Below, piece by piece: positions 1-44,484 of a DNA stretch of 44,484 bases. The stretch lies in the IMG/VR virus record IMGVR_UViG_3300032893_000102, positions 1-44,484 of that record, one strand, 5' to 3'. Numbering within the stretch: the first letter of the stretch is position 1; each line of letters starts with the position of its first letter. Made by a program: the position numbers and the translations under genes. Source of the stretch: a virus. Under the pieces are notes generated by a model, which saw only the letters and a list, made by a program, of their open reading frames with translations, was not told the origin of the DNA and searched no databases.

Positions 1-136
1 CACTATCTAAAGCCTCAATCTGAAGCCTGGCTATATGGTCAGCAAGGCCAACAACATCAGCGATATGAAAAGGGTCAACAAGGATCGTCGAAGCAGTAGA
101 CTTTTTATTCTTGTGATATCCAGCCACCCCAAGCAT
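1..136 (-). CDS. 5' end of unknown 113-aa protein (partial, cut by window edge)
   Basis: This is the first 45 codons of the gene seen whole at 44083-44424; the frame runs off the left edge and continues there once the terminal repeats are merged. In this copy the start codon is ATG (136-134), placed directly after the TAG stop (139-137) of the upstream gene. In the right-hand copy the same codon reads GTG. The second mismatch (128) is silent. Abutting stop and start suggest translational coupling. Function is unknown. Confidence 0.75.
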   Translation of the reverse strand, partial: MLGVAGYHKNKKSTASTILVDPFHIADVVGLADHIARLQIEALDS

Positions 137-196
137 CTATGCTCCCTTTTGATCCAATTGTCTAATTTCTATCCCAAGCTTGTTTGAAAGTGATTG
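1..196. repeat. Terminal direct repeat, left copy
   Basis: These 196 bases recur at the right end of the window with 194 identities. The differences are C128 against A44416 and T136 against C44424. The repeat closes the sequence into a circle of about 44,288 bp. It may be an assembly overlap of a circular or circularly permuted genome, or a true short terminal repeat. It lies inside coding sequence, covering the start of one gene and the end of its upstream neighbour. Confidence 0.97.
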
Positions 197-466
197 CTTA
201 ATCGCCTCGTCCATCTCCATTCTAGTCCCCCGAAAGAACTTTGGTAAAAACCGGATCGCATCAATTGGAATCTTGTGGCGTTCGGGATGGCGGTAGTAAA
301 CTAGATATTCCCCCTTATGAAGCATCTTAAATGCGTTAACCTTCGTGTTGATAAAAACCACGGTTGAATCTTGATCAAGCTTAACCCCCGTCTTCTTCGC
401 AATTTCCCTAAGACCTGGAAAACCAAAACGCATCGACACATCAAACACTACGCGCGTAATTCTCAT
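137..466 (-). CDS. Unknown 109-aa protein of the leftward operon
   Basis: I do not recognise this protein. It is 109 residues, basic, without membrane segments or a signal peptide, and has a hydrophobic central stretch that could form a small beta-rich fold. The ATG at 466-464 is chosen because it overlaps the upstream TGA as ATGA and has a GGAGAG a few bases before it; the open frame extends 13 codons further into the upstream gene. The next gene starts immediately after its stop. It lies between a helix-turn-helix-like gene and the ubiquitin-like cassette, all in one direction, so it may be co-transcribed with that cassette. A role there is a guess from position only. Confidence 0.7.
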   Translation of the reverse strand: MRITRVVFDVSMRFGFPGLREIAKKTGVKLDQDSTVVFINTKVNAFKMLHKGEYLVYYRHPERHKIPIDAIRFLPKFFRGTRMEMDEAIKQSLSNKLGIEIRQLDQKGA

Positions 467-738
467 AAACTCTCCAATATTGCCTTTAATGCTTTTGCTG
501 GACAAAATACGATTGCTATCTTGTCATTTGAGACTTCGTGAACTCTTGCTGCTTCTAAATCTACAAACTGGTGATTCTTCTCCTTTCTACGAGAGATCTT
601 CTTTTTATCCTCCCGTATAATTGTGTAGTAAACGTTTTGCGAAAGCTTCACCTCTTCACAAGCGTCTTTGATACTTGATCCTTCGCTAACCAGCGCCTTT
701 ACCCTATTGAAGCGATCCATCGTCTCTTGCTTGCGCAC
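463..738 (-). CDS. Small helix-turn-helix-like protein heading the leftward operon
   Basis: This 91-residue protein has, after about residue 10, a pattern fitting a homeodomain-like or sigma-region-4-like helix-turn-helix: a helix ending in VSEGSS, then IKDACEEVKLS and NVYYTIIRED. A lysine/arginine-rich stretch (KKKISRRKEK) follows. The GTG at 738-736 is preferred because GGGAGG lies five bases upstream (749-744); an ATG lies six codons further in. It is the first gene of the leftward run that continues through 137-466 and round the junction into the ubiquitin-like genes. It could be the local transcriptional regulator. Fold assignment is by eye and moderate; no partner or ligand can be named. 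Confidence 0.65.
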   Translation of the reverse strand: MRKQETMDRFNRVKALVSEGSSIKDACEEVKLSQNVYYTIIREDKKKISRRKEKNHQFVDLEAARVHEVSNDKIAIVFCPAKALKAILESL

Positions 739-1060
739 CGTATCCTCCCATTTGAAAAATTTTGCAAAATGCAGGTGCAAAAACGGGACCTGGACGAAAT
801 GCACGTAAAATCGAGAACAAGATTTTTTGCATGAAAAAATTACGCCACCACCAAGAAAATTTTACTTGATCGTGAAAATGTTGCAGTGCGACGGCATGGA
901 ATGAAAAAATTACAAAAATCGCTAAGGTGGTGCGTGAGGGGTAGGCTAATGGGTTAAGCGCTAGTCTAGGCCCCCTCCCCTGGGTAGTACCCTCCGGCCA
1001 GGCTAATTAACCATTGTCCTAGGTATTTTGAAAATTTCCAATGGTTTCAAGAACATAGCG

Positions 1061-1086
1061 CTGTGACTTATGGTTATAAGTTACAG
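1061..1086. promoter_or_regulatory. Operator-like inverted repeat
   Basis: The arms CTGTGACTTA (1061-1070) and TAAGTTACAG (1077-1086) are reverse complements with one mismatch around a six-base spacer. Size and symmetry suit a dimeric helix-turn-helix protein, and the repeat lies in the divergent region beside the small helix-turn-helix-like gene at 463-738. Binding is inferred from symmetry only. Confidence 0.4.
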
Positions 1087-1207
1087 TAGTATTGCTATGT
1101 ATACACCGCGTCATAGGCTCTTGATGCGCCTTGTCAATGCCTAAACTCATAGCAGTCTCAGGGTAGACACGATCAAGCTTAGCATGAATCTGAGCTTAGT
1201 CAAGCGA

Positions 1208-1269
1208 AAAGTGACGCATTTTGCGGCGTTTTTTGAAAGTTCGACAGTGCCGTTTTTTGTCACTTTCAA
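1208..1269 (+). promoter_or_regulatory. Leader with two competing inverted repeats
   Basis: AAAGTGAC (1208-1215) can pair with GTCACTTT (1259-1266). TTGAAAGT (1233-1240) can pair with ACTTTCAA (1262-1269), which shares the same right arm, so only one helix can form at a time. Two six-T tracts (about 1229-1234 and 1253-1258) follow G+C-rich bases. The layout resembles a regulatory leader for the gene at 1385, but no ligand or leader peptide is evident. Confidence 0.3.
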
Positions 1270-1384
1270 TGATTTCAAGTACTTACCCGTGCCAAACGGA
1301 TGGCACCGCACCTGCAATGCTGCAATTGCAAGCGGCTGCAATATCGCAGCCCAAAACCGCCCAAGACAAGGGCAGGAGGATACC

Positions 1385-1708
1385 ATGAGCGCAGAACAAC
1401 AACCAACGGCTTTCAGTCCTGAGATGCTTGCTGAGTTCTTAAGGCTTAAGGCCGAGAACGAAGCTCTTAAGGCACAGGTTAAGCCTAAGAGCACAGCACA
1501 GACTAAGCAACTTGAGGTTGGAGATAACTTGCGGGTGGCTGTGAGTGAGAAAGGGGCCATTAGCATCTACGGTCTTAACCGTATGCCTGTAACCCTTTAC
1601 ATCCATCAGCTACGCCGAGTTGCAGGAGCTATCCCCAAGATCATGGCATGGACTGAGCTTCCAGAAGTGAAGTCTAGGCTCACTCAAAAGCCGATTAAGG
1701 CTGAGTAA
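1385..1708 (+). CDS. Small conserved-looking phage protein, function unknown
   Basis: This 107-residue protein begins with a leucine-rich heptad-like helix (MLAEFLRLKAENEALKAQ, about residues 15-32) that may form a coiled coil. A compact domain follows, containing the motif VSEKGAISIYGL and PVTLYIHQLRR. I recall similar 'SxYGLxRxPVTLY' signatures in hypothetical viral proteins, without a known function. The ATG at 1385 is chosen because GGAGG lies five bases upstream; the frame stays open 67 codons earlier, but that stretch is low-complexity leader with inverted repeats. It opens a short rightward run with two mini-proteins (1807-1929 and 2026-2157). Confidence 0.75.
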   Translation: MSAEQQPTAFSPEMLAEFLRLKAENEALKAQVKPKSTAQTKQLEVGDNLRVAVSEKGAISIYGLNRMPVTLYIHQLRRVAGAIPKIMAWTELPEVKSRLTQKPIKAE

Positions 1709-1761
1709 ATCATCGCTGTTTGAATCCCTGGAGCAATCCGGGGATTCTCTAGAGCGATGAT
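1709..1761 (+). promoter_or_regulatory. Nested RNA hairpin after the 107-aa gene
   Basis: Immediately after the stop codon, ATCATCGCT (1709-1717) pairs perfectly with AGCGATGAT (1753-1761). Inside it GAATCCC (1722-1728) pairs with GGGATTC (1741-1747). No T tract follows, so a simple intrinsic terminator is unlikely. It may be an RNA processing or stability element between two small genes. Confidence 0.45.
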
Positions 1762-1806
1762 GCTCGACTGAACTAAGCCACAGACATGGCTTAATTAGGG
1801 GCATGG

Positions 1807-1929
1807 ATGAAACGAGTTATCGCGCTAATTAGCGCCGTATGGTATCTAGTTTCGGTTCACGTTGTGGCGTGGTCCGTTGCTAATACCCAGGATAGCGTAG
1901 CGAAGATATATCTCGACTTGCATAGGTAG
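1807..1929 (+). CDS. Mini-protein of 40 aa with hydrophobic N-terminus
   Basis: The frame starts ATG AAA at 1807, with AGGGG five bases upstream, and ends in TAG at 1927-1929. The product begins MKRVIALISAVWYLVSV, a positively charged start followed by a hydrophobic stretch, then a polar tail. This suits a signal peptide or a single membrane anchor. There is no lipobox. Its closeness to another hydrophobic mini-protein (2026-2157) suggests a shared envelope role. The evidence is the ribosome site and composition only, so it may not be expressed. Confidence 0.45.
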   Translation: MKRVIALISAVWYLVSVHVVAWSVANTQDSVAKIYLDLHR

Positions 1930-1934
1930 CCACC

Positions 1935-2007
1935 TAAGCGTGGTTGTCTACTCGTGCCGGAGAACGCTTAGCTGTTCCCAGTCTCGGCACAGACTGGGGA
2001 CGTTTTT
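1935..2007 (+). terminator. Intrinsic terminator within a structured leader
   Basis: CCCAGTCT (1977-1984) and AGACTGGG (1991-1998) form a perfect 8-bp stem with loop CGGCAC, followed by GACG and five Ts (2003-2007). Upstream, TAAGCG (1935-1940) pairs with CGCTTA (1965-1970), and its loop carries GTGCCG (1954-1959), the exact complement of the terminator loop CGGCAC (1985-1990). A loop-loop or alternative pairing could therefore control termination just before the 43-aa gene. Confidence 0.55.
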
Positions 2008-2025
2008 GAAAGAGAGGTGATTGGC

Positions 2026-2157
2026 GTGACATTCGGCGATTGGCTAGTTAAATCAGTGGCATTGATTTTTGCTAGCTTCACTGTGCTCATGGTTTTAACT
2101 CAAATCATTCTCATCGTTGGCGCTCTTATAGCGTTCATCGTGGTCCATTTCATCTAA
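2026..2157 (+). CDS. Hydrophobic mini-protein, 43 aa, membrane
   Basis: The GTG at 2026 has a GAGAGG about eight bases upstream; the frame ends in TAA at 2155-2157. The product starts MTFGDWLVKSVA and is then almost wholly hydrophobic, enough for one long or two short membrane helices. No family is recognised. Phages often carry such peptides as holin-like or envelope-acting proteins, but nothing here proves that. It lies directly behind a terminator-like leader and before a strong terminator, so it could form its own small transcription unit. Confidence 0.5.
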   Translation: MTFGDWLVKSVALIFASFTVLMVLTQIILIVGALIAFIVVHFI

Positions 2158-2176
2158 TCCACATCAATTCACAGAC

Positions 2177-2185
2177 TTATCCACA
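2177..2185 (+). other. Single perfect DnaA-box sequence
   Basis: TTATCCACA matches the consensus DnaA box exactly. I found no further perfect box in the surrounding gap (2158-2365), so an origin is only a weak possibility; a chance match cannot be excluded. Confidence 0.25.
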
Positions 2186-2211
2186 GGGCCTATATGGCCC
2201 TTTTCTTTTCC
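2185..2211 (+). terminator. Intrinsic terminator ending the 1385-2157 run
   Basis: AGGGCC (2185-2190) pairs with GGCCCT (2196-2201) across loop TATAT and runs into TTTTCTTTTCC. It lies 28 bases after the 43-aa gene and before the oppositely read small-terminase-like gene. The remaining gap to 2365 holds no gene. Confidence 0.7.
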
Positions 2212-2365
2212 TTCAAGCGACATCTCACACAAAACATGCAAGTATGCGATTTTACTCGATTTTCATTTTAACGCGTTTAAACGGCCATTGCTCAAATTTT
2301 CAGCACGATGCATGTCGGCGCATGGACGTCGGCAAAAAAATTCAATGGCGGGGCGACTAGCGCGG

Positions 2366-2827
2366 TTAAAATTGATCGGGCGGCGCGTCGGTCGATTCGT
2401 TTTTCGCCGCGACAAGCGGAATCACGTTTAGGGCATTCGCCTCAATGACTCTTCGTTCTGCTCTCTCTAGAGAACCAGCTATATCAACGTTCATTGAGAC
2501 ATCGATTTGAGTCTTATCGCCATATCTCTTAGGGTCTCTATACTTAAGGATCTTAGCTATTGCTTCAAGCTTCACCTTAGCGTATTTGTCGTTGTAGTTA
2601 TCGCACACCGCAAGCAGTTCCTCTTCAAGATAGATACAATATGCGACTAAAGCGCCGTCTAAACGCTCCTTGAATTCTGGGTAAGTGATTAGGTATTTTT
2701 GTAGGGCGCGTCTAGATTGAAGCCCCATCATTTCTGACACCTCATCAAGCTTCTTTCCATCCAAGATCATTTCACAGGCTTTCTCTTCGACTTCAGGTGG
2801 TAAGCGCTTCTTGACGTGCCAAGACAT
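2366..2827 (-). CDS. Terminase small subunit-like DNA-binding protein
   Basis: This 153-residue protein has an N-terminal helix-turn-helix-like region (about residues 10-55) with a repeated hydrophobic pattern. A mid-protein stretch KYRDPKRYGDKTQI is typical of small terminase subunits that recognise packaging sites in tailed phages. In packaging, the small subunit binds the concatemer and loads the large ATPase-nuclease. Here it stands alone and about 27 kb away from the large subunit (30142-31707), read leftward, and divergent from the glycosyltransferase run. The ATG at 2827 has only a weak ribosome site. Family assignment is by motif and moderate; another HTH packaging or regulatory protein is possible. 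Confidence 0.6.
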   Translation of the reverse strand: MSWHVKKRLPPEVEEKACEMILDGKKLDEVSEMMGLQSRRALQKYLITYPEFKERLDGALVAYCIYLEEELLAVCDNYNDKYAKVKLEAIAKILKYRDPKRYGDKTQIDVSMNVDIAGSLERAERRVIEANALNVIPLVAAKNESTDAPPDQF

Positions 2828-2842
2828 GAATTCACATTACTC

Positions 2843-2867
2843 TAAGGTTTAATGCTTGCCAACCTTA
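2843..2867. promoter_or_regulatory. Inverted repeat in the divergent promoter gap
   Basis: TAAGGTT (2843-2849) and AACCTTA (2861-2867) are perfect inverted arms, 11 bases apart, in the 65-bp gap between the leftward terminase-like gene and the rightward glycosyltransferases. It could be a shared operator; no regulator is assigned. Confidence 0.35.
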
Positions 2868-2892
2868 TGCTTATTGTCTCAACTTTAGGCTT

Positions 2893-3816
2893 ATGAATTA
2901 TCACCTATTTACGATGATGTGGGGCGATCATTATCTGAAGCTCTTTGAGAGGGCATGTTTCAAATCTCTTAATTGGCCTGGGAATTTATCTGCAATTCAC
3001 GGTTCTACGTGGAACATATTTACTCGTCACGAACATATTGCACAGCTTGAGGATCTCTTCAAAGACCGGCCATTTAAGCTCAATATCTACCCAGTTCCTG
3101 ACCAAATTGCTGTTTCAGGTCTTGGCCTGGTTTCTAGAGATTCGTGTGAGATGGGTGTTCAGCTTTTACATGGTTTGCGTGACGAAGTCTATAGGGATAT
3201 TTGTTCTAACTCAAAGATGATATTTGCGCCACCAGATACAATTTGGGGTGAATGGAGCGTTTCAAACTTGCTCAAGATGGGTTCTCAAAAGGGAACATGC
3301 GTTGCCGTTTGTCATCCAAGAGTTTTGCCAAGCATTTTAGATGAGATTGATGTTTTAGGGGCGACAAGGGGGGCGATCTCAAACGCGTCTCTTGTAACGT
3401 TATCGTTTCAGCATGCTCATGATTCATGGAAATACGCTGAGATTGGGCATCAAAAATGTAACTCTTACATTGGTGGCATTGCGTGGAAAAAGCTATCTCC
3501 TGGTTTATTTTCCGTTACCCACAGGCTTCCAACAGTTTATTTAGCTGATTTTCAGTCGAGTGATTTTGATTTCTATTGGTCACAGGTTTCATTTGGTGGC
3601 TGGGATCACAGGTGGCCAGCTGAGAATCTCATTCGTCAAGAGAGAATGAGATTTGTTGGTTCATCTGACGCGGTGATGGTTTCAGAGGTGACAGATTGGG
3701 ATAAAAACGTTCCTCCAAATCCTAAGATGAACGCTCCGAAGGATGATTCATACTGGAACAATCATTATCACAATTCAATTAACAGGCAATTTAACGTAAT
3801 CATGAGAGGCGAATGA
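2893..3816 (+). CDS. Putative glycosyltransferase or glycan-related protein (307 aa)
   Basis: The first gene of a tightly overlapping trio whose other members look like GT-A glycosyltransferases. The protein starts MNYHLFTMMWGDHYL, a beta-strand-like opening seen in nucleotide-sugar-using enzymes, and has an APPDTIWGEW segment near residues 113-122 that might hold the metal-binding acid. It lacks a clean DxD. There is no signal peptide or membrane span, so it acts in the cytoplasm. Its stop overlaps the next start by four bases (ATGA). Assignment as a transferase rests mainly on neighbourhood and fold impression; donor and acceptor are unknown. The phage sugar cassette at 33565-40529 could supply the donor. 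Confidence 0.5.
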   Translation: MNYHLFTMMWGDHYLKLFERACFKSLNWPGNLSAIHGSTWNIFTRHEHIAQLEDLFKDRPFKLNIYPVPDQIAVSGLGLVSRDSCEMGVQLLHGLRDEVYRDICSNSKMIFAPPDTIWGEWSVSNLLKMGSQKGTCVAVCHPRVLPSILDEIDVLGATRGAISNASLVTLSFQHAHDSWKYAEIGHQKCNSYIGGIAWKKLSPGLFSVTHRLPTVYLADFQSSDFDFYWSQVSFGGWDHRWPAENLIRQERMRFVGSSDAVMVSEVTDWDKNVPPNPKMNAPKDDSYWNNHYHNSINRQFNVIMRGE

Positions 3817-4661
3817 AAATTCTAATTGGTACTCCGTGTGGCGGCGGGCAGGCATCTGTGCAGTATATGCTATCACTCATAGACATATTTCAAAACGTGG
3901 CAAAGATTAAGCATAACATTTTCATTAGAGATAATCTAAGGATCGGCAAAGAAAAAGGGATATTGAGTGAAGACCAGCTTAAGGTTTTATCTCAACTTGA
4001 GGCGGCTCAGCTTATCAATTTTGAGATTGGATTATATACTCTTGCCAATGAGTCTCTCTTATCTCGCGGCAGGAATCATATCGCTGCTGTCGCAATCAGA
4101 CAGGGCTGGGACAAGCTTTTTTTTATCGACGCTGATGCCAAGTTCACATTTGATCAATTCGTTAGAGTGGCTCTTGCTCCATACGATTTTGTGGCTGGCG
4201 CTTGCCCCTTAAAGGTTTTGCCAATCCATCTAAACTATTTACCATTTGAAGATGATGAGCATTACCATAAGGAATCAATTAGAAGCGTTGAGTCTCTTCA
4301 GGCCTTAAGGATTGGGCATAACACGCCTTACATTCCAGTTGCTTTCATTGGCACGGCGTTTATGTGTTTATCTCGAAACGTTTTACTTCGGTGTGCGGAG
4401 ATCAGCGATGAGTATCAGTATCCAAACCCATCGACTGGGCATCTTCATACGCACTGGAACATGTTTGATACAAAGCCCATGCACGATAAGTTTATGAGCG
4501 AGGACTGGTCAATGTGTCATCGGTGGAGGTCTTTGGGTGGAGAGGTGATCTTAAACGCCGACGTGATTATATCTCATATTGGATCTTTCACTTTTGGTCC
4601 TGAGCTTCATACGATTAAGGCTGAGTCATCTCCTCAACCCATTCAAGGCGGTCAACTGTGA
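3813..4661 (+). CDS. GT-A type glycosyltransferase
   Basis: The 282-residue protein opens MKILIGTPCGGG, carries SRGRNHIAAVAI near residues 84-95, and then FIDADAKF with D106-A107-D108, the DxD that binds the metal and sugar-nucleotide diphosphate in GT-A transferases. A late GTAFMCLSR and an EDWSMCHRW segment resemble the acceptor-side region, where an acidic residue acts as base. No membrane segment is seen. It overlaps both neighbours by four bases, so the three are co-translated. Such enzymes in phages glycosylate host surface polymers, virion proteins or modified DNA; the sequence does not tell which. Confidence 0.75.
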   Translation: MKILIGTPCGGGQASVQYMLSLIDIFQNVAKIKHNIFIRDNLRIGKEKGILSEDQLKVLSQLEAAQLINFEIGLYTLANESLLSRGRNHIAAVAIRQGWDKLFFIDADAKFTFDQFVRVALAPYDFVAGACPLKVLPIHLNYLPFEDDEHYHKESIRSVESLQALRIGHNTPYIPVAFIGTAFMCLSRNVLLRCAEISDEYQYPNPSTGHLHTHWNMFDTKPMHDKFMSEDWSMCHRWRSLGGEVILNADVIISHIGSFTFGPELHTIKAESSPQPIQGGQL

Positions 4662-5368
4662 AGGGAATTGTTTTAGTTCCAAGCCTAAACAGGATTAATT
4701 TACTTAAAAATTTCCTCACGAGCTTTTGGGACACGGCCTCTCCATCGGTGAGTTTAGCTGTTTTGGTGGATAGCTGTGATTATGAGGTGAATAAGGCTGA
4801 TTATGAAAAGCTTTCTACCCACCTTGTGATCACAGGCGATGCGGTTTCGATGGGGGATAAGGTTAGATATTACTGGAGCGAGGTAAAAAGGCTGAACTAC
4901 GACTGGGTTGGGCTTTTAAACGACGATCACTACTGCATCACGAAGCACTGGGATAAGATCATTAACGAGATGATTGATGGGACAAACGTTGTTTCTACAA
5001 ACGATGGGTTTTGGAACTTTGGTTTTAGGGTGGTTGGGCTAACAGCCTGGTCAATGCCTCTTTTAGATGCCTGTCAGTTTCCGATCTTTCCAAAAGGAAT
5101 AGATCATTGGTTTATCGATGACATTTGGAAAGCAATCGGTGATCAGACGGGGTGCTTAAGAGAGACGATGCGAGTGAATATTGAGCATCGTCACGCGTTT
5201 ATTGGTAAATCTCAAGTGGATGAGACGTTTAAGATTTCCCAAGACCCGGTTAAGGCACAAGAAGCCTTTAAGGTTTATGAAAAGTTCATGGCAGAGGAGT
5301 TTCCAGCGGTATGTCAGAGGATAATAAAGCTCAGGAAGGAACAAATCCTAAGATCGAAGTTCAACTAA
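4658..5368 (+). CDS. Family-2-like glycosyltransferase, short
   Basis: The 236-residue protein begins MKGIVLVPSLNRINLLKNFL, the usual family 2 opening strand and helix. NDDH at residues 88-91 sits where the DxD metal site is expected (GLLNDDHY). The region around residues 125-150 (FRVVGLTAW, then IDHWFIDD) fits the acceptor-binding half. The GTG start overlaps the preceding stop. It is near the lower end of size for a GT-A domain and has no membrane anchor. The next gene begins inside its last 58 bases. Substrate unknown. Confidence 0.7.
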   Translation: MKGIVLVPSLNRINLLKNFLTSFWDTASPSVSLAVLVDSCDYEVNKADYEKLSTHLVITGDAVSMGDKVRYYWSEVKRLNYDWVGLLNDDHYCITKHWDKIINEMIDGTNVVSTNDGFWNFGFRVVGLTAWSMPLLDACQFPIFPKGIDHWFIDDIWKAIGDQTGCLRETMRVNIEHRHAFIGKSQVDETFKISQDPVKAQEAFKVYEKFMAEEFPAVCQRIIKLRKEQILRSKFN

Positions 5369-5691
5369 AAAAACGGGGGAGAAAGCCTGGACAAAAGGAC
5401 CAGCATCCAAGGGATTGTAAATCAAGAAGAAGGCTTAAGAGACAGGCGCAAAAAAGAGCTAGAGAAGAAAAAAAACGCTTAGCTCAAGGATTGCCACCGC
5501 TTATTGATGATGTGACATGGGAAGAGGTTTTGGCTTTTATCACTCGTCTTTATGAAGAAAAAGGGAGTGATGCTTGTCTTCGTTTGTTATCTCATTTTGG
5601 GGTGAAGCAGCTATCGAAGGTTCCACAAGCATGTTACCCTGATCTAATACGAATCGGTCGCTCTTATCTAGAAGGGACAAACGGATCTTAA
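5311..5691 (+). CDS. Basic protein with AT-hook-like motif
   Basis: This 126-residue protein has a very basic first half: KKRGRKPGQK near residues 20-29 resembles an AT-hook, which inserts into the minor groove of A+T-rich DNA, and RRRLKRQAQKRAREEKKR forms a charged helix. The second half (from about residue 63) is a compact acidic-hydrophobic domain, unrecognised. The ATG at 5311 lies inside the end of the glycosyltransferase gene. The last 152 bases overlap, on the opposite strand, the end of the RusA-like gene. DNA binding is inferred from the motif; its target is unknown. Confidence 0.65.
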   Translation: MSEDNKAQEGTNPKIEVQLKKRGRKPGQKDQHPRDCKSRRRLKRQAQKRAREEKKRLAQGLPPLIDDVTWEEVLAFITRLYEEKGSDACLRLLSHFGVKQLSKVPQACYPDLIRIGRSYLEGTNGS

Positions 5692-6031
5692 TCCTTCGAT
5701 CACAGAGCTTTGTTGCTTTCTCCCAAAAAAAAGCAAGCGTCACGTATTTGGGCGAATCATCCTCAATCACCCCACAAGCCTTAAACCCATCAATCACGTG
5801 CTTAAATCCTGTGCACAGGTTATCAAAGTCTGGTTGCACTGGAGAGCAGCGCGTTAGCTCCAAATAAACAGCTGGAAACCGCTTTTGATGGATGTTTCTA
5901 TAGATGCACTGCTCCATAACCAGCCTTTTCCACAGCTGTGCTTCTCTGTTTCTGCGTCTCCAGTGATAGTTCTTGGCTTTGTTAACGAGCGATGGTAGAC
6001 CCTGGATCTCAAATTCAGCAATCAGCTGCAT
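5540..6031 (-). CDS. rusA: RusA-like Holliday-junction resolvase
   Basis: RusA-family proteins are small dimeric endonucleases that cut four-way junctions at the end of recombination or during packaging. The core motif QPDFDNLCTGFKHVIDGF at residues 67-84, with D68, D70, N71, K77 and D81, followed by IEDD at 89-92, matches the family's acidic metal site. The protein is 163 residues; the last 40 or so, after the usual end of the fold, have no family match and are encoded opposite the end of 5311-5691. It ends a leftward group of small genes that faces away from the Sak4-like ATPase at 8273, which may act in the same recombination pathway. Confidence 0.85.
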   Translation of the reverse strand: MQLIAEFEIQGLPSLVNKAKNYHWRRRNREAQLWKRLVMEQCIYRNIHQKRFPAVYLELTRCSPVQPDFDNLCTGFKHVIDGFKACGVIEDDSPKYVTLAFFWEKATKLCDRRIKIRLSLLDKSDRFVLDQGNMLVEPSIAASPQNEITNEDKHHSLFLHKDE

Positions 6032-6107
6032 AGCTTTTCTCTAAAAGCATCTTGGTTTTCTCTTCGACTCTCATCAAATCTGATAAAAGCTCTTCAAGGA
6101 GTTTCAT
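6015..6107 (-). CDS. Possible 30-aa coiled-coil mini-protein
   Basis: A frame from ATG (6107-6105) to TGA (6017-6015) encodes a short, leucine- and glutamate-rich amphipathic peptide starting MKLLEELLSDLMRVEEK. It overlaps the stop of the upstream gene by 14 bases and the start of the RusA-like gene by 17. No good ribosome site precedes it, so expression would rely on coupling. It fills an otherwise unexplained 62-bp interval. Confidence 0.3.
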   Translation of the reverse strand: MKLLEELLSDLMRVEEKTKMLLEKSYAADC

Positions 6108-6285
6108 CTATACTTAAGAAATGCCTTTTAACATGCCTTACACGGCCACTAGAGGTCTTAATCGTGACATGGTTAAACTTTGTCTTACCAAGCACTATCG
6201 CCCTCTCTGGTGGCCTCTTAAGCCCTTGGTAAAGCCTATCTGACGTGTAAAGAACGCGATCGCCTTTTTTTGGTTCGTAGCTCAT
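6094..6285 (-). CDS. Small basic SH3-barrel-like protein
   Basis: The 63-residue product begins MSYEPKKGDRVLYTSD, a typical opening of small beta-barrel domains (KOW- or SH3-like) in which GDRV forms the first turn. The rest alternates hydrophobic and basic residues (VTIKTSSGRVRHVKRHF), compatible with nucleic-acid binding. The ATG at 6285 is chosen because the protein fold begins there; the frame is open 12 codons earlier. It overlaps the previous gene by about 50 bases. Function unknown. Confidence 0.55.
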   Translation of the reverse strand: MSYEPKKGDRVLYTSDRLYQGLKRPPERAIVLGKTKFNHVTIKTSSGRVRHVKRHFLSIDETP

Positions 6286-6430
6286 AGCTTGACCATAATG
6301 AATCGGCAAGGGCGAGTTCAAGGCTTTTTATCCTTGAGAGTAGCTGTTTAATCTTTGACGCCTCAAGGCTTAAGATTCCGCCACCGCTAGCTTGAACCTC
6401 AAGGCGCTGCATTAACGCCTCGGTATCCAT
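6236..6430 (-). CDS. Small helical protein, unknown
   Basis: A 64-residue protein from ATG at 6430 (a TTG at 6457 is an alternative start), mostly helical: KIKQLLSRIKSLELALADSL reads as a coiled-coil segment, followed by a basic tail RTKKRRSRSLHVR. It is the first gene of the leftward group ending in the RusA-like gene. Small coiled-coil proteins are common in early phage operons, and nothing more specific can be said. Confidence 0.5.
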   Translation of the reverse strand: MDTEALMQRLEVQASGGGILSLEASKIKQLLSRIKSLELALADSLWSSYELRTKKRRSRSLHVR

Positions 6431-6477
6431 AACGCAGATCTTAGCCGCATCGTCCAAAATAGTCTAGTTAAAAAAGA

Positions 6478-6517
6478 ATCGGGAGGTACAGCTTGACGCC
6501 GGCTCCGGCCTCCCGAT
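6478..6517. promoter_or_regulatory. Nested hairpin upstream of the leftward group
   Basis: ATCGGGAGG (6478-6486) pairs perfectly with CCTCCCGAT (6509-6517), and GCCGG/CCGGC pairs inside it. It lies just upstream of 6236-6457 in the divergent gap. There is no T tract downstream on the + strand, but a T-poor leader sits on both sides, so a termination role is doubtful. Confidence 0.35.
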
Positions 6518-6599
6518 ATGGTTGGAGCTACAAGACTAGTCTCTGGTTAACACAGATCCAGGGCAGTCATCAAGTGAGAGTTCTAAAAATTAAATATCT

Positions 6600-6851
6600 T
6601 GCTTTGGTACTGGGACCGTTAAAAAAACCCGAGAGTATCAGGGGAGCATAAGCCGTAGAGGCGTCGCATGGGGGGCCATAGCCATGTCTCAGAACCGTAG
6701 CCCAAGTATGGACTGAGCGGAAGGCCTGGCAAAGCAAGATAATCATAGGGTGCGCCGAAACCTTTAAAAGATACCTGTAAAGCGCATCGACAATGTCTAA
6801 GAATCATAGCAGGGACGCTACCTAGCATTAGTCCGAGGTGTATCTTTTTTT
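6600..6851 (+). ncRNA. Candidate structured non-coding RNA ending in a T tract
   Basis: The 524-bp interval 6458-6981 has no credible gene. Within it this stretch shows several possible helices: CATGG/CCATG around 6667-6686, CTCAG/CTGAG around 6686-6715, and a closing stem GATACC (6770-6775) with GGTGTATC (6837-6844, one bulge). Seven Ts follow directly (6845-6851), as at the end of an intrinsically terminated transcript. The pattern fits a small RNA read rightward. I do not recognise any known RNA family, and no covariation can be assessed here. Confidence 0.35.
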
Positions 6852-6863
6852 CGATCGCTCCAA

Positions 6864-6903
6864 GGCCGCTCGGCCAACTTCCGCTTCATCCTGAAGCGGA
6901 AGT
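6864..6903. promoter_or_regulatory. Tandem perfect hairpins before the zinc-finger gene
   Basis: GGCCG/CGGCC (6864-6868, 6871-6875) is followed at once by a 12-bp perfect stem, ACTTCCGCTTCA (6877-6888) with TGAAGCGGAAGT (6892-6903) around loop TCC. No T run follows on either strand, so this is probably an RNA stability element, a roadblock or an operator rather than a terminator. The gene at 6982 starts 78 bases later. Confidence 0.45.
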
Positions 6904-6981
6904 CTTAAAAAGAATTGCCAAGCTTATTTCCGGTTGTTATTTCTGATCGTGCTCGAATGAAGATTTGGGAAATAAGGAAAA

Positions 6982-7824
6982 ATGGATAAAAGCTATTATC
7001 AAAGAAGGATTCAAAGGGATCCTAGTTTTCGGCTTAAGAACGCGTTGTCGGCTCGCCAAGCCTACTATAGTCTCTGCCCCGAAGAGCGGTATATCCATAG
7101 GAAGTTGGGTGAGTTTCTTGGGCTAAAAAAAGTTATCAATAACAATAAGTTTTATAATAATATGTTCGAATCAGAAGAAGAGATCCTTATCTACAAATAT
7201 CTTTGCCTTCATCTTTCGTTAAAAGACCCAGATAAATTAGCAAAGAGGAAGATGGCAATACAAAGACAAATCGACAAACAAAGAGCAGAAGCGGGCCACG
7301 TAAAGCAGTTTACCATAATCAAAAATTGCTCGCAGTGTTCGAAAGAATTCCTATGCGCAACAAAAACCAATCACCTGTGTTCTAAGGAATGTAGATATAA
7401 GTATAGTTACAAAAAGCATTATGCGGCTATTTTGCGCTATAGAAAGAAGTATAAAGACGATGGGCGGGCCGCTGCATACCAACGGGCATATAGAAAAAAC
7501 CCAATTAACAAACACAAAAAGCTACAAAGCGATGCTGTCTGGAAAGCTAAAAACAAAGATAAGTGTAAGATTTACAGATCAAAGACATATAAAAAATATC
7601 AGTTTACTAAGCCGTGGAGAAATTGGAAAAAAGACTATCGCAGAGCGTGGTTGAGAATTAAGTTAAATCCTACGTCGCACAAGCGTAGATGTGTGGCAAA
7701 AATGAGACGACGCTATTCTAGTAAATATGGTGAGTTTGCAGAGGCTAAGAAAATTTCCAATGAAATTAAGAAACTAATTGGACCACAAATTAAACCAACT
7801 GGTCCAGAAATGGAGAACAAATGA
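6982..7824 (+). CDS. Very basic zinc-finger protein, putative nucleic-acid binder
   Basis: The 280-residue protein is rich in lysine, arginine and tyrosine throughout. It contains a CxxC...CxxxC site (C116, C119, C133, C137) of the treble-clef type that often precedes HNH nuclease domains in phage homing endonucleases. I find no HNH or GIY-YIG catalytic motif after it. The N-terminal 80 residues are helical, and the C-terminal half repeats YRK/YKK-like units that suggest extended nucleic-acid contact. It overlaps the next gene by four bases. It may be a nuclease remnant, or a DNA- or RNA-binding protein. Local A+T content is higher than in neighbours, which hints at separate acquisition. Confidence 0.6.
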   Translation: MDKSYYQRRIQRDPSFRLKNALSARQAYYSLCPEERYIHRKLGEFLGLKKVINNNKFYNNMFESEEEILIYKYLCLHLSLKDPDKLAKRKMAIQRQIDKQRAEAGHVKQFTIIKNCSQCSKEFLCATKTNHLCSKECRYKYSYKKHYAAILRYRKKYKDDGRAAAYQRAYRKNPINKHKKLQSDAVWKAKNKDKCKIYRSKTYKKYQFTKPWRNWKKDYRRAWLRIKLNPTSHKRRCVAKMRRRYSSKYGEFAEAKKISNEIKKLIGPQIKPTGPEMENK

Positions 7825-8117
7825 ACGAACAACAGCAACCACCGGCAGAAACAGAGAAGCCGCTCATCCCAGAAGTCATGGACATGCTTCCTGGGTGTGA
7901 CGTTACGAAGCCACCCACGGCTAACCTGGTTACTTATATAGCTGCACAGCTATTAAAGGGCGTATCTTCTGGAAAAGTTACGCACCAAGCAGCCATGGGC
8001 GGAGCAAAGCTTGTAGATGCCATTGCAAGAGCACATTCTAACAAGATTTCACTTCTTAAGTACACGTCAAAACCAGCGCCTAAATCTTTGTTGAAAGAGC
8101 TGTCGTTAGATGTATGA
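7821..8117 (+). CDS. Unknown 98-aa protein before the Sak4-like gene
   Basis: I do not recognise it. A proline/glutamate-rich, probably flexible N-terminus (about residues 1-30) leads to a helical hydrophobic domain (NLVTYIAAQLLKGVSSGK) and a short basic tail. No membrane span is convincing. It begins within the last codon of the zinc-finger gene (ATGA overlap), so the two are likely translated together, and precedes the recombination ATPase by 155 bases. Confidence 0.6.
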   Translation: MNEQQQPPAETEKPLIPEVMDMLPGCDVTKPPTANLVTYIAAQLLKGVSSGKVTHQAAMGGAKLVDAIARAHSNKISLLKYTSKPAPKSLLKELSLDV

Positions 8118-8212
8118 AAAAAATACATTTGATAAAGCGGCTATGCTGGTTTTAGAGTGGATTTGATAACCTAAGTTATTGGTAACGAGGGGACTCTAGG
8201 CATTGAAACCTA

Positions 8213-8260
8213 AGCTAGTGTCTGTTGAGATGCGAGGATGGGGCTAGCTCAACACTTTTT
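8213..8260 (+). promoter_or_regulatory. Attenuator-like leader of the ATPase gene
   Basis: GTTGAG (8224-8229) can pair with CTCAAC (8248-8253), followed by ACTTTTT, a weak terminator. AGCTAG (8213-8218) can instead pair with CTAGCT (8244-8249), which overlaps the terminator's right arm, so the two folds exclude each other. The start codon at 8273 follows with its own GGAGAG. The 155-bp gap may thus control expression by attenuation; this is inferred from base pairing alone. Confidence 0.35.
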
Positions 8261-8272
8261 AATGGAGAGAAA

Positions 8273-9394
8273 ATGAGTTTACTTAAGAAAGCCACAAACA
8301 ACTCCGCATTCCTAAAAGCTGGGATCTTAGGCTTTCAGGGAAGTGGCAAAACCTATACAGCTTCCGATATTGCCATCGGCCTATCACAGATGATCGCAAA
8401 CAAAAAGGTTGGATTCTTTGATACCGAAGCAGGCAGCGATTACGTCGTAAAGAAGTTTGAGTCCTCAGGAATCGAGCTTATGGTCCACAAGGGGAGAGCG
8501 TTCAAGGATCTCTGTGATATTGTGAGGGAGTGTGAACAAGAAGGCATTGGAGTTCTTATCATTGACTCAATCTCGCACGTTTGGCGAGAATTGCAGGATT
8601 CGTTCAAGCGCCGAGTTAAGAGACAAAATCTGTACATGCAAGATTGGGGAATCCTTAAGGGTCAATGGTCAGAGTTTACCGACTTGTATCTCAATTCAAA
8701 GCTACATATTGTCATGCTTGGCCGTGCAGGATACGAGTACGACCACGAAGAAAACGAAGCCACCGGGAAAAAAGAAATGATCAAGGTCGGGACGAAGATG
8801 AAAGTGGAAGGAGAGATGGCCTATGAACCATCTTTGCTGATCCAAATGGACCTTTGTCGCCTTGAGGGGAAGAACGGGTTTATCAACAGAGCGACAATCA
8901 TCAAAGACAGAACGGATACGATGAATGGAAAGCAGATTAATAATCCACGATTTGCAGATTTTATGCCTGTCATTCAGTCTCTCAACATTGGTGGTGATCA
9001 TGTGGGAATTGACACCTCCCGCACAAGCGAAGAGTTATTTGAGTCGCCGGATCGCTCGTTTGAAGAAAGAAAACGAAACCACGCGATCGCGCTCGAAGAG
9101 CTGCAAGAACTCCTTGTCCTTAACGGTATGGATGGCAGATCGGCAGAGTCGACAAAGAAAAGAACTGAGCTGCTCATCAAGCACTTTGGCTCCTCATCTA
9201 AAACCTACCTCGAAGAAAAGCTTAAGCTCGATGATCTTAGAAGAGGCATTGCTGGAATTAGATCAGAATTCAAAAAAGATCCTGATCCAGGAGTGGGAAA
9301 TGGAGCGGTTCCTGTGGAAACTCCTCTACCCATCCCCCAGACCAACGATAAGTTTGATGCCGAATCCTACAGACAAAAGTACGTGAAATCATGA
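8273..9394 (+). CDS. Sak4-like RecA-fold ATPase, recombination/annealing
   Basis: The protein (373 residues) opens with a strand and Walker A GFQGSGKT at residues 20-27, and has a Walker B-like GVLIIDSISH around 93-102 with D98. This is the layout of the AAA_24 or Sak4-type phage nucleotide-binding proteins, RecA-core ATPases that work in single-strand annealing recombination, often with a single-strand binding protein. Its last 100 residues are charged and helical. The ATG at 8273 is selected for GGAGAG just upstream, although an open frame extends 16 codons before it. A RusA-like resolvase (5540-6031) could act downstream. I see no exonuclease partner. Other AAA roles are possible. Confidence 0.75.
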   Translation: MSLLKKATNNSAFLKAGILGFQGSGKTYTASDIAIGLSQMIANKKVGFFDTEAGSDYVVKKFESSGIELMVHKGRAFKDLCDIVRECEQEGIGVLIIDSISHVWRELQDSFKRRVKRQNLYMQDWGILKGQWSEFTDLYLNSKLHIVMLGRAGYEYDHEENEATGKKEMIKVGTKMKVEGEMAYEPSLLIQMDLCRLEGKNGFINRATIIKDRTDTMNGKQINNPRFADFMPVIQSLNIGGDHVGIDTSRTSEELFESPDRSFEERKRNHAIALEELQELLVLNGMDGRSAESTKKRTELLIKHFGSSSKTYLEEKLKLDDLRRGIAGIRSEFKKDPDPGVGNGAVPVETPLPIPQTNDKFDAESYRQKYVKS

Positions 9395-9588
9395 ATATCA
9401 CATTTTGGTTTATCCTTTTAGCCATCGTGATAATCGTTGGATATGATATTTACGCCTACCTTCGCTTCGGAGATCCTGGTACAATCAGTGGCGTGATTGA
9501 TCATTTTTCAAATACCTTCAAAGTGGTCGTGTTTGCCTCTGGCTTTATCGCAGGCCACCTGTTTTGGAACATGCACATTTGCCCGTAA
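9391..9588 (+). CDS. Small two-helix membrane protein
   Basis: This 65-residue protein starts within the stop of the ATPase gene (ATGA overlap). It has a strongly hydrophobic first segment (FWFILLAIVIIVGYDIYAYL, residues 5-24) and a second one around residues 44-60 (FKVVVFASGFIAGHLFW), separated by a short polar loop. It is most likely an inner-membrane protein with two spans. Such proteins in phages can be holin-like, but the predicted lysis genes lie elsewhere (9822-11348), so this assignment stays open. Confidence 0.65.
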   Translation: MNITFWFILLAIVIIVGYDIYAYLRFGDPGTISGVIDHFSNTFKVVVFASGFIAGHLFWNMHICP

Positions 9589-9598
9589 AGGAATAGCT

Positions 9599-9712
9599 AT
9601 GAAACTGTTTAAGTCTTTCATTACCGCGGCCTCCCTGATATTCTTGACCGCCTGCAACCCTTCGTGTGTTCCACAGGCCAATGGAGTGAACCACACTCAC
9701 GTTGGCCTGTGA
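9599..9712 (+). CDS. Tiny lipoprotein, 37 aa
   Basis: A start at 9599-9601 gives MKLFKSFITAASLIFLTAC, a textbook lipoprotein signal with lipobox LTAC and acylated cysteine at residue 19, leaving a mature peptide of only 19 residues. An upstream frame extension is not used because the signal begins here. Short outer-membrane lipoproteins in phages often act as Rz1-type spanins, yet no inner-membrane spanin partner is visible next to it. The second half of the gene is also the left and right arms of a strong hairpin (9672-9711), so the coding sequence doubles as a transcript end. Confidence 0.55.
   Translation: MKLFKSFITAASLIFLTACNPSCVPQANGVNHTHVGL
9672..9711 (+). terminator. Long hairpin at the end of the rightward early run
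   Basis: CACAGGCCAA (9672-9681) pairs perfectly with TTGGCCTGTG (9702-9711), and GAGTG/CACTC (9684-9688, 9694-9698) pair inside. The stem sits at the very end of the tiny lipoprotein gene, followed by ATTGTTG rather than a T run, and marks the boundary with the oppositely read lysis genes. The 109-bp gap 9713-9821 also holds a GGCGGGAG/CTCTCCGCC stem (9750-9780). Confidence 0.5.
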
Positions 9713-9821
9713 TTGTTGAGGTCATCCCGAGGAGAAAATCCTCACCGAGGGCGGGAGAAAACTGGTGCACACTCTCCGCCAGCCTACCATTTTGGCGTCC
9801 ACTCGGGGCACTGGGGTGACA

Positions 9822-10355
9822 TCAAAATTTTAATGGCCATCTTGTAGCTAAAAGATACCGCGTATTAAGCTTCCTGCGCTTAAGATAGTGTCCCTGATTA
9901 CCGCCAATAAATATCTTGCGATCAGGATCAAGGCATACAGCCACGTGATGAACATCAGATGGCCAAAGAAAGACACAAATCGTCCCCCGCGTTAAATGGC
10001 ATGGGCTGCCATAGTTGATAAAAGAAAACGCCGCCGCCGAATGCGGCGATGAATAACCAGATAACTCCAGCGCCGCACACAGGGTTGCAGCACAGCTCGG
10101 TGGAGTCGTGTCGTCAAGATCGCCATAGTTTGTGTGCTTAAAACACTCCCTAACAAACGGAGAAGGCTCGTCGCCAGTAAACTCTGGCTCCCCCTCGTAC
10201 TTTAAAAGCCACTCAAGCCACGGCTCATTTTCCAGATTTGAAATCTTGAATGCGCTTGATTCGAGCAAAGAACGCCTGCTCTTCTTGCTCAATTTGATAA
10301 GTGCAGCAGTTACAGCTTGAGCAAATTCTCTCAAATTCACTTTTGATATCTCCAA
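9822..10355 (-). CDS. Predicted endolysin, cysteine peptidase of TIGR02594/NlpC-like type
   Basis: From about residue 46 the 177-residue protein follows the pattern of TIGR02594-family peptidoglycan hydrolases: PWLEWLLKYEG, then TTPPSCAATLCAALELSGY with the likely nucleophile C88, VHHVAV with H136/H137, and GGNQ at 151-154. Such enzymes cut cell-wall peptides in the periplasm. There is no signal peptide, so a holin (perhaps 11127-11348) would release it. The first 40 residues overlap the lipoprotein gene by 131 bases; a TTG at 10268 is an alternative start that shortens the overlap. The family usually has WC before the alanine pair; here it is SC. Confidence 0.7.
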   Translation of the reverse strand: MEISKVNLREFAQAVTAALIKLSKKSRRSLLESSAFKISNLENEPWLEWLLKYEGEPEFTGDEPSPFVRECFKHTNYGDLDDTTPPSCAATLCAALELSGYSSPHSAAAFSFINYGSPCHLTRGTICVFLWPSDVHHVAVCLDPDRKIFIGGNQGHYLKRRKLNTRYLLATRWPLKF

Positions 10356-10608
10356 ACGTCTGAACCGAGGTGCACATCATCGGCTCGGTCCTAAGCATCG
10401 TCATCCAATCCTCTAACGACACATCCGATTGACTGTCGCTTAGAGTGTGAAACTCAACCGCCCCCTCCATCCCCTTATTCCCATACCACGTCTCGTCGTG
10501 GATCTGAACATTCCCGCATCCACTAAGGTGGAGCAGAACCGTCGAAGTGAATAATAGCGCCGTAAGCCTTATCCAAATCTCGTGAGGTTTGAGCAATCGC
10601 ACGTTCAT
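10225..10608 (-). CDS. Lipoprotein of the lysis cassette, spanin-like
   Basis: The N-terminus has a basic start, a hydrophobic stretch (LTALLFTSTVLLHLSG) and cysteine 31 in an LSGC lipobox, so the protein is probably lipidated and anchored to the outer membrane. The mature part (about 96 residues) carries GAVEFHTL, an LEDWMTMLR segment and four cysteines in CSSCNCC-like context. I recall similar lipoproteins in lysis cassettes of Gram-negative phages, where an o-spanin role is likely but not proven. It overlaps both neighbours, the upstream frame by 86 bases and the endolysin by 131. Confidence 0.6.
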   Translation of the reverse strand: MNVRLLKPHEIWIRLTALLFTSTVLLHLSGCGNVQIHDETWYGNKGMEGAVEFHTLSDSQSDVSLEDWMTMLRTEPMMCTSVQTFGDIKSEFERICSSCNCCTYQIEQEEQAFFARIKRIQDFKSGK

Positions 10609-10906
10609 CCCCCGATGCTATAGCCATCTGCAAATTAGAAAACGCGGCCAGCACCTGGCTCTCTTCCTGGTTCACCTGAACATCAATGATCAAGTCCGTT
10701 GCAACCAGAGCCGCGTTACGGTAAATCACCTGAGACACCTGTGATAACACCCACTCAAAGATCTGCTTTATCACCGGCACACCCAAAATTGGGTACTGAG
10801 CAATAAGAGCCGTCTCCACAGCCCCCTGGCCCGCTCCCTCAATGAGATTTTTGATGATCTCATTAACGATCGAAGCGGTCTTGTTGGTGGTGCTCGCTCC
10901 AGTCAG
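10523..10906 (-). CDS. Unknown lysis-region protein, possible CTG start
   Basis: The continuous reading frame begins after the gene at 10903 and has no ATG, GTG or TTG until GTG at 10819. Yet the 29 codons before that GTG read like protein (SIVNEIIKNLIEGAGQGAV). A CTG at 10906-10904 overlaps the previous TGA as CTGA, echoing the ATGA overlaps elsewhere here, so I give that as the start. The product would be 127 residues with a hydrophobic middle (about residues 34-70) and a helical, charged C-terminal half. It may be a membrane-associated lysis protein. If only GTG 10819 is used, the protein is 98 residues. Confidence 0.55.
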   Translation of the reverse strand: MTGASTTNKTASIVNEIIKNLIEGAGQGAVETALIAQYPILGVPVIKQIFEWVLSQVSQVIYRNAALVATDLIIDVQVNQEESQVLAAFSNLQMAIASGDERAIAQTSRDLDKAYGAIIHFDGSAPP

Positions 10907-11130
10907 GTGATGCCCTTTAACACCCCGTCAAGAAGGGCAGCAATCGATTGACCAAGAGGAGAGTTCATCTTCTGCGCCCCCTGGTCGATAAAGTAGGTGA
11001 GCGGCACAGCCGCCGACACCGTCACCTGTATCCCAGGCGTGTTTTCCTTAGCCGAAATCGCTAGCGTCCCAGACACCAAATCCACATCCAACTGCCCCTC
11101 AGCACCAAGCTTTCCAGAAAAAATCTTCAT
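10903..11130 (-). CDS. Unknown 75-aa protein of the lysis region
   Basis: The protein is mostly beta-like in its first 45 residues (KLGAEGQLDVDLVSGTLAIS), then has a hydrophobic helix region and ends SIAALLDGVLKGIT. No signal peptide is evident. It overlaps the holin-like gene start by four bases and its stop overlaps the next frame, so the set is translated as a unit. I recognise no family; position between a holin-like and a lipoprotein gene suggests a lysis or tail-end accessory role. Confidence 0.6.
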   Translation of the reverse strand: MKIFSGKLGAEGQLDVDLVSGTLAISAKENTPGIQVTVSAAVPLTYFIDQGAQKMNSPLGQSIAALLDGVLKGIT

Positions 11131-11348
11131 TTCATCCCCTCCACAATCGTTAGTCTGTTTTCTATCTTCTGAAATCGAATCTCATTTGAAGCCTTATCGG
11201 AGCTTAACGCCTCCTCAAGCTTCTTTATCGCTAGCCTTACACCCCTGGATTGTATCCAGATCATAAACAAAAGAACACTCTGGACTAGACCATGACCAGG
11301 TTCGATCTTCATAAGCTCCACAACCGACGACCAGTCAAACATATCCAT
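11127..11348 (-). CDS. Holin-like small membrane protein
   Basis: The 73-residue protein has one clear hydrophobic segment near residues 22-34 (VQSVLLFMIWIQ), then a basic, coiled-coil C-terminus (LEEALSSDKASNEIRFQKIENR). This layout, one span plus a cytoplasmic coiled coil, is common among small phage holins and haemolysin XhlA-like proteins, which breach the inner membrane at the end of infection. It begins just after the tail-fibre gene and overlaps the next gene by four bases. Assignment rests on topology and position; no specific holin family is claimed. Confidence 0.55.
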   Translation of the reverse strand: MDMFDWSSVVELMKIEPGHGLVQSVLLFMIWIQSRGVRLAIKKLEEALSSDKASNEIRFQKIENRLTIVEGMK

Positions 11349-11351
11349 TTC

Positions 11352-14195
11352 TCACATCCATGCTTGAATTGGGACCAAGATATCAATTGTGTAATCGCAG
11401 TTCGCAGCCGTTCCAGCAGCCCCTCCCACATCCATTGTAAACCGAGGCCCTGAGTCTCCAGCGATATCTCTCATAAACTGTACCGTACCGTTTCCGGGTT
11501 GCGCAAACGCTGTGTAATAACCAAGGATCGATTGCGCCGTTGACGCTTGTCTCATCTGCCCAACCCTCGTAAACGGAGCAATCGTTGCCGAGAGCACGCT
11601 CGTTTGCGCAAACGTTAAAGACATTGACATCGTTGACGCAGACATCGCCGCCGGCGTCGTAAAGTTGCCAATAAGCCTATAATGCCCGCCAATCTTATAG
11701 CACTGAAAGTAAGTCGACGTGACCGCGCCAAATCCAATCAGCGACGGGTTACAAGAGTTAATCACAGAGTTGTTCTTCTGATCTAAAACCTGCCAGTTTG
11801 AACCATCACAAACCAACGTCACGCAGTCATACTGCGCCGTCACTAGGTAAGAAGAGCCATCAATCGTCGCGTTTGAACCAGCAATCGTCACCGGATCATT
11901 CGGCTGAGACCCAGTCTTTTTGATTCTAATCTGCCGCCCGGAGTTCCCTGCCGCCGTGTAAAGGTTAATAAGAGAGCACCCGCTTGCCGCAAGAAGCATG
12001 TCATCGGTGTTGATCGCGTTATAATTGGCCGACTTCGTCGTCACCGAAAGCGGCGCGTTGCTCCCCGCCACCGCAGCTGTTGACCAGGTTAAATTCCCAG
12101 ACCCGTCGTTTTGAAGGTAGGTCGTCGACGCCCCTTGAGCATTTGGCCACGTCACCGTGTAAGTCGATCCTGACGTCGCCGCCTGCTGCGTAAACGTACC
12201 AGCCGTTCCACCAGCCAGCCCTAAGGAGCCAGCAAAAGATCCGGCCACTCCAAGCACTGGGTTTTGCCTAAAGCTTGGCGCCGCCCCCCCCTGGCCTGTT
12301 AAAACCGATCCTGAAGAACCCTGTGGCGTTGATCCCATCGACGTGGTCGTTGGCGCGTAAATCACTCCCCACTGGTTAAGAGAGTTGTTTTGCCCAGTTC
12401 CACCAAAACCTGTCGGAAGCGTTGGCGACGCCCCCACAACCCCCCGCCAAATGTTCCACGCCGTCGTTGAAGCACCGCTGTTTGCAATACAGGTTGCAAA
12501 CGCCACCTGGTTTTGCGCCATCACCGCATACGCCGAAGCGCCAAACGTCTGAACCGTCAAGTTGCCAGTGCTTAAGTTAACGATGTTAAACGATTGCCCA
12601 ATCCCTATCGTGCTCGGATCGGGAAGCTTAACCGTCTGCGTGCTCGCCCCTGTAAAATATTGCTGATAAGTCGAGCTTGCATTCAGCGCCGTTGTTCCGC
12701 CAGCTGATGCGGTGGTCGTATAGCCAGGAATCGAGTTATTCATGAACAAGTTAAGATTTGCATCCCACCCAGCCCATGCCTGAAATGTCGCCGATGCCGT
12801 CACCGACGACACACCCGTTCCACCGTTTCCAATCGCTAAAGTACCAGTTAAAACACCAGACCCTGTTAAAGAAAAGGGTCCAAAGATCGGCGCCGCGTTC
12901 CCCTGACCAATCAGCGGCACCCCAGACGCCCCAGCCCCCGTGCTTGCAAACTGCGTCGCTGACGAAGCAAAAATTAATCCATACTGGATATAAGATGTCC
13001 CAGTCCCAGTCCCGCCAAAACCAACCGGCAATATCCCCACCACCTGGTTAGTTAGGTTCGTTGACCCCGTATTAGCATTAGTCCACGTAGGCCCCGAAGA
13101 CCCCTGATAGGTTAGAAATTGGCCAACCGTTCCACCAGTCGTTTGACCAAACTGCGTGGTGCCGGAGCCATAATAAACCTGGCCTGCCGCAACGGCTGAG
13201 TTGTTTGTCCCCCCGTTTGCCGTTGGGAGAATTCCAGTAACCCCACTCGTTAAACTCGTTGACCCCGTATTAGCACTGGTCCACGTAGGCCCCGAAGACC
13301 CCTGATAGGTTAGAAACTGGCCAACCGTTCCACCAGTCGTTTGACCAAACTGTGTGGTGCCGGAGCCATAATAAACCTGGCCTGCTTGAGCTAAAGATGA
13401 GTTATTTGTTCCACCGTTTGAAAGTGGCAATATCCCTGACACCTGGTTGGTTAAACTCGTTGATCCCGTCAAAGAAACGGGATTCCAGGTTGGGGCAGAA
13501 GCCCCGTTGCTCGTTAAAACCTGCCCTGGCGTACCAACAGCCGTTGCCGCAAAAGCAGTTGGGCTTGCAGCATAAATCACCTCTCCAGCCTGGTAAGGCC
13601 CGCCAATCCCAGTTCCGCCCAGGTTTGTCGGCTGAATGCTCCCTGCCACCCCTCCCGTCGTCGGATTGATCCAATTAAAACCAGTTGAGCTAGAGTTTAA
13701 AGCTAAGATATAGCTCCCGGTTTGGGTTGGGAAATTGGTGTTGTTTGGTAGCGTAGTGACAAAACTTGAGCCAATAAGACCATCGGGAAGCTGAATCGTT
13801 CGAGATAAGGTGTCATTAAGGCTTTGAGTCAGGGCGGTTAAGTAATCAAGCTGTTGCACCAAGCTTTGGCTTGAAACCGGCTGGTTTTGCCCGAGTACGT
13901 AGCTTTGGGTTAAGGCCGGGTGCCTTGCGATAATGATGCTCATCCCAACCGGAACGGAGCTAGTCATAATCACGTTCCCGCCGTTTGGGTAAACATTGGC
14001 CGAGTTTGGAGTGCCAGAAATCGTGTAATTCGTGTTTAATGTCTGCGCCTGAATGACCGAGGAAGAAGCAAAGGTGGGGTCAAATAAGAAGACCGATAGA
14101 TCTGATTGAGAAAAAAAGTAATAAGGAAACGGAAAGACGGTTGATGATCCGTCACCGACATATTCTTTTCTGTTGATCAAACTCGATAGCCCCAT
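11352..14195 (-). CDS. Tail fibre/adhesin with T7-fibre-like N-terminus
   Basis: The first 140 residues resemble the virion-attachment domain of T7-type tail fibres: RKEYVGDGSSTVFPFPYYFF, then NTNYTIS, GGNVIM and ALTQSYVLG, ending in the LSRTIQLPDG typical of the family. The following 300 residues are repeats built on ILPxxNGGTN/GGTG units that form the shaft. A central region (around residues 480-600) and a C-terminal head with no recognised enzyme domain follow; this head would bind the host receptor. At 947 residues it is longer than T7 gp17. Two 129-bp DNA repeats lie in the shaft. It is the last large gene of the structural block. Confidence 0.85.
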   Translation of the reverse strand: MGLSSLINRKEYVGDGSSTVFPFPYYFFSQSDLSVFLFDPTFASSSVIQAQTLNTNYTISGTPNSANVYPNGGNVIMTSSVPVGMSIIIARHPALTQSYVLGQNQPVSSQSLVQQLDYLTALTQSLNDTLSRTIQLPDGLIGSSFVTTLPNNTNFPTQTGSYILALNSSSTGFNWINPTTGGVAGSIQPTNLGGTGIGGPYQAGEVIYAASPTAFAATAVGTPGQVLTSNGASAPTWNPVSLTGSTSLTNQVSGILPLSNGGTNNSSLAQAGQVYYGSGTTQFGQTTGGTVGQFLTYQGSSGPTWTSANTGSTSLTSGVTGILPTANGGTNNSAVAAGQVYYGSGTTQFGQTTGGTVGQFLTYQGSSGPTWTNANTGSTNLTNQVVGILPVGFGGTGTGTSYIQYGLIFASSATQFASTGAGASGVPLIGQGNAAPIFGPFSLTGSGVLTGTLAIGNGGTGVSSVTASATFQAWAGWDANLNLFMNNSIPGYTTTASAGGTTALNASSTYQQYFTGASTQTVKLPDPSTIGIGQSFNIVNLSTGNLTVQTFGASAYAVMAQNQVAFATCIANSGASTTAWNIWRGVVGASPTLPTGFGGTGQNNSLNQWGVIYAPTTTSMGSTPQGSSGSVLTGQGGAAPSFRQNPVLGVAGSFAGSLGLAGGTAGTFTQQAATSGSTYTVTWPNAQGASTTYLQNDGSGNLTWSTAAVAGSNAPLSVTTKSANYNAINTDDMLLAASGCSLINLYTAAGNSGRQIRIKKTGSQPNDPVTIAGSNATIDGSSYLVTAQYDCVTLVCDGSNWQVLDQKNNSVINSCNPSLIGFGAVTSTYFQCYKIGGHYRLIGNFTTPAAMSASTMSMSLTFAQTSVLSATIAPFTRVGQMRQASTAQSILGYYTAFAQPGNGTVQFMRDIAGDSGPRFTMDVGGAAGTAANCDYTIDILVPIQAWM
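13059..13187. repeat. Tail-fibre internal direct repeat, copy near C-terminal side
   Basis: This 129-bp stretch matches 13257-13385 at 125 positions, 198 bases away. It encodes one shaft unit containing QVYYGSGTTQFGQTTGG. Near-identity at the DNA level, including silent sites, points to recent duplication or gene conversion. Confidence 0.9.
13257..13385. repeat. Tail-fibre internal direct repeat, copy near N-terminal side
   Basis: Partner of 13059-13187 with only four mismatches. Recombination between the two copies would remove or add one 66-codon shaft unit in frame, because the 198-bp offset is a multiple of three. Confidence 0.9.
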
Positions 14196-17100
14196 TACTT
14201 AGCCCTCTTTTCAAATTTGTCCATGAGTTCGTTCCCACGCTTTGCCATGCTGGCCATCTGATACATCATCGTATCAATGAGCTGGCGTTTTTGCACCGGA
14301 TCAGTGTCCAGTCTATTTACCTTCTGAATGCTCGCATTAAGCCTTTGAATCGCAGTGTCAATCCCCTTTAATCTCTCCATGTTGTCGGAGTATTTTTGGC
14401 TCAGTTGATGAGCCCCCATCATATCGCCTTCTTTTAAAAGCTCTCGGATTGAATTTCTCACCTGATCTGAGGTTTTATAGCGATCCTCAAAATCAGCAAC
14501 CGATTGCGGCCTTGCGTTTGGAAAGCGAACGACAAATTCTTTAACAAAAGGGATGTCTGCCAAAGTGTCTGTCGGCTTAACCTTGGGTGGCGCCACACCC
14601 GCTGCCCTTAACCCCTTATCAAGCGCATCGACGACGTAATACCCAAGCGTTCCTGTCCACGAATGAATGTAATTATCTATCACCTTAGGAGAGGACATGT
14701 GCGCATCGCTTGGACCAAGGTCTTTTACCAGTGGCATATAGCCTATGATCTTTCCGAGCTGCTTTGCCACCTCAGACGTGTATTGATCATATTGCATCTC
14801 TGGGACTTTGTTTTCCATGCTTTGTCTAACGATCGGCTGCCCTGTGTAAAAATTCCGGTTGGCGTATTGCTCAAGCATGGGCTTTACAGAGTCTGGCACA
14901 GGCTCTGCCATCAGTGACCCGCCCACGGTTTTAAGAAACTTCTCAAATTGCCGTGGATCTTCTTTTTTTAGCGACTCCAGCGCCGCCTCAAACCCAGAGC
15001 CAAAAAATATACCGTTTGAAAATGGCTTTTGCAGCCTCACAATCGTTCCGTCATTGACTTGCCATGACCCATCTGGAAGCTGTCTTGCGTTTGAAGGATA
15101 GGCCGACTTCACGCTCATCGCTTCAGCTAAAGAGTTAGCTGGCCTCCAGTTTGAAATATGGATATTCCAGTAGGCAAACTTTTGCCAGTCGGGCAAATCC
15201 TTAATCGCGTCGTCATCGTGTTGGGCCATATATAAAAGCACCGAAGGAACGGTGATATAGGCCAGATTTTTAACCACGTATCCAGTACCAAGCTCCTTTA
15301 GCGCCTCAATCGGATCTTTATTACCAGTCACCAAATCTTTAACGTTATCAAAATCTCCCTTGAGCGCCTGAAACATCCTTGCCTGGCCCTTGAGGTGAAC
15401 ACCAAAGAAGGCGGTGAGGTGATCAAGAGCAGCCTTTTGAAGACCTTGCTTTTGGAAGTCTGGCAAAACCTCGCGCGCGGCAAACGCCGCCTCTGCCCTG
15501 GACGCACCTTTATCTAGCATCCTTGAATACTCGGCAAAGCGAATGATGTTATCGTGCTGGGTTATCGCCCAGTGGGTGATCTCTGGCAAGGATTTAACCG
15601 CGTTCCAGGCCTTACCTAAAAATGGCGCCTTAGAGTCATACTCGTAAATCTTTCCGTCAACGTAGTCTTGCATCTTAGGAACAATGCTTGACACCAGAGC
15701 GCCGTCATAAACTGATTTATGATACCTCTCGCTTTTACCAGATAAAAATTCTGGCGCGTAAGACAGCGCCTGAAAAAGCTTTAATCCGGTTTGAGAAAGC
15801 GTCGCCCCGGTGATTTGCTGTCTCCAGGCGTGTCTAATGCCAAAGAGAGGGTTTTGAACCGTTCCCAAACGAAGAAGGCTTGCAAAGTATTTCATCCCTC
15901 CGGTAAAAACGTTTAGCGCAGGCTCGTTTCCAGCCATCCCGTTAAGCGCCTCAGCCGTTTCCGGGTGAACGTCATAAAGAGTTCTCTTGCCATCTTCCCA
16001 CCCTTCAATCTGAGACATCCCTCGCTGCTTATTTACTGACGTGTAAAGGTCCCCCTCAATCGGCAAGTCCCTCGCTTCAGAATCGATTTTTATCGTTTTT
16101 GTCTGGTCTTCAGCCTTTCTGATAAAGGGGCTATCTTCATAAATAAAGTTTTTGATGAACTTGTTATGCGCATCGGTTTTTAGCGCAAGGGTGATAAAGG
16201 CTCTTAAGTCTTTGAGGTCAGACTCAAAAGGATCAATGATGTCTCTATCTGATCCAACCACCCGCATGATTTGCGACCCTGAGGTGGGAAGCTTTCCGGT
16301 TAAAGGGTCTGACTCAAACACCCTTTTTAGGGGCGTAAAGGAGTCCTCTCCGGCTTTTTTCATCGCTGAAATAGCGTCTTTTGAGTATCTGCCCGAATCG
16401 CCGACGTAATCTAAAAGCCTATTTCTCCACGCCACGTAGCGGTCCATGAATTTTTGCATCTCAGGATGATCTTTAACAAATTGCCGATGATCTTCTAAAT
16501 CCCCTGGAGCCTCAAACCCTCTTTTCTCGTAGTTGAGAGATCTCTTTGCAATCCGGTAAGCGTTAAATGTCCTAATGCCAGCGGCCCCAAGCTTAGACTT
16601 GATGTCATTTAGGATCGACTCATAGCCCTCTCCGTTCGCCTCACCCGTTTTAAAGTCGTAGGTGGCCCTAGAAATAAACTGGGAAATCTTATCCATTCGA
16701 GCATTAAAAAACCTGGTTGCGGCGTAAGCGCTCTCGTCTTTGCTAAAGGTTTTTCCGGTTTCATCTTGAAGCCTTAGCTCCATCTGTCTGATGGATTCGG
16801 TATAGTCAAAATTCTTATACCAAAGCTTTGAAACCGCATCAAAAATCTTACCCATAAAGCCTGGCTCCTCAGGCTTTGGCGTTGATTTAACAACGCTTAA
16901 GATGCGATCTTCTCTTGCCTTGTCTTCATCTGTAGGTGGCGGAGATTCTTTATCTTCAAGCGGAAGCTCAAGCTGCTCGATTGGCTTGTTGTTTTCTCCG
17001 CTCGCCTCTTTTGGGATATCACCGTTTACAGATAAAAGATCACCCTTAAGCTTTGGATCTTTGGTTGCCGCCTCGACCACTTGCTCGGGTGGAACGCCGG

Positions 17101-17929
17101 TTTTAGCGTAAATGTTTTCTAGCTTTTCTTTGATGTAGCCACCTGATTTTCCAAGGCCAAAGCCAATCGCGTGAAGGCCGCCAACGGCAATCGCTGCGTT
17201 CGTAAAGTCCTTAGCGTCAGGAAGCTCTCCCTCAAGACCCTTAGAAACCGTTGTCATCGCTAAAACTTCAGCCGCCATTTTTGCAGCCGTGCCTGTAAAT
17301 AGACCTCCGGTTGCAGCCGTTGCGGCGCCCGTGATCGCCCCCTTTGCGGCCTCCCAGGTCGTGCTCACCGCCCGGTTTGCAAAGTCTGAGGCGTCTTTGA
17401 TATCTCCTTTTTGGTAGTGATCAATGAGGATCTTTCTTAAAGCAGCTGGCGCCGAGAATGCGCCAGCCGCCATGCCAATCGGCCCAAGCTCTGAGAGCGC
17501 CCCTGCGCCCGCAACCATCGCTGGCAAGTCTCCGACAAACTGTGCCGTTTGGGCAGCGAAGGTTTGAAATAGCGACGCGTCCTTTGGCAAAACGTGCTTG
17601 GGAAGGCCATTTAAAAATAGCCCCGTATCTCCCCCCTCCCATCCAGCTCGCATCGCATCCCACACATCCTTTGCTTCAACCTGTTCCTTGCCAGTTAAAT
17701 CCGGAAGCTTTGCCGTTGACGCCTCGGTTTTTTCTCCCTCTTTTGTCTCTGGGGCGGCCGATATCTTATCGATATTCCCCTTAACATGGGCCTTAAGGTC
17801 AGAAAGGTCTGGTTCCTTTTGGCCAAAGTAGTTTCGGATTTGATCGGCAGAGTAATGAGGAGCCATCTGAGCGGCAGCGTTTGACGCCCAGCTTTGGATT
17901 TGGTCCTCTGGATACCCAGCATCCCTCAT
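14195..17929 (-). CDS. Large internal virion protein (ejection protein), 1244 aa
   Basis: This is the largest gene of the block and sits where T7 and relatives encode the ejection proteins that leave the head and form a channel across the envelope. The N-terminal 120 residues are acidic. An alanine/glycine-rich hydrophobic region (around residues 130-260, GAGALSELGPIGMAAG) could cross membranes. The middle and C-terminal parts are helical. A segment with IRFAEYSRML, ASRAEAAFAAREVL and LTAFFGVHLKGQA resembles the LPD38-type domain of very large phage proteins. I see no lysozyme or transglycosylase motif, so wall-degrading activity is not supported. Its start overlaps nothing; the stop abuts the tail fibre. 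Confidence 0.7.
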   Translation of the reverse strand: MRDAGYPEDQIQSWASNAAAQMAPHYSADQIRNYFGQKEPDLSDLKAHVKGNIDKISAAPETKEGEKTEASTAKLPDLTGKEQVEAKDVWDAMRAGWEGGDTGLFLNGLPKHVLPKDASLFQTFAAQTAQFVGDLPAMVAGAGALSELGPIGMAAGAFSAPAALRKILIDHYQKGDIKDASDFANRAVSTTWEAAKGAITGAATAATGGLFTGTAAKMAAEVLAMTTVSKGLEGELPDAKDFTNAAIAVGGLHAIGFGLGKSGGYIKEKLENIYAKTGVPPEQVVEAATKDPKLKGDLLSVNGDIPKEASGENNKPIEQLELPLEDKESPPPTDEDKAREDRILSVVKSTPKPEEPGFMGKIFDAVSKLWYKNFDYTESIRQMELRLQDETGKTFSKDESAYAATRFFNARMDKISQFISRATYDFKTGEANGEGYESILNDIKSKLGAAGIRTFNAYRIAKRSLNYEKRGFEAPGDLEDHRQFVKDHPEMQKFMDRYVAWRNRLLDYVGDSGRYSKDAISAMKKAGEDSFTPLKRVFESDPLTGKLPTSGSQIMRVVGSDRDIIDPFESDLKDLRAFITLALKTDAHNKFIKNFIYEDSPFIRKAEDQTKTIKIDSEARDLPIEGDLYTSVNKQRGMSQIEGWEDGKRTLYDVHPETAEALNGMAGNEPALNVFTGGMKYFASLLRLGTVQNPLFGIRHAWRQQITGATLSQTGLKLFQALSYAPEFLSGKSERYHKSVYDGALVSSIVPKMQDYVDGKIYEYDSKAPFLGKAWNAVKSLPEITHWAITQHDNIIRFAEYSRMLDKGASRAEAAFAAREVLPDFQKQGLQKAALDHLTAFFGVHLKGQARMFQALKGDFDNVKDLVTGNKDPIEALKELGTGYVVKNLAYITVPSVLLYMAQHDDDAIKDLPDWQKFAYWNIHISNWRPANSLAEAMSVKSAYPSNARQLPDGSWQVNDGTIVRLQKPFSNGIFFGSGFEAALESLKKEDPRQFEKFLKTVGGSLMAEPVPDSVKPMLEQYANRNFYTGQPIVRQSMENKVPEMQYDQYTSEVAKQLGKIIGYMPLVKDLGPSDAHMSSPKVIDNYIHSWTGTLGYYVVDALDKGLRAAGVAPPKVKPTDTLADIPFVKEFVVRFPNARPQSVADFEDRYKTSDQVRNSIRELLKEGDMMGAHQLSQKYSDNMERLKGIDTAIQRLNASIQKVNRLDTDPVQKRQLIDTMMYQMASMAKRGNELMDKFEKRAK

Positions 17930-17963
17930 TTCTTGGATATGTCTAAGGCCCGGAGGTGTGTCC

Positions 17964-19751
17964 TCATTGATCAGATGGGACCTTCTTTCTCATTCTCTTA
18001 AACCAAGAAACAAAGCTCTCATGCTCAGGAACGGTCATGCTATCCTTAGCCCACGTGTTAATAAAATCCATAAGCTGACCGATCTGATCAACAGCGTAGC
18101 TAATATCATCGTGAGATCCTGGGCCAAGCGGGTTTTTAACCGGCGGAAGGCCTGGAGGATTGTTTGAATCCACTCGGTCTTTTGGAGACGGAAGCCTTGC
18201 AAAGTTTGGAGGATTGCCCTTAGGTAACCCCCCAACCCTTTGTAAAAACCTTTCAGGATCGTTGATTTCATCAGCCTTAAGAGCCTGTGGTGGGGGCGCC
18301 TTATTTTCTGGGTTTTCTCTGCTCTCGACAAAGTTTAACGCCCTCTTCACCCGCTCATCGGCCATCGACTGAAACTGCTCTTGCGGCGAGGATTGATACA
18401 TAAATAGCTTATTCCCAAGCCAAGATGGGCTACTTGGATTAAGTAAATCAGCTGGGTTTGCCCCGCTGGCCTTAGGATTGGCTAGCGTCCTCACTGAGTC
18501 GCTTAAGAAATCTGACGCTCTGTCGTGGCCATCCATAAGGCCCGTCATTGGGTTTTGATAAAGTAGCGTCTGCGATTTTTTATAAAGATCCATGAGGGAT
18601 TGGCCCGAGGCCTGAAGCATCGGGTCTTGCTGAGCTTCAAGCAAAGGCTTTAGCACCTCGCTATAATACTTGTGGGAAATCTTCCCCTGGCCGACCAGGA
18701 GCATTGCCTCGTAGGGGTGTGAGATCTTTTGGTCTTCAGGAAGGCTTGGGTCTGCGATCCTTCGAAAGGCGTCAAGCTCGTTTGCCGATGGCGAGACCGA
18801 ATCTCTCTTGTTCATGGTCTCAACCATCTTGATCATGTCGTGGCGCTGGAAAGCGTCGATATCCCCTTTATGAAAGGCTTGGGTGATATCATCAACGCTT
18901 AGATTGTGGTTTTCTAGTTTATCTGAGACATCGTTAAACCACTTATTAAACTTTGCCTCTTGCGCGAGCTTTTGCGCCTTTTGGATGCGCTCCGCCTCAA
19001 CGGTTTTTGCGTACTGTTGGGTTTTAATTTCCCCATAGAGCTGCTTTTTAAGATCAGCATCGATAAACTGATCATAGGCCCCAGCATCAAGCATGTGCTT
19101 AGCAATGGCTGGGTTTTTGGCCGCCTCACCGCTAATTGCAGCCTTTGCAAGCTCTCTTCCAGTCATCATGACCGCGTGATCCCTGAGCTTTTCTGGCAAT
19201 CCACCAGACTTAATCAGCTGATCAATCGACTCTAACGATCTGTTATAATAATCCTCAAAGGCATGGCTTGGGTCTTGGCTTGAGTAAAGAGACGTCGTGT
19301 CGGCGTTAAGGCCTTGCTGCCAGGTATCTTGCGCCTTTCTTGAGGTGACTTGAAGCTGGCCAGAGATGGCCATCTTTTGTAAAAAGCCCCGGTTTCTAGA
19401 CTGCTGGCGCTCAAAATAGTTTCTTCCCTCTGGAGTAGAAAGATTGCTCCCCACCCCAGATTCTTCGTTATCATATTCCTCCATGACCTTATCAACATCG
19501 AGAGATCCATCTTGAATCCCCTGTTGAATTTTGGCCATGAACCTGGCCCTACGATCGGCTGAGTCAGCATACACATCGGCCGTTTCCTCAGCGGCGGCCT
19601 TGCGGTGAAATAGCTGCCCCGCCTGCTCTAAGGATTGTCCAAGCCCTCTCATGGACCTGCCCACCGCTCCGGCAAGCTCGATGTTTGGCGAGACGCCGCC
19701 GACCGGCTCAGACGCTGATACTTGAGGTGTGTACTCTTGGATCTCAGCCAT
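17964..19751 (-). CDS. Internal virion protein, coiled-coil rich (595 aa)
   Basis: A long helical, charged protein with glutamine- and lysine-rich segments and a coiled-coil stretch near residues 250-290 (AERIQKAQKLAQEAKFNK). The C-terminus is proline-rich. It lies between a small internal protein and the large ejection protein, the place of T7 gp15-like core proteins. Its ATG at 19751 overlaps the previous stop as TAATG. No catalytic motif is seen. Role as a core or ejection protein follows from synteny, not from direct similarity. Confidence 0.7.
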   Translation of the reverse strand: MAEIQEYTPQVSASEPVGGVSPNIELAGAVGRSMRGLGQSLEQAGQLFHRKAAAEETADVYADSADRRARFMAKIQQGIQDGSLDVDKVMEEYDNEESGVGSNLSTPEGRNYFERQQSRNRGFLQKMAISGQLQVTSRKAQDTWQQGLNADTTSLYSSQDPSHAFEDYYNRSLESIDQLIKSGGLPEKLRDHAVMMTGRELAKAAISGEAAKNPAIAKHMLDAGAYDQFIDADLKKQLYGEIKTQQYAKTVEAERIQKAQKLAQEAKFNKWFNDVSDKLENHNLSVDDITQAFHKGDIDAFQRHDMIKMVETMNKRDSVSPSANELDAFRRIADPSLPEDQKISHPYEAMLLVGQGKISHKYYSEVLKPLLEAQQDPMLQASGQSLMDLYKKSQTLLYQNPMTGLMDGHDRASDFLSDSVRTLANPKASGANPADLLNPSSPSWLGNKLFMYQSSPQEQFQSMADERVKRALNFVESRENPENKAPPPQALKADEINDPERFLQRVGGLPKGNPPNFARLPSPKDRVDSNNPPGLPPVKNPLGPGSHDDISYAVDQIGQLMDFINTWAKDSMTVPEHESFVSWFKRMRKKVPSDQ

Positions 19752-20377
19752 TATGCGTAACTACCCCTTGGCCCTCGGCCAAAAAATCCAGGATTGCCGT
19801 TTGGACCACTGTCTGGATACCAACCAAAACCGTTATCGTAGAGCGTGTTGTCATACATCACCGACTCGCCAGTTGAAACCTGGCCCAAAGCCTGCGCTCC
19901 GCCATTTACCGATGGCGCCCCAGACCCACCGCCATAGTTATAAGAAAGCATCTCAGACCCTCCGCCCACAAGAGAGCTTATGGCGTCAAAGTAAGAGGCC
20001 TGGATCGCATGCCTTGCCCCGAGCTGATCAAGGCTTGCTTGGTTTTCATAGTTAACAGCCCTCATCTCTCCGCCATGAAGGATGTTGAGCCGGTCAAGCT
20101 CCGCATTTGCGGTAGACGCCCCAATCACCGATAAAACAGACCCGCTCGAAGCTTCAACACCACTCGCCCCAAACCCAGTGCTTTCAGCACCAATGACCCG
20201 ACTTGCAATAACGCTTTGCCTGTCGGCGTTATACTGTGCTGACGCCCTCGCTTCGGCGGCATTTCTAGACTGGATTGTGGCCTGGTACTGAAGGACGTCA
20301 GAGGTCTGTTGCCCTTGGACTAGGGCGCCAAACGCTCCAAGACCCATGCCTCCAGCCATTGCTGCGTATGACGCCAT
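19751..20377 (-). CDS. Small internal virion protein, gp14-like by position
   Basis: The 208-residue product begins MASYAAMAGGMGLGAFGAL, a glycine/alanine-rich hydrophobic stretch able to enter a membrane. A long helical domain follows (YQATIQSRNAAEARASAQYN), and a glycine/asparagine-rich tail closes it. This composition is typical of the small ejection protein of T7-like phages. ATG 20377 is chosen because it overlaps the upstream stop as TAATG; the frame is open ten codons earlier. Assignment rests on composition and order. Confidence 0.65.
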   Translation of the reverse strand: MASYAAMAGGMGLGAFGALVQGQQTSDVLQYQATIQSRNAAEARASAQYNADRQSVIASRVIGAESTGFGASGVEASSGSVLSVIGASTANAELDRLNILHGGEMRAVNYENQASLDQLGARHAIQASYFDAISSLVGGGSEMLSYNYGGGSGAPSVNGGAQALGQVSTGESVMYDNTLYDNGFGWYPDSGPNGNPGFFGRGPRGSYA

Positions 20378-20808
20378 TAGCCCCTCACCATCGCGTAAAG
20401 CGCGCAATCCTTACCGTTTGGTAGGTATTGCTTGGCGCGCTCAACCTCAAGCCTAAATCCAAGCATCTCGGCCCGTCTCTTGCCGATTTCAAAGTCAACG
20501 TCTACTGACATCTCTATCCTACGATAATTAAGCCCAAGCTGGTTATTAAGATAAGATCGAATCACCCGAAAGGTGGGAACAAAGTGGTGCTTGGAGCGCT
20601 CGCTAAAGACGCTCCAAACCTGTCCTCTCCCCTCCCAATAGGGCGTTATCCCGCCACAAAACATCACCTGATCGTTATAAAAAAAGGTCACCGAATCCTT
20701 GATCTCATAAATCACCCCGGACATAAACCAGCCCTTAAGGTGGGTATTGATGGGCTCGTTTAAAAGTGGCAAGAGATGCTCTGGCTTAAACTCGATAAGC
20801 TTAGACAT
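20377..20808 (-). CDS. GNAT-fold protein, T7 gp13-like
   Basis: The 143-residue protein has the strand/helix order and motifs of the T7 gp13-like family, which adopts an acetyltransferase-like (GNAT) fold: FYNDQVMFCGGITPYWEG near residues 44-61, a central RVIRSYLNNQLGLNY, and RAEMLGFRLE near residues 112-121. In T7 the protein is needed for virion assembly and does not stay in the particle. Enzyme activity is not implied. The ATG at 20808 is chosen for GGAGG six bases upstream, and it overlaps the tail tubular B-like gene end by eight bases. Confidence 0.7.
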   Translation of the reverse strand: MSKLIEFKPEHLLPLLNEPINTHLKGWFMSGVIYEIKDSVTFFYNDQVMFCGGITPYWEGRGQVWSVFSERSKHHFVPTFRVIRSYLNNQLGLNYRRIEMSVDVDFEIGKRRAEMLGFRLEVERAKQYLPNGKDCALYAMVRG

Positions 20809-23656
20809 CTTGCTCCTCCACAAACCTTACAACCGCCTGAACCATCCCAGGAAGTCCTGAGCTTTGCCTAAAGCAAACCGTATCTGTAAAGCCAGCCTCC
20901 GACTCAAAACCCTCTCTATGGATGCCGTTAAAAAGAGGTGGAGCGGTGTCGGCATTGTTAATATCTGCGCTATAAAACTCAGCTGGAATTAGCTTTGTAA
21001 AGCTTGGGCCAAAGCTTAAATCTCCAACGTTTGAAAGCATAAAGGCCACCCTTGAGATCCTTCGAAATGAGCCAATCGAAGTTCCTTGCGCAGATCCATC
21101 CTTCGTTCTTAACATCTGCGCATCGCTATTATAGCTATAGCCTATATTAACAATTGCAGCTGGGTACTGAAGATTTAACACCCCGGCATGAGTCACTGAC
21201 GTGTTCACGTGTACGCCGCCATCGGCGACCACGCTCACCGTCTCTCCGGCCCACGTGCTTAGGCCAAACACCTGAGTCACAAGCGCCCTCACCAAACAAG
21301 ATCCAACGTAGATGCTACACGAGTTGGTGTTGATATCGTTACCGTTAAAGTCCTGAATCTTAAATGCGTTTGGACTAACGGATGCAACCTGAAAAGTTTG
21401 ATAGTTAAGCGGGTTTGAGGTGCTAACGATACCGTTAACGTCAGTTGCAATGACGTTCATACCGATACAGCCATAAAACCGAACCGTGCTCGATGCGGCG
21501 ATATTGTGGCTTGGGGCGGTGACCACACAGGATGAAGCCACCGTGAGATTTGTCACGGCCACCGGACTGTCGTAGCTCGTCCCCATATCGAGATAAAATG
21601 AGTTTTCCTGTGGCGTGATCGAATCAAAGGCCTTTGTCATGTACTCAATCGTCGATAAGGCGCTAGAGTTCACCCACCGCTGCACGCTAAGCCAAAGCTC
21701 ATCGTAGGTGCCATCACTTGACGGGATGCAGGCAATGCTATTTACCCTCGGGGCCGATCCGGCCGAATCAAACCTTCCACCAAGCTGATGCCTAGCCCAC
21801 CCGGCCTTAATGCTGATGTCATCTCTAGAATATGCCATGGAGATAAGCTGCCCATCTGATCTTAAACCCCAAACAATTGGATGCGTTTCTCTTTGAGAAA
21901 CGAGCTTTGTCACCGCCGGAAGGGTGATATGCTCGGCAAGCTCAGAAAGGTTGGTGCTGCGAAAGTTTCCAACCTGCCAAAAATAAAGCAGCTCACGGAT
22001 TCTTCTCTGGGCTCTTTGAATATGCAAAAGAGCATTTCCAACCGGAATGGCGTCAGCGTTATAAGAGCCAAACGAGCTGACTTTCGTAATCTGAGGAGGG
22101 CTGGTTGGCGCGAGCGCCCCATTTTGAACCGAGCCAACAATTGAAAACTCATCTTGCGCGGTTCCAGCGATAAGCCCCTGAGGATTAGACTTGATCCACT
22201 TGATTGCGTTTAAATCTTCTGAGGCAAGCGTAAATTGAATCGCGTTATTGGCCAGTACCTGACCCGTAGATCCGCTTGCCGCAAACGTTTCGTAGTTTGC
22301 AGTCACGCTTAGGTCAACCTCTTGGGGCGCGCCCGATGCTCCGGCAATGCCAAAGCGATCCTGGTGAAACGTTCCGCACTGGGGAAAGCCTTGGGCCAAA
22401 TTAAAAACGCCCATCTGCCAAATGGCAACGTTGCTTGAGTTTGTTAAATTTTGCTGAAGGGGACCCATATTGACCCAAAAATGGGCGGCGTCTGTCACTT
22501 GGCTGATTTGTCCCCAATATCTAAATCCATTTGTCCAAAACGCAAATTGCCTAAGGGCATTTCCTGGCTGAGAGATGATATTGGATGATCCAACTTGAAT
22601 ATCTTGCCACGACGCCGTCCCGTTACCCAAATCCGTCAGCATCATGAGCGCCGGAAATATATTCCCAGAAGACCCAACCCATGGGCCATTTGTAAAAGGC
22701 CCGCCTTGAATATCAAACGAGCTTGATCCAACCACGTTTAAAACCGTGTAATATTCTTTTCCTACCGAGGAGTTGGTGACCATCACGTTTGCGTCGCTAA
22801 CGTTGTTTAGGCCGCCAATCGTGGTCACCCCTAAGATGCAAACCTTATCGCCGTTTTGAAAGTTATGGTTATGGGCTAAAATTGTTAAATAGTTAGAGCT
22901 TACGATTGTTATGTTATCAACGGGCTGGGCAGGGTAAGTGACGCAGCGAACGCTCGATGAGCCCTGGGCCGTGGCGCCAGGGTTAATAAATGTGTTAAGG
23001 CTAACTTGCACTGAATCGCCAACGCTTGCGTAGCTATTTAGTGGCAAATAGGGGCCATCTTGTAAGATGACCTGATAAAAATCCCAGGCGTTTGTTCCTT
23101 TTCTGATGAGCTTTGCAAGGGGATATTGCTGGTGCTCTAAATAAAGAGTGTCGTATTTTTGCGTCCACTTAAGGTTTGGCAAGTCAGACCAGGCGTAGGG
23201 AAGCTCAACCTCCATAATGCTTCCAGCCACAACAAGCGAGCTGGAAAAGACGCCCTCACATAGACCAGCATTGGGGGTTGGCCTGATCCCCTGAAACCTC
23301 ATGCCGCCATTTGTTCTGGTTAGGTTGTAATACCCGGTCACAGCCCAGGCGTTACTTGAGGTTACAATCTGCCCTTCTTTTGTGTAAAACCTAACGTATT
23401 TATCGCCAAAGCCTAAGATGTAGTTCTGCGTTGCTGAAAACTGAAACGGAATCAGATACTCGGGCTGAGATGAAATCTTTGATAGGCTTGAATACCTTGT
23501 TCCTGGGCGCCTAATGAGCGGCCCCTGAACTATGGGGATATAGTTCATGAGGAGACTCATGGCCTGGTCGTATCTTTCGTTATCTACCCTGCCGTAAACG
23601 CTTTGGGATATCTCACCAGAGGTAAAGGCCGATTGGATTTTATTGACCTTTGGCAC
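20801..23656 (-). CDS. Tail tubular protein B-like (nozzle), 951 aa
   Basis: The start, MPKVNKIQSAFTSGEIS then LMNYIPIVQGPLIRRPGTRY, is the hallmark opening of T7 gp12-like nozzle proteins (tail tubular protein B), with the FxSGElS and RRPGT motifs. Further in, FHQDRFGIAGASGAPQEVDLS and IKWIKSNPQGLIAGT match the family's central beta-propeller part. The protein is longer than T7 gp12 (about 790 residues), the extra part being beta-rich insertions near residues 200-330 and 680-780. It follows the tail tubular A-like gene directly and forms the lower tail tube used for DNA ejection. Confidence 0.88.
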   Translation of the reverse strand: MPKVNKIQSAFTSGEISQSVYGRVDNERYDQAMSLLMNYIPIVQGPLIRRPGTRYSSLSKISSQPEYLIPFQFSATQNYILGFGDKYVRFYTKEGQIVTSSNAWAVTGYYNLTRTNGGMRFQGIRPTPNAGLCEGVFSSSLVVAGSIMEVELPYAWSDLPNLKWTQKYDTLYLEHQQYPLAKLIRKGTNAWDFYQVILQDGPYLPLNSYASVGDSVQVSLNTFINPGATAQGSSSVRCVTYPAQPVDNITIVSSNYLTILAHNHNFQNGDKVCILGVTTIGGLNNVSDANVMVTNSSVGKEYYTVLNVVGSSSFDIQGGPFTNGPWVGSSGNIFPALMMLTDLGNGTASWQDIQVGSSNIISQPGNALRQFAFWTNGFRYWGQISQVTDAAHFWVNMGPLQQNLTNSSNVAIWQMGVFNLAQGFPQCGTFHQDRFGIAGASGAPQEVDLSVTANYETFAASGSTGQVLANNAIQFTLASEDLNAIKWIKSNPQGLIAGTAQDEFSIVGSVQNGALAPTSPPQITKVSSFGSYNADAIPVGNALLHIQRAQRRIRELLYFWQVGNFRSTNLSELAEHITLPAVTKLVSQRETHPIVWGLRSDGQLISMAYSRDDISIKAGWARHQLGGRFDSAGSAPRVNSIACIPSSDGTYDELWLSVQRWVNSSALSTIEYMTKAFDSITPQENSFYLDMGTSYDSPVAVTNLTVASSCVVTAPSHNIAASSTVRFYGCIGMNVIATDVNGIVSTSNPLNYQTFQVASVSPNAFKIQDFNGNDINTNSCSIYVGSCLVRALVTQVFGLSTWAGETVSVVADGGVHVNTSVTHAGVLNLQYPAAIVNIGYSYNSDAQMLRTKDGSAQGTSIGSFRRISRVAFMLSNVGDLSFGPSFTKLIPAEFYSADINNADTAPPLFNGIHREGFESEAGFTDTVCFRQSSGLPGMVQAVVRFVEEQDV

Positions 23657-24301
23657 CTAGAACCTCGATATGATAAACGTGTCCGTAGGTGGCTGAACCG
23701 GCCTTCCCTCAAATGCGTTGCGCTTTTTTGCAATCTCGATCGCTTCATCATACGCCGCCTTTGCGGCAACGAGCTTTGAGTTGCTTTGCGTGAGTTCTTC
23801 ACAGGTGTTCATGGCCAAGGCCGCAGAAAACGCCTCATCAAAGCAGGCATCAAACATGCTTTCCGTTACGGCGCTTGAAATGTATCTTACGTTTAGTGGC
23901 GCCACCTGATTTGTAGCAATCTTATTTCCCTCGATCTGCCAATCTAAGATCGGCGATCCTGTGATAATTGGGGTCCCGGCTAAGATCTGATTTCCCGCCA
24001 GCGTTCCGCCGCCAGCCACACCAAAGACCATATCTGGGGGCGCTAGGTCAAGAAAGTCGCCAGGAAGAGTAAAGTAGTTGCTTTTCCCAAAGGCTGGCCC
24101 CTGGGCGTCGGCAGCTAGGCTTATTCTTTTTATGGCAAAATTCCAGTAGTTCTTTCTTAGCTCAGAGAGCAAGACTGGCGTATAGGCACGATTCATCGCC
24201 TTCGCGCCTCTTGAGTTTTCGCTAATTGAACTAATGGGAGCGTATCCTAAAAGCTGAAGGGCTCTATTTGCAATCGATGTTTGTGTCGTTGTCGAGCCCA
24301 A
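23657..24301 (-). CDS. Tail tubular protein A-like (adaptor), 214 aa
   Basis: The N-terminal pattern SIANRALQLLGYAPISSISE, then LLSELRKNYWNFAIKRISLA and NYFTLPGDFLDL, is characteristic of T7 gp11-like adaptors that join the portal ring to the nozzle. Length is close to the usual 190-220 residues. It directly precedes the nozzle gene with no gap, as in other T7-like phages. Confidence 0.87.
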   Translation of the reverse strand: MGSTTTQTSIANRALQLLGYAPISSISENSRGAKAMNRAYTPVLLSELRKNYWNFAIKRISLAADAQGPAFGKSNYFTLPGDFLDLAPPDMVFGVAGGGTLAGNQILAGTPIITGSPILDWQIEGNKIATNQVAPLNVRYISSAVTESMFDACFDEAFSAALAMNTCEELTQSNSKLVAAKAAYDEAIEIAKKRNAFEGRPVQPPTDTFIISRF

Positions 24302-24309
24302 AAATCACC

Positions 24310-24594
24310 TCATATCCCAATGAGGGTCGCAACCAGAGCGACGGAAGATCCGGTGTTTGAAATGCAGTATTGGCCAGGTGGCGCATCAAACACAAACGAC
24401 TGATTGGCGACAAACGAGCTAGCGATTGGAATACCAGCCCCACCGGGGCCAAGGAACGTTAGCGCGCAAGCCCCACCGTATTGGCTCGCCTGCACCACGC
24501 AGGCGGTACGCCCGCCATACCACGAAAGCAGCGCGCTCGACCCAGCCCCGATGAGACTTGTATTAACAAGGGTGACATTGCCACGGATAGACAT
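24310..24594 (-). CDS. Small beta-rich structural protein
   Basis: The 94-residue protein is rich in glycine, serine, alanine and valine, with short hydrophobic strands and no charged helix, which suits a beta-sandwich decoration or tail accessory protein. It lies between the capsid group and the tail adaptor, on the late transcript beyond the capsid terminator. I know no family name for it. The similar composition of its neighbours suggests all are virion proteins. Confidence 0.55.
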   Translation of the reverse strand: MSIRGNVTLVNTSLIGAGSSALLSWYGGRTACVVQASQYGGACALTFLGPGGAGIPIASSFVANQSFVFDAPPGQYCISNTGSSVALVATLIGI

Positions 24595-24607
24595 AACCTA
24601 CACCCCT

Positions 24608-24829
24608 TTAAACCGGCGGCCAGTTGATCTTTTCAATGTAGGCAAGAAGGTTTTCAACGGCTAAGAAAACCTCTGATTTTAAAATCTGTCTCGTTCCGGC
24701 ATCTAGGGCGACGGTACTTAAATCAACCGTTAGCCCAACCAAAAACGAAGATTGAATTGCTCCGCCAACTCCCTCAACGGTGCTCTCTGTTGTCACCCCA
24801 GGGGAGCTTAAAAAAACTCTCGTAGCCAT
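24608..24829 (-). CDS. Unknown 73-aa late protein
   Basis: A short protein beginning MATRVFLSSPGVTTESTVEG, with a helical second half (ILKSEVFLAVENLLAYIEKI). Its ATG follows GGAGG at good spacing, just after the hairpin that ends the capsid group. No family is recognised. It could be a head-completion or decoration factor by position. Confidence 0.55.
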   Translation of the reverse strand: MATRVFLSSPGVTTESTVEGVGGAIQSSFLVGLTVDLSTVALDAGTRQILKSEVFLAVENLLAYIEKINWPPV

Positions 24830-24845
24830 TTATCCTCCAAAAGCT

Positions 24846-24867
24846 TTGGGGGCCTTTAGGCCCCCAA
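24846..24867 (-). terminator. Terminator downstream of the capsid genes
   Basis: TTGGGGGCC (24846-24854) pairs perfectly with GGCCCCCAA (24859-24867) around a four-base loop. On the minus strand it is followed by AGCTTTT, and it lies just after the stop of 24872-25402. T7-like phages place such a terminator after the major capsid to set high capsid and lower tail expression; partial read-through is expected here as the tail genes continue in the same direction. Confidence 0.75.
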
Positions 24868-24871
24868 GTTT

Positions 24872-25402
24872 TTAATACTGGTATCTGGCCTTAAGGCCCA
24901 CATAACCAGCGCTGGCTGTCGCAATTCGCGCGATAAAGCCAATGTCAAAGGATACTTCCGGGTCGGTCACAAACCCAAGCACGTTCCAAAGAGGAGTCTC
25001 TTGGAGCGGGATGAGATAGTTGGTCGATTGGTTGGTGATCTCAGTTAAGGTCGTTGCCGCAGGCGCCGTGAGGCCAGCCGCAAAGATGCTCGATGAGATC
25101 AGGGCCGCAGCGCTGCCCGAGGCCAAAAACGCCGCTCCACCGAGTGGAACCGTTGTTGGAAACCAAACCCCAACGTCTAAAACGCAACCCGACCCGAGCG
25201 AGTCTGATTGCCATTCCAGCATCGAAAGCCTTGCGTTTGAAGGAATCGATACCAGGCGGTAGGTTGTTCCAGCCGCGTCCGCCGCTCCCGTCTTAACCGA
25301 ACCCTGCGTTTCCTGGTAAAGTCCACCAGAGAGAAAGGCATCAATTAAAACCTTAGGATTAGCGTCTCGGTTTGCGATAAGTGTTGATTTAAATACACTC
25401 AT
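24872..25402 (-). CDS. Capsid-associated (decoration-like) protein
   Basis: The 176-residue protein starts MSVFKSTLIANRDANPK, a pattern I associate with small proteins encoded just after the major capsid in T7-like and related phages. Its body alternates beta strands and glycine/alanine turns (LGSGCVLDVGVWFPTTVPLG), and the C-terminus is FIARIATASAGYVGLK. It is on the capsid side of the terminator, so it should be made in large amounts, as decoration proteins are. No enzyme motif. The name decoration is an inference from position and composition. Confidence 0.6.
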   Translation of the reverse strand: MSVFKSTLIANRDANPKVLIDAFLSGGLYQETQGSVKTGAADAAGTTYRLVSIPSNARLSMLEWQSDSLGSGCVLDVGVWFPTTVPLGGAAFLASGSAAALISSSIFAAGLTAPAATTLTEITNQSTNYLIPLQETPLWNVLGFVTDPEVSFDIGFIARIATASAGYVGLKARYQY

Positions 25403-25412
25403 TTGCTACCCC

Positions 25413-26345
25413 CTACCTTGCCCAAATCTGGACGACTTTTTTCTCTTCAAGACGAGTGCCGCCAAACGTGCCATAAGCATAGGCCTGATATGGCAAGCCT
25501 TGCAAATCCTTACGTTGAGCGATGTCTGTAGAGATGTCACCCCAGATTCCTAAGTAGGCGCCGGACTTAACCCACATCGGAACAGCGGTTGACGTTCCAG
25601 ATTGGTCGTCTGTTCCCGTTGTTAAAAGCTCCGTGTGAACAAAGGTGATGCCTAAAAAGCTTTGGACAAGACCGTTTTCTCCCATCACAGGCCGCACGTT
25701 AAAATCCGTGCTAATAACCTGGATCTCAGAGAGCAGCGTATCGTGATTGATCGCGTTAATGGCGCAATAAACATCAGGCTGCATGTTGAAGTCGATTGCG
25801 TAGTTGGCCATTAAGATCTTTTTTGCGGCGCGAAGCTTTGGAACCGTAAGGTTCGTCGCTGACGCTGCCCCTGTGTTAACGCCAACGATTTGGCCGGACC
25901 CTGTCGGACCGCCTGTCGTCGGGAGGCTAACTGAGGTGCTGCCGCTGTTTCCCGTGAAATTTGTTCCCGTGAGGCCCGAGATGATCTCGCTATCCATCGC
26001 GCGGCCCATCGCATAAACAGCGTTTGTCACATAAGATGACATGGGATCGATAAGCAAACGAAGCTTATCAAAGCTATCTAGCAATTGGGGAAGATCGTAG
26101 TCTTGGGGGAACACCCAACGACGATCTGTGGGCGCGTCAATGCGACCCATGTTATTATATCGGCCAGTCACCTTGTTGGCCACAATCGCCCCAAATTGAT
26201 CAACCGGAGATGCCTGTTGACCAACGTGTGTTCCGCTCATAACACAGGAGCGAAGTACAGATCCTTGTTGCTGAAGTTTCAGCTGGATATTTGAGCTGTA
26301 CTGGTTGACATAAAATAGCGGGATGTTGCTATTTACCCCTGCCAT
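25413..26345 (-). CDS. Major capsid protein
   Basis: The 310-residue product lies between the scaffold and the decoration-like gene, carries the RWVFPQDYDLPQLLDSFDKL and ITFVHTELL segments and closes with YGTFGGTRLEEKKVVQIWAR, features of HK97-fold capsid proteins in T7-related podoviruses. Many copies form the procapsid round the scaffold. ATG 26345 follows GGAGG nine bases upstream; a TTG three codons earlier is the less likely start. Its leader contains two perfect hairpins (26361-26395), probably to stabilise the message. Confidence 0.8.
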   Translation of the reverse strand: MAGVNSNIPLFYVNQYSSNIQLKLQQQGSVLRSCVMSGTHVGQQASPVDQFGAIVANKVTGRYNNMGRIDAPTDRRWVFPQDYDLPQLLDSFDKLRLLIDPMSSYVTNAVYAMGRAMDSEIISGLTGTNFTGNSGSTSVSLPTTGGPTGSGQIVGVNTGAASATNLTVPKLRAAKKILMANYAIDFNMQPDVYCAINAINHDTLLSEIQVISTDFNVRPVMGENGLVQSFLGITFVHTELLTTGTDDQSGTSTAVPMWVKSGAYLGIWGDISTDIAQRKDLQGLPYQAYAYGTFGGTRLEEKKVVQIWAR

Positions 26346-26354
26346 AGGGATCAA

Positions 26355-26526
26355 CCTCCAAAAAGTTTGTAAACTTTACGAAGGGATTGTCCCTTGTCGG
26401 GGTCCGCATTCTACCCTGAAGTCGCCCAGGGCAGGCCCAAGCTTTCCTTGGCGCACATCGGCCATCATATGGTTATCGATGATGCTCTACATTAAAACAC
26501 TATGTGTAAATGTGACAAGTCCTGAT
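26355..26526 (-). promoter_or_regulatory. Capsid leader with two hairpins and possible promoter
   Basis: The 172-bp gap before the capsid gene contains no gene. On the minus strand AAGGGA/TCCCTT (26395-26390, 26386-26381) and AAAGTTT/AAACTTT (26377-26371, 26368-26362) form perfect hairpins close to the ribosome site. Farther upstream TTGTCA, 18 bases, then TAATGT is a weak -35/-10 candidate. A separate capsid transcript, bounded by the terminator at 24846-24867, is plausible. Confidence 0.4.
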
Positions 26527-27369
26527 TTAGCGGCGAAATACTCCGACCTCCATTTGGCCCGGAGCGGCAATCTGATTGAGCTTGGTCCAGCGCTCAATAG
26601 ACTCCTTATCCCCTCGGTTAAATTTCTTAATGAATTTCTGATCAGACATCAGGGCCTTCATTTCGGCCTGCGCCTGCTCTGCCGTCATCGTGGTCGGCTG
26701 TTGGTTGCCATCGCCGGTTTCGAAGTTTGATTCAGCCAAGCTAACTCCTATCTTTTGAAGGTTTTTAAATAAGACCTCACGCCCCTGAAGGGCCTCCATG
26801 ATGTTTAGGGTTTTATCATCTAGCCCAAGGATTTTTGCGCCTTGCTTAACGATGTTGATATTTTGATCATAAGAAGCGCCCCAGGTTTTTTTAAGATTCT
26901 CATCGGCCTGGGCGTTGAGCGTTTCTCGCTGCTTGATTGAGTCTTGCATTTCCCTTGTGAGCCTCTCGTTATATTTGCCAACGAGAGCTAGACCTTGTGA
27001 TTTTGTTATCCCGGCTTCGTGAAAAACGCTCTCGGCCCAGTCCGCAAACGCCGGGTCGACGGCCTTTGGATCTCTGGGGATCTCATAGCCCTTTGGCTCC
27101 TTTGGTGCCCCAAGCCTTTCAAAGATCGCCCTTGCCTCAGGCCCCTCCATCTTTTCTGGCAATCTCAAGAGTCTATTTTCTGGAACGCCCTTCATCTTTT
27201 CTAGATTTTGATAAGACTCAGCCATGTCTTCGGCGGTCTTAAATCTCGCTACCGTTTCCTTAAGACCCTCATTCTTAAAGCCAGAAAACCACGGCTGAGA
27301 ATCCGTTGTTGTGGTTGTCGGCGCTGTTGTCGTTTGTGTTTGTGTGGCTGTGGCTGCATCCGGTGGCAT
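26527..27369 (-). CDS. Scaffolding protein
   Basis: This 280-residue protein has a threonine/glutamine-rich N-terminus and helical charged segments, with FKTAEDMAESYQNLEKMKG near residues 44-60, then KGYEIPRD and DWAESVFHEAGITKSQ. A basic C-terminus (KKFNRGDKESIERW) follows. This is the pattern of phage scaffolds that bind the capsid by the basic tail and are released on packaging. It directly precedes the major capsid gene, as expected. Confidence 0.8.
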   Translation of the reverse strand: MPPDAATATQTQTTTAPTTTTTDSQPWFSGFKNEGLKETVARFKTAEDMAESYQNLEKMKGVPENRLLRLPEKMEGPEARAIFERLGAPKEPKGYEIPRDPKAVDPAFADWAESVFHEAGITKSQGLALVGKYNERLTREMQDSIKQRETLNAQADENLKKTWGASYDQNINIVKQGAKILGLDDKTLNIMEALQGREVLFKNLQKIGVSLAESNFETGDGNQQPTTMTAEQAQAEMKALMSDQKFIKKFNRGDKESIERWTKLNQIAAPGQMEVGVFRR

Positions 27370-27377
27370 AAGTCTCC

Positions 27378-27755
27378 CTAATCAATGATGGCCTGAAGGC
27401 CGGTTTTTTCTGGCTTTCCCTCGTGTGCAAAACGCATCGCCCACTTTGAGGACTCGCTAGCTCTTTGTACAAAGGTTTTAATGTTAATCTTGCCATCAAG
27501 AAAGTATCCAACAAAATCGAGATCCTTTTTAATCATGTATTGCTTAAGCCACTCATTGGTAAACCCGCGTCCGAGCGGAGAGTCTCCGTAAAGACAGTCC
27601 GGGTTGATCAGCGTTGAATAAAGATCCAAGTCCAGATCAACAAGCCTTTTATATCGCTCGGAAAGCAGGTCCACCGTGGCCTGAAGCTCCATCGTCAGCT
27701 TTTCTCTAATCTTGATCAGCTCATCAATTTTTATTTGTTTGTCCACTGGTCTCAT
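27378..27755 (-). CDS. Unknown 125-aa protein between Bbp19-like and scaffold genes
   Basis: Helical first half (IDELIKIREKLTMELQATVD), then a region with DLDLYSTLINPDCLYGDS and a C-terminus KWAMRFAHEGKPEKTG. Such small proteins occur in the head gene block of T7-like phages but I know no specific family. It overlaps the upstream gene by 32 bases and stops eight bases before the scaffold start, so it is firmly in the late operon. Confidence 0.6.
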   Translation of the reverse strand: MRPVDKQIKIDELIKIREKLTMELQATVDLLSERYKRLVDLDLDLYSTLINPDCLYGDSPLGRGFTNEWLKQYMIKKDLDFVGYFLDGKINIKTFVQRASESSKWAMRFAHEGKPEKTGLQAIID

Positions 27756-28032
27756 TTGGTTTCCTCACTTCCCTAATCTTGTGAAGCTCGTAAAGCTCTG
27801 ACGTCGTTAGCTCCAGATACTGCTCAATCCTTAACCAAACTTCTCTTCTTCCCTCTAAAACTGCGTGAAGCCTTGGGTCTTGGTGAAACGTGCTCTCGTG
27901 CGCGCGACAAAAAGAGGCAAGATCCTTAAGAACATCCTTAGTAAACTGATTCTTTCTGTCAAATACCTTATTGTAGGCAATCGAAAGCGAATCAATGCCA
28001 CGAATAAAATCTGGAAGGGTTAACCACTTCAT
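27724..28032 (-). CDS. Bbp19-like head protein
   Basis: The motif DLASFCRAHESTFHQDPR with VLEGRREVWLRIEQYLEL (about residues 37-75) matches the Bbp19 family first described from Bordetella phage BPP-1, small proteins encoded beside the portal. Their role in head assembly is not settled. The gene overlaps the portal stop by four bases. Length (102 residues) fits the family. Confidence 0.75.
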   Translation of the reverse strand: MKWLTLPDFIRGIDSLSIAYNKVFDRKNQFTKDVLKDLASFCRAHESTFHQDPRLHAVLEGRREVWLRIEQYLELTTSELYELHKIREVRKPNETSGQTNKN

Positions 28033-29723
28033 CCGGCCTGAGCCTTCGCCTTCATGATGCCAGCCGCTGCGGGAGCGGCCTGGATTGCGGTTTGGGTGTC
28101 GATTTGCTGTTGACGCTGCTGCCGAATTTGCTGAATTGTGGGCCGATCGTTAAGCCAGCTAACGGGCGTTCCGTAGATCTCTGCGATTTGTGGTGCAGCC
28201 ACGTCCCAGTTGATATAATCTAAAAGCGATGGATTTTGGGTCACCTGAGCGACGTTCATTAGCGATTCCACGGTTCTTAGCGCCCCAGATGCCCACTCGG
28301 CCTTCTGCGTTCTTGAAATTGGCGAATCATAAATTATCTTATATTGCCCACGCGCTTGCCTTAAAAGTGGCGGTTGAGGGGGAAGCAGTCCTTGTCGTGA
28401 AAGAATGTCAAGCTCCCGATCAATCATTGGGCCTAGATATTCAGATTGCTGACGTCCGATAGTCGGGGCTAACAAAATGCCCTTTTCTCTTGTTCTCTCC
28501 ATTACCTCGGTTGCTGTCATCTCAGGATTTTCGGTTAAAATCTGAAACAGATTCACTAAAAAAGTATCGTTGATAAGCTTTCGCTCATCCTCCATCAGGT
28601 GCTCCCCGTCTGGGATATTGCCAACGGGGAGGGGCTGAATGAGAAGCCTTCCGTCTTTTGTTATGCCCCCTGGATTAATCGAACCAGGATCAAGAGAAAA
28701 AGCGTCAATAACCCCATCGTCATGGGCAAGAAGAACAGGATCAAGCGCTCGGTGCCCAACCTTGAGCATCGTCTTTTTCTCTTCATTGAGAGTCTTAATT
28801 GCCGGAAGAACGTCCATTGCAGGAGATCGGCCATAGGCTTCAAACGGAGCCTGTCTATAGCGAGATACCGCATAAGGAAATGTCCTGTAGCCACCCTTGG
28901 CTACAACTTTTCTATACTCCATTGAAACATAGTAAGAGGCAAACGGCATCCCCTTATAGTCTTTGCGAAACGGATCTCGATCTTCGTTTGGTCCAAGCCA
29001 GTGAATAAAAAAGAACTGGCGCTCGGGCTGGTTCTTTGAGATATCAACGATATTTTCAGGGCAAGAGTCTTTAAACTTCTGCACCGCTTGTCTTGCGGTC
29101 ATGATAAAAAATCTGATCACCCGGTCGACTATTCCCTGGTGATTTTCTTGGAGGTAGATTTGTCCAAGATGGATATTTCGGTATCTAAGTCCAAGATTAC
29201 CAGCCATATCATCAATAAGTAAAATGCCAGTACCATAGGCTCCCAGAGAGGAAAACTGTCCCTGATTCTGTGACGCAAAGTTTGATCTTTGGGCGTAGCG
29301 CTGCTCAAATAATATTCCGTTGACCTTTTCAAACCACATCCGAACTGACTTATTTCTCTTGAGCACGGGATCGTTTGCCGTCAGTTGATGCCAAAAGCTA
29401 TTGCGGGGAGTAAGGAGGGAGTCAAGAATGGCTGCAAATCGTTGCAGTGCCAAGATCCCCGTAGAGTCATAGACCTGGGTCATTCTCTTATCGCCCATTT
29501 GGGTGATTTGAGAGTAGTTTTGAAAAAGGTAAGAAGAATCTGGGTCAATTCGTTGCGCGATTTCTGTCCAGTGGGTGTTCCAATTCCCCCTTAGGCCAAA
29601 GAGGTAGTTAAAATCGGCAATGATCTTTGCGGCCTTTTCGTCTTCTTCTGGGTCATCACCAGCTCCCCAGGCATGCCCTGTTGATACGTTATCGACGCGG
29701 TCAAAGCCTGTTGGATAACCCAT
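28029..29723 (-). CDS. Portal protein (head-tail connector)
   Basis: The 564-residue protein has the T7-like portal layout: RGNWNTHWTEIAQRIDP near residues 45-61, DSTGILALQRFAAILDSLLTP near 87-107, and the conserved LLIQPLPVG and TATEVMERTREK segments in the C-terminal half. The ring of 12 copies at one vertex of the head is the DNA entry channel and motor base. A glutamine-rich tail (QIRQQRQQQIDTQ) follows. It stands in the usual order after the large terminase and before head-assembly genes. Confidence 0.88.
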   Translation of the reverse strand: MGYPTGFDRVDNVSTGHAWGAGDDPEEDEKAAKIIADFNYLFGLRGNWNTHWTEIAQRIDPDSSYLFQNYSQITQMGDKRMTQVYDSTGILALQRFAAILDSLLTPRNSFWHQLTANDPVLKRNKSVRMWFEKVNGILFEQRYAQRSNFASQNQGQFSSLGAYGTGILLIDDMAGNLGLRYRNIHLGQIYLQENHQGIVDRVIRFFIMTARQAVQKFKDSCPENIVDISKNQPERQFFFIHWLGPNEDRDPFRKDYKGMPFASYYVSMEYRKVVAKGGYRTFPYAVSRYRQAPFEAYGRSPAMDVLPAIKTLNEEKKTMLKVGHRALDPVLLAHDDGVIDAFSLDPGSINPGGITKDGRLLIQPLPVGNIPDGEHLMEDERKLINDTFLVNLFQILTENPEMTATEVMERTREKGILLAPTIGRQQSEYLGPMIDRELDILSRQGLLPPQPPLLRQARGQYKIIYDSPISRTQKAEWASGALRTVESLMNVAQVTQNPSLLDYINWDVAAPQIAEIYGTPVSWLNDRPTIQQIRQQRQQQIDTQTAIQAAPAAAGIMKAKAQAG

Positions 29724-30119
29724 TTAAGCTCCTAGTAAAACCGTGCTGGCCACGTTGCCGGTGTTTGATAGCCCGCCAGGGCCAGTAAAGAGCGTTCGCT
29801 GGCGGCGCATCTGAAGCTCTTGTTGCAGTTGGGCATGAAGGGAGTCCATCATCGCCTGATTGGTTGACGGTGGTGGTCCTGCGGCCTCTGGCGTCCCTGG
29901 ACCATTGCTTGTCATGCTATCCATGGCATTATTTCCAAGCTGTTTAATCGGGTCCATCGTGCTACCGGGGTTAAATAAAAAATTAGCCGTTTGGGCGGCA
30001 AAGGTATTTGCTCCCCAGGTCTTATTTGCCCACGTGCCTATCGGGCTTTGAATTCCATTTGATAAAAGGGGAGAGTTGCTAAAAGGCTTAAGCGGACCAG
30101 GAACAGAATTTCCACTCAT
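29724..30119 (-). CDS. Small head protein between terminase and portal
   Basis: The 131-residue protein begins MSGNSVPGPLKPFSN, is low in charge with proline/asparagine-rich segments, and ends with RRQRTLFTGPGGLSNTGN then STVLLG, an ending I have met in small proteins encoded just after terminase in T7-like phages. ATG at 30119 is used; a TTG start at 30149 overlapping the terminase end is possible. Function is unknown, perhaps in head-tail joining. Confidence 0.65.
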   Translation of the reverse strand: MSGNSVPGPLKPFSNSPLLSNGIQSPIGTWANKTWGANTFAAQTANFLFNPGSTMDPIKQLGNNAMDSMTSNGPGTPEAAGPPPSTNQAMMDSLHAQLQQELQMRRQRTLFTGPGGLSNTGNVASTVLLGA

Positions 30120-30141
30120 GACGCGTATTATCCTGTAATTT

Positions 30142-31707
30142 TTATCCAAAGTCTACGTCAGATCCGACTCCCTTAGCCTTAAGGACATTTCTAAATTTCC
30201 TGGCTGCGGTCCAATCCTTCCTCGCGACACGGCAGTGAAAGGTAACGGCAAGGGCGTCGGCTTGGTCTGGCGACTTAATGCCCCGCTTCTTCATCTTTTC
30301 TTTGGATTCAAGCTTTTGTTTTTGCTCTTTTCCCATGTACTCATACTCTGGGGCGACGAGCTGCTCGACGAGATTACGATCTTCTTCTCTTTGATTTCCA
30401 AGCATCGCGCCGTTTAACCACTCCCTCATCCTCGCCCAAAGTTCTGTTCGGTGATCAAAATACTGGGGATCGTCGGGGGAAGAGCCAAACTCCACCTCGA
30501 AAACCTTATACCCCATTTCCCTGAGACGATCGATGATTCCGGTCCCGGCGCCAGAGTCGATAAAGACCGCGTCTGGGTTAAACTGCTCAATCAGCTCGGC
30601 GCACTTGTTTGCGACTTGCATATTGTCAGCCCCCTTCATGATCACAGTCGGAAAGCTACGGGCGTCCCGTCCTTGTCTAAAGCGGATAACGGTATCGTCA
30701 TCTCCAAACCGCGCTGGATCGACACCCATACAAAGCGGAGCGTAATCGTCCGTTCGTTCAAGTTCACGTAAGCAGGCGTCAGCCACAGCTGCTCGGCTAA
30801 TGAACTGGCGGTCACCTGTGGCCGGGAATTCTCCTTTAACCTCGACCCTGGCTTCACGCGAATCCTCCCCGTATTTGGTAATGATCTCATCATAAACAGC
30901 CCGGTCCACACCATCAACGAACCGCGAGTCAATCTTTCTGGTTTTCCAGAAGGTGCAGTGGGGGTGGGTGTGAAAACAATCATAAAACGGCCCCGAGTTA
31001 GACCGTGGGTTTGAGAAACAAAACCAAAAGCGATTGACGGATCTCTCGGTAAAAAACCCCTCCGTTACCGTCCAAATCGGACCGGGAATACCAGAGGCCT
31101 CATCAAAGATGACCATCATTCCGGCTGGGTTATGGGCTCCGGCAAACGCGTCAGGGTTATCTTCATTCCAAAGCTCTCCCCTAGCGTAGTAATACTGATC
31201 GTCAATCTTTAGCTGTTCTTTTAGGGATTTTGCAAACCACGGGGCAGGCATTAAGCCCTTTTGAATGCGGTCAAACCAGTAGGAGTTAATCGCGAGCGTT
31301 AGCCACTTTCCGATTTCTCCAAAGGTTTTATTTGTAAGTTGAGAATCTGTATTGGCCGATAAGATGACCGTACTTCCAAGCTGAGTTGAAAGCTGCCAGA
31401 GGGTAAGCCATGCGACAAGAGTAGATTTACCAGGGCCTCGTCCTGAGCTAATCGCGCACTTATAAGTTTTAGGATCTTGTCCAGCCGCAAGTCTTCTCTT
31501 GTTTTCCTTGATGAAGTCATAAACCTTAAGCAGTTCTTCTTTCTGCCACTGTCTCGGCCCGCTAATCCCCTCTAGTGGGGTCCTTGCCTCCCCCCACGGG
31601 AAGGCCATCATCACCCAAGCGTAAGGGTTGTCCTTCACGTGCGGAGCCCACATCATCTCCATTAGCTTTTGCGTCTGCTCGACCGGAGGAAGGCTCGCCT
31701 TGCTCAT
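30142..31707 (-). CDS. terL: Terminase large subunit (packaging ATPase-nuclease)
   Basis: Pumps and cuts the DNA concatemer during head filling. About 521 residues. The ATPase half has an adenine-binding QWQKEELL near 54-61, Walker A GRGPGKST near 89-96 and Walker B VIFDEAS near 199-205. The nuclease half has acidic residues in GVDPARFGDDD (about 329-338), FIDSGAGTG (383-391) and PDQADALAVT (480-489), the RNase-H-like triad. The start at 31707 overlaps the upstream frame 31562-31945 by 146 bases; a later start near residue 17 would shorten this. The small subunit candidate is distant (2366-2827). Confidence 0.92.
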   Translation of the reverse strand: MSKASLPPVEQTQKLMEMMWAPHVKDNPYAWVMMAFPWGEARTPLEGISGPRQWQKEELLKVYDFIKENKRRLAAGQDPKTYKCAISSGRGPGKSTLVAWLTLWQLSTQLGSTVILSANTDSQLTNKTFGEIGKWLTLAINSYWFDRIQKGLMPAPWFAKSLKEQLKIDDQYYYARGELWNEDNPDAFAGAHNPAGMMVIFDEASGIPGPIWTVTEGFFTERSVNRFWFCFSNPRSNSGPFYDCFHTHPHCTFWKTRKIDSRFVDGVDRAVYDEIITKYGEDSREARVEVKGEFPATGDRQFISRAAVADACLRELERTDDYAPLCMGVDPARFGDDDTVIRFRQGRDARSFPTVIMKGADNMQVANKCAELIEQFNPDAVFIDSGAGTGIIDRLREMGYKVFEVEFGSSPDDPQYFDHRTELWARMREWLNGAMLGNQREEDRNLVEQLVAPEYEYMGKEQKQKLESKEKMKKRGIKSPDQADALAVTFHCRVARKDWTAARKFRNVLKAKGVGSDVDFG

Positions 31708-31945
31708 CAATCACCCCATCTGCATAAGCATAGATCTCCCACCTATGATCGTAGACCCACCTTAAGGCATCCCGCCAGTCATGCATTTCTTTAAATGCCA
31801 TTAGGTGCGCCATCTGAAACAAAAGCGGTGGAGTTTCTTCAAGCTGCATAATGACCTGATCTGGAACGTCGAGAATTCTCAGCGCTGCCCTACAGCGCAG
31901 GATCTGAGCACCTAGCCTGGGGTCTAGGCTACTCTTCAAAGACAT
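31562..31945 (-). CDS. Unknown protein overlapping the start of the terminase
   Basis: The frame from ATG 31945 encodes 127 residues. The first 85 look like a real helical protein (SLDPRLGAQILRCRAALRIL, then FKEMHDWRDALRWVYDHR). The last 42 lie over the start of the large terminase in another frame and are glycine/aspartate-rich, as in shadow translation. In the place upstream of terL one expects a small terminase subunit, but no DNA-binding motif is evident. It also overlaps the preceding gene by 17 bases. The real product may be the helical part plus a poorly conserved tail. Confidence 0.55.
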   Translation of the reverse strand: MSLKSSLDPRLGAQILRCRAALRILDVPDQVIMQLEETPPLLFQMAHLMAFKEMHDWRDALRWVYDHRWEIYAYADGVIDEQGEPSSGRADAKANGDDVGSAREGQPLRLGDDGLPVGGGKDPTRGD

Positions 31946-32201
31946 GAAGCATAGTCTTTCCAACCTCGGCCTTCGCCTCAAACGAGCCAATATATCTGGT
32001 CACGTTAAATCTTTGGGGGACCTCTTTGCCATCGGCAAAAATCTTTAACGTTCTGCGCTGTAGGGCGTGTCCATCTTCAATCAGAATCCACATGCAGGGC
32101 TTTTCGTCCCAGGTTCCAAACATTAAAATTTCGCTATTAAATGGGATCGATAGCGTTTGCGCTGGCTCTAGCTCAAGATCAAATCGTTTAACGGACTTCA
32201 T
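31929..32201 (-). CDS. DUF7352-like small protein
   Basis: The 90-residue protein contains IPFNSEILMFGTWDEKPCMW then LIEDG and RYIGSFE...LHVFEE, which agrees with the small DUF7352 family found in phages, of unknown function. It is probably a compact beta protein. The start overlaps the radical SAM stop by four bases (ATGA), so translation is coupled, though a functional link is not shown. Confidence 0.65.
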   Translation of the reverse strand: MKSVKRFDLELEPAQTLSIPFNSEILMFGTWDEKPCMWILIEDGHALQRRTLKIFADGKEVPQRFNVTRYIGSFEAKAEVGKTMLHVFEE

Positions 32202-33325
32202 ATAAAACTCAAATGCTCCGGAGGGTTGCCAACGGCGGGTGGCAATGAGCCACCCTTTTTGAAGTGGTCTAGGGCTTCATTTACCTTGTGCTGGAGGCAA
32301 AGCGAGCCGCACATGCTTTGCGCGTTGAAGTTCGGCGATGCAAGGTAGTTGACGACCTCCCAGTACCTCTCGCCTCGTACCATTTCTTTAAAGCTCTCTC
32401 TAACGATGTTGCCAATGTGGAATTTCTTATACTGTTCGTTGAAAAGCATGCCACAAGGCGCAACGAGTCCTGACCCGGAGAGCTGAATGAGAAAAGGCGG
32501 GCCGTAGCATCTTTGATAGGAACGCTTACCCTTATCTCCGATCTTTGACCATTTGGCACTAACTTGATACGTGCTCGTTGAGTAACCTTCCGCTTCCTTA
32601 AGCTTGCCGTAGAGCGTTTCGTAGCCATCGTAGTTAACTCCTAACTTTCCATCTTCATCATCTGAACAATGTTTAATTACCAGATAATCAGCCCCAAGCT
32701 CAAGCCCAAGCTTGGTGAGGGGGATGATTTGATCCTCAAACTCAGGCATCAGCACCATTTGAAGGCCTATCGTGCATGATAGCCCTCTTTCTTTTTTGAC
32801 TCTAACCATGGTACGGATATTTTCGCATACCCGCTCGAAGAATCCGTCTTTGACCCCCATGATCTCCTTGTATCGCTCCTTTTCTCCGGCAGTAATGTTG
32901 ACACGGAAATAAGTAAGACACGGTAGAATATCTGAAATTTTTCTTTCATCGAGAAGGTAAGAATTGGACCCAACAGCCATAGCAATGCCTTTAGAGTGGC
33001 CATACTGAATAGTATCAACGAAACAGGGATTAAGAGTGGACTCGCCATCAGAAACGAGAGAAACTCCCTTAACGCCAATCTCAGCCGCGTCATCTAAAAA
33101 TCTCCTCATCACGTCCTTGGTTATTGGAAACCCCTGGTTCTCTTGCAAAATCGCGTAGCAATATCGGCACGCATAGTTACAGGTTCGATTTAGGGCCATA
33201 TCAACCGTGATCGGAGCGATCTTTTCGCCCCTCTCCCAGGCGTCGACCCGATCCTTCCACCAGCCTATTTTCGTCCCATCGAGGATCAGTTTTTCATGAA
33301 GAGGTTCGGTGGCTGGATTTAGCAT
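32198..33325 (-). CDS. Radical SAM protein with SPASM-like C-terminus
   Basis: The signature CNYACRYCY (C49, C53, C56 from the start used) binds the 4Fe-4S cluster that cleaves S-adenosylmethionine to a radical. The following fold has GVKGVSLVSDGESTLNP, the usual glycine-rich SAM contact. The C-terminal third has cysteines in YQRCYGPPF, VAPCGM and MCGSLCLQH, which resembles a SPASM auxiliary-cluster domain, used on peptide or sugar substrates. ATG 33325 is chosen; a TTG at 33427 would add 34 plausible residues but overlaps the upstream frame by 134 bases. It lies after the aminotransferase and before a DUF7352 gene. Substrate unknown, probably linked to the sugar cassette. Confidence 0.8.
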   Translation of the reverse strand: MLNPATEPLHEKLILDGTKIGWWKDRVDAWERGEKIAPITVDMALNRTCNYACRYCYAILQENQGFPITKDVMRRFLDDAAEIGVKGVSLVSDGESTLNPCFVDTIQYGHSKGIAMAVGSNSYLLDERKISDILPCLTYFRVNITAGEKERYKEIMGVKDGFFERVCENIRTMVRVKKERGLSCTIGLQMVLMPEFEDQIIPLTKLGLELGADYLVIKHCSDDEDGKLGVNYDGYETLYGKLKEAEGYSTSTYQVSAKWSKIGDKGKRSYQRCYGPPFLIQLSGSGLVAPCGMLFNEQYKKFHIGNIVRESFKEMVRGERYWEVVNYLASPNFNAQSMCGSLCLQHKVNEALDHFKKGGSLPPAVGNPPEHLSFI

Positions 33326-33578
33326 GAAGCGTATTCCTTTGAATTCTTCGGTTCTTATCTTCCTTTGATTCGAGCCTAAGATCAATGGGCCTTTTGGTGA
33401 AAAGCTGAAGATTTCTTTCAAGCCCAATCATGCTTCTGCCAAAGTCAGGATATGATGGGTTTTGCTCGTAGGATAGCACCCATCTAAACCCATCAACTTT
33501 AACCACCAGGACGTCGTCTTGTAGACCCATTTGCACACAGGCCGACGTAAGCATCGTTTGCGCCTCAAACTGGGTCAT
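33294..33578 (-). CDS. Unknown 94-aa protein between aminotransferase and radical SAM
   Basis: Starting MTQFEAQTMLTSACVQMG at 33578, it has a strand-rich centre (VLVVKVDGFRWVLSYEQNPS) and a basic helical end (ESKEDKNRRIQRN). It overlaps the aminotransferase stop by 14 bases and the radical SAM start by 32. I recognise no family. It may be an accessory of the radical SAM enzyme, by position only. Confidence 0.6.
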   Translation of the reverse strand: MTQFEAQTMLTSACVQMGLQDDVLVVKVDGFRWVLSYEQNPSYPDFGRSMIGLERNLQLFTKRPIDLRLESKEDKNRRIQRNTLHAKSSHRTSS

Positions 33579-34692
33579 ACATAAATTCCTTAACCTTATC
33601 GATCGCGTAATCCTGCTCTTCCCTCGATAGATGCTCATCGACTGGCAAAGAAATGACTCTTGCCGCCTGACGGTAGGCCACCGGGAAGTCGTCTTGCGCG
33701 AGCCCTGAATATTCTAACACGCCCTGAAGCGGGATTGGATAATGAACCTTCGCCTCAATGCCATTGTCTTGGAGCCATTCTAAAAGCCTATTTCTAATGG
33801 TATAATCAACCTCAAACATGTAGAGGTGAAAGCATTGTTTGACGTGCTCTCTCCTTGGGGCAAGAGATATGCCCCTTACGTCCTTGAGGTTTTGATCATA
33901 GTAGCGTGCATTTTCACGCCGCCGACCTGTAGTCTCCTTCGTTTCAGAGATCAAAAAATTCCCCACAATCGCCTGAAGCGAATCAAGCCGAGAGTTGCAC
34001 CCAAAACCAAATATTGGGTGAATCTCGTCCCGGTTTTTAAGACCGTGGTTGCGATAAAGCCTAAGCCTGCGGTTTAAATCCGCATCGTTGGTCGCAATCA
34101 TCCCTCCGTCACCCCAGACGTTCAGGTTCTTAAGGGGATGAAGCGAAAAGGCGCCAGCCGCGCCAAACGTTCCACAGCACTGGCCCTTAAATTCGGCAAG
34201 CACACCCTGGCAGGCATCCTCAACCACCGGAAGGCCATACTTATTTGCCACATACATCACCTGCTCCATCTCACAGGGCTCGCCGGTAAAATGCACGGGA
34301 ACTATGGCTTTCGTTTTCTTGGTTATGGCTCGCTCAATAAGATTCGCATCCAGAGTGTACCAAGGAGACATGTCCACAAAACGTGGTACAGCAAAAAGCT
34401 CAGCAATAGCACCAGCGCTGGCCACGAATGTGTTTGCGGCAGTGATGACCTCATCACCTGGGCCAACTCCACAAGCACGAAGAGCCAAACGAATAGCGTC
34501 AGTGCCGTTAGCAACACCAATAGCATGCTTGGCCCCAATAAGACTTGCAAACTTCTGCTCAAACGCCTCAACCTGAGGCCCAAGGGTAAAGTCCCCAACC
34601 TCCAGAAGTTTTTTAAAGCCTTCGTAAATAGGATGCCCTGGTTCCATGCAGCCTGCAAATTTTTGTGGTAAATAACTGTATCTTACCTTCAA
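33565..34692 (-). CDS. DegT/DnrJ/EryC1/StrS sugar aminotransferase
   Basis: A PLP-dependent enzyme that puts an amino group on a keto-sugar nucleotide. The 375 residues have the full family pattern: GVANGTDAIRLALRACGV (59-76), D159 in VVEDACQG holding the PLP ring nitrogen, and the catalytic lysine K188 in FSLHPLKNLNVWGDGG. The length is typical. It overlaps the preceding epimerase by four bases and acts after it in a likely operon. Such enzymes serve amino-sugar synthesis for LPS, capsules or glycoproteins. The exact sugar cannot be read from sequence. Confidence 0.9.
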   Translation of the reverse strand: MKVRYSYLPQKFAGCMEPGHPIYEGFKKLLEVGDFTLGPQVEAFEQKFASLIGAKHAIGVANGTDAIRLALRACGVGPGDEVITAANTFVASAGAIAELFAVPRFVDMSPWYTLDANLIERAITKKTKAIVPVHFTGEPCEMEQVMYVANKYGLPVVEDACQGVLAEFKGQCCGTFGAAGAFSLHPLKNLNVWGDGGMIATNDADLNRRLRLYRNHGLKNRDEIHPIFGFGCNSRLDSLQAIVGNFLISETKETTGRRRENARYYDQNLKDVRGISLAPRREHVKQCFHLYMFEVDYTIRNRLLEWLQDNGIEAKVHYPIPLQGVLEYSGLAQDDFPVAYRQAARVISLPVDEHLSREEQDYAIDKVKEFMYDPV

Positions 34693-35645
34693 AGGCCCAG
34701 CTCCTTCATGCGTTTGATGTTATAGTAAATTGAATTGTTTATCGGATCTTTAAACAAATCTTTTCTAAAAGCGCCAAGGATGTCATCGATCGCCTCAGTG
34801 ATGCCAAACGTCGGCTTAAAAATGCTAGAGATCTTGTTTGAGTTTACGTGGTATGATCTTCGGTCCACAACCGGCCTATCTTCAATCTGGCAAGGGATGA
34901 CCTCGCGGATTTGCTCGGCGATATGAAATAGGCTCTTGTTTTCAAAGCCGACGTTAAAGACCTGGCGGTCCACATCTTTTTCATTGGCATTAAGAATCGC
35001 AATGTAGGCCTCGCACATATCATCGATATGGATGTTTGGCCTTAGTTGCTCTCGGCCAAAAAGGGTGATCCTTTTATTCACAATCGCCTGAATCGTTAAA
35101 ACGTTGACGACCAGATCAAACCTTTGTCTTGGGGAATATCCGCAAACCGTCGCTGGTCTTAAGATCGTCCACGCCCCTCCGGTTCCATAAGATTGGAGCC
35201 AAGATTCGCAGGCTAGCTTATACTTTGAATAATCGGTGATTGGACTCTTTGGTGAGCCTTCGATAACGTCTGGGCGATCTGAGATCCCATAAACGCTAGA
35301 GCTAGAGGCGTAAATGAACCTCTTGACGTTACACTCGTTTACGACCTTGATCAGATCCTTAAAGCAAGTATAATTTATTTCTTTCCCAAGCCCAGGGTTC
35401 ATATCAAAGCTTGGATCGTTGGACACGCAGGCAAGATGAATAACCGCGTCCTGGCCAGAAAATGCCGCTCTCAAATCATCGATGCTTCTAATGTCGCCCT
35501 GGATTTTTGTGATCTTCTTGTTGTTTAACAGATGATCGCCAAACCAAAATGTATCTAAAACAGTGACGTCGTGACCGTTCAGCAAGAGCTTGTGGCTTAA
35601 AACGGTTCCGACATATCCGGCTCCGCCAGTGATTGCTATCTTCAT
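34689..35645 (-). CDS. NAD-dependent sugar epimerase/dehydratase (SDR), first
   Basis: An extended short-chain dehydrogenase acting on nucleotide sugars. Rossmann motif TGGAGYVG (residues 6-13) binds NAD(P), YASSSSVYG contains the serine of the active site, and Y139-x3-K143 (YSKYK) is the catalytic pair. The 318-residue length is usual. The substrate pocket segment RPATVCGYSPRQRFD resembles enzymes that act on heptose or deoxyhexose nucleotides. It overlaps both neighbours by four bases. Possible reactions are 4-epimerisation, 4,6-dehydration or reduction. Confidence 0.88.
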   Translation of the reverse strand: MKIAITGGAGYVGTVLSHKLLLNGHDVTVLDTFWFGDHLLNNKKITKIQGDIRSIDDLRAAFSGQDAVIHLACVSNDPSFDMNPGLGKEINYTCFKDLIKVVNECNVKRFIYASSSSVYGISDRPDVIEGSPKSPITDYSKYKLACESWLQSYGTGGAWTILRPATVCGYSPRQRFDLVVNVLTIQAIVNKRITLFGREQLRPNIHIDDMCEAYIAILNANEKDVDRQVFNVGFENKSLFHIAEQIREVIPCQIEDRPVVDRRSYHVNSNKISSIFKPTFGITEAIDDILGAFRKDLFKDPINNSIYYNIKRMKELGL

Positions 35646-36625
35646 GAGAGGTATTTAAACCAACTTTCTGTTGCCTTTTCGATTTTTTCTTTTGTCCAAA
35701 GCGGGGCGTTTTTATACTTTGGGATTTCCCCCCGCATTATCTCAACGCCCTCTTCAAAGCTCACCCTAGGCTTCCATCCGAGCTGATCCACAATCAGCGT
35801 GATGTCGGCATGCGTGATCCTCGGCTCTCCCGGCCGATCGGGAATGTGAATAAAATCTTTAGCCCCAAGCAATAGCGCAAGCTCGTTTACTGATCTTGGA
35901 TTTCCAGATCCAACGTTATAGCTACCCTCGCATCCCCGTGCCGCTAAAACAAAGGCCTCAACAACATCTGAGATGTAAACGAAGTCTCTTAGCTGCTTTC
36001 CGTCGCCTACAATTGTTAAGGGCAGGCCATTTGCAAGCTGAGATAAGAACACGCCAAACACCGCCCCATAGGCACCAGAGGTTCTATGCCTTGGGCCGTA
36101 GGCGTTAAAAATTCTCAGCGACGTCGTTGGAAGGTTATAAACATAGCTCCAGTGATTGACATAGTAATCGCCGATAAGCTTCGTTAGAGCATAGGGATGA
36201 AGCGGCCTTGCTTCACATCGCTCGCTCGTTGGATACTCGCTAGGAATACCGTACATGCTCGATGAGGCGGCGTAGATGAAGCGCTTTATCTTAAGCTTTC
36301 TCGCTAGCTCTAAAACCCTTATCGTTCCAGTCACATTGGTCTTGTGGTAATCTAGCGGCCTCTCGATTGACGGGATGAGATCAGCCTTCGCTGCCAGATG
36401 AAATATCCACTCCGTGCCATTTAAAATAGGGCCATGATCCATTAGCTCACCGTTGATATTGCCAAGGATCATGTGAAATCTTGGGCTTTTTGTCGCGACG
36501 CTTAGATTATTCACCTTGCCGTTTGAAAGATCATCGATTCCGACAACGTCATGCCCATCTTCAATGAGCCGATCGCAAAGATGGCTTCCGATAAAACCAG
36601 CCGCTCCGGTGACCAGACATTTCAT
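35642..36625 (-). CDS. NAD-dependent sugar epimerase (SDR), second
   Basis: Like its downstream neighbour it is an extended SDR: TGAAGFIG (residues 6-13), AASSSMYG, and YALTK with Y145 and K149. FNAYGPRHRTSGAYGAVF and VGDGKQLRDFVYISDV fit UDP-glucose/GlcNAc 4-epimerase relatives. It is 327 residues. As the first gene read leftward from the 54-bp divergent spacer, it is probably the leader of the aminotransferase branch. The two SDRs are not close copies of each other, so they likely catalyse separate steps. Confidence 0.88.
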   Translation of the reverse strand: MKCLVTGAAGFIGSHLCDRLIEDGHDVVGIDDLSNGKVNNLSVATKSPRFHMILGNINGELMDHGPILNGTEWIFHLAAKADLIPSIERPLDYHKTNVTGTIRVLELARKLKIKRFIYAASSSMYGIPSEYPTSERCEARPLHPYALTKLIGDYYVNHWSYVYNLPTTSLRIFNAYGPRHRTSGAYGAVFGVFLSQLANGLPLTIVGDGKQLRDFVYISDVVEAFVLAARGCEGSYNVGSGNPRSVNELALLLGAKDFIHIPDRPGEPRITHADITLIVDQLGWKPRVSFEEGVEIMRGEIPKYKNAPLWTKEKIEKATESWFKYLS

Positions 36626-36679
36626 GAAACCCCCAAATAAGGTTTTGACTTAAGGCCAAGCCATGGTCAAATTGTTTTT
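36626..36679. promoter_or_regulatory. Divergent promoter spacer of the sugar cassette
   Basis: Only 54 bases separate the outward genes. On the + strand TTGACT is followed after 17 bases by CAAATT, a fair -35 and weak -10, putting transcription start close to the ATG at 36680, so that message could be nearly leaderless; no ribosome site is seen before that ATG. Both branches must be switched from here unless read-through from 41 kb supplies one of them. Confidence 0.3.
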
Positions 36680-37294
36680 ATGCAAGACACCAGGGATCGC
36701 AACAAATATTTTACCGCCGAAGACATCAACACCTATCTGAGCGATTATTCTAAGGCCATTCGCCTTGGTTTATCTAAAATAAACCGAAAGAACATGGTTG
36801 CGGCGCAGAACGTCCTTAGGCTAACGGCCCTAAGTGGCGGAAGGATCTTTGTTGGCGGAAACGGTGGGTCCGCCGCCATCTCAGATCACCTCAAGTGTGA
36901 CTTTAGCAAAGGAACAGATGACGGACACGGCGGAAATCTCGTTGTTCATTGTCTATCAAACTCAATGGCTCTTTTTTCTGCGATAGGAAACGACTTGGGC
37001 TATGAAAGAACTCTCGATTATCAGTTAAGCTTGTCAAAGGTTAATGTTAAAGACGCTGTCATCCTTATTAGTAGCTCTGGAAATAGCCCAAATATCACCA
37101 ACTGTTGTTCTTATGCCAAGCGCTTTGGCGCAACAGTCATTGGTCTCACCGGCTTTGACGGAGGATGCCTTAAAGAAAAGTGCGACATCTCTCTTCACGT
37201 TCCGGTTGATAACTACGGCGTCGTTGAAGATTGTCACCAGGCGCTGATGCACGTTTTTGCCCAATACTACTGGTTGAGTTCAAATGAGAGATAA
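36680..37294 (+). CDS. SIS-domain phosphosugar isomerase, GmhA-like
   Basis: A 204-residue single SIS domain: FVGGNGGSAAISDHL near residues 55-69 binds the phosphosugar, and ISSSGNSPN near 127-135 is the second phosphate loop. VEDCHQALMH close to the C-terminus matches the family's conserved Q/H region. The segment after DHL is KCDFSKGT and lacks the AEEL glutamate of enterobacterial GmhA, which marks a distinct subgroup rather than classical sedoheptulose-7-phosphate isomerase. It is the first rightward gene of the sugar cassette. A heptose or other phosphosugar isomerase step is likely. Confidence 0.78.
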   Translation: MQDTRDRNKYFTAEDINTYLSDYSKAIRLGLSKINRKNMVAAQNVLRLTALSGGRIFVGGNGGSAAISDHLKCDFSKGTDDGHGGNLVVHCLSNSMALFSAIGNDLGYERTLDYQLSLSKVNVKDAVILISSSGNSPNITNCCSYAKRFGATVIGLTGFDGGCLKEKCDISLHVPVDNYGVVEDCHQALMHVFAQYYWLSSNER

Positions 37295-38225
37295 AGCAGA
37301 CGACGTGGATCTTTATTTAAAGATCCTTAGAATAAGGATGATCGAAGAAGCTATAGCCAAACGATACAAAGAAGGAAAGATGCGCTGCCCGGTTCATCTC
37401 AGCATCGGCCAGGAGGCCGCTGCCGTTGGGGTTTGCGCGGCCCTTTTGCCTAACGATAAGATGGTGTCAACCCACAGGTCGCACGCTCACTACCTTGCTA
37501 AGGGTGGATCGCTCAAAGGATTGATCGGGGAGCTTTATGGAAAGTCTACGGGATGTAGCCGAGGCAATGGTGGTTCTATGCATCTCATTGACCTTAGTGT
37601 TAATTTTTGGGGTTCTACTAGCATTGTTGGTGGAACTATCCCTGTCGGCGTTGGTTTGGCTTTTGCAGATTATCTTCGAGGAGATGTGTCGACGACGGTG
37701 ATCTGTATTGGCGACGCGGCGATTGAAGAAGGGGTGTTTCATGAGGCGGCAAACTTTGCCTCTCTTCATGACCTCAATGTCATCTTTGTCCTAGAAAATA
37801 ACCTTTATTCCTGCTACACCAACATTAAAAACCGCCAGCCCGATCGCCCGATCTCTGATGTGGCAAGGGCACACAAGCTTTCCTTCCTTCGGACAAAGGA
37901 AAATGATGCTAAAGACATCATGAACTCGGTTTATTCCGTTTGTAGGCCTGCTTTGATTGAGATCCCAACCTATAGATATCTTCAGCACTGTGGGCCGGAT
38001 AAGGATGACGAGCTTGGGTATCGCTCCTATAAGGAAATTTTAAGGTGGAGGCATAAAGATCCGCTCAATGTTAATTACTGCATAGGGCATCCAACCGATG
38101 GAGAACTCGGAAAAATCATCTTGGAAATCGATCAGGCTTTCGCAAGTGCTGAAGAGGCGCCGTTTCCAGATGAGACAGAAATGGGAAAGTATACATATGC
38201 TGAGCTTCAAACAAGCGCTACTTGA
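37284..38225 (+). CDS. Thiamine-dependent dehydrogenase E1 alpha-like subunit
   Basis: The protein belongs to the E1 alpha/transketolase-N family that uses thiamine diphosphate to split 2-oxo acids. The TPP/magnesium motif is GDA at 143-145 with NN at 172-173, exactly 26 residues later, and HLSIGQEAAAVGV and HRSHAHYLAKGG are family features. It is 313 residues, shorter than mitochondrial E1 alpha. No E2 or E3 subunit is encoded, so it is unlikely to be a complete pyruvate dehydrogenase. In a sugar cluster it more likely forms or transfers a carbon unit to a sugar. It overlaps the previous gene by 11 bases and the beta gene by 29. Confidence 0.85.
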   Translation: MRDKADDVDLYLKILRIRMIEEAIAKRYKEGKMRCPVHLSIGQEAAAVGVCAALLPNDKMVSTHRSHAHYLAKGGSLKGLIGELYGKSTGCSRGNGGSMHLIDLSVNFWGSTSIVGGTIPVGVGLAFADYLRGDVSTTVICIGDAAIEEGVFHEAANFASLHDLNVIFVLENNLYSCYTNIKNRQPDRPISDVARAHKLSFLRTKENDAKDIMNSVYSVCRPALIEIPTYRYLQHCGPDKDDELGYRSYKEILRWRHKDPLNVNYCIGHPTDGELGKIILEIDQAFASAEEAPFPDETEMGKYTYAELQTSAT

Positions 38226-39195
38226 GGCCCAGGAGGCGTGCCTTAAAGATCCGAGGTGCTTTCTCATTGGCGAGGGCGTCCCTGATCCGAAGGCATGCTT
38301 TGGCACCACAGCTGGGCTCGATAAGAAATTCCCACGTCAGGTCTTTGACATGCCTGTATCTGAGAATGGGATCACAGGCGTGTGTATAGGTGCGGCCATA
38401 AATGGCATGAAGCCAATCCTCGTTCACCAGAGAATCGACTTTTCGCTCTACAGTATGGATCAAATCGTCAATAACGCGGCGAAATGGTTTTCCATGTTTG
38501 GAGGCCAAAAAAGCGTCCCAATCGTCATTCGGATGATCGTTGGGAGGGGTTGGGGTCAGGGTAATCAACATTCCCAAAACCTTACCTCAATGTTTGCCCA
38601 CGTTCCAGGTCTTAAAGTCTTTTGTCCGTCAAGCGCCAGGGACGCAAAAGATTTGTTCATCAAAGCCTATAACGACCCAAACCCAGTTATTTTTATCGAG
38701 CATCGCTGGCTTTATGACACGACCTCAGAAAGGGGAGACCTTTCTTCGGGAATAGAAGAGGGGTCTGATATCACCATCGTCGCCTCTGGACACGCCTATA
38801 GAGAGGCCTATCTTGCAAGAGAGAGGCTTAAGTCGAACGGGATCTCGGCTGAGCTTATTGACCTTAGGATCATAAGCCCACTAGATATGACGATGATTTA
38901 TGATTCAGTTTCAAAAACCAAGTCTTTACTTGTGGTTGATGACTGTTGGCAAATGTGCGGAGTGGCGTCAGAAATCATCGCAAGCGTTGCCTGCCATAGA
39001 GAAGGATATAAGTTTTCTAGGCTCACCTATCCAAATTGTCCATCTGCAAGCTCTCCGGCCTTAACAAAGAATTACTATCCAGAGTGCTCAGATATTTGCG
39101 CCTATGCTGAAGACCTGCTCATGCGGCCAATGAATTATTGGCCAAGAAGGGAGAAACACGATGTTCCTAATCCAGAGTTTAGGGGTCCGTTTTGA
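38197..39195 (+). CDS. Thiamine-dependent dehydrogenase E1 beta-like subunit
   Basis: Partner of the alpha gene. The 332-residue protein has the transketolase pyrimidine-binding domain first (MLSFKQALLEAQEACLKDPR, then FPRQVFDMPVSENGITGVCI, where the glutamate after S activates TPP), and a transketolase C-domain after residue 200 (ITIVASGHAYREAY, AELIDLRIISPLD). ATG at 38197 is chosen because similarity begins there; an earlier in-frame ATG lies over the alpha gene. Alpha and beta probably form an alpha2-beta2 enzyme. The 30 C-terminal residues are extra. Confidence 0.85.
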   Translation: MLSFKQALLEAQEACLKDPRCFLIGEGVPDPKACFGTTAGLDKKFPRQVFDMPVSENGITGVCIGAAINGMKPILVHQRIDFSLYSMDQIVNNAAKWFSMFGGQKSVPIVIRMIVGRGWGQGNQHSQNLTSMFAHVPGLKVFCPSSARDAKDLFIKAYNDPNPVIFIEHRWLYDTTSERGDLSSGIEEGSDITIVASGHAYREAYLARERLKSNGISAELIDLRIISPLDMTMIYDSVSKTKSLLVVDDCWQMCGVASEIIASVACHREGYKFSRLTYPNCPSASSPALTKNYYPECSDICAYAEDLLMRPMNYWPRREKHDVPNPEFRGPF

Positions 39196-40529
39196 AAACC
39201 GTTCTTTGCCACGGCTGTTTTGACGTCCTTCACTATGGCCACCTCAAACATCTCCAAGCTGCCAGACGGTACGGTGATCGACTTGTTGTCTCGCTCACGG
39301 CAGACGCATTTGTTAATAAAGGCCCTTCTCGCCCATACTTCTCAGCTGAAAAGAGAGCTGAGATGCTTAAAGCACTTGGAATCGTTGATCAGGTCACGAT
39401 CACTCACCACCAGACAGCTATTCCGGCAATTAGAGAAGTTAAACCTGCTTATTACGTTAAAGGAGCAGACTATCGAGACCCTACTCAAGATGTTACGGGA
39501 GAAATAGCCAATGAAAAAGCCGAGGTCGAACGCTGGGGCGGAAAGCTCGTTTTCACCGATGAGGAAACCCACTCCTCATCAAGGCTCATTAATAGCTTCC
39601 TTGCGCCGTGGTCAGATGAGCAAAAAGCAGCAATTGAAACTATACGCTCTCTTGGTGGATTTGAAGCTATTAAGAGGGCAGTTGATTCTCTCTCTGGACT
39701 TTCTATCCTGGTTGCTGGAGAGACTATCCTTGATATCTACCGATTCGTTAGGCCAGAAGGGATATCATCCAAGTCCCCGAGCCTATCCGCCAGATTCATC
39801 AGAGAAGAGCAATACCACGGAGGATCATGGGCCATCGCCAACCACCTCAGAGATTTTGCAAGTGTTAGCCTCGTTGCTCCTGTCAAAACCTGTAAAAAAA
39901 TCAGGTACATCTCTGAAACGCAAAGGATTTTTGAAGTAACAGAGATCGATGAGGATGTTAAAGATCGGGATTTTTTGATAGATAAGATTTACGGGTTTTC
40001 GGGCGACTGTATTGTCGTTGCCGACTTTGGCCATGGAATGTTTTTAGGAGGAGAGCTAGATGGTAATCTCAGACCCTTTGTCGGACTCAACGTCCAAACC
40101 AATTCATCAAACCTTGGTTTCAATCCCTACCACAAGCACGCTGTCTATTCTTATCTCTGTCTCGACACCAGGGAATCAAGGATGGCCACACACGATCGAT
40201 ATTCAGACCCACTTACGATTGCAAGAAAAATTGCGTCAAACGCTCCAGGACATTTTGGGTTTACCGTTGGATCGGGTGGAGCTTACATTCTTTCCAACGG
40301 CGGGAACGAGCTACACTGCCCCGCCTTTAGCGACGTCGTTATTGACGCCACTGGGGCCGGAGACGCGTTCTTCGCCATCACCACGGCGCTCCTCTGTAGA
40401 GGAGCGCGTTCAGAAATCACTCTCTTCATTGGAAACGTTTTTGCTGGGCTTAAAACAAAGATCATCGGAAATAAGAGCGCGGTTTCTAAAGCAGCGCTCT
40501 TAAAAGCCTGTGAATCGATTCTTAAGTAG
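39192..40529 (+). CDS. Bifunctional HldE-like enzyme in reversed order: nucleotidyltransferase-kinase
   Basis: Residues 1-130 form a cytidylyltransferase-type domain with VLCHGCFDVLHYGHLKHL carrying the HxGH motif (H14-H17), which joins a sugar-1-phosphate to a nucleotide. Residues from about 165 form a PfkB/ribokinase domain with the family's C-terminal signature DATGAGDAFF and catalytic D391. E. coli HldE has the kinase first and the adenylyltransferase second; here the order is reversed. Together with the GmhA-like gene it suggests phosphorylation and activation of a heptose-type sugar. The kinase part is shortened in its lid region (about 195-290), so activity there is less certain. It overlaps the beta gene by four bases. 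Confidence 0.8.
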   Translation: MKTVLCHGCFDVLHYGHLKHLQAARRYGDRLVVSLTADAFVNKGPSRPYFSAEKRAEMLKALGIVDQVTITHHQTAIPAIREVKPAYYVKGADYRDPTQDVTGEIANEKAEVERWGGKLVFTDEETHSSSRLINSFLAPWSDEQKAAIETIRSLGGFEAIKRAVDSLSGLSILVAGETILDIYRFVRPEGISSKSPSLSARFIREEQYHGGSWAIANHLRDFASVSLVAPVKTCKKIRYISETQRIFEVTEIDEDVKDRDFLIDKIYGFSGDCIVVADFGHGMFLGGELDGNLRPFVGLNVQTNSSNLGFNPYHKHAVYSYLCLDTRESRMATHDRYSDPLTIARKIASNAPGHFGFTVGSGGAYILSNGGNELHCPAFSDVVIDATGAGDAFFAITTALLCRGARSEITLFIGNVFAGLKTKIIGNKSAVSKAALLKACESILK

Positions 40530-40938
40530 ACGGCGTGGGAGCGGGCAAGATCGCAGCCAGTGCTGCCTTGATCGCATCCAAAGAAGCCTGAAGCTGAGCA
40601 ACGGAAGTTTGGAAATTTGCAACGAGTGCCTTATCCGACTGATCCTGCGCGGTCATTGCGGCTAGCTGTTGTTGGACAGAAGCAAGGTTTGCCTGTGCCG
40701 CAGCAAGGTTTGCTTGATCTGTTTGGTCCTGCGCCGTGATCGTTGCAATTTGCGCATTGAGAGGATCGGTTGCCGCCTTTACCGCAGCGTCAATGTCCGC
40801 CTGAGTAAAGGTTCCATCCGAAGCCTTTTGGTCTGTTGCGCCACCAGTATAAGCCATGTTTAGGCCATCAACCAGTGCCTGGCTTTGTTCTTGCTGAATG
40901 AGCGCCAAGGCCTGTTGAACGACTTGATCCTGTCCCAA
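40522..40938 (-). CDS. Alanine/glutamine-rich coiled-coil protein
   Basis: The 138-residue product is almost wholly helical: IQQEQSQALVDGLN, then two near-repeats LNAQIATITAQDQTDQANLA and LAAMTAQDQSDKALVA, and a proline-rich end. The start TTG at 40938 follows AGGAGG six bases upstream, a stronger signal than the longer frame's start at 41016. Its end overlaps the HldE-like gene end by eight bases (convergent). It may be a virion or tail accessory protein, or the last member of the ubiquitin-like operon. No family recognised. Confidence 0.6.
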   Translation of the reverse strand: MGQDQVVQQALALIQQEQSQALVDGLNMAYTGGATDQKASDGTFTQADIDAAVKAATDPLNAQIATITAQDQTDQANLAAAQANLASVQQQLAAMTAQDQSDKALVANFQTSVAQLQASLDAIKAALAAILPAPTPST

Positions 40939-41012
40939 ATGACACCTCCTATGAAGCCATAGTATGAATCTTCTTATAGCTAAACACAAGGGGACGAAGG
41001 GCTGTTTTAGTA

Positions 41013-41210
41013 TCATTTGGAATTTTTCAGCCGCTCAATCTTGGGGTTGTCGGATGATGTCATATCAGCCTCTTTCATTGTCTTAATCCTTCTCATTTCT
41101 GATTTAGATCTTGGAGCGTCCGAGTGATCTTCCATAAAGTCGATGACAGGGAGCTTTTTACAAAGCTCCCTGCGCTGTTCTGGGGTCAGATCGTCGTCAT
41201 CGTCACTCAT
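41013..41210 (-). CDS. Acidic 65-aa protein following the E1 gene
   Basis: The protein begins MSDDDDDLTPEQRREL, is strongly acidic at the N-terminus and basic near the C-terminus, and is probably disordered or helical. ATG at 41210 overlaps the E1-like stop by four bases, so it is coupled to the ubiquitin-like cassette. A perfect 9-bp hairpin (GGGAGCTTT/AAAGCTCCC, 41149-41170) lies inside the gene. It may be a substrate, adaptor or regulator of the cassette; that is inference from coupling. Confidence 0.6.
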   Translation of the reverse strand: MSDDDDDLTPEQRRELCKKLPVIDFMEDHSDAPRSKSEMRRIKTMKEADMTSSDNPKIERLKNSK

Positions 41211-41878
41211 TCCCTAACCCAATTCTGAAAACTATTCAGTCCGATGTTCCAGTGCGTCACCCTCGCATAAGGAGCCTTTACTGCCAAATCCTTGACGTGC
41301 TTTGCAACATAACCCCCAATCATCGACGCGGTGTACATCGTGGCTTTTGCGGTGCACCTCTCGGGCTCGGCATTTTCATCAAGATAAAGGGTCTTTTCGT
41401 AAGCCTCAATATCTTTTGTCAGGTTTGGGTCAATCACGTAAGAAACCGCGTATTCCGCAGCCATCCTCGGATCAATGTACCACCTCACCTTAAGGTTATC
41501 CTTGCAAAGCTCCCATACCGCCTTTCTCACCTTCATCGAATCCACAGCGGTGATAACGATCTGGCCCAGGTCTTCCGTCTGGTCAATAAACTTGTGCATA
41601 TAGTAATCGATTTCAACCTTGGTGAAATCCTTAACCAAATCATAAAGGGCTTCGACTTTAGACTTACCGATATCTGAAAATCTATAAAACTGGCAGTTCA
41701 TATTCTCAACCGAGACCTCGTCAAAGTCAAAAACCTTGATCTCGCTAAATCCCATCTTGGCGAGATTAAGAACCGTCATCGACCCGATCGCCCCAGCCCC
41801 AATAACGGTGATGGGTAAATTTAAAACCTCAACCGGGATAATGTCTAATTGCCTCGTCAAATGCTCAGTACCCTGCAT
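41207..41878 (-). CDS. ThiF/E1-like ubiquitin-activating enzyme
   Basis: E1-like enzymes adenylate the C-terminal glycine of a ubiquitin-like protein and usually pass it to a cysteine. In 223 residues this protein has GAGAIG (27-32) for ATP, then D51-F-D-E-V, N59 and N61 with Q63, and the DIGKSK loop (69-74), the standard ThiF adenylation set. The usual R of NRQ is C62. A candidate thioester cysteine is C175 in PERCTAK, in the crossover position. The ATG at 41878 has GGAGG nine bases upstream, and overlaps the JAB stop by 14 bases. Together with the Ubl, E2 and JAB genes it completes a conjugation set; it resembles the ThiF protein of PRTRC cassettes. Confidence 0.85.
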   Translation of the reverse strand: MQGTEHLTRQLDIIPVEVLNLPITVIGAGAIGSMTVLNLAKMGFSEIKVFDFDEVSVENMNCQFYRFSDIGKSKVEALYDLVKDFTKVEIDYYMHKFIDQTEDLGQIVITAVDSMKVRKAVWELCKDNLKVRWYIDPRMAAEYAVSYVIDPNLTKDIEAYEKTLYLDENAEPERCTAKATMYTASMIGGYVAKHVKDLAVKAPYARVTHWNIGLNSFQNWVRE

Positions 41879-42845
41879 AAAAATCATCCTCCGCACGGCG
41901 ATCGTGCAAATAAGCCAAATAGGCGTCAGAAAACTTTGAATCAATCTTTCTCACATAAGAAATCTCATCGGGAGTCATTTCGGCGATCATAGAATAAAGC
42001 ATATCCTTTCCCATAACCTCTGAATCCTTGCACGGATTGTAAACCGACATTCCATCAATATTGGCATAGCCAAACTTGTTCCACTCAATCTCGGTGTCTT
42101 TGGCTACCCCCCGAGGAAGCTCAACCAAAGAATCCTTGATCTTCCATACACCGTTTTTAAACTCGTACTTGTCTGGGAACTGCCGCTTCCAGCTATTTGG
42201 ATCAGAGTCATCTGCCGTCCATTTGCTTGAATAGGTTTTCTTCTTCACCTTATCCTCAAATTCCTTATCAAGCTTTTCCTTTAAGGCCAGATCCACCCGC
42301 CTCACAATCTTCATTGGCATCTTATCGATGAAGATGTCATGCGGCCGCCCCATCACGTCAACGCTAGTTAAAAAGGCGGTCGTATATTCTTTCTTTTGGT
42401 TTAATACCGTCGCAACGATCCAGCCCTTTTGCCCAAGCTGACGAATGAGGTTTAGATCGGTCGTCGACCACGAAGCCTGAAATCCAGGGTGAGAGTGCCA
42501 GTGCCACTTTAAAGCGTTAGGCTCATTTCTCATCTCATACATCGCCTTAGCAAGGCCTGCGTCATCGATCTCAGCCGATCCCCCGCTCACCGTCTGCTTT
42601 AAAAGAATCGCGTCCCTCACCCGAAACCTTCTTGACGTTTCATCAAAGTCCAAAGACCCAAAGCCTGACACCTCATCTGGCGCCGCCTTATCAATCCAGT
42701 ACATCACCTTTTCTAAAACCTTTTCTGGGATCTCAAGCGTTAACCCCTCTCCAGCATCTTGAACAGGAACGTGATCCTGATCGACCTTAGGGCCAACCGA
42801 CTCATAGCCCACATAGTATTTCTTTTTCTTGTTCTTCTTAGCCAT
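41865..42845 (-). CDS. JAB/JAMM-domain metalloprotease, deubiquitinase-like
   Basis: The JAB domain spans about residues 35-170. Zinc site is complete: H117-S-H119, seven residues, S127, two residues, D130 (HxHx7SxxD), with E58 in DEVSGFGSLD as the catalytic acid. Such enzymes cleave isopeptide bonds after a ubiquitin-like glycine. The N-terminus is lysine-rich. A C-terminal region of about 150 residues, after residue 175, is unrecognised and could bind partner or substrate. It overlaps the E2-like gene by eight bases and the E1-like start by 14. The 326-residue length is near that of PRTRC protein A-like proteins. Since the Ubl ends already in glycine, deconjugation is more likely than maturation. 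Confidence 0.88.
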   Translation of the reverse strand: MAKKNKKKKYYVGYESVGPKVDQDHVPVQDAGEGLTLEIPEKVLEKVMYWIDKAAPDEVSGFGSLDFDETSRRFRVRDAILLKQTVSGGSAEIDDAGLAKAMYEMRNEPNALKWHWHSHPGFQASWSTTDLNLIRQLGQKGWIVATVLNQKKEYTTAFLTSVDVMGRPHDIFIDKMPMKIVRRVDLALKEKLDKEFEDKVKKKTYSSKWTADDSDPNSWKRQFPDKYEFKNGVWKIKDSLVELPRGVAKDTEIEWNKFGYANIDGMSVYNPCKDSEVMGKDMLYSMIAEMTPDEISYVRKIDSKFSDAYLAYLHDRRAEDDFYAGY

Positions 42846-43788
42846 TTTTTACTCCCTTGGTTTTTGCCTTATAAGCTTGTTCAAATTGGTAAAGAGGAAT
42901 ATATCCTTTTCGCTCCTCGAAGTTTGCCATCACGTCGTAAAGATCCATCATACAAGCGTAAAAATCTCTCTTCGCGTAATTTTTGTGATAAGAGTTTCCA
43001 ATCTCACCCATGCAGATGTAGTTTTTAACCCCGATGTGGGGGTGAACGTATTGTCCGATCGTGATGTTATCCTCTCCAGCGCCAACACTAATCGTCCATC
43101 CACCCTTCTTATCTGGTATGACGTCGACCTTAAAGCGCCCAAGTGGAACAATCAGATTTGTTGCCTGAGCCTCGCTAAAAAAGCTTTTGTTGATAAACTT
43201 CGATAAAAACGTGACAACGCCGTCACGTTGAACCTTATGCATCGTAAACTTTCCCGTCGCCAAAACCTTTTTGATCTCATTGGTCCACTTTAAAGAACTA
43301 TCCTCTGCGCTTGGCTGGTTTTGTTGGGCCAAAATTTCTTGATTAATCTCATTATATCGCTCTTCAAGTTTACGTACGGTATTCCTAGCGTTCCTTAGGT
43401 CGGTTGCAACAAGCATGCGTTCGGTCGCTAATTTAAACGTCATGGCTGTGGGGTCATAAACAAACTCGGCTACAGCGCTTTTGATCTCGGCGGCCTTGAC
43501 ATACCTTTCCTTGGGAAGCTTCTTGGTTTTCCGCTTTAAGCCAAAAAAGATCTTGTTTATTTGCGCTCTGTTTAAAATAATATGACCGTCTTTAACAAAG
43601 CTCGATAACTCAAAATCGCCCACGTCAACGCCAGTCCTTTGGCCCAAATCCTCAATGTACTTTAAAATCGCCTCCTTCTTACCAATCTCCTCGTCGTTCG
43701 ATCCGTTAAAGATTTCATAGTGATAACCACGAGCATCACGCATCGTCTTGACATCGTGATGCTTTAGCTCTAGCGTTTTAGGTGCCAC
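42838..43788 (-). CDS. E2-like (UBC-fold) conjugating protein, PRTRC-B type
   Basis: The C-terminal third has the sequence of an E2 active site: YVHPHIGVKNYICMGEIG, with H-P-H in the place of HPN and C259 in ICMG in the place of ICLD. Strands before it (FKVDVIPDKKGGWTISVGAG) fit the UBC sheet, and a helical end follows (AKRDFYACMMDLYDVM). The first 170 residues are a separate, partly coiled-coil region (LEERYNEINQEILAQQN), as in the larger PRTRC-B (Prok-E2_D) proteins. GTG start with GGAG eight bases upstream. It follows the Ubl gene after a strong hairpin. E2 identity is a motif inference; confirming needs a structure prediction. Confidence 0.7.
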   Translation of the reverse strand: MAPKTLELKHHDVKTMRDARGYHYEIFNGSNDEEIGKKEAILKYIEDLGQRTGVDVGDFELSSFVKDGHIILNRAQINKIFFGLKRKTKKLPKERYVKAAEIKSAVAEFVYDPTAMTFKLATERMLVATDLRNARNTVRKLEERYNEINQEILAQQNQPSAEDSSLKWTNEIKKVLATGKFTMHKVQRDGVVTFLSKFINKSFFSEAQATNLIVPLGRFKVDVIPDKKGGWTISVGAGEDNITIGQYVHPHIGVKNYICMGEIGNSYHKNYAKRDFYACMMDLYDVMANFEERKGYIPLYQFEQAYKAKTKGVKNG

Positions 43789-43819
43789 TTTGTATTCTCC
43801 TTATCAGTTTGGGTGAAAG

Positions 43820-43851
43820 GGGGCGCTTCGGATCACTCCCCGAAGCGCCCC
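43820..43851 (-). terminator. Perfect hairpin between Ubl and E2-like genes
   Basis: GGGGCGCTTCGG (43820-43831) pairs over all 12 bases with CCGAAGCGCCCC (43840-43851) across an eight-base loop, in the 73-bp gap. On the minus strand it is followed by CTTTCACC, a poor T tract; on the + strand by AAATTTTT. As a partial terminator or 3' stabiliser it would leave the Ubl message in excess over the enzyme messages. Confidence 0.6.
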
Positions 43852-43861
43852 AAATTTTTAC

Positions 43862-44053
43862 CTAGCCAGCCTTCACAGGACGGGCAAACGAGACAAAGTC
43901 GTTCGTCTCAAGCTTTTGGTCAAAGTCAGCGGGCTCTCCATTCACAGCCGCCGTATAACCCTGACACTCCATCTTGTTGGCTAAGTCACCAACCGTCTTG
44001 GCATCAATTTGCTTGTTCTTACCACCCGCGACCTGACAGATAACCTTTGCCAT
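43862..44053 (-). CDS. Ubiquitin-like protein (beta-grasp), PRTRC-C/Prok_Ub-like
   Basis: Modifier of the cassette: 63 residues, with the ThiS/MoaD-ubiquitin pattern: VICQVAGG strand, TVGDLANKM helix, YTAAVNGEPAD strand and turn, and LETNDFVSFARPVKAG ending in a single terminal glycine, like PRTRC protein C (which tends to end V-x-x-K-G). There is no tail after the glycine, so no processing is needed. The start ATG follows GGAG eight bases upstream. It precedes the E2-like gene. MoaD/ThiS sulfur-carrier function is the alternative, but the E2- and JAB-like neighbours argue for protein tagging. Confidence 0.8.
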   Translation of the reverse strand: MAKVICQVAGGKNKQIDAKTVGDLANKMECQGYTAAVNGEPADFDQKLETNDFVSFARPVKAG

Positions 44054-44082
44054 ACTTTATTCTCCTTTGTTGGCGTTATTGG

Positions 44083-44424
44083 TTATTTGGACCTTAACTT
44101 TTCAATCTCAAGCCAAAGCTCATGACTCTCTGCTAAGGCGCAGTAATCCTTAGACACAACCCGAGCCATTCCCAAACAAGTGTTAAACTGCAATCGACAC
44201 TCGTTAAACTTTAGCCGATTTGGTATAGCGCCAGATCTCTGGCAGTAACGAAAAATCTCAAACCCCAACGTCTCATCATCAGGGTAACCACTATCTAAAG
44301 CCTCAATCTGAAGCCTGGCTATATGGTCAGCAAGGCCAACAACATCAGCGATATGAAAAGGGTCAACAAGGATCGTCGAAGCAGTAGACTTTTTATTCTT
44401 GTGATATCCAGCCACACCAAGCAC
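44083..44424 (-). CDS. Unknown 113-aa protein upstream of the Ubl gene
   Basis: I do not recognise it. It is mostly helical with three cysteines, and has DVVGLADHIARLQIEALDSG near residues 28-47 and LEIEKLRSK at the end. Start is GTG at 44424 in this copy and ATG in the left repeat, so the gene varies at its start codon. It is separated from the Ubl gene by 29 bases that carry GGAG. As a member of the same leftward run it may serve the conjugation system, perhaps as a target or specificity factor. Confidence 0.65.
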   Translation of the reverse strand: MLGVAGYHKNKKSTASTILVDPFHIADVVGLADHIARLQIEALDSGYPDDETLGFEIFRYCQRSGAIPNRLKFNECRLQFNTCLGMARVVSKDYCALAESHELWLEIEKLRSK

Positions 44425-44484
44425 CTATGCTCCCTTTTGATCCAATTGTCTAATTTCTATCCCAAGCTTGTTTGAAAGTGATTG
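44289..44484. repeat. Terminal direct repeat, right copy
   Basis: Identical to bases 1-196 apart from positions 44416 and 44424. See the left copy. The second difference changes the start codon of the 113-residue protein from ATG to GTG, while the first is silent. Confidence 0.97.

Follow-up and report, generated by a model that had tools for sequence, protein, structure and literature searches.

A candidate ubiquitin-like conjugation cassette in the order Ubl-E2-JAB-E1, encoded by a phage and by its viral relatives

The phage genome IMGVR_UViG_3300032893_000102 carries a cassette of four adjacent genes that likely forms a reversible, phage-encoded ubiquitin-like (Ubl) conjugation system. The cassette occupies positions 41207-44053 on the minus strand of the window (the whole 44,484-nt record) in the order Ubl-E2-JAB-E1, and its genes overlap or are tightly packed in the list of open reading frames (ORFs) and have ribosome-binding sites. 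An earlier sequence-only reading had proposed this set of four leftward genes, and all four ORFs were recovered on the minus strand at the positions listed in Table 1. From the catalytic anatomy of the proteins we infer that the cassette would carry out conjugation. Our comparisons suggest that it is a variant, previously undescribed in the searched literature, of the prokaryotic Ubl conjugation sets. The earlier surmise that such a set is little described for phages agrees with our search of the accessible papers (a set without preprints and most subscription journals), which found no published description of a phage cassette.

Table 1. Features of the cassette and its surroundings in the 44,484-nt window.
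Feature	Position	Strand	Details
Direct terminal repeat	1..196, matching 44289-44484		196 bp, 2 mismatches; indicates joined ends
164-aa Ala/Gln-rich coiled-coil-like protein	40522..41016	-	overlaps 65-aa ORF by 4 nt
65-aa ORF	41013..41210	-	4-nt overlap with E1 stop
E1/ThiF-type adenylating enzyme, 223 aa	41207..41878	-	catalytic Cys175
JAB/JAMM isopeptidase, 326 aa	41865..42845	-	E58, H117, H119, S127, D130
E2-like protein, 316 aa	42838..43788	-	UBC-like domain ~149-316; HPHIGVKNYIC-M-G (H249, C259)
Ubl, 63-aa beta-grasp protein	43862..44053	-	ORF; ends FARPVKAG
113-aa ORF	44083..44424	-	directly upstream of Ubl

Two of the cassette proteins matched Pfam profiles above the curated cut-offs: the JAB protein matched Prok-JAB (1.4e-8, 35.1 bits; cut-off 25 bits) and the E1 matched ThiF (8.8e-24, 84.4 bits; cut-off 28.1). 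The Ubl on its own was ThiS-like at 0.0077, which is under the cut-off, and the record's E2 had no match. The JAB protein is RPN11-like by profile comparison and contains a full JAMM motif (E58 ... H117-S-H119-x7-S127-x2-D130); the perfect HxHx7SxxD noted from the sequence is present in 57/57 family members. A profile of twenty-eight Ubl members matches archaeal SAMP2 at 1.8e-8, consistent with a beta-grasp protein ending in glycine. The C-terminal Gly of the record's KAG end is already exposed, and the tails among its relatives read KGG, KGGR, KGGC, EGGSK, KGA or KAG.

The profile matches of the E1 are to UBA1, UBA5 and ThiF. The protein has both the GAGAIG motif and the catalytic C175 of the sequence-only reading, and C175-T176, D113, R118, D136 and R138 are invariant in a thirty-member alignment, so that both the catalytic residues and the D/R residues of the ATP site are kept. 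The ATG at 41878, which is conserved in the alignment and preceded by GGAGG, is likely the true start rather than 41944, and the C175 numbering agrees with it. The adenylation site departs from the usual pattern at one position: all 30 aligned sequences have C, N, S or A in place of the Arg of the N-x-x-R-Q motif, and the adenylation geometry may therefore differ.

The E2 assignment was harder to establish by sequence comparison. Pfam searches with the E2s of five, then six more, family members gave nothing relevant, and the E2 profile reached only E 0.36 against E2 L3. Even so, the HP and C-x-G residues are invariant in five viruses at ~20% identity, and the active-site His is kept in 52/54 E2s; in the record's E2 it belongs to a eukaryote-like His-x9-Cys motif. 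The N-terminal region differs across family members. A whole-E2 AF2 model built from five sequences (pLDDT 72) had no meaningful fold match and was set aside in favor of a model of the C-terminal domain (pLDDT 90.8). The best PDB match of the domain model is the E2 UbcA1, with a probability of 1.00 against 0.21 for the next match; its E value of 9.3e-3 (TM 0.47/0.55) misses the strict 1e-3 threshold. A viral E2 ubiquitin-conjugating enzyme was among the top viral matches (probability 0.98). With moderate confidence, then, the modeled domain points to a UBC fold with an active-site Cys for 42838-43788, as the earlier reading had expected.

These features suggest a sequence of steps. The E1 would adenylate the C-terminal Gly of the Ubl and then take the Ubl onto Cys175, as its conserved residues imply. 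The Ubl would next move to Cys259 of the E2, within the predicted fold and its canonical His-x9-Cys active site, and the E2 would join it to substrate lysines, with the variable N-terminal region perhaps choosing the substrates. The JAB isopeptidase would take the Ubl off again, and it probably also matures the Ubl in relatives that have residues past the Gly.

Alternatively, the E1 could thiocarboxylate the Ubl in the manner of ThiS/ThiF or SAMP2/UbaA, so that the Ubl, matured by the JAB protein, would supply sulfur to modify tRNA or a cofactor. SAMP2 and ThiS are the closest matches to the Ubl, the E1 is of the single-domain ThiF type, and the SAMP2 and ThiS-ThiF systems share sequence similarity with both phage proteins. 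However, those systems have no E2, whereas the phage family has a UBC-type E2 beside JAB at nearly all loci, and sulfur transfer is not known to involve a UBC-fold E2 of the His-x9-Cys type. Rhodanese, ThiG and tRNA thiolase are also absent among the families listed for neighboring genes. Due to the presence of the E2, we treat a sulfur carrier as a minor and highly improbable alternative to conjugation.

Among known conjugation sets, the PRTRC cassette of plasmids and megaplasmids, reportedly operon type 6d of Iyer et al. 2006, is similar in several respects. Its core order, C (Ubl)-(F)-B (E2)-A (JAB)-ThiF (E1), is that of the phage cassette, both have C-x-G at the E2 active site, and PRTRC E1s fall on the phage family's side of a tree branch with 98/99 support. 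In contrast, PRTRC plasmids have ParB, E and F genes, which are missing from the ORFs adjacent to the phage cassette. The phage E2 has an active-site His upstream of the Cys (HPH) while PRTRC_B has none, showing AP..N...G..C-x-G instead. The two E2 profiles align weakly (7e-4), and the E2s of loci L067 and L076 are intermediates between the upstream-His type and PRTRC_B. The phage E1 scores 44 bits against PRTRC_ThiF (TIGR03736), for which the cut-off is 144.75, and none of the Myxococcota relatives pass it; PRTRC E1s also retain the Arg of N-x-x-R-Q that the phage E1 lacks. Comparing the Ubl with PRTRC_C by hhalign gave no profile match (E 0.37), a result of limited power for so small a domain. 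We rejected membership in PRTRC on the TIGR03736 score, the E2 His, the Ubl and the absent ParB/E/F, although the core order is shared. The earlier description of the cassette as a PRTRC relative holds in the shared order and the E1 tree, with the two remaining distinct in E2, E1 score and Ubl.

Bil systems tag phage structural proteins. The anti-phage operon BilA-B-C-D encodes a Ubl, an E2, a JAB DUB and an E1; BilA has two Ubl domains, BilB has a CEHH motif with the catalytic His after the Cys, and BilD has IAD and AAD domains (PMC11354881). The gene set and the order of the operon letters match the phage cassette. However, the phage Ubl is a single 63-aa domain, the conserved His of the E2 lies ten residues before the Cys rather than after it, and the E1 is one ~223-aa adenylation domain, in contrast to the IAD, AAD and Cys domain of BilD. 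No conserved E/H/H was found past the Cys in E2 alignment A12. Bil membership was rejected on the single Ubl, the absent CEHH and the one-domain E1.

The same comparison bears on whether the cassette excludes competitors by Bil-style tagging of structural proteins of co-infecting phages. The likeness to Bil in gene set and order, together with Bil's anti-phage role (PMC11354881), would fit this idea, and changing targets would fit the variable E2 N-termini. We nevertheless consider it unlikely: the cassette is not Bil (one Ubl, no IAD, no CEHH), and its crAss-like version is kept within a block of replication genes across genera, unlike a typical accessory exclusion gene.

CBASS type II Cap2/Cap3 shares E1, E2 and JAB chemistry with the phage cassette, with weak similarity between the E1s. 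Cap2 is an E2-E1 fusion that works on a cGAS-like enzyme. The phage E1 and E2 are separate genes, and there is no cyclase among the adjacent ORFs. Phages are confronted by Ubl-based immunity, so the phage Ubl, JAB or E1 might disturb host Bil, Bub or CBASS Cap2/Cap3, for example by removing tags or competing for E2. The JAB protein could act on host conjugates, and both Ubl and JAB are strongly conserved. Yet inhibition alone would not call for a phage-encoded E1 and a catalytic E2, and the four active sites are retained together. No host Ubl system was identified, and we regard counter-defence as quite unlikely.

Viral relatives were found with alignment-based scans; viral scans that started from one E2 or one E1 sequence returned no matches, and tblastn found no direct E2 or JAB homologues in named phages. 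A virus-database search for the same four genes in a row, as the sequence-only reading had suggested, found the order Ubl-E2-JAB-E1 at 24/29 viral loci, far above chance, and it is kept at 19/27 cellular-contig loci. Matches to the E1 at L050-L060 were excluded as other ThiF-like or CBASS-like proteins, those on the tree falling outside the family. Podovirus head and tail genes are shared with the record only by G004/G005 (25-30% identity), whose E1s are more alike (43-64% identity to the record's E1), and co-occurrence through shared structural-gene ancestry was therefore rejected for the carriers compared.

A divergent version of the cassette with the same order is found in Crassvirales (Steigviridae), a group of crAss-like gut phages, and in Flavobacterium phages. 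They carry profile homologues of E1 (1.6e-45) and JAB (4e-16); ahead of these comes an HSH...C-x-G protein and, in most of the phages, also a beta-grasp-like protein. The only annotations of these cassette proteins are 'thiamine biosynthesis' and 'metalloprotease'. The E1 homology covers the full length, whereas the E2 and Ubl have strongly diverged from the record's, and the Ubl-like proteins have long extensions past SG[AT].

The record itself is a phage with portal, major capsid and terminase genes, and its 196-bp direct terminal repeat indicates that it is probably a complete genome. The 113-aa ORF runs on across this repeat into ORFs 137-505 and 463-804, homologues of which lie upstream of Ubl in contig G001. 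At the other end of the cassette, overlap with the E1 gene places the 65-aa ORF, which has no match in the Pfam search, in the same operon. The 164-aa protein gave weak, low-complexity Pfam matches and nothing else; a protein of like composition follows E1 in L003 (7677-8105). No recognised replication gene adjoins the cassette in this record, and the analysis turned up neither an E3 nor a proteasome or substrate gene for it.

Contrary to the earlier placement of the cassette beside virion genes, the closest recognised one (large terminase, 30142-31710) is ~9.5 kb away, and sugar-metabolism and aminotransferase genes fill the interval (~10 kb). In another reading, the Ubl would modulate assembly by being attached to head, tail or fibre proteins that the phage itself encodes. 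The record does have virion genes, structural phage proteins are the targets of Bil, and in some relatives' contigs tail or collagen-like proteins are close to the cassette. Given the distance here, the differing virion gene types of the carriers and the prevalence of replication genes as neighbors, such a role in virion maturation is very unlikely.

The commonest cassette neighbors among relatives are a D5-like primase and an SNF2 helicase, and the crAss-like gene order is primase-Ubl-E2-JAB-E1-x-UDG (UDG, uracil-DNA glycosylase). Because primase, helicase or UDG genes adjoin the cassette in a subset of relatives, crAss-like phages included, we slightly favor replication or takeover targets over virion proteins. 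Defence or virion proteins, the targets first suggested, find no support in the sequence; neighbors lean to replication genes, though in that subset only. We tentatively suggest that the targets may be phage or host proteins of the DNA replication or takeover stage. A more speculative and rather doubtful extension is that tailed phages are a main reservoir of a distinct, eukaryote-like Ubl system with a His-x9-Cys E2, that this system acts on replication or takeover proteins during infection and occurs in culturable crAss-like gut phages, and that the plasmid PRTRC cassette arose from it.

Discussion of prokaryotic Ubl conjugation has so far treated it as a property of hosts (anti-phage) or of plasmids. 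The occurrence of this family in many phages, including cultured crAss-like ones, suggests that viruses use Ubl conjugation too. The function of PRTRC/type 6d, a long-standing question, would become testable in a culturable phage, and the phage family bears on the origin of the E1-E2-Ubl-JAMM set.

The four adjacent leftward genes described in the sequence-only reading as Ubl, E2, JAB and E1 are present as open reading frames on the minus strand of the window (41207-44053). By alignment with relatives, the E1 starts at ATG 41878, with GGAGG upstream, and there are overlaps of 8 nt between E2 and JAB and 14 nt between JAB and E1. Given these overlaps and those of the two small ORFs that follow, we read the cassette and the small ORFs as one operon. 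Profile checks bore out two of the proposed assignments above curated Pfam cut-offs (JAB, 1.4e-8; ThiF, 8.8e-24 for E1); the window Ubl queried singly was weak, and no Pfam match was found for the window E2.

Reading frames of the cassette and its downstream neighbors in the window
Feature	Position	Strand	Length	Remark
Ubl ORF	43862-44053	-	63 aa	
E2 ORF	42838-43788	-	316 aa	
JAB ORF	41865-42845	-	326 aa	
E1 ORF	41207-41944	-		as called
Small ORF after E1	41013-41210	-		4-nt overlap
Small ORF after E1	40522-41016	-		4-nt overlap

The carrier is a phage, with clear PHROGs matches to a portal/head-tail adaptor, major head protein, tail proteins, and large terminase. The IMG/VR virus record is 44484 bases long and has a direct terminal repeat of 196 bp (window 1-196 against 44289-44484), whose two mismatches would cause exact-match repeat detection to overlook it. 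The ends of the window therefore probably join, making it probably a complete, circularly closing genome. Consistent with this, the region upstream of Ubl on contig G001 contains homologues of window ORFs 137-505 and 463-804. The cassette had been placed beside virion genes, but the nearest recognised one is ~9.5 kb away, with radical-SAM, aminotransferase, nucleotide-sugar, and heptose-type genes between. This block (32198-40529), which includes nucleotide-sugar epimerases, a GmhA-like SIS isomerase, a dehydrogenase E1/transketolase pair, and an HldE-like protein, is perhaps a surface-sugar pathway.

Using the JAB as a query returned two viral relatives, both with all four cassette genes. Alignment-based scans extended the family to 29 loci, each on a separate viral contig, and one genome scan found it on cellular contigs, most of them from Myxococcales MAGs that carry several copies apiece. 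The sequence-only reading had proposed searching virus databases for the same four genes in a row, and profile HMMs identified that row in 24 of 29 viral loci and 19 of 27 cellular-contig loci; most of the others are truncated or reordered. Identity to the window ranges from 64 per cent down to about 24 per cent for E1 and is about 11-22 per cent for E2. Uncultured Myxococcales MAGs (loci L026-L049 among them) have up to eight E1 matches and several cassettes per genome. Some of these are near CHC2-type primase, SprT-like protease, RecB-like nuclease, integrase, or VirD4-like genes (functions assigned by eye), as on mobile elements. One cassette contig binned as Lokiarchaeota (L023) is likely mis-binned or viral; its E1 groups with that of a phage, L073 (99/95).

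The catalytic residues are strongly conserved. The JAB motif HxHx7SxxD, first noticed in the window, is kept in 57/57 family members, and E58 is invariant among 28 aligned members. The E1 cysteine picked out by the same reading also holds: C175-T176 is invariant in 30 members, as are the nucleotide-site Gly, D113, R118, D136, and R138. The Arg of N-x-x-R-Q (window E1 position 62 in alignment A10) is replaced by C, N, S or A in 30/30, whereas E1s of the plasmid PRTRC cassettes retain it. Most relatives have a Ubl that ends in GG or KG plus 0-20 residues, and a few stop at Gly; in the window, Gly is already the last residue of the Ubl. In profile searches, Ubl was nearest SAMP2 (1.8e-8), JAB was nearest RPN11-type JAMM proteins, and E1 fell among UBA1/UBA5/ThiF.

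The E2 motif is HPH(V)xxxGxxC-x-G, in which His and Cys are ten residues apart, the same spacing as in eukaryotic E2s. Full-gene E2 ORFs range from about 215 to 812 aa. An AlphaFold2 model of the C-terminal domain, built from a 36-sequence alignment, had a pLDDT of 90.8 and a pTM of 0.83. As the sequence-only reading had anticipated, the predicted domain resembles UBC folds: its best Foldseek match in the PDB was UbcA1, a ubiquitin-conjugating enzyme (prob 1.00, E 9.3e-3, TM 0.47/0.55), and the second-best had a prob of 0.21. In a viral structure library, the best matches reached E 3.8e-4, none of them named, and an annotated E2 ubiquitin-conjugating enzyme from Yasminevirus matched with a prob of 0.98. 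The model thus supports a diverged UBC fold, at a level that misses a strict E-value cut-off. The active-site His is missing solely in two loci, L067:4965-6932 and L076:4528-6966 (NPF and TPF); these E2s resemble PRTRC_B and are possible intermediates. At another locus, a second E2-domain protein follows E1 (L061:8609-9361), giving two E2s in one cassette.

PRTRC plasmids carry ParB-E-C-F-B-A-ThiF, with the same core order as the phage cassette. Profile-profile comparison of the two was strong for E1 (8e-19) and weak for E2 (7e-4), JAB (3.5e-4), and Ubl (0.37). In the E1 tree, a 98/99 branch parts phage, cellular, crAss/Flavobacterium-phage, and PRTRC sequences from other ThiF-like proteins. 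PRTRC is monophyletic and weakly placed beside L076 and L072. Because L076 has an E2 that lost its first His, PRTRC could, as a hypothesis, be derived from cassette stock, with long branches a risk to this placement.

A diverged Ubl-E2-JAB-E1-like row is also present in Steigviridae and Fipvunavirus phages, cultured ones included (crAss-like L109 and L118-L123; Flavobacterium phage Fpv1, L108). Existing annotations name a thiamine biosynthesis protein and a metalloprotease. The former is a full-length E1 homologue (1.6e-45), with a Cys aligned to the catalytic Cys in those inspected, and the preceding gene is a JAB (4e-16). Upstream of JAB, 8/8 encode a protein with HSH...C-x-G (E2 profile 3.9e-4), and most have a beta-grasp-like protein in which SGA or SGT precedes a long extension; the E2 and Ubl assignments in these phages are suggestive only. 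The Steigviridae order is primase, Ubl, E2, JAB, E1, hypothetical, UDG. The Fpv1 JAB (L108:2674-4966) is interrupted by an opposite-strand ORF (3190-3939), possibly an intron or homing element.

Iyer et al. 2006 (PMC1779556), in the portion consulted, describes phage tail Ubl and JAB proteins (TAPI/TAPK) and bacterial operons 6a-6e, and names no phage E1-E2-JAB-Ubl set. Bil features for comparison came from PMC11354881, and Bub is described in PMC13373217. A Crassvirales isolation paper mentions neither ubiquitin nor ThiF. A literature search for a phage-encoded cassette, with preprints and most subscription journals outside its scope, found no paper.

The gene content, motifs, predicted fold, and conserved order documented here give the cassette an anatomy consistent with activation by E1, transfer by E2, and removal by JAB. 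E1 would adenylate Ubl, which would pass as a thioester to E2 and be joined to a lysine of substrates chosen by the variable E2 N-terminus; JAB would take Ubl off again. The flanking proteins include one match to the ClpB/Cdc48-type AAA+ family, a hint, for the L075 virus only, that the tag may be linked to unfolding or degradation. By length, the large ORF directly 3' of E1 (L075:8431-10950) is the likely source of this match. Among 74 flanking proteins, the commonest families are D5-like primase and SNF2/DEAD helicase (4 each), and a target at the replication or takeover stage is therefore slightly favoured.
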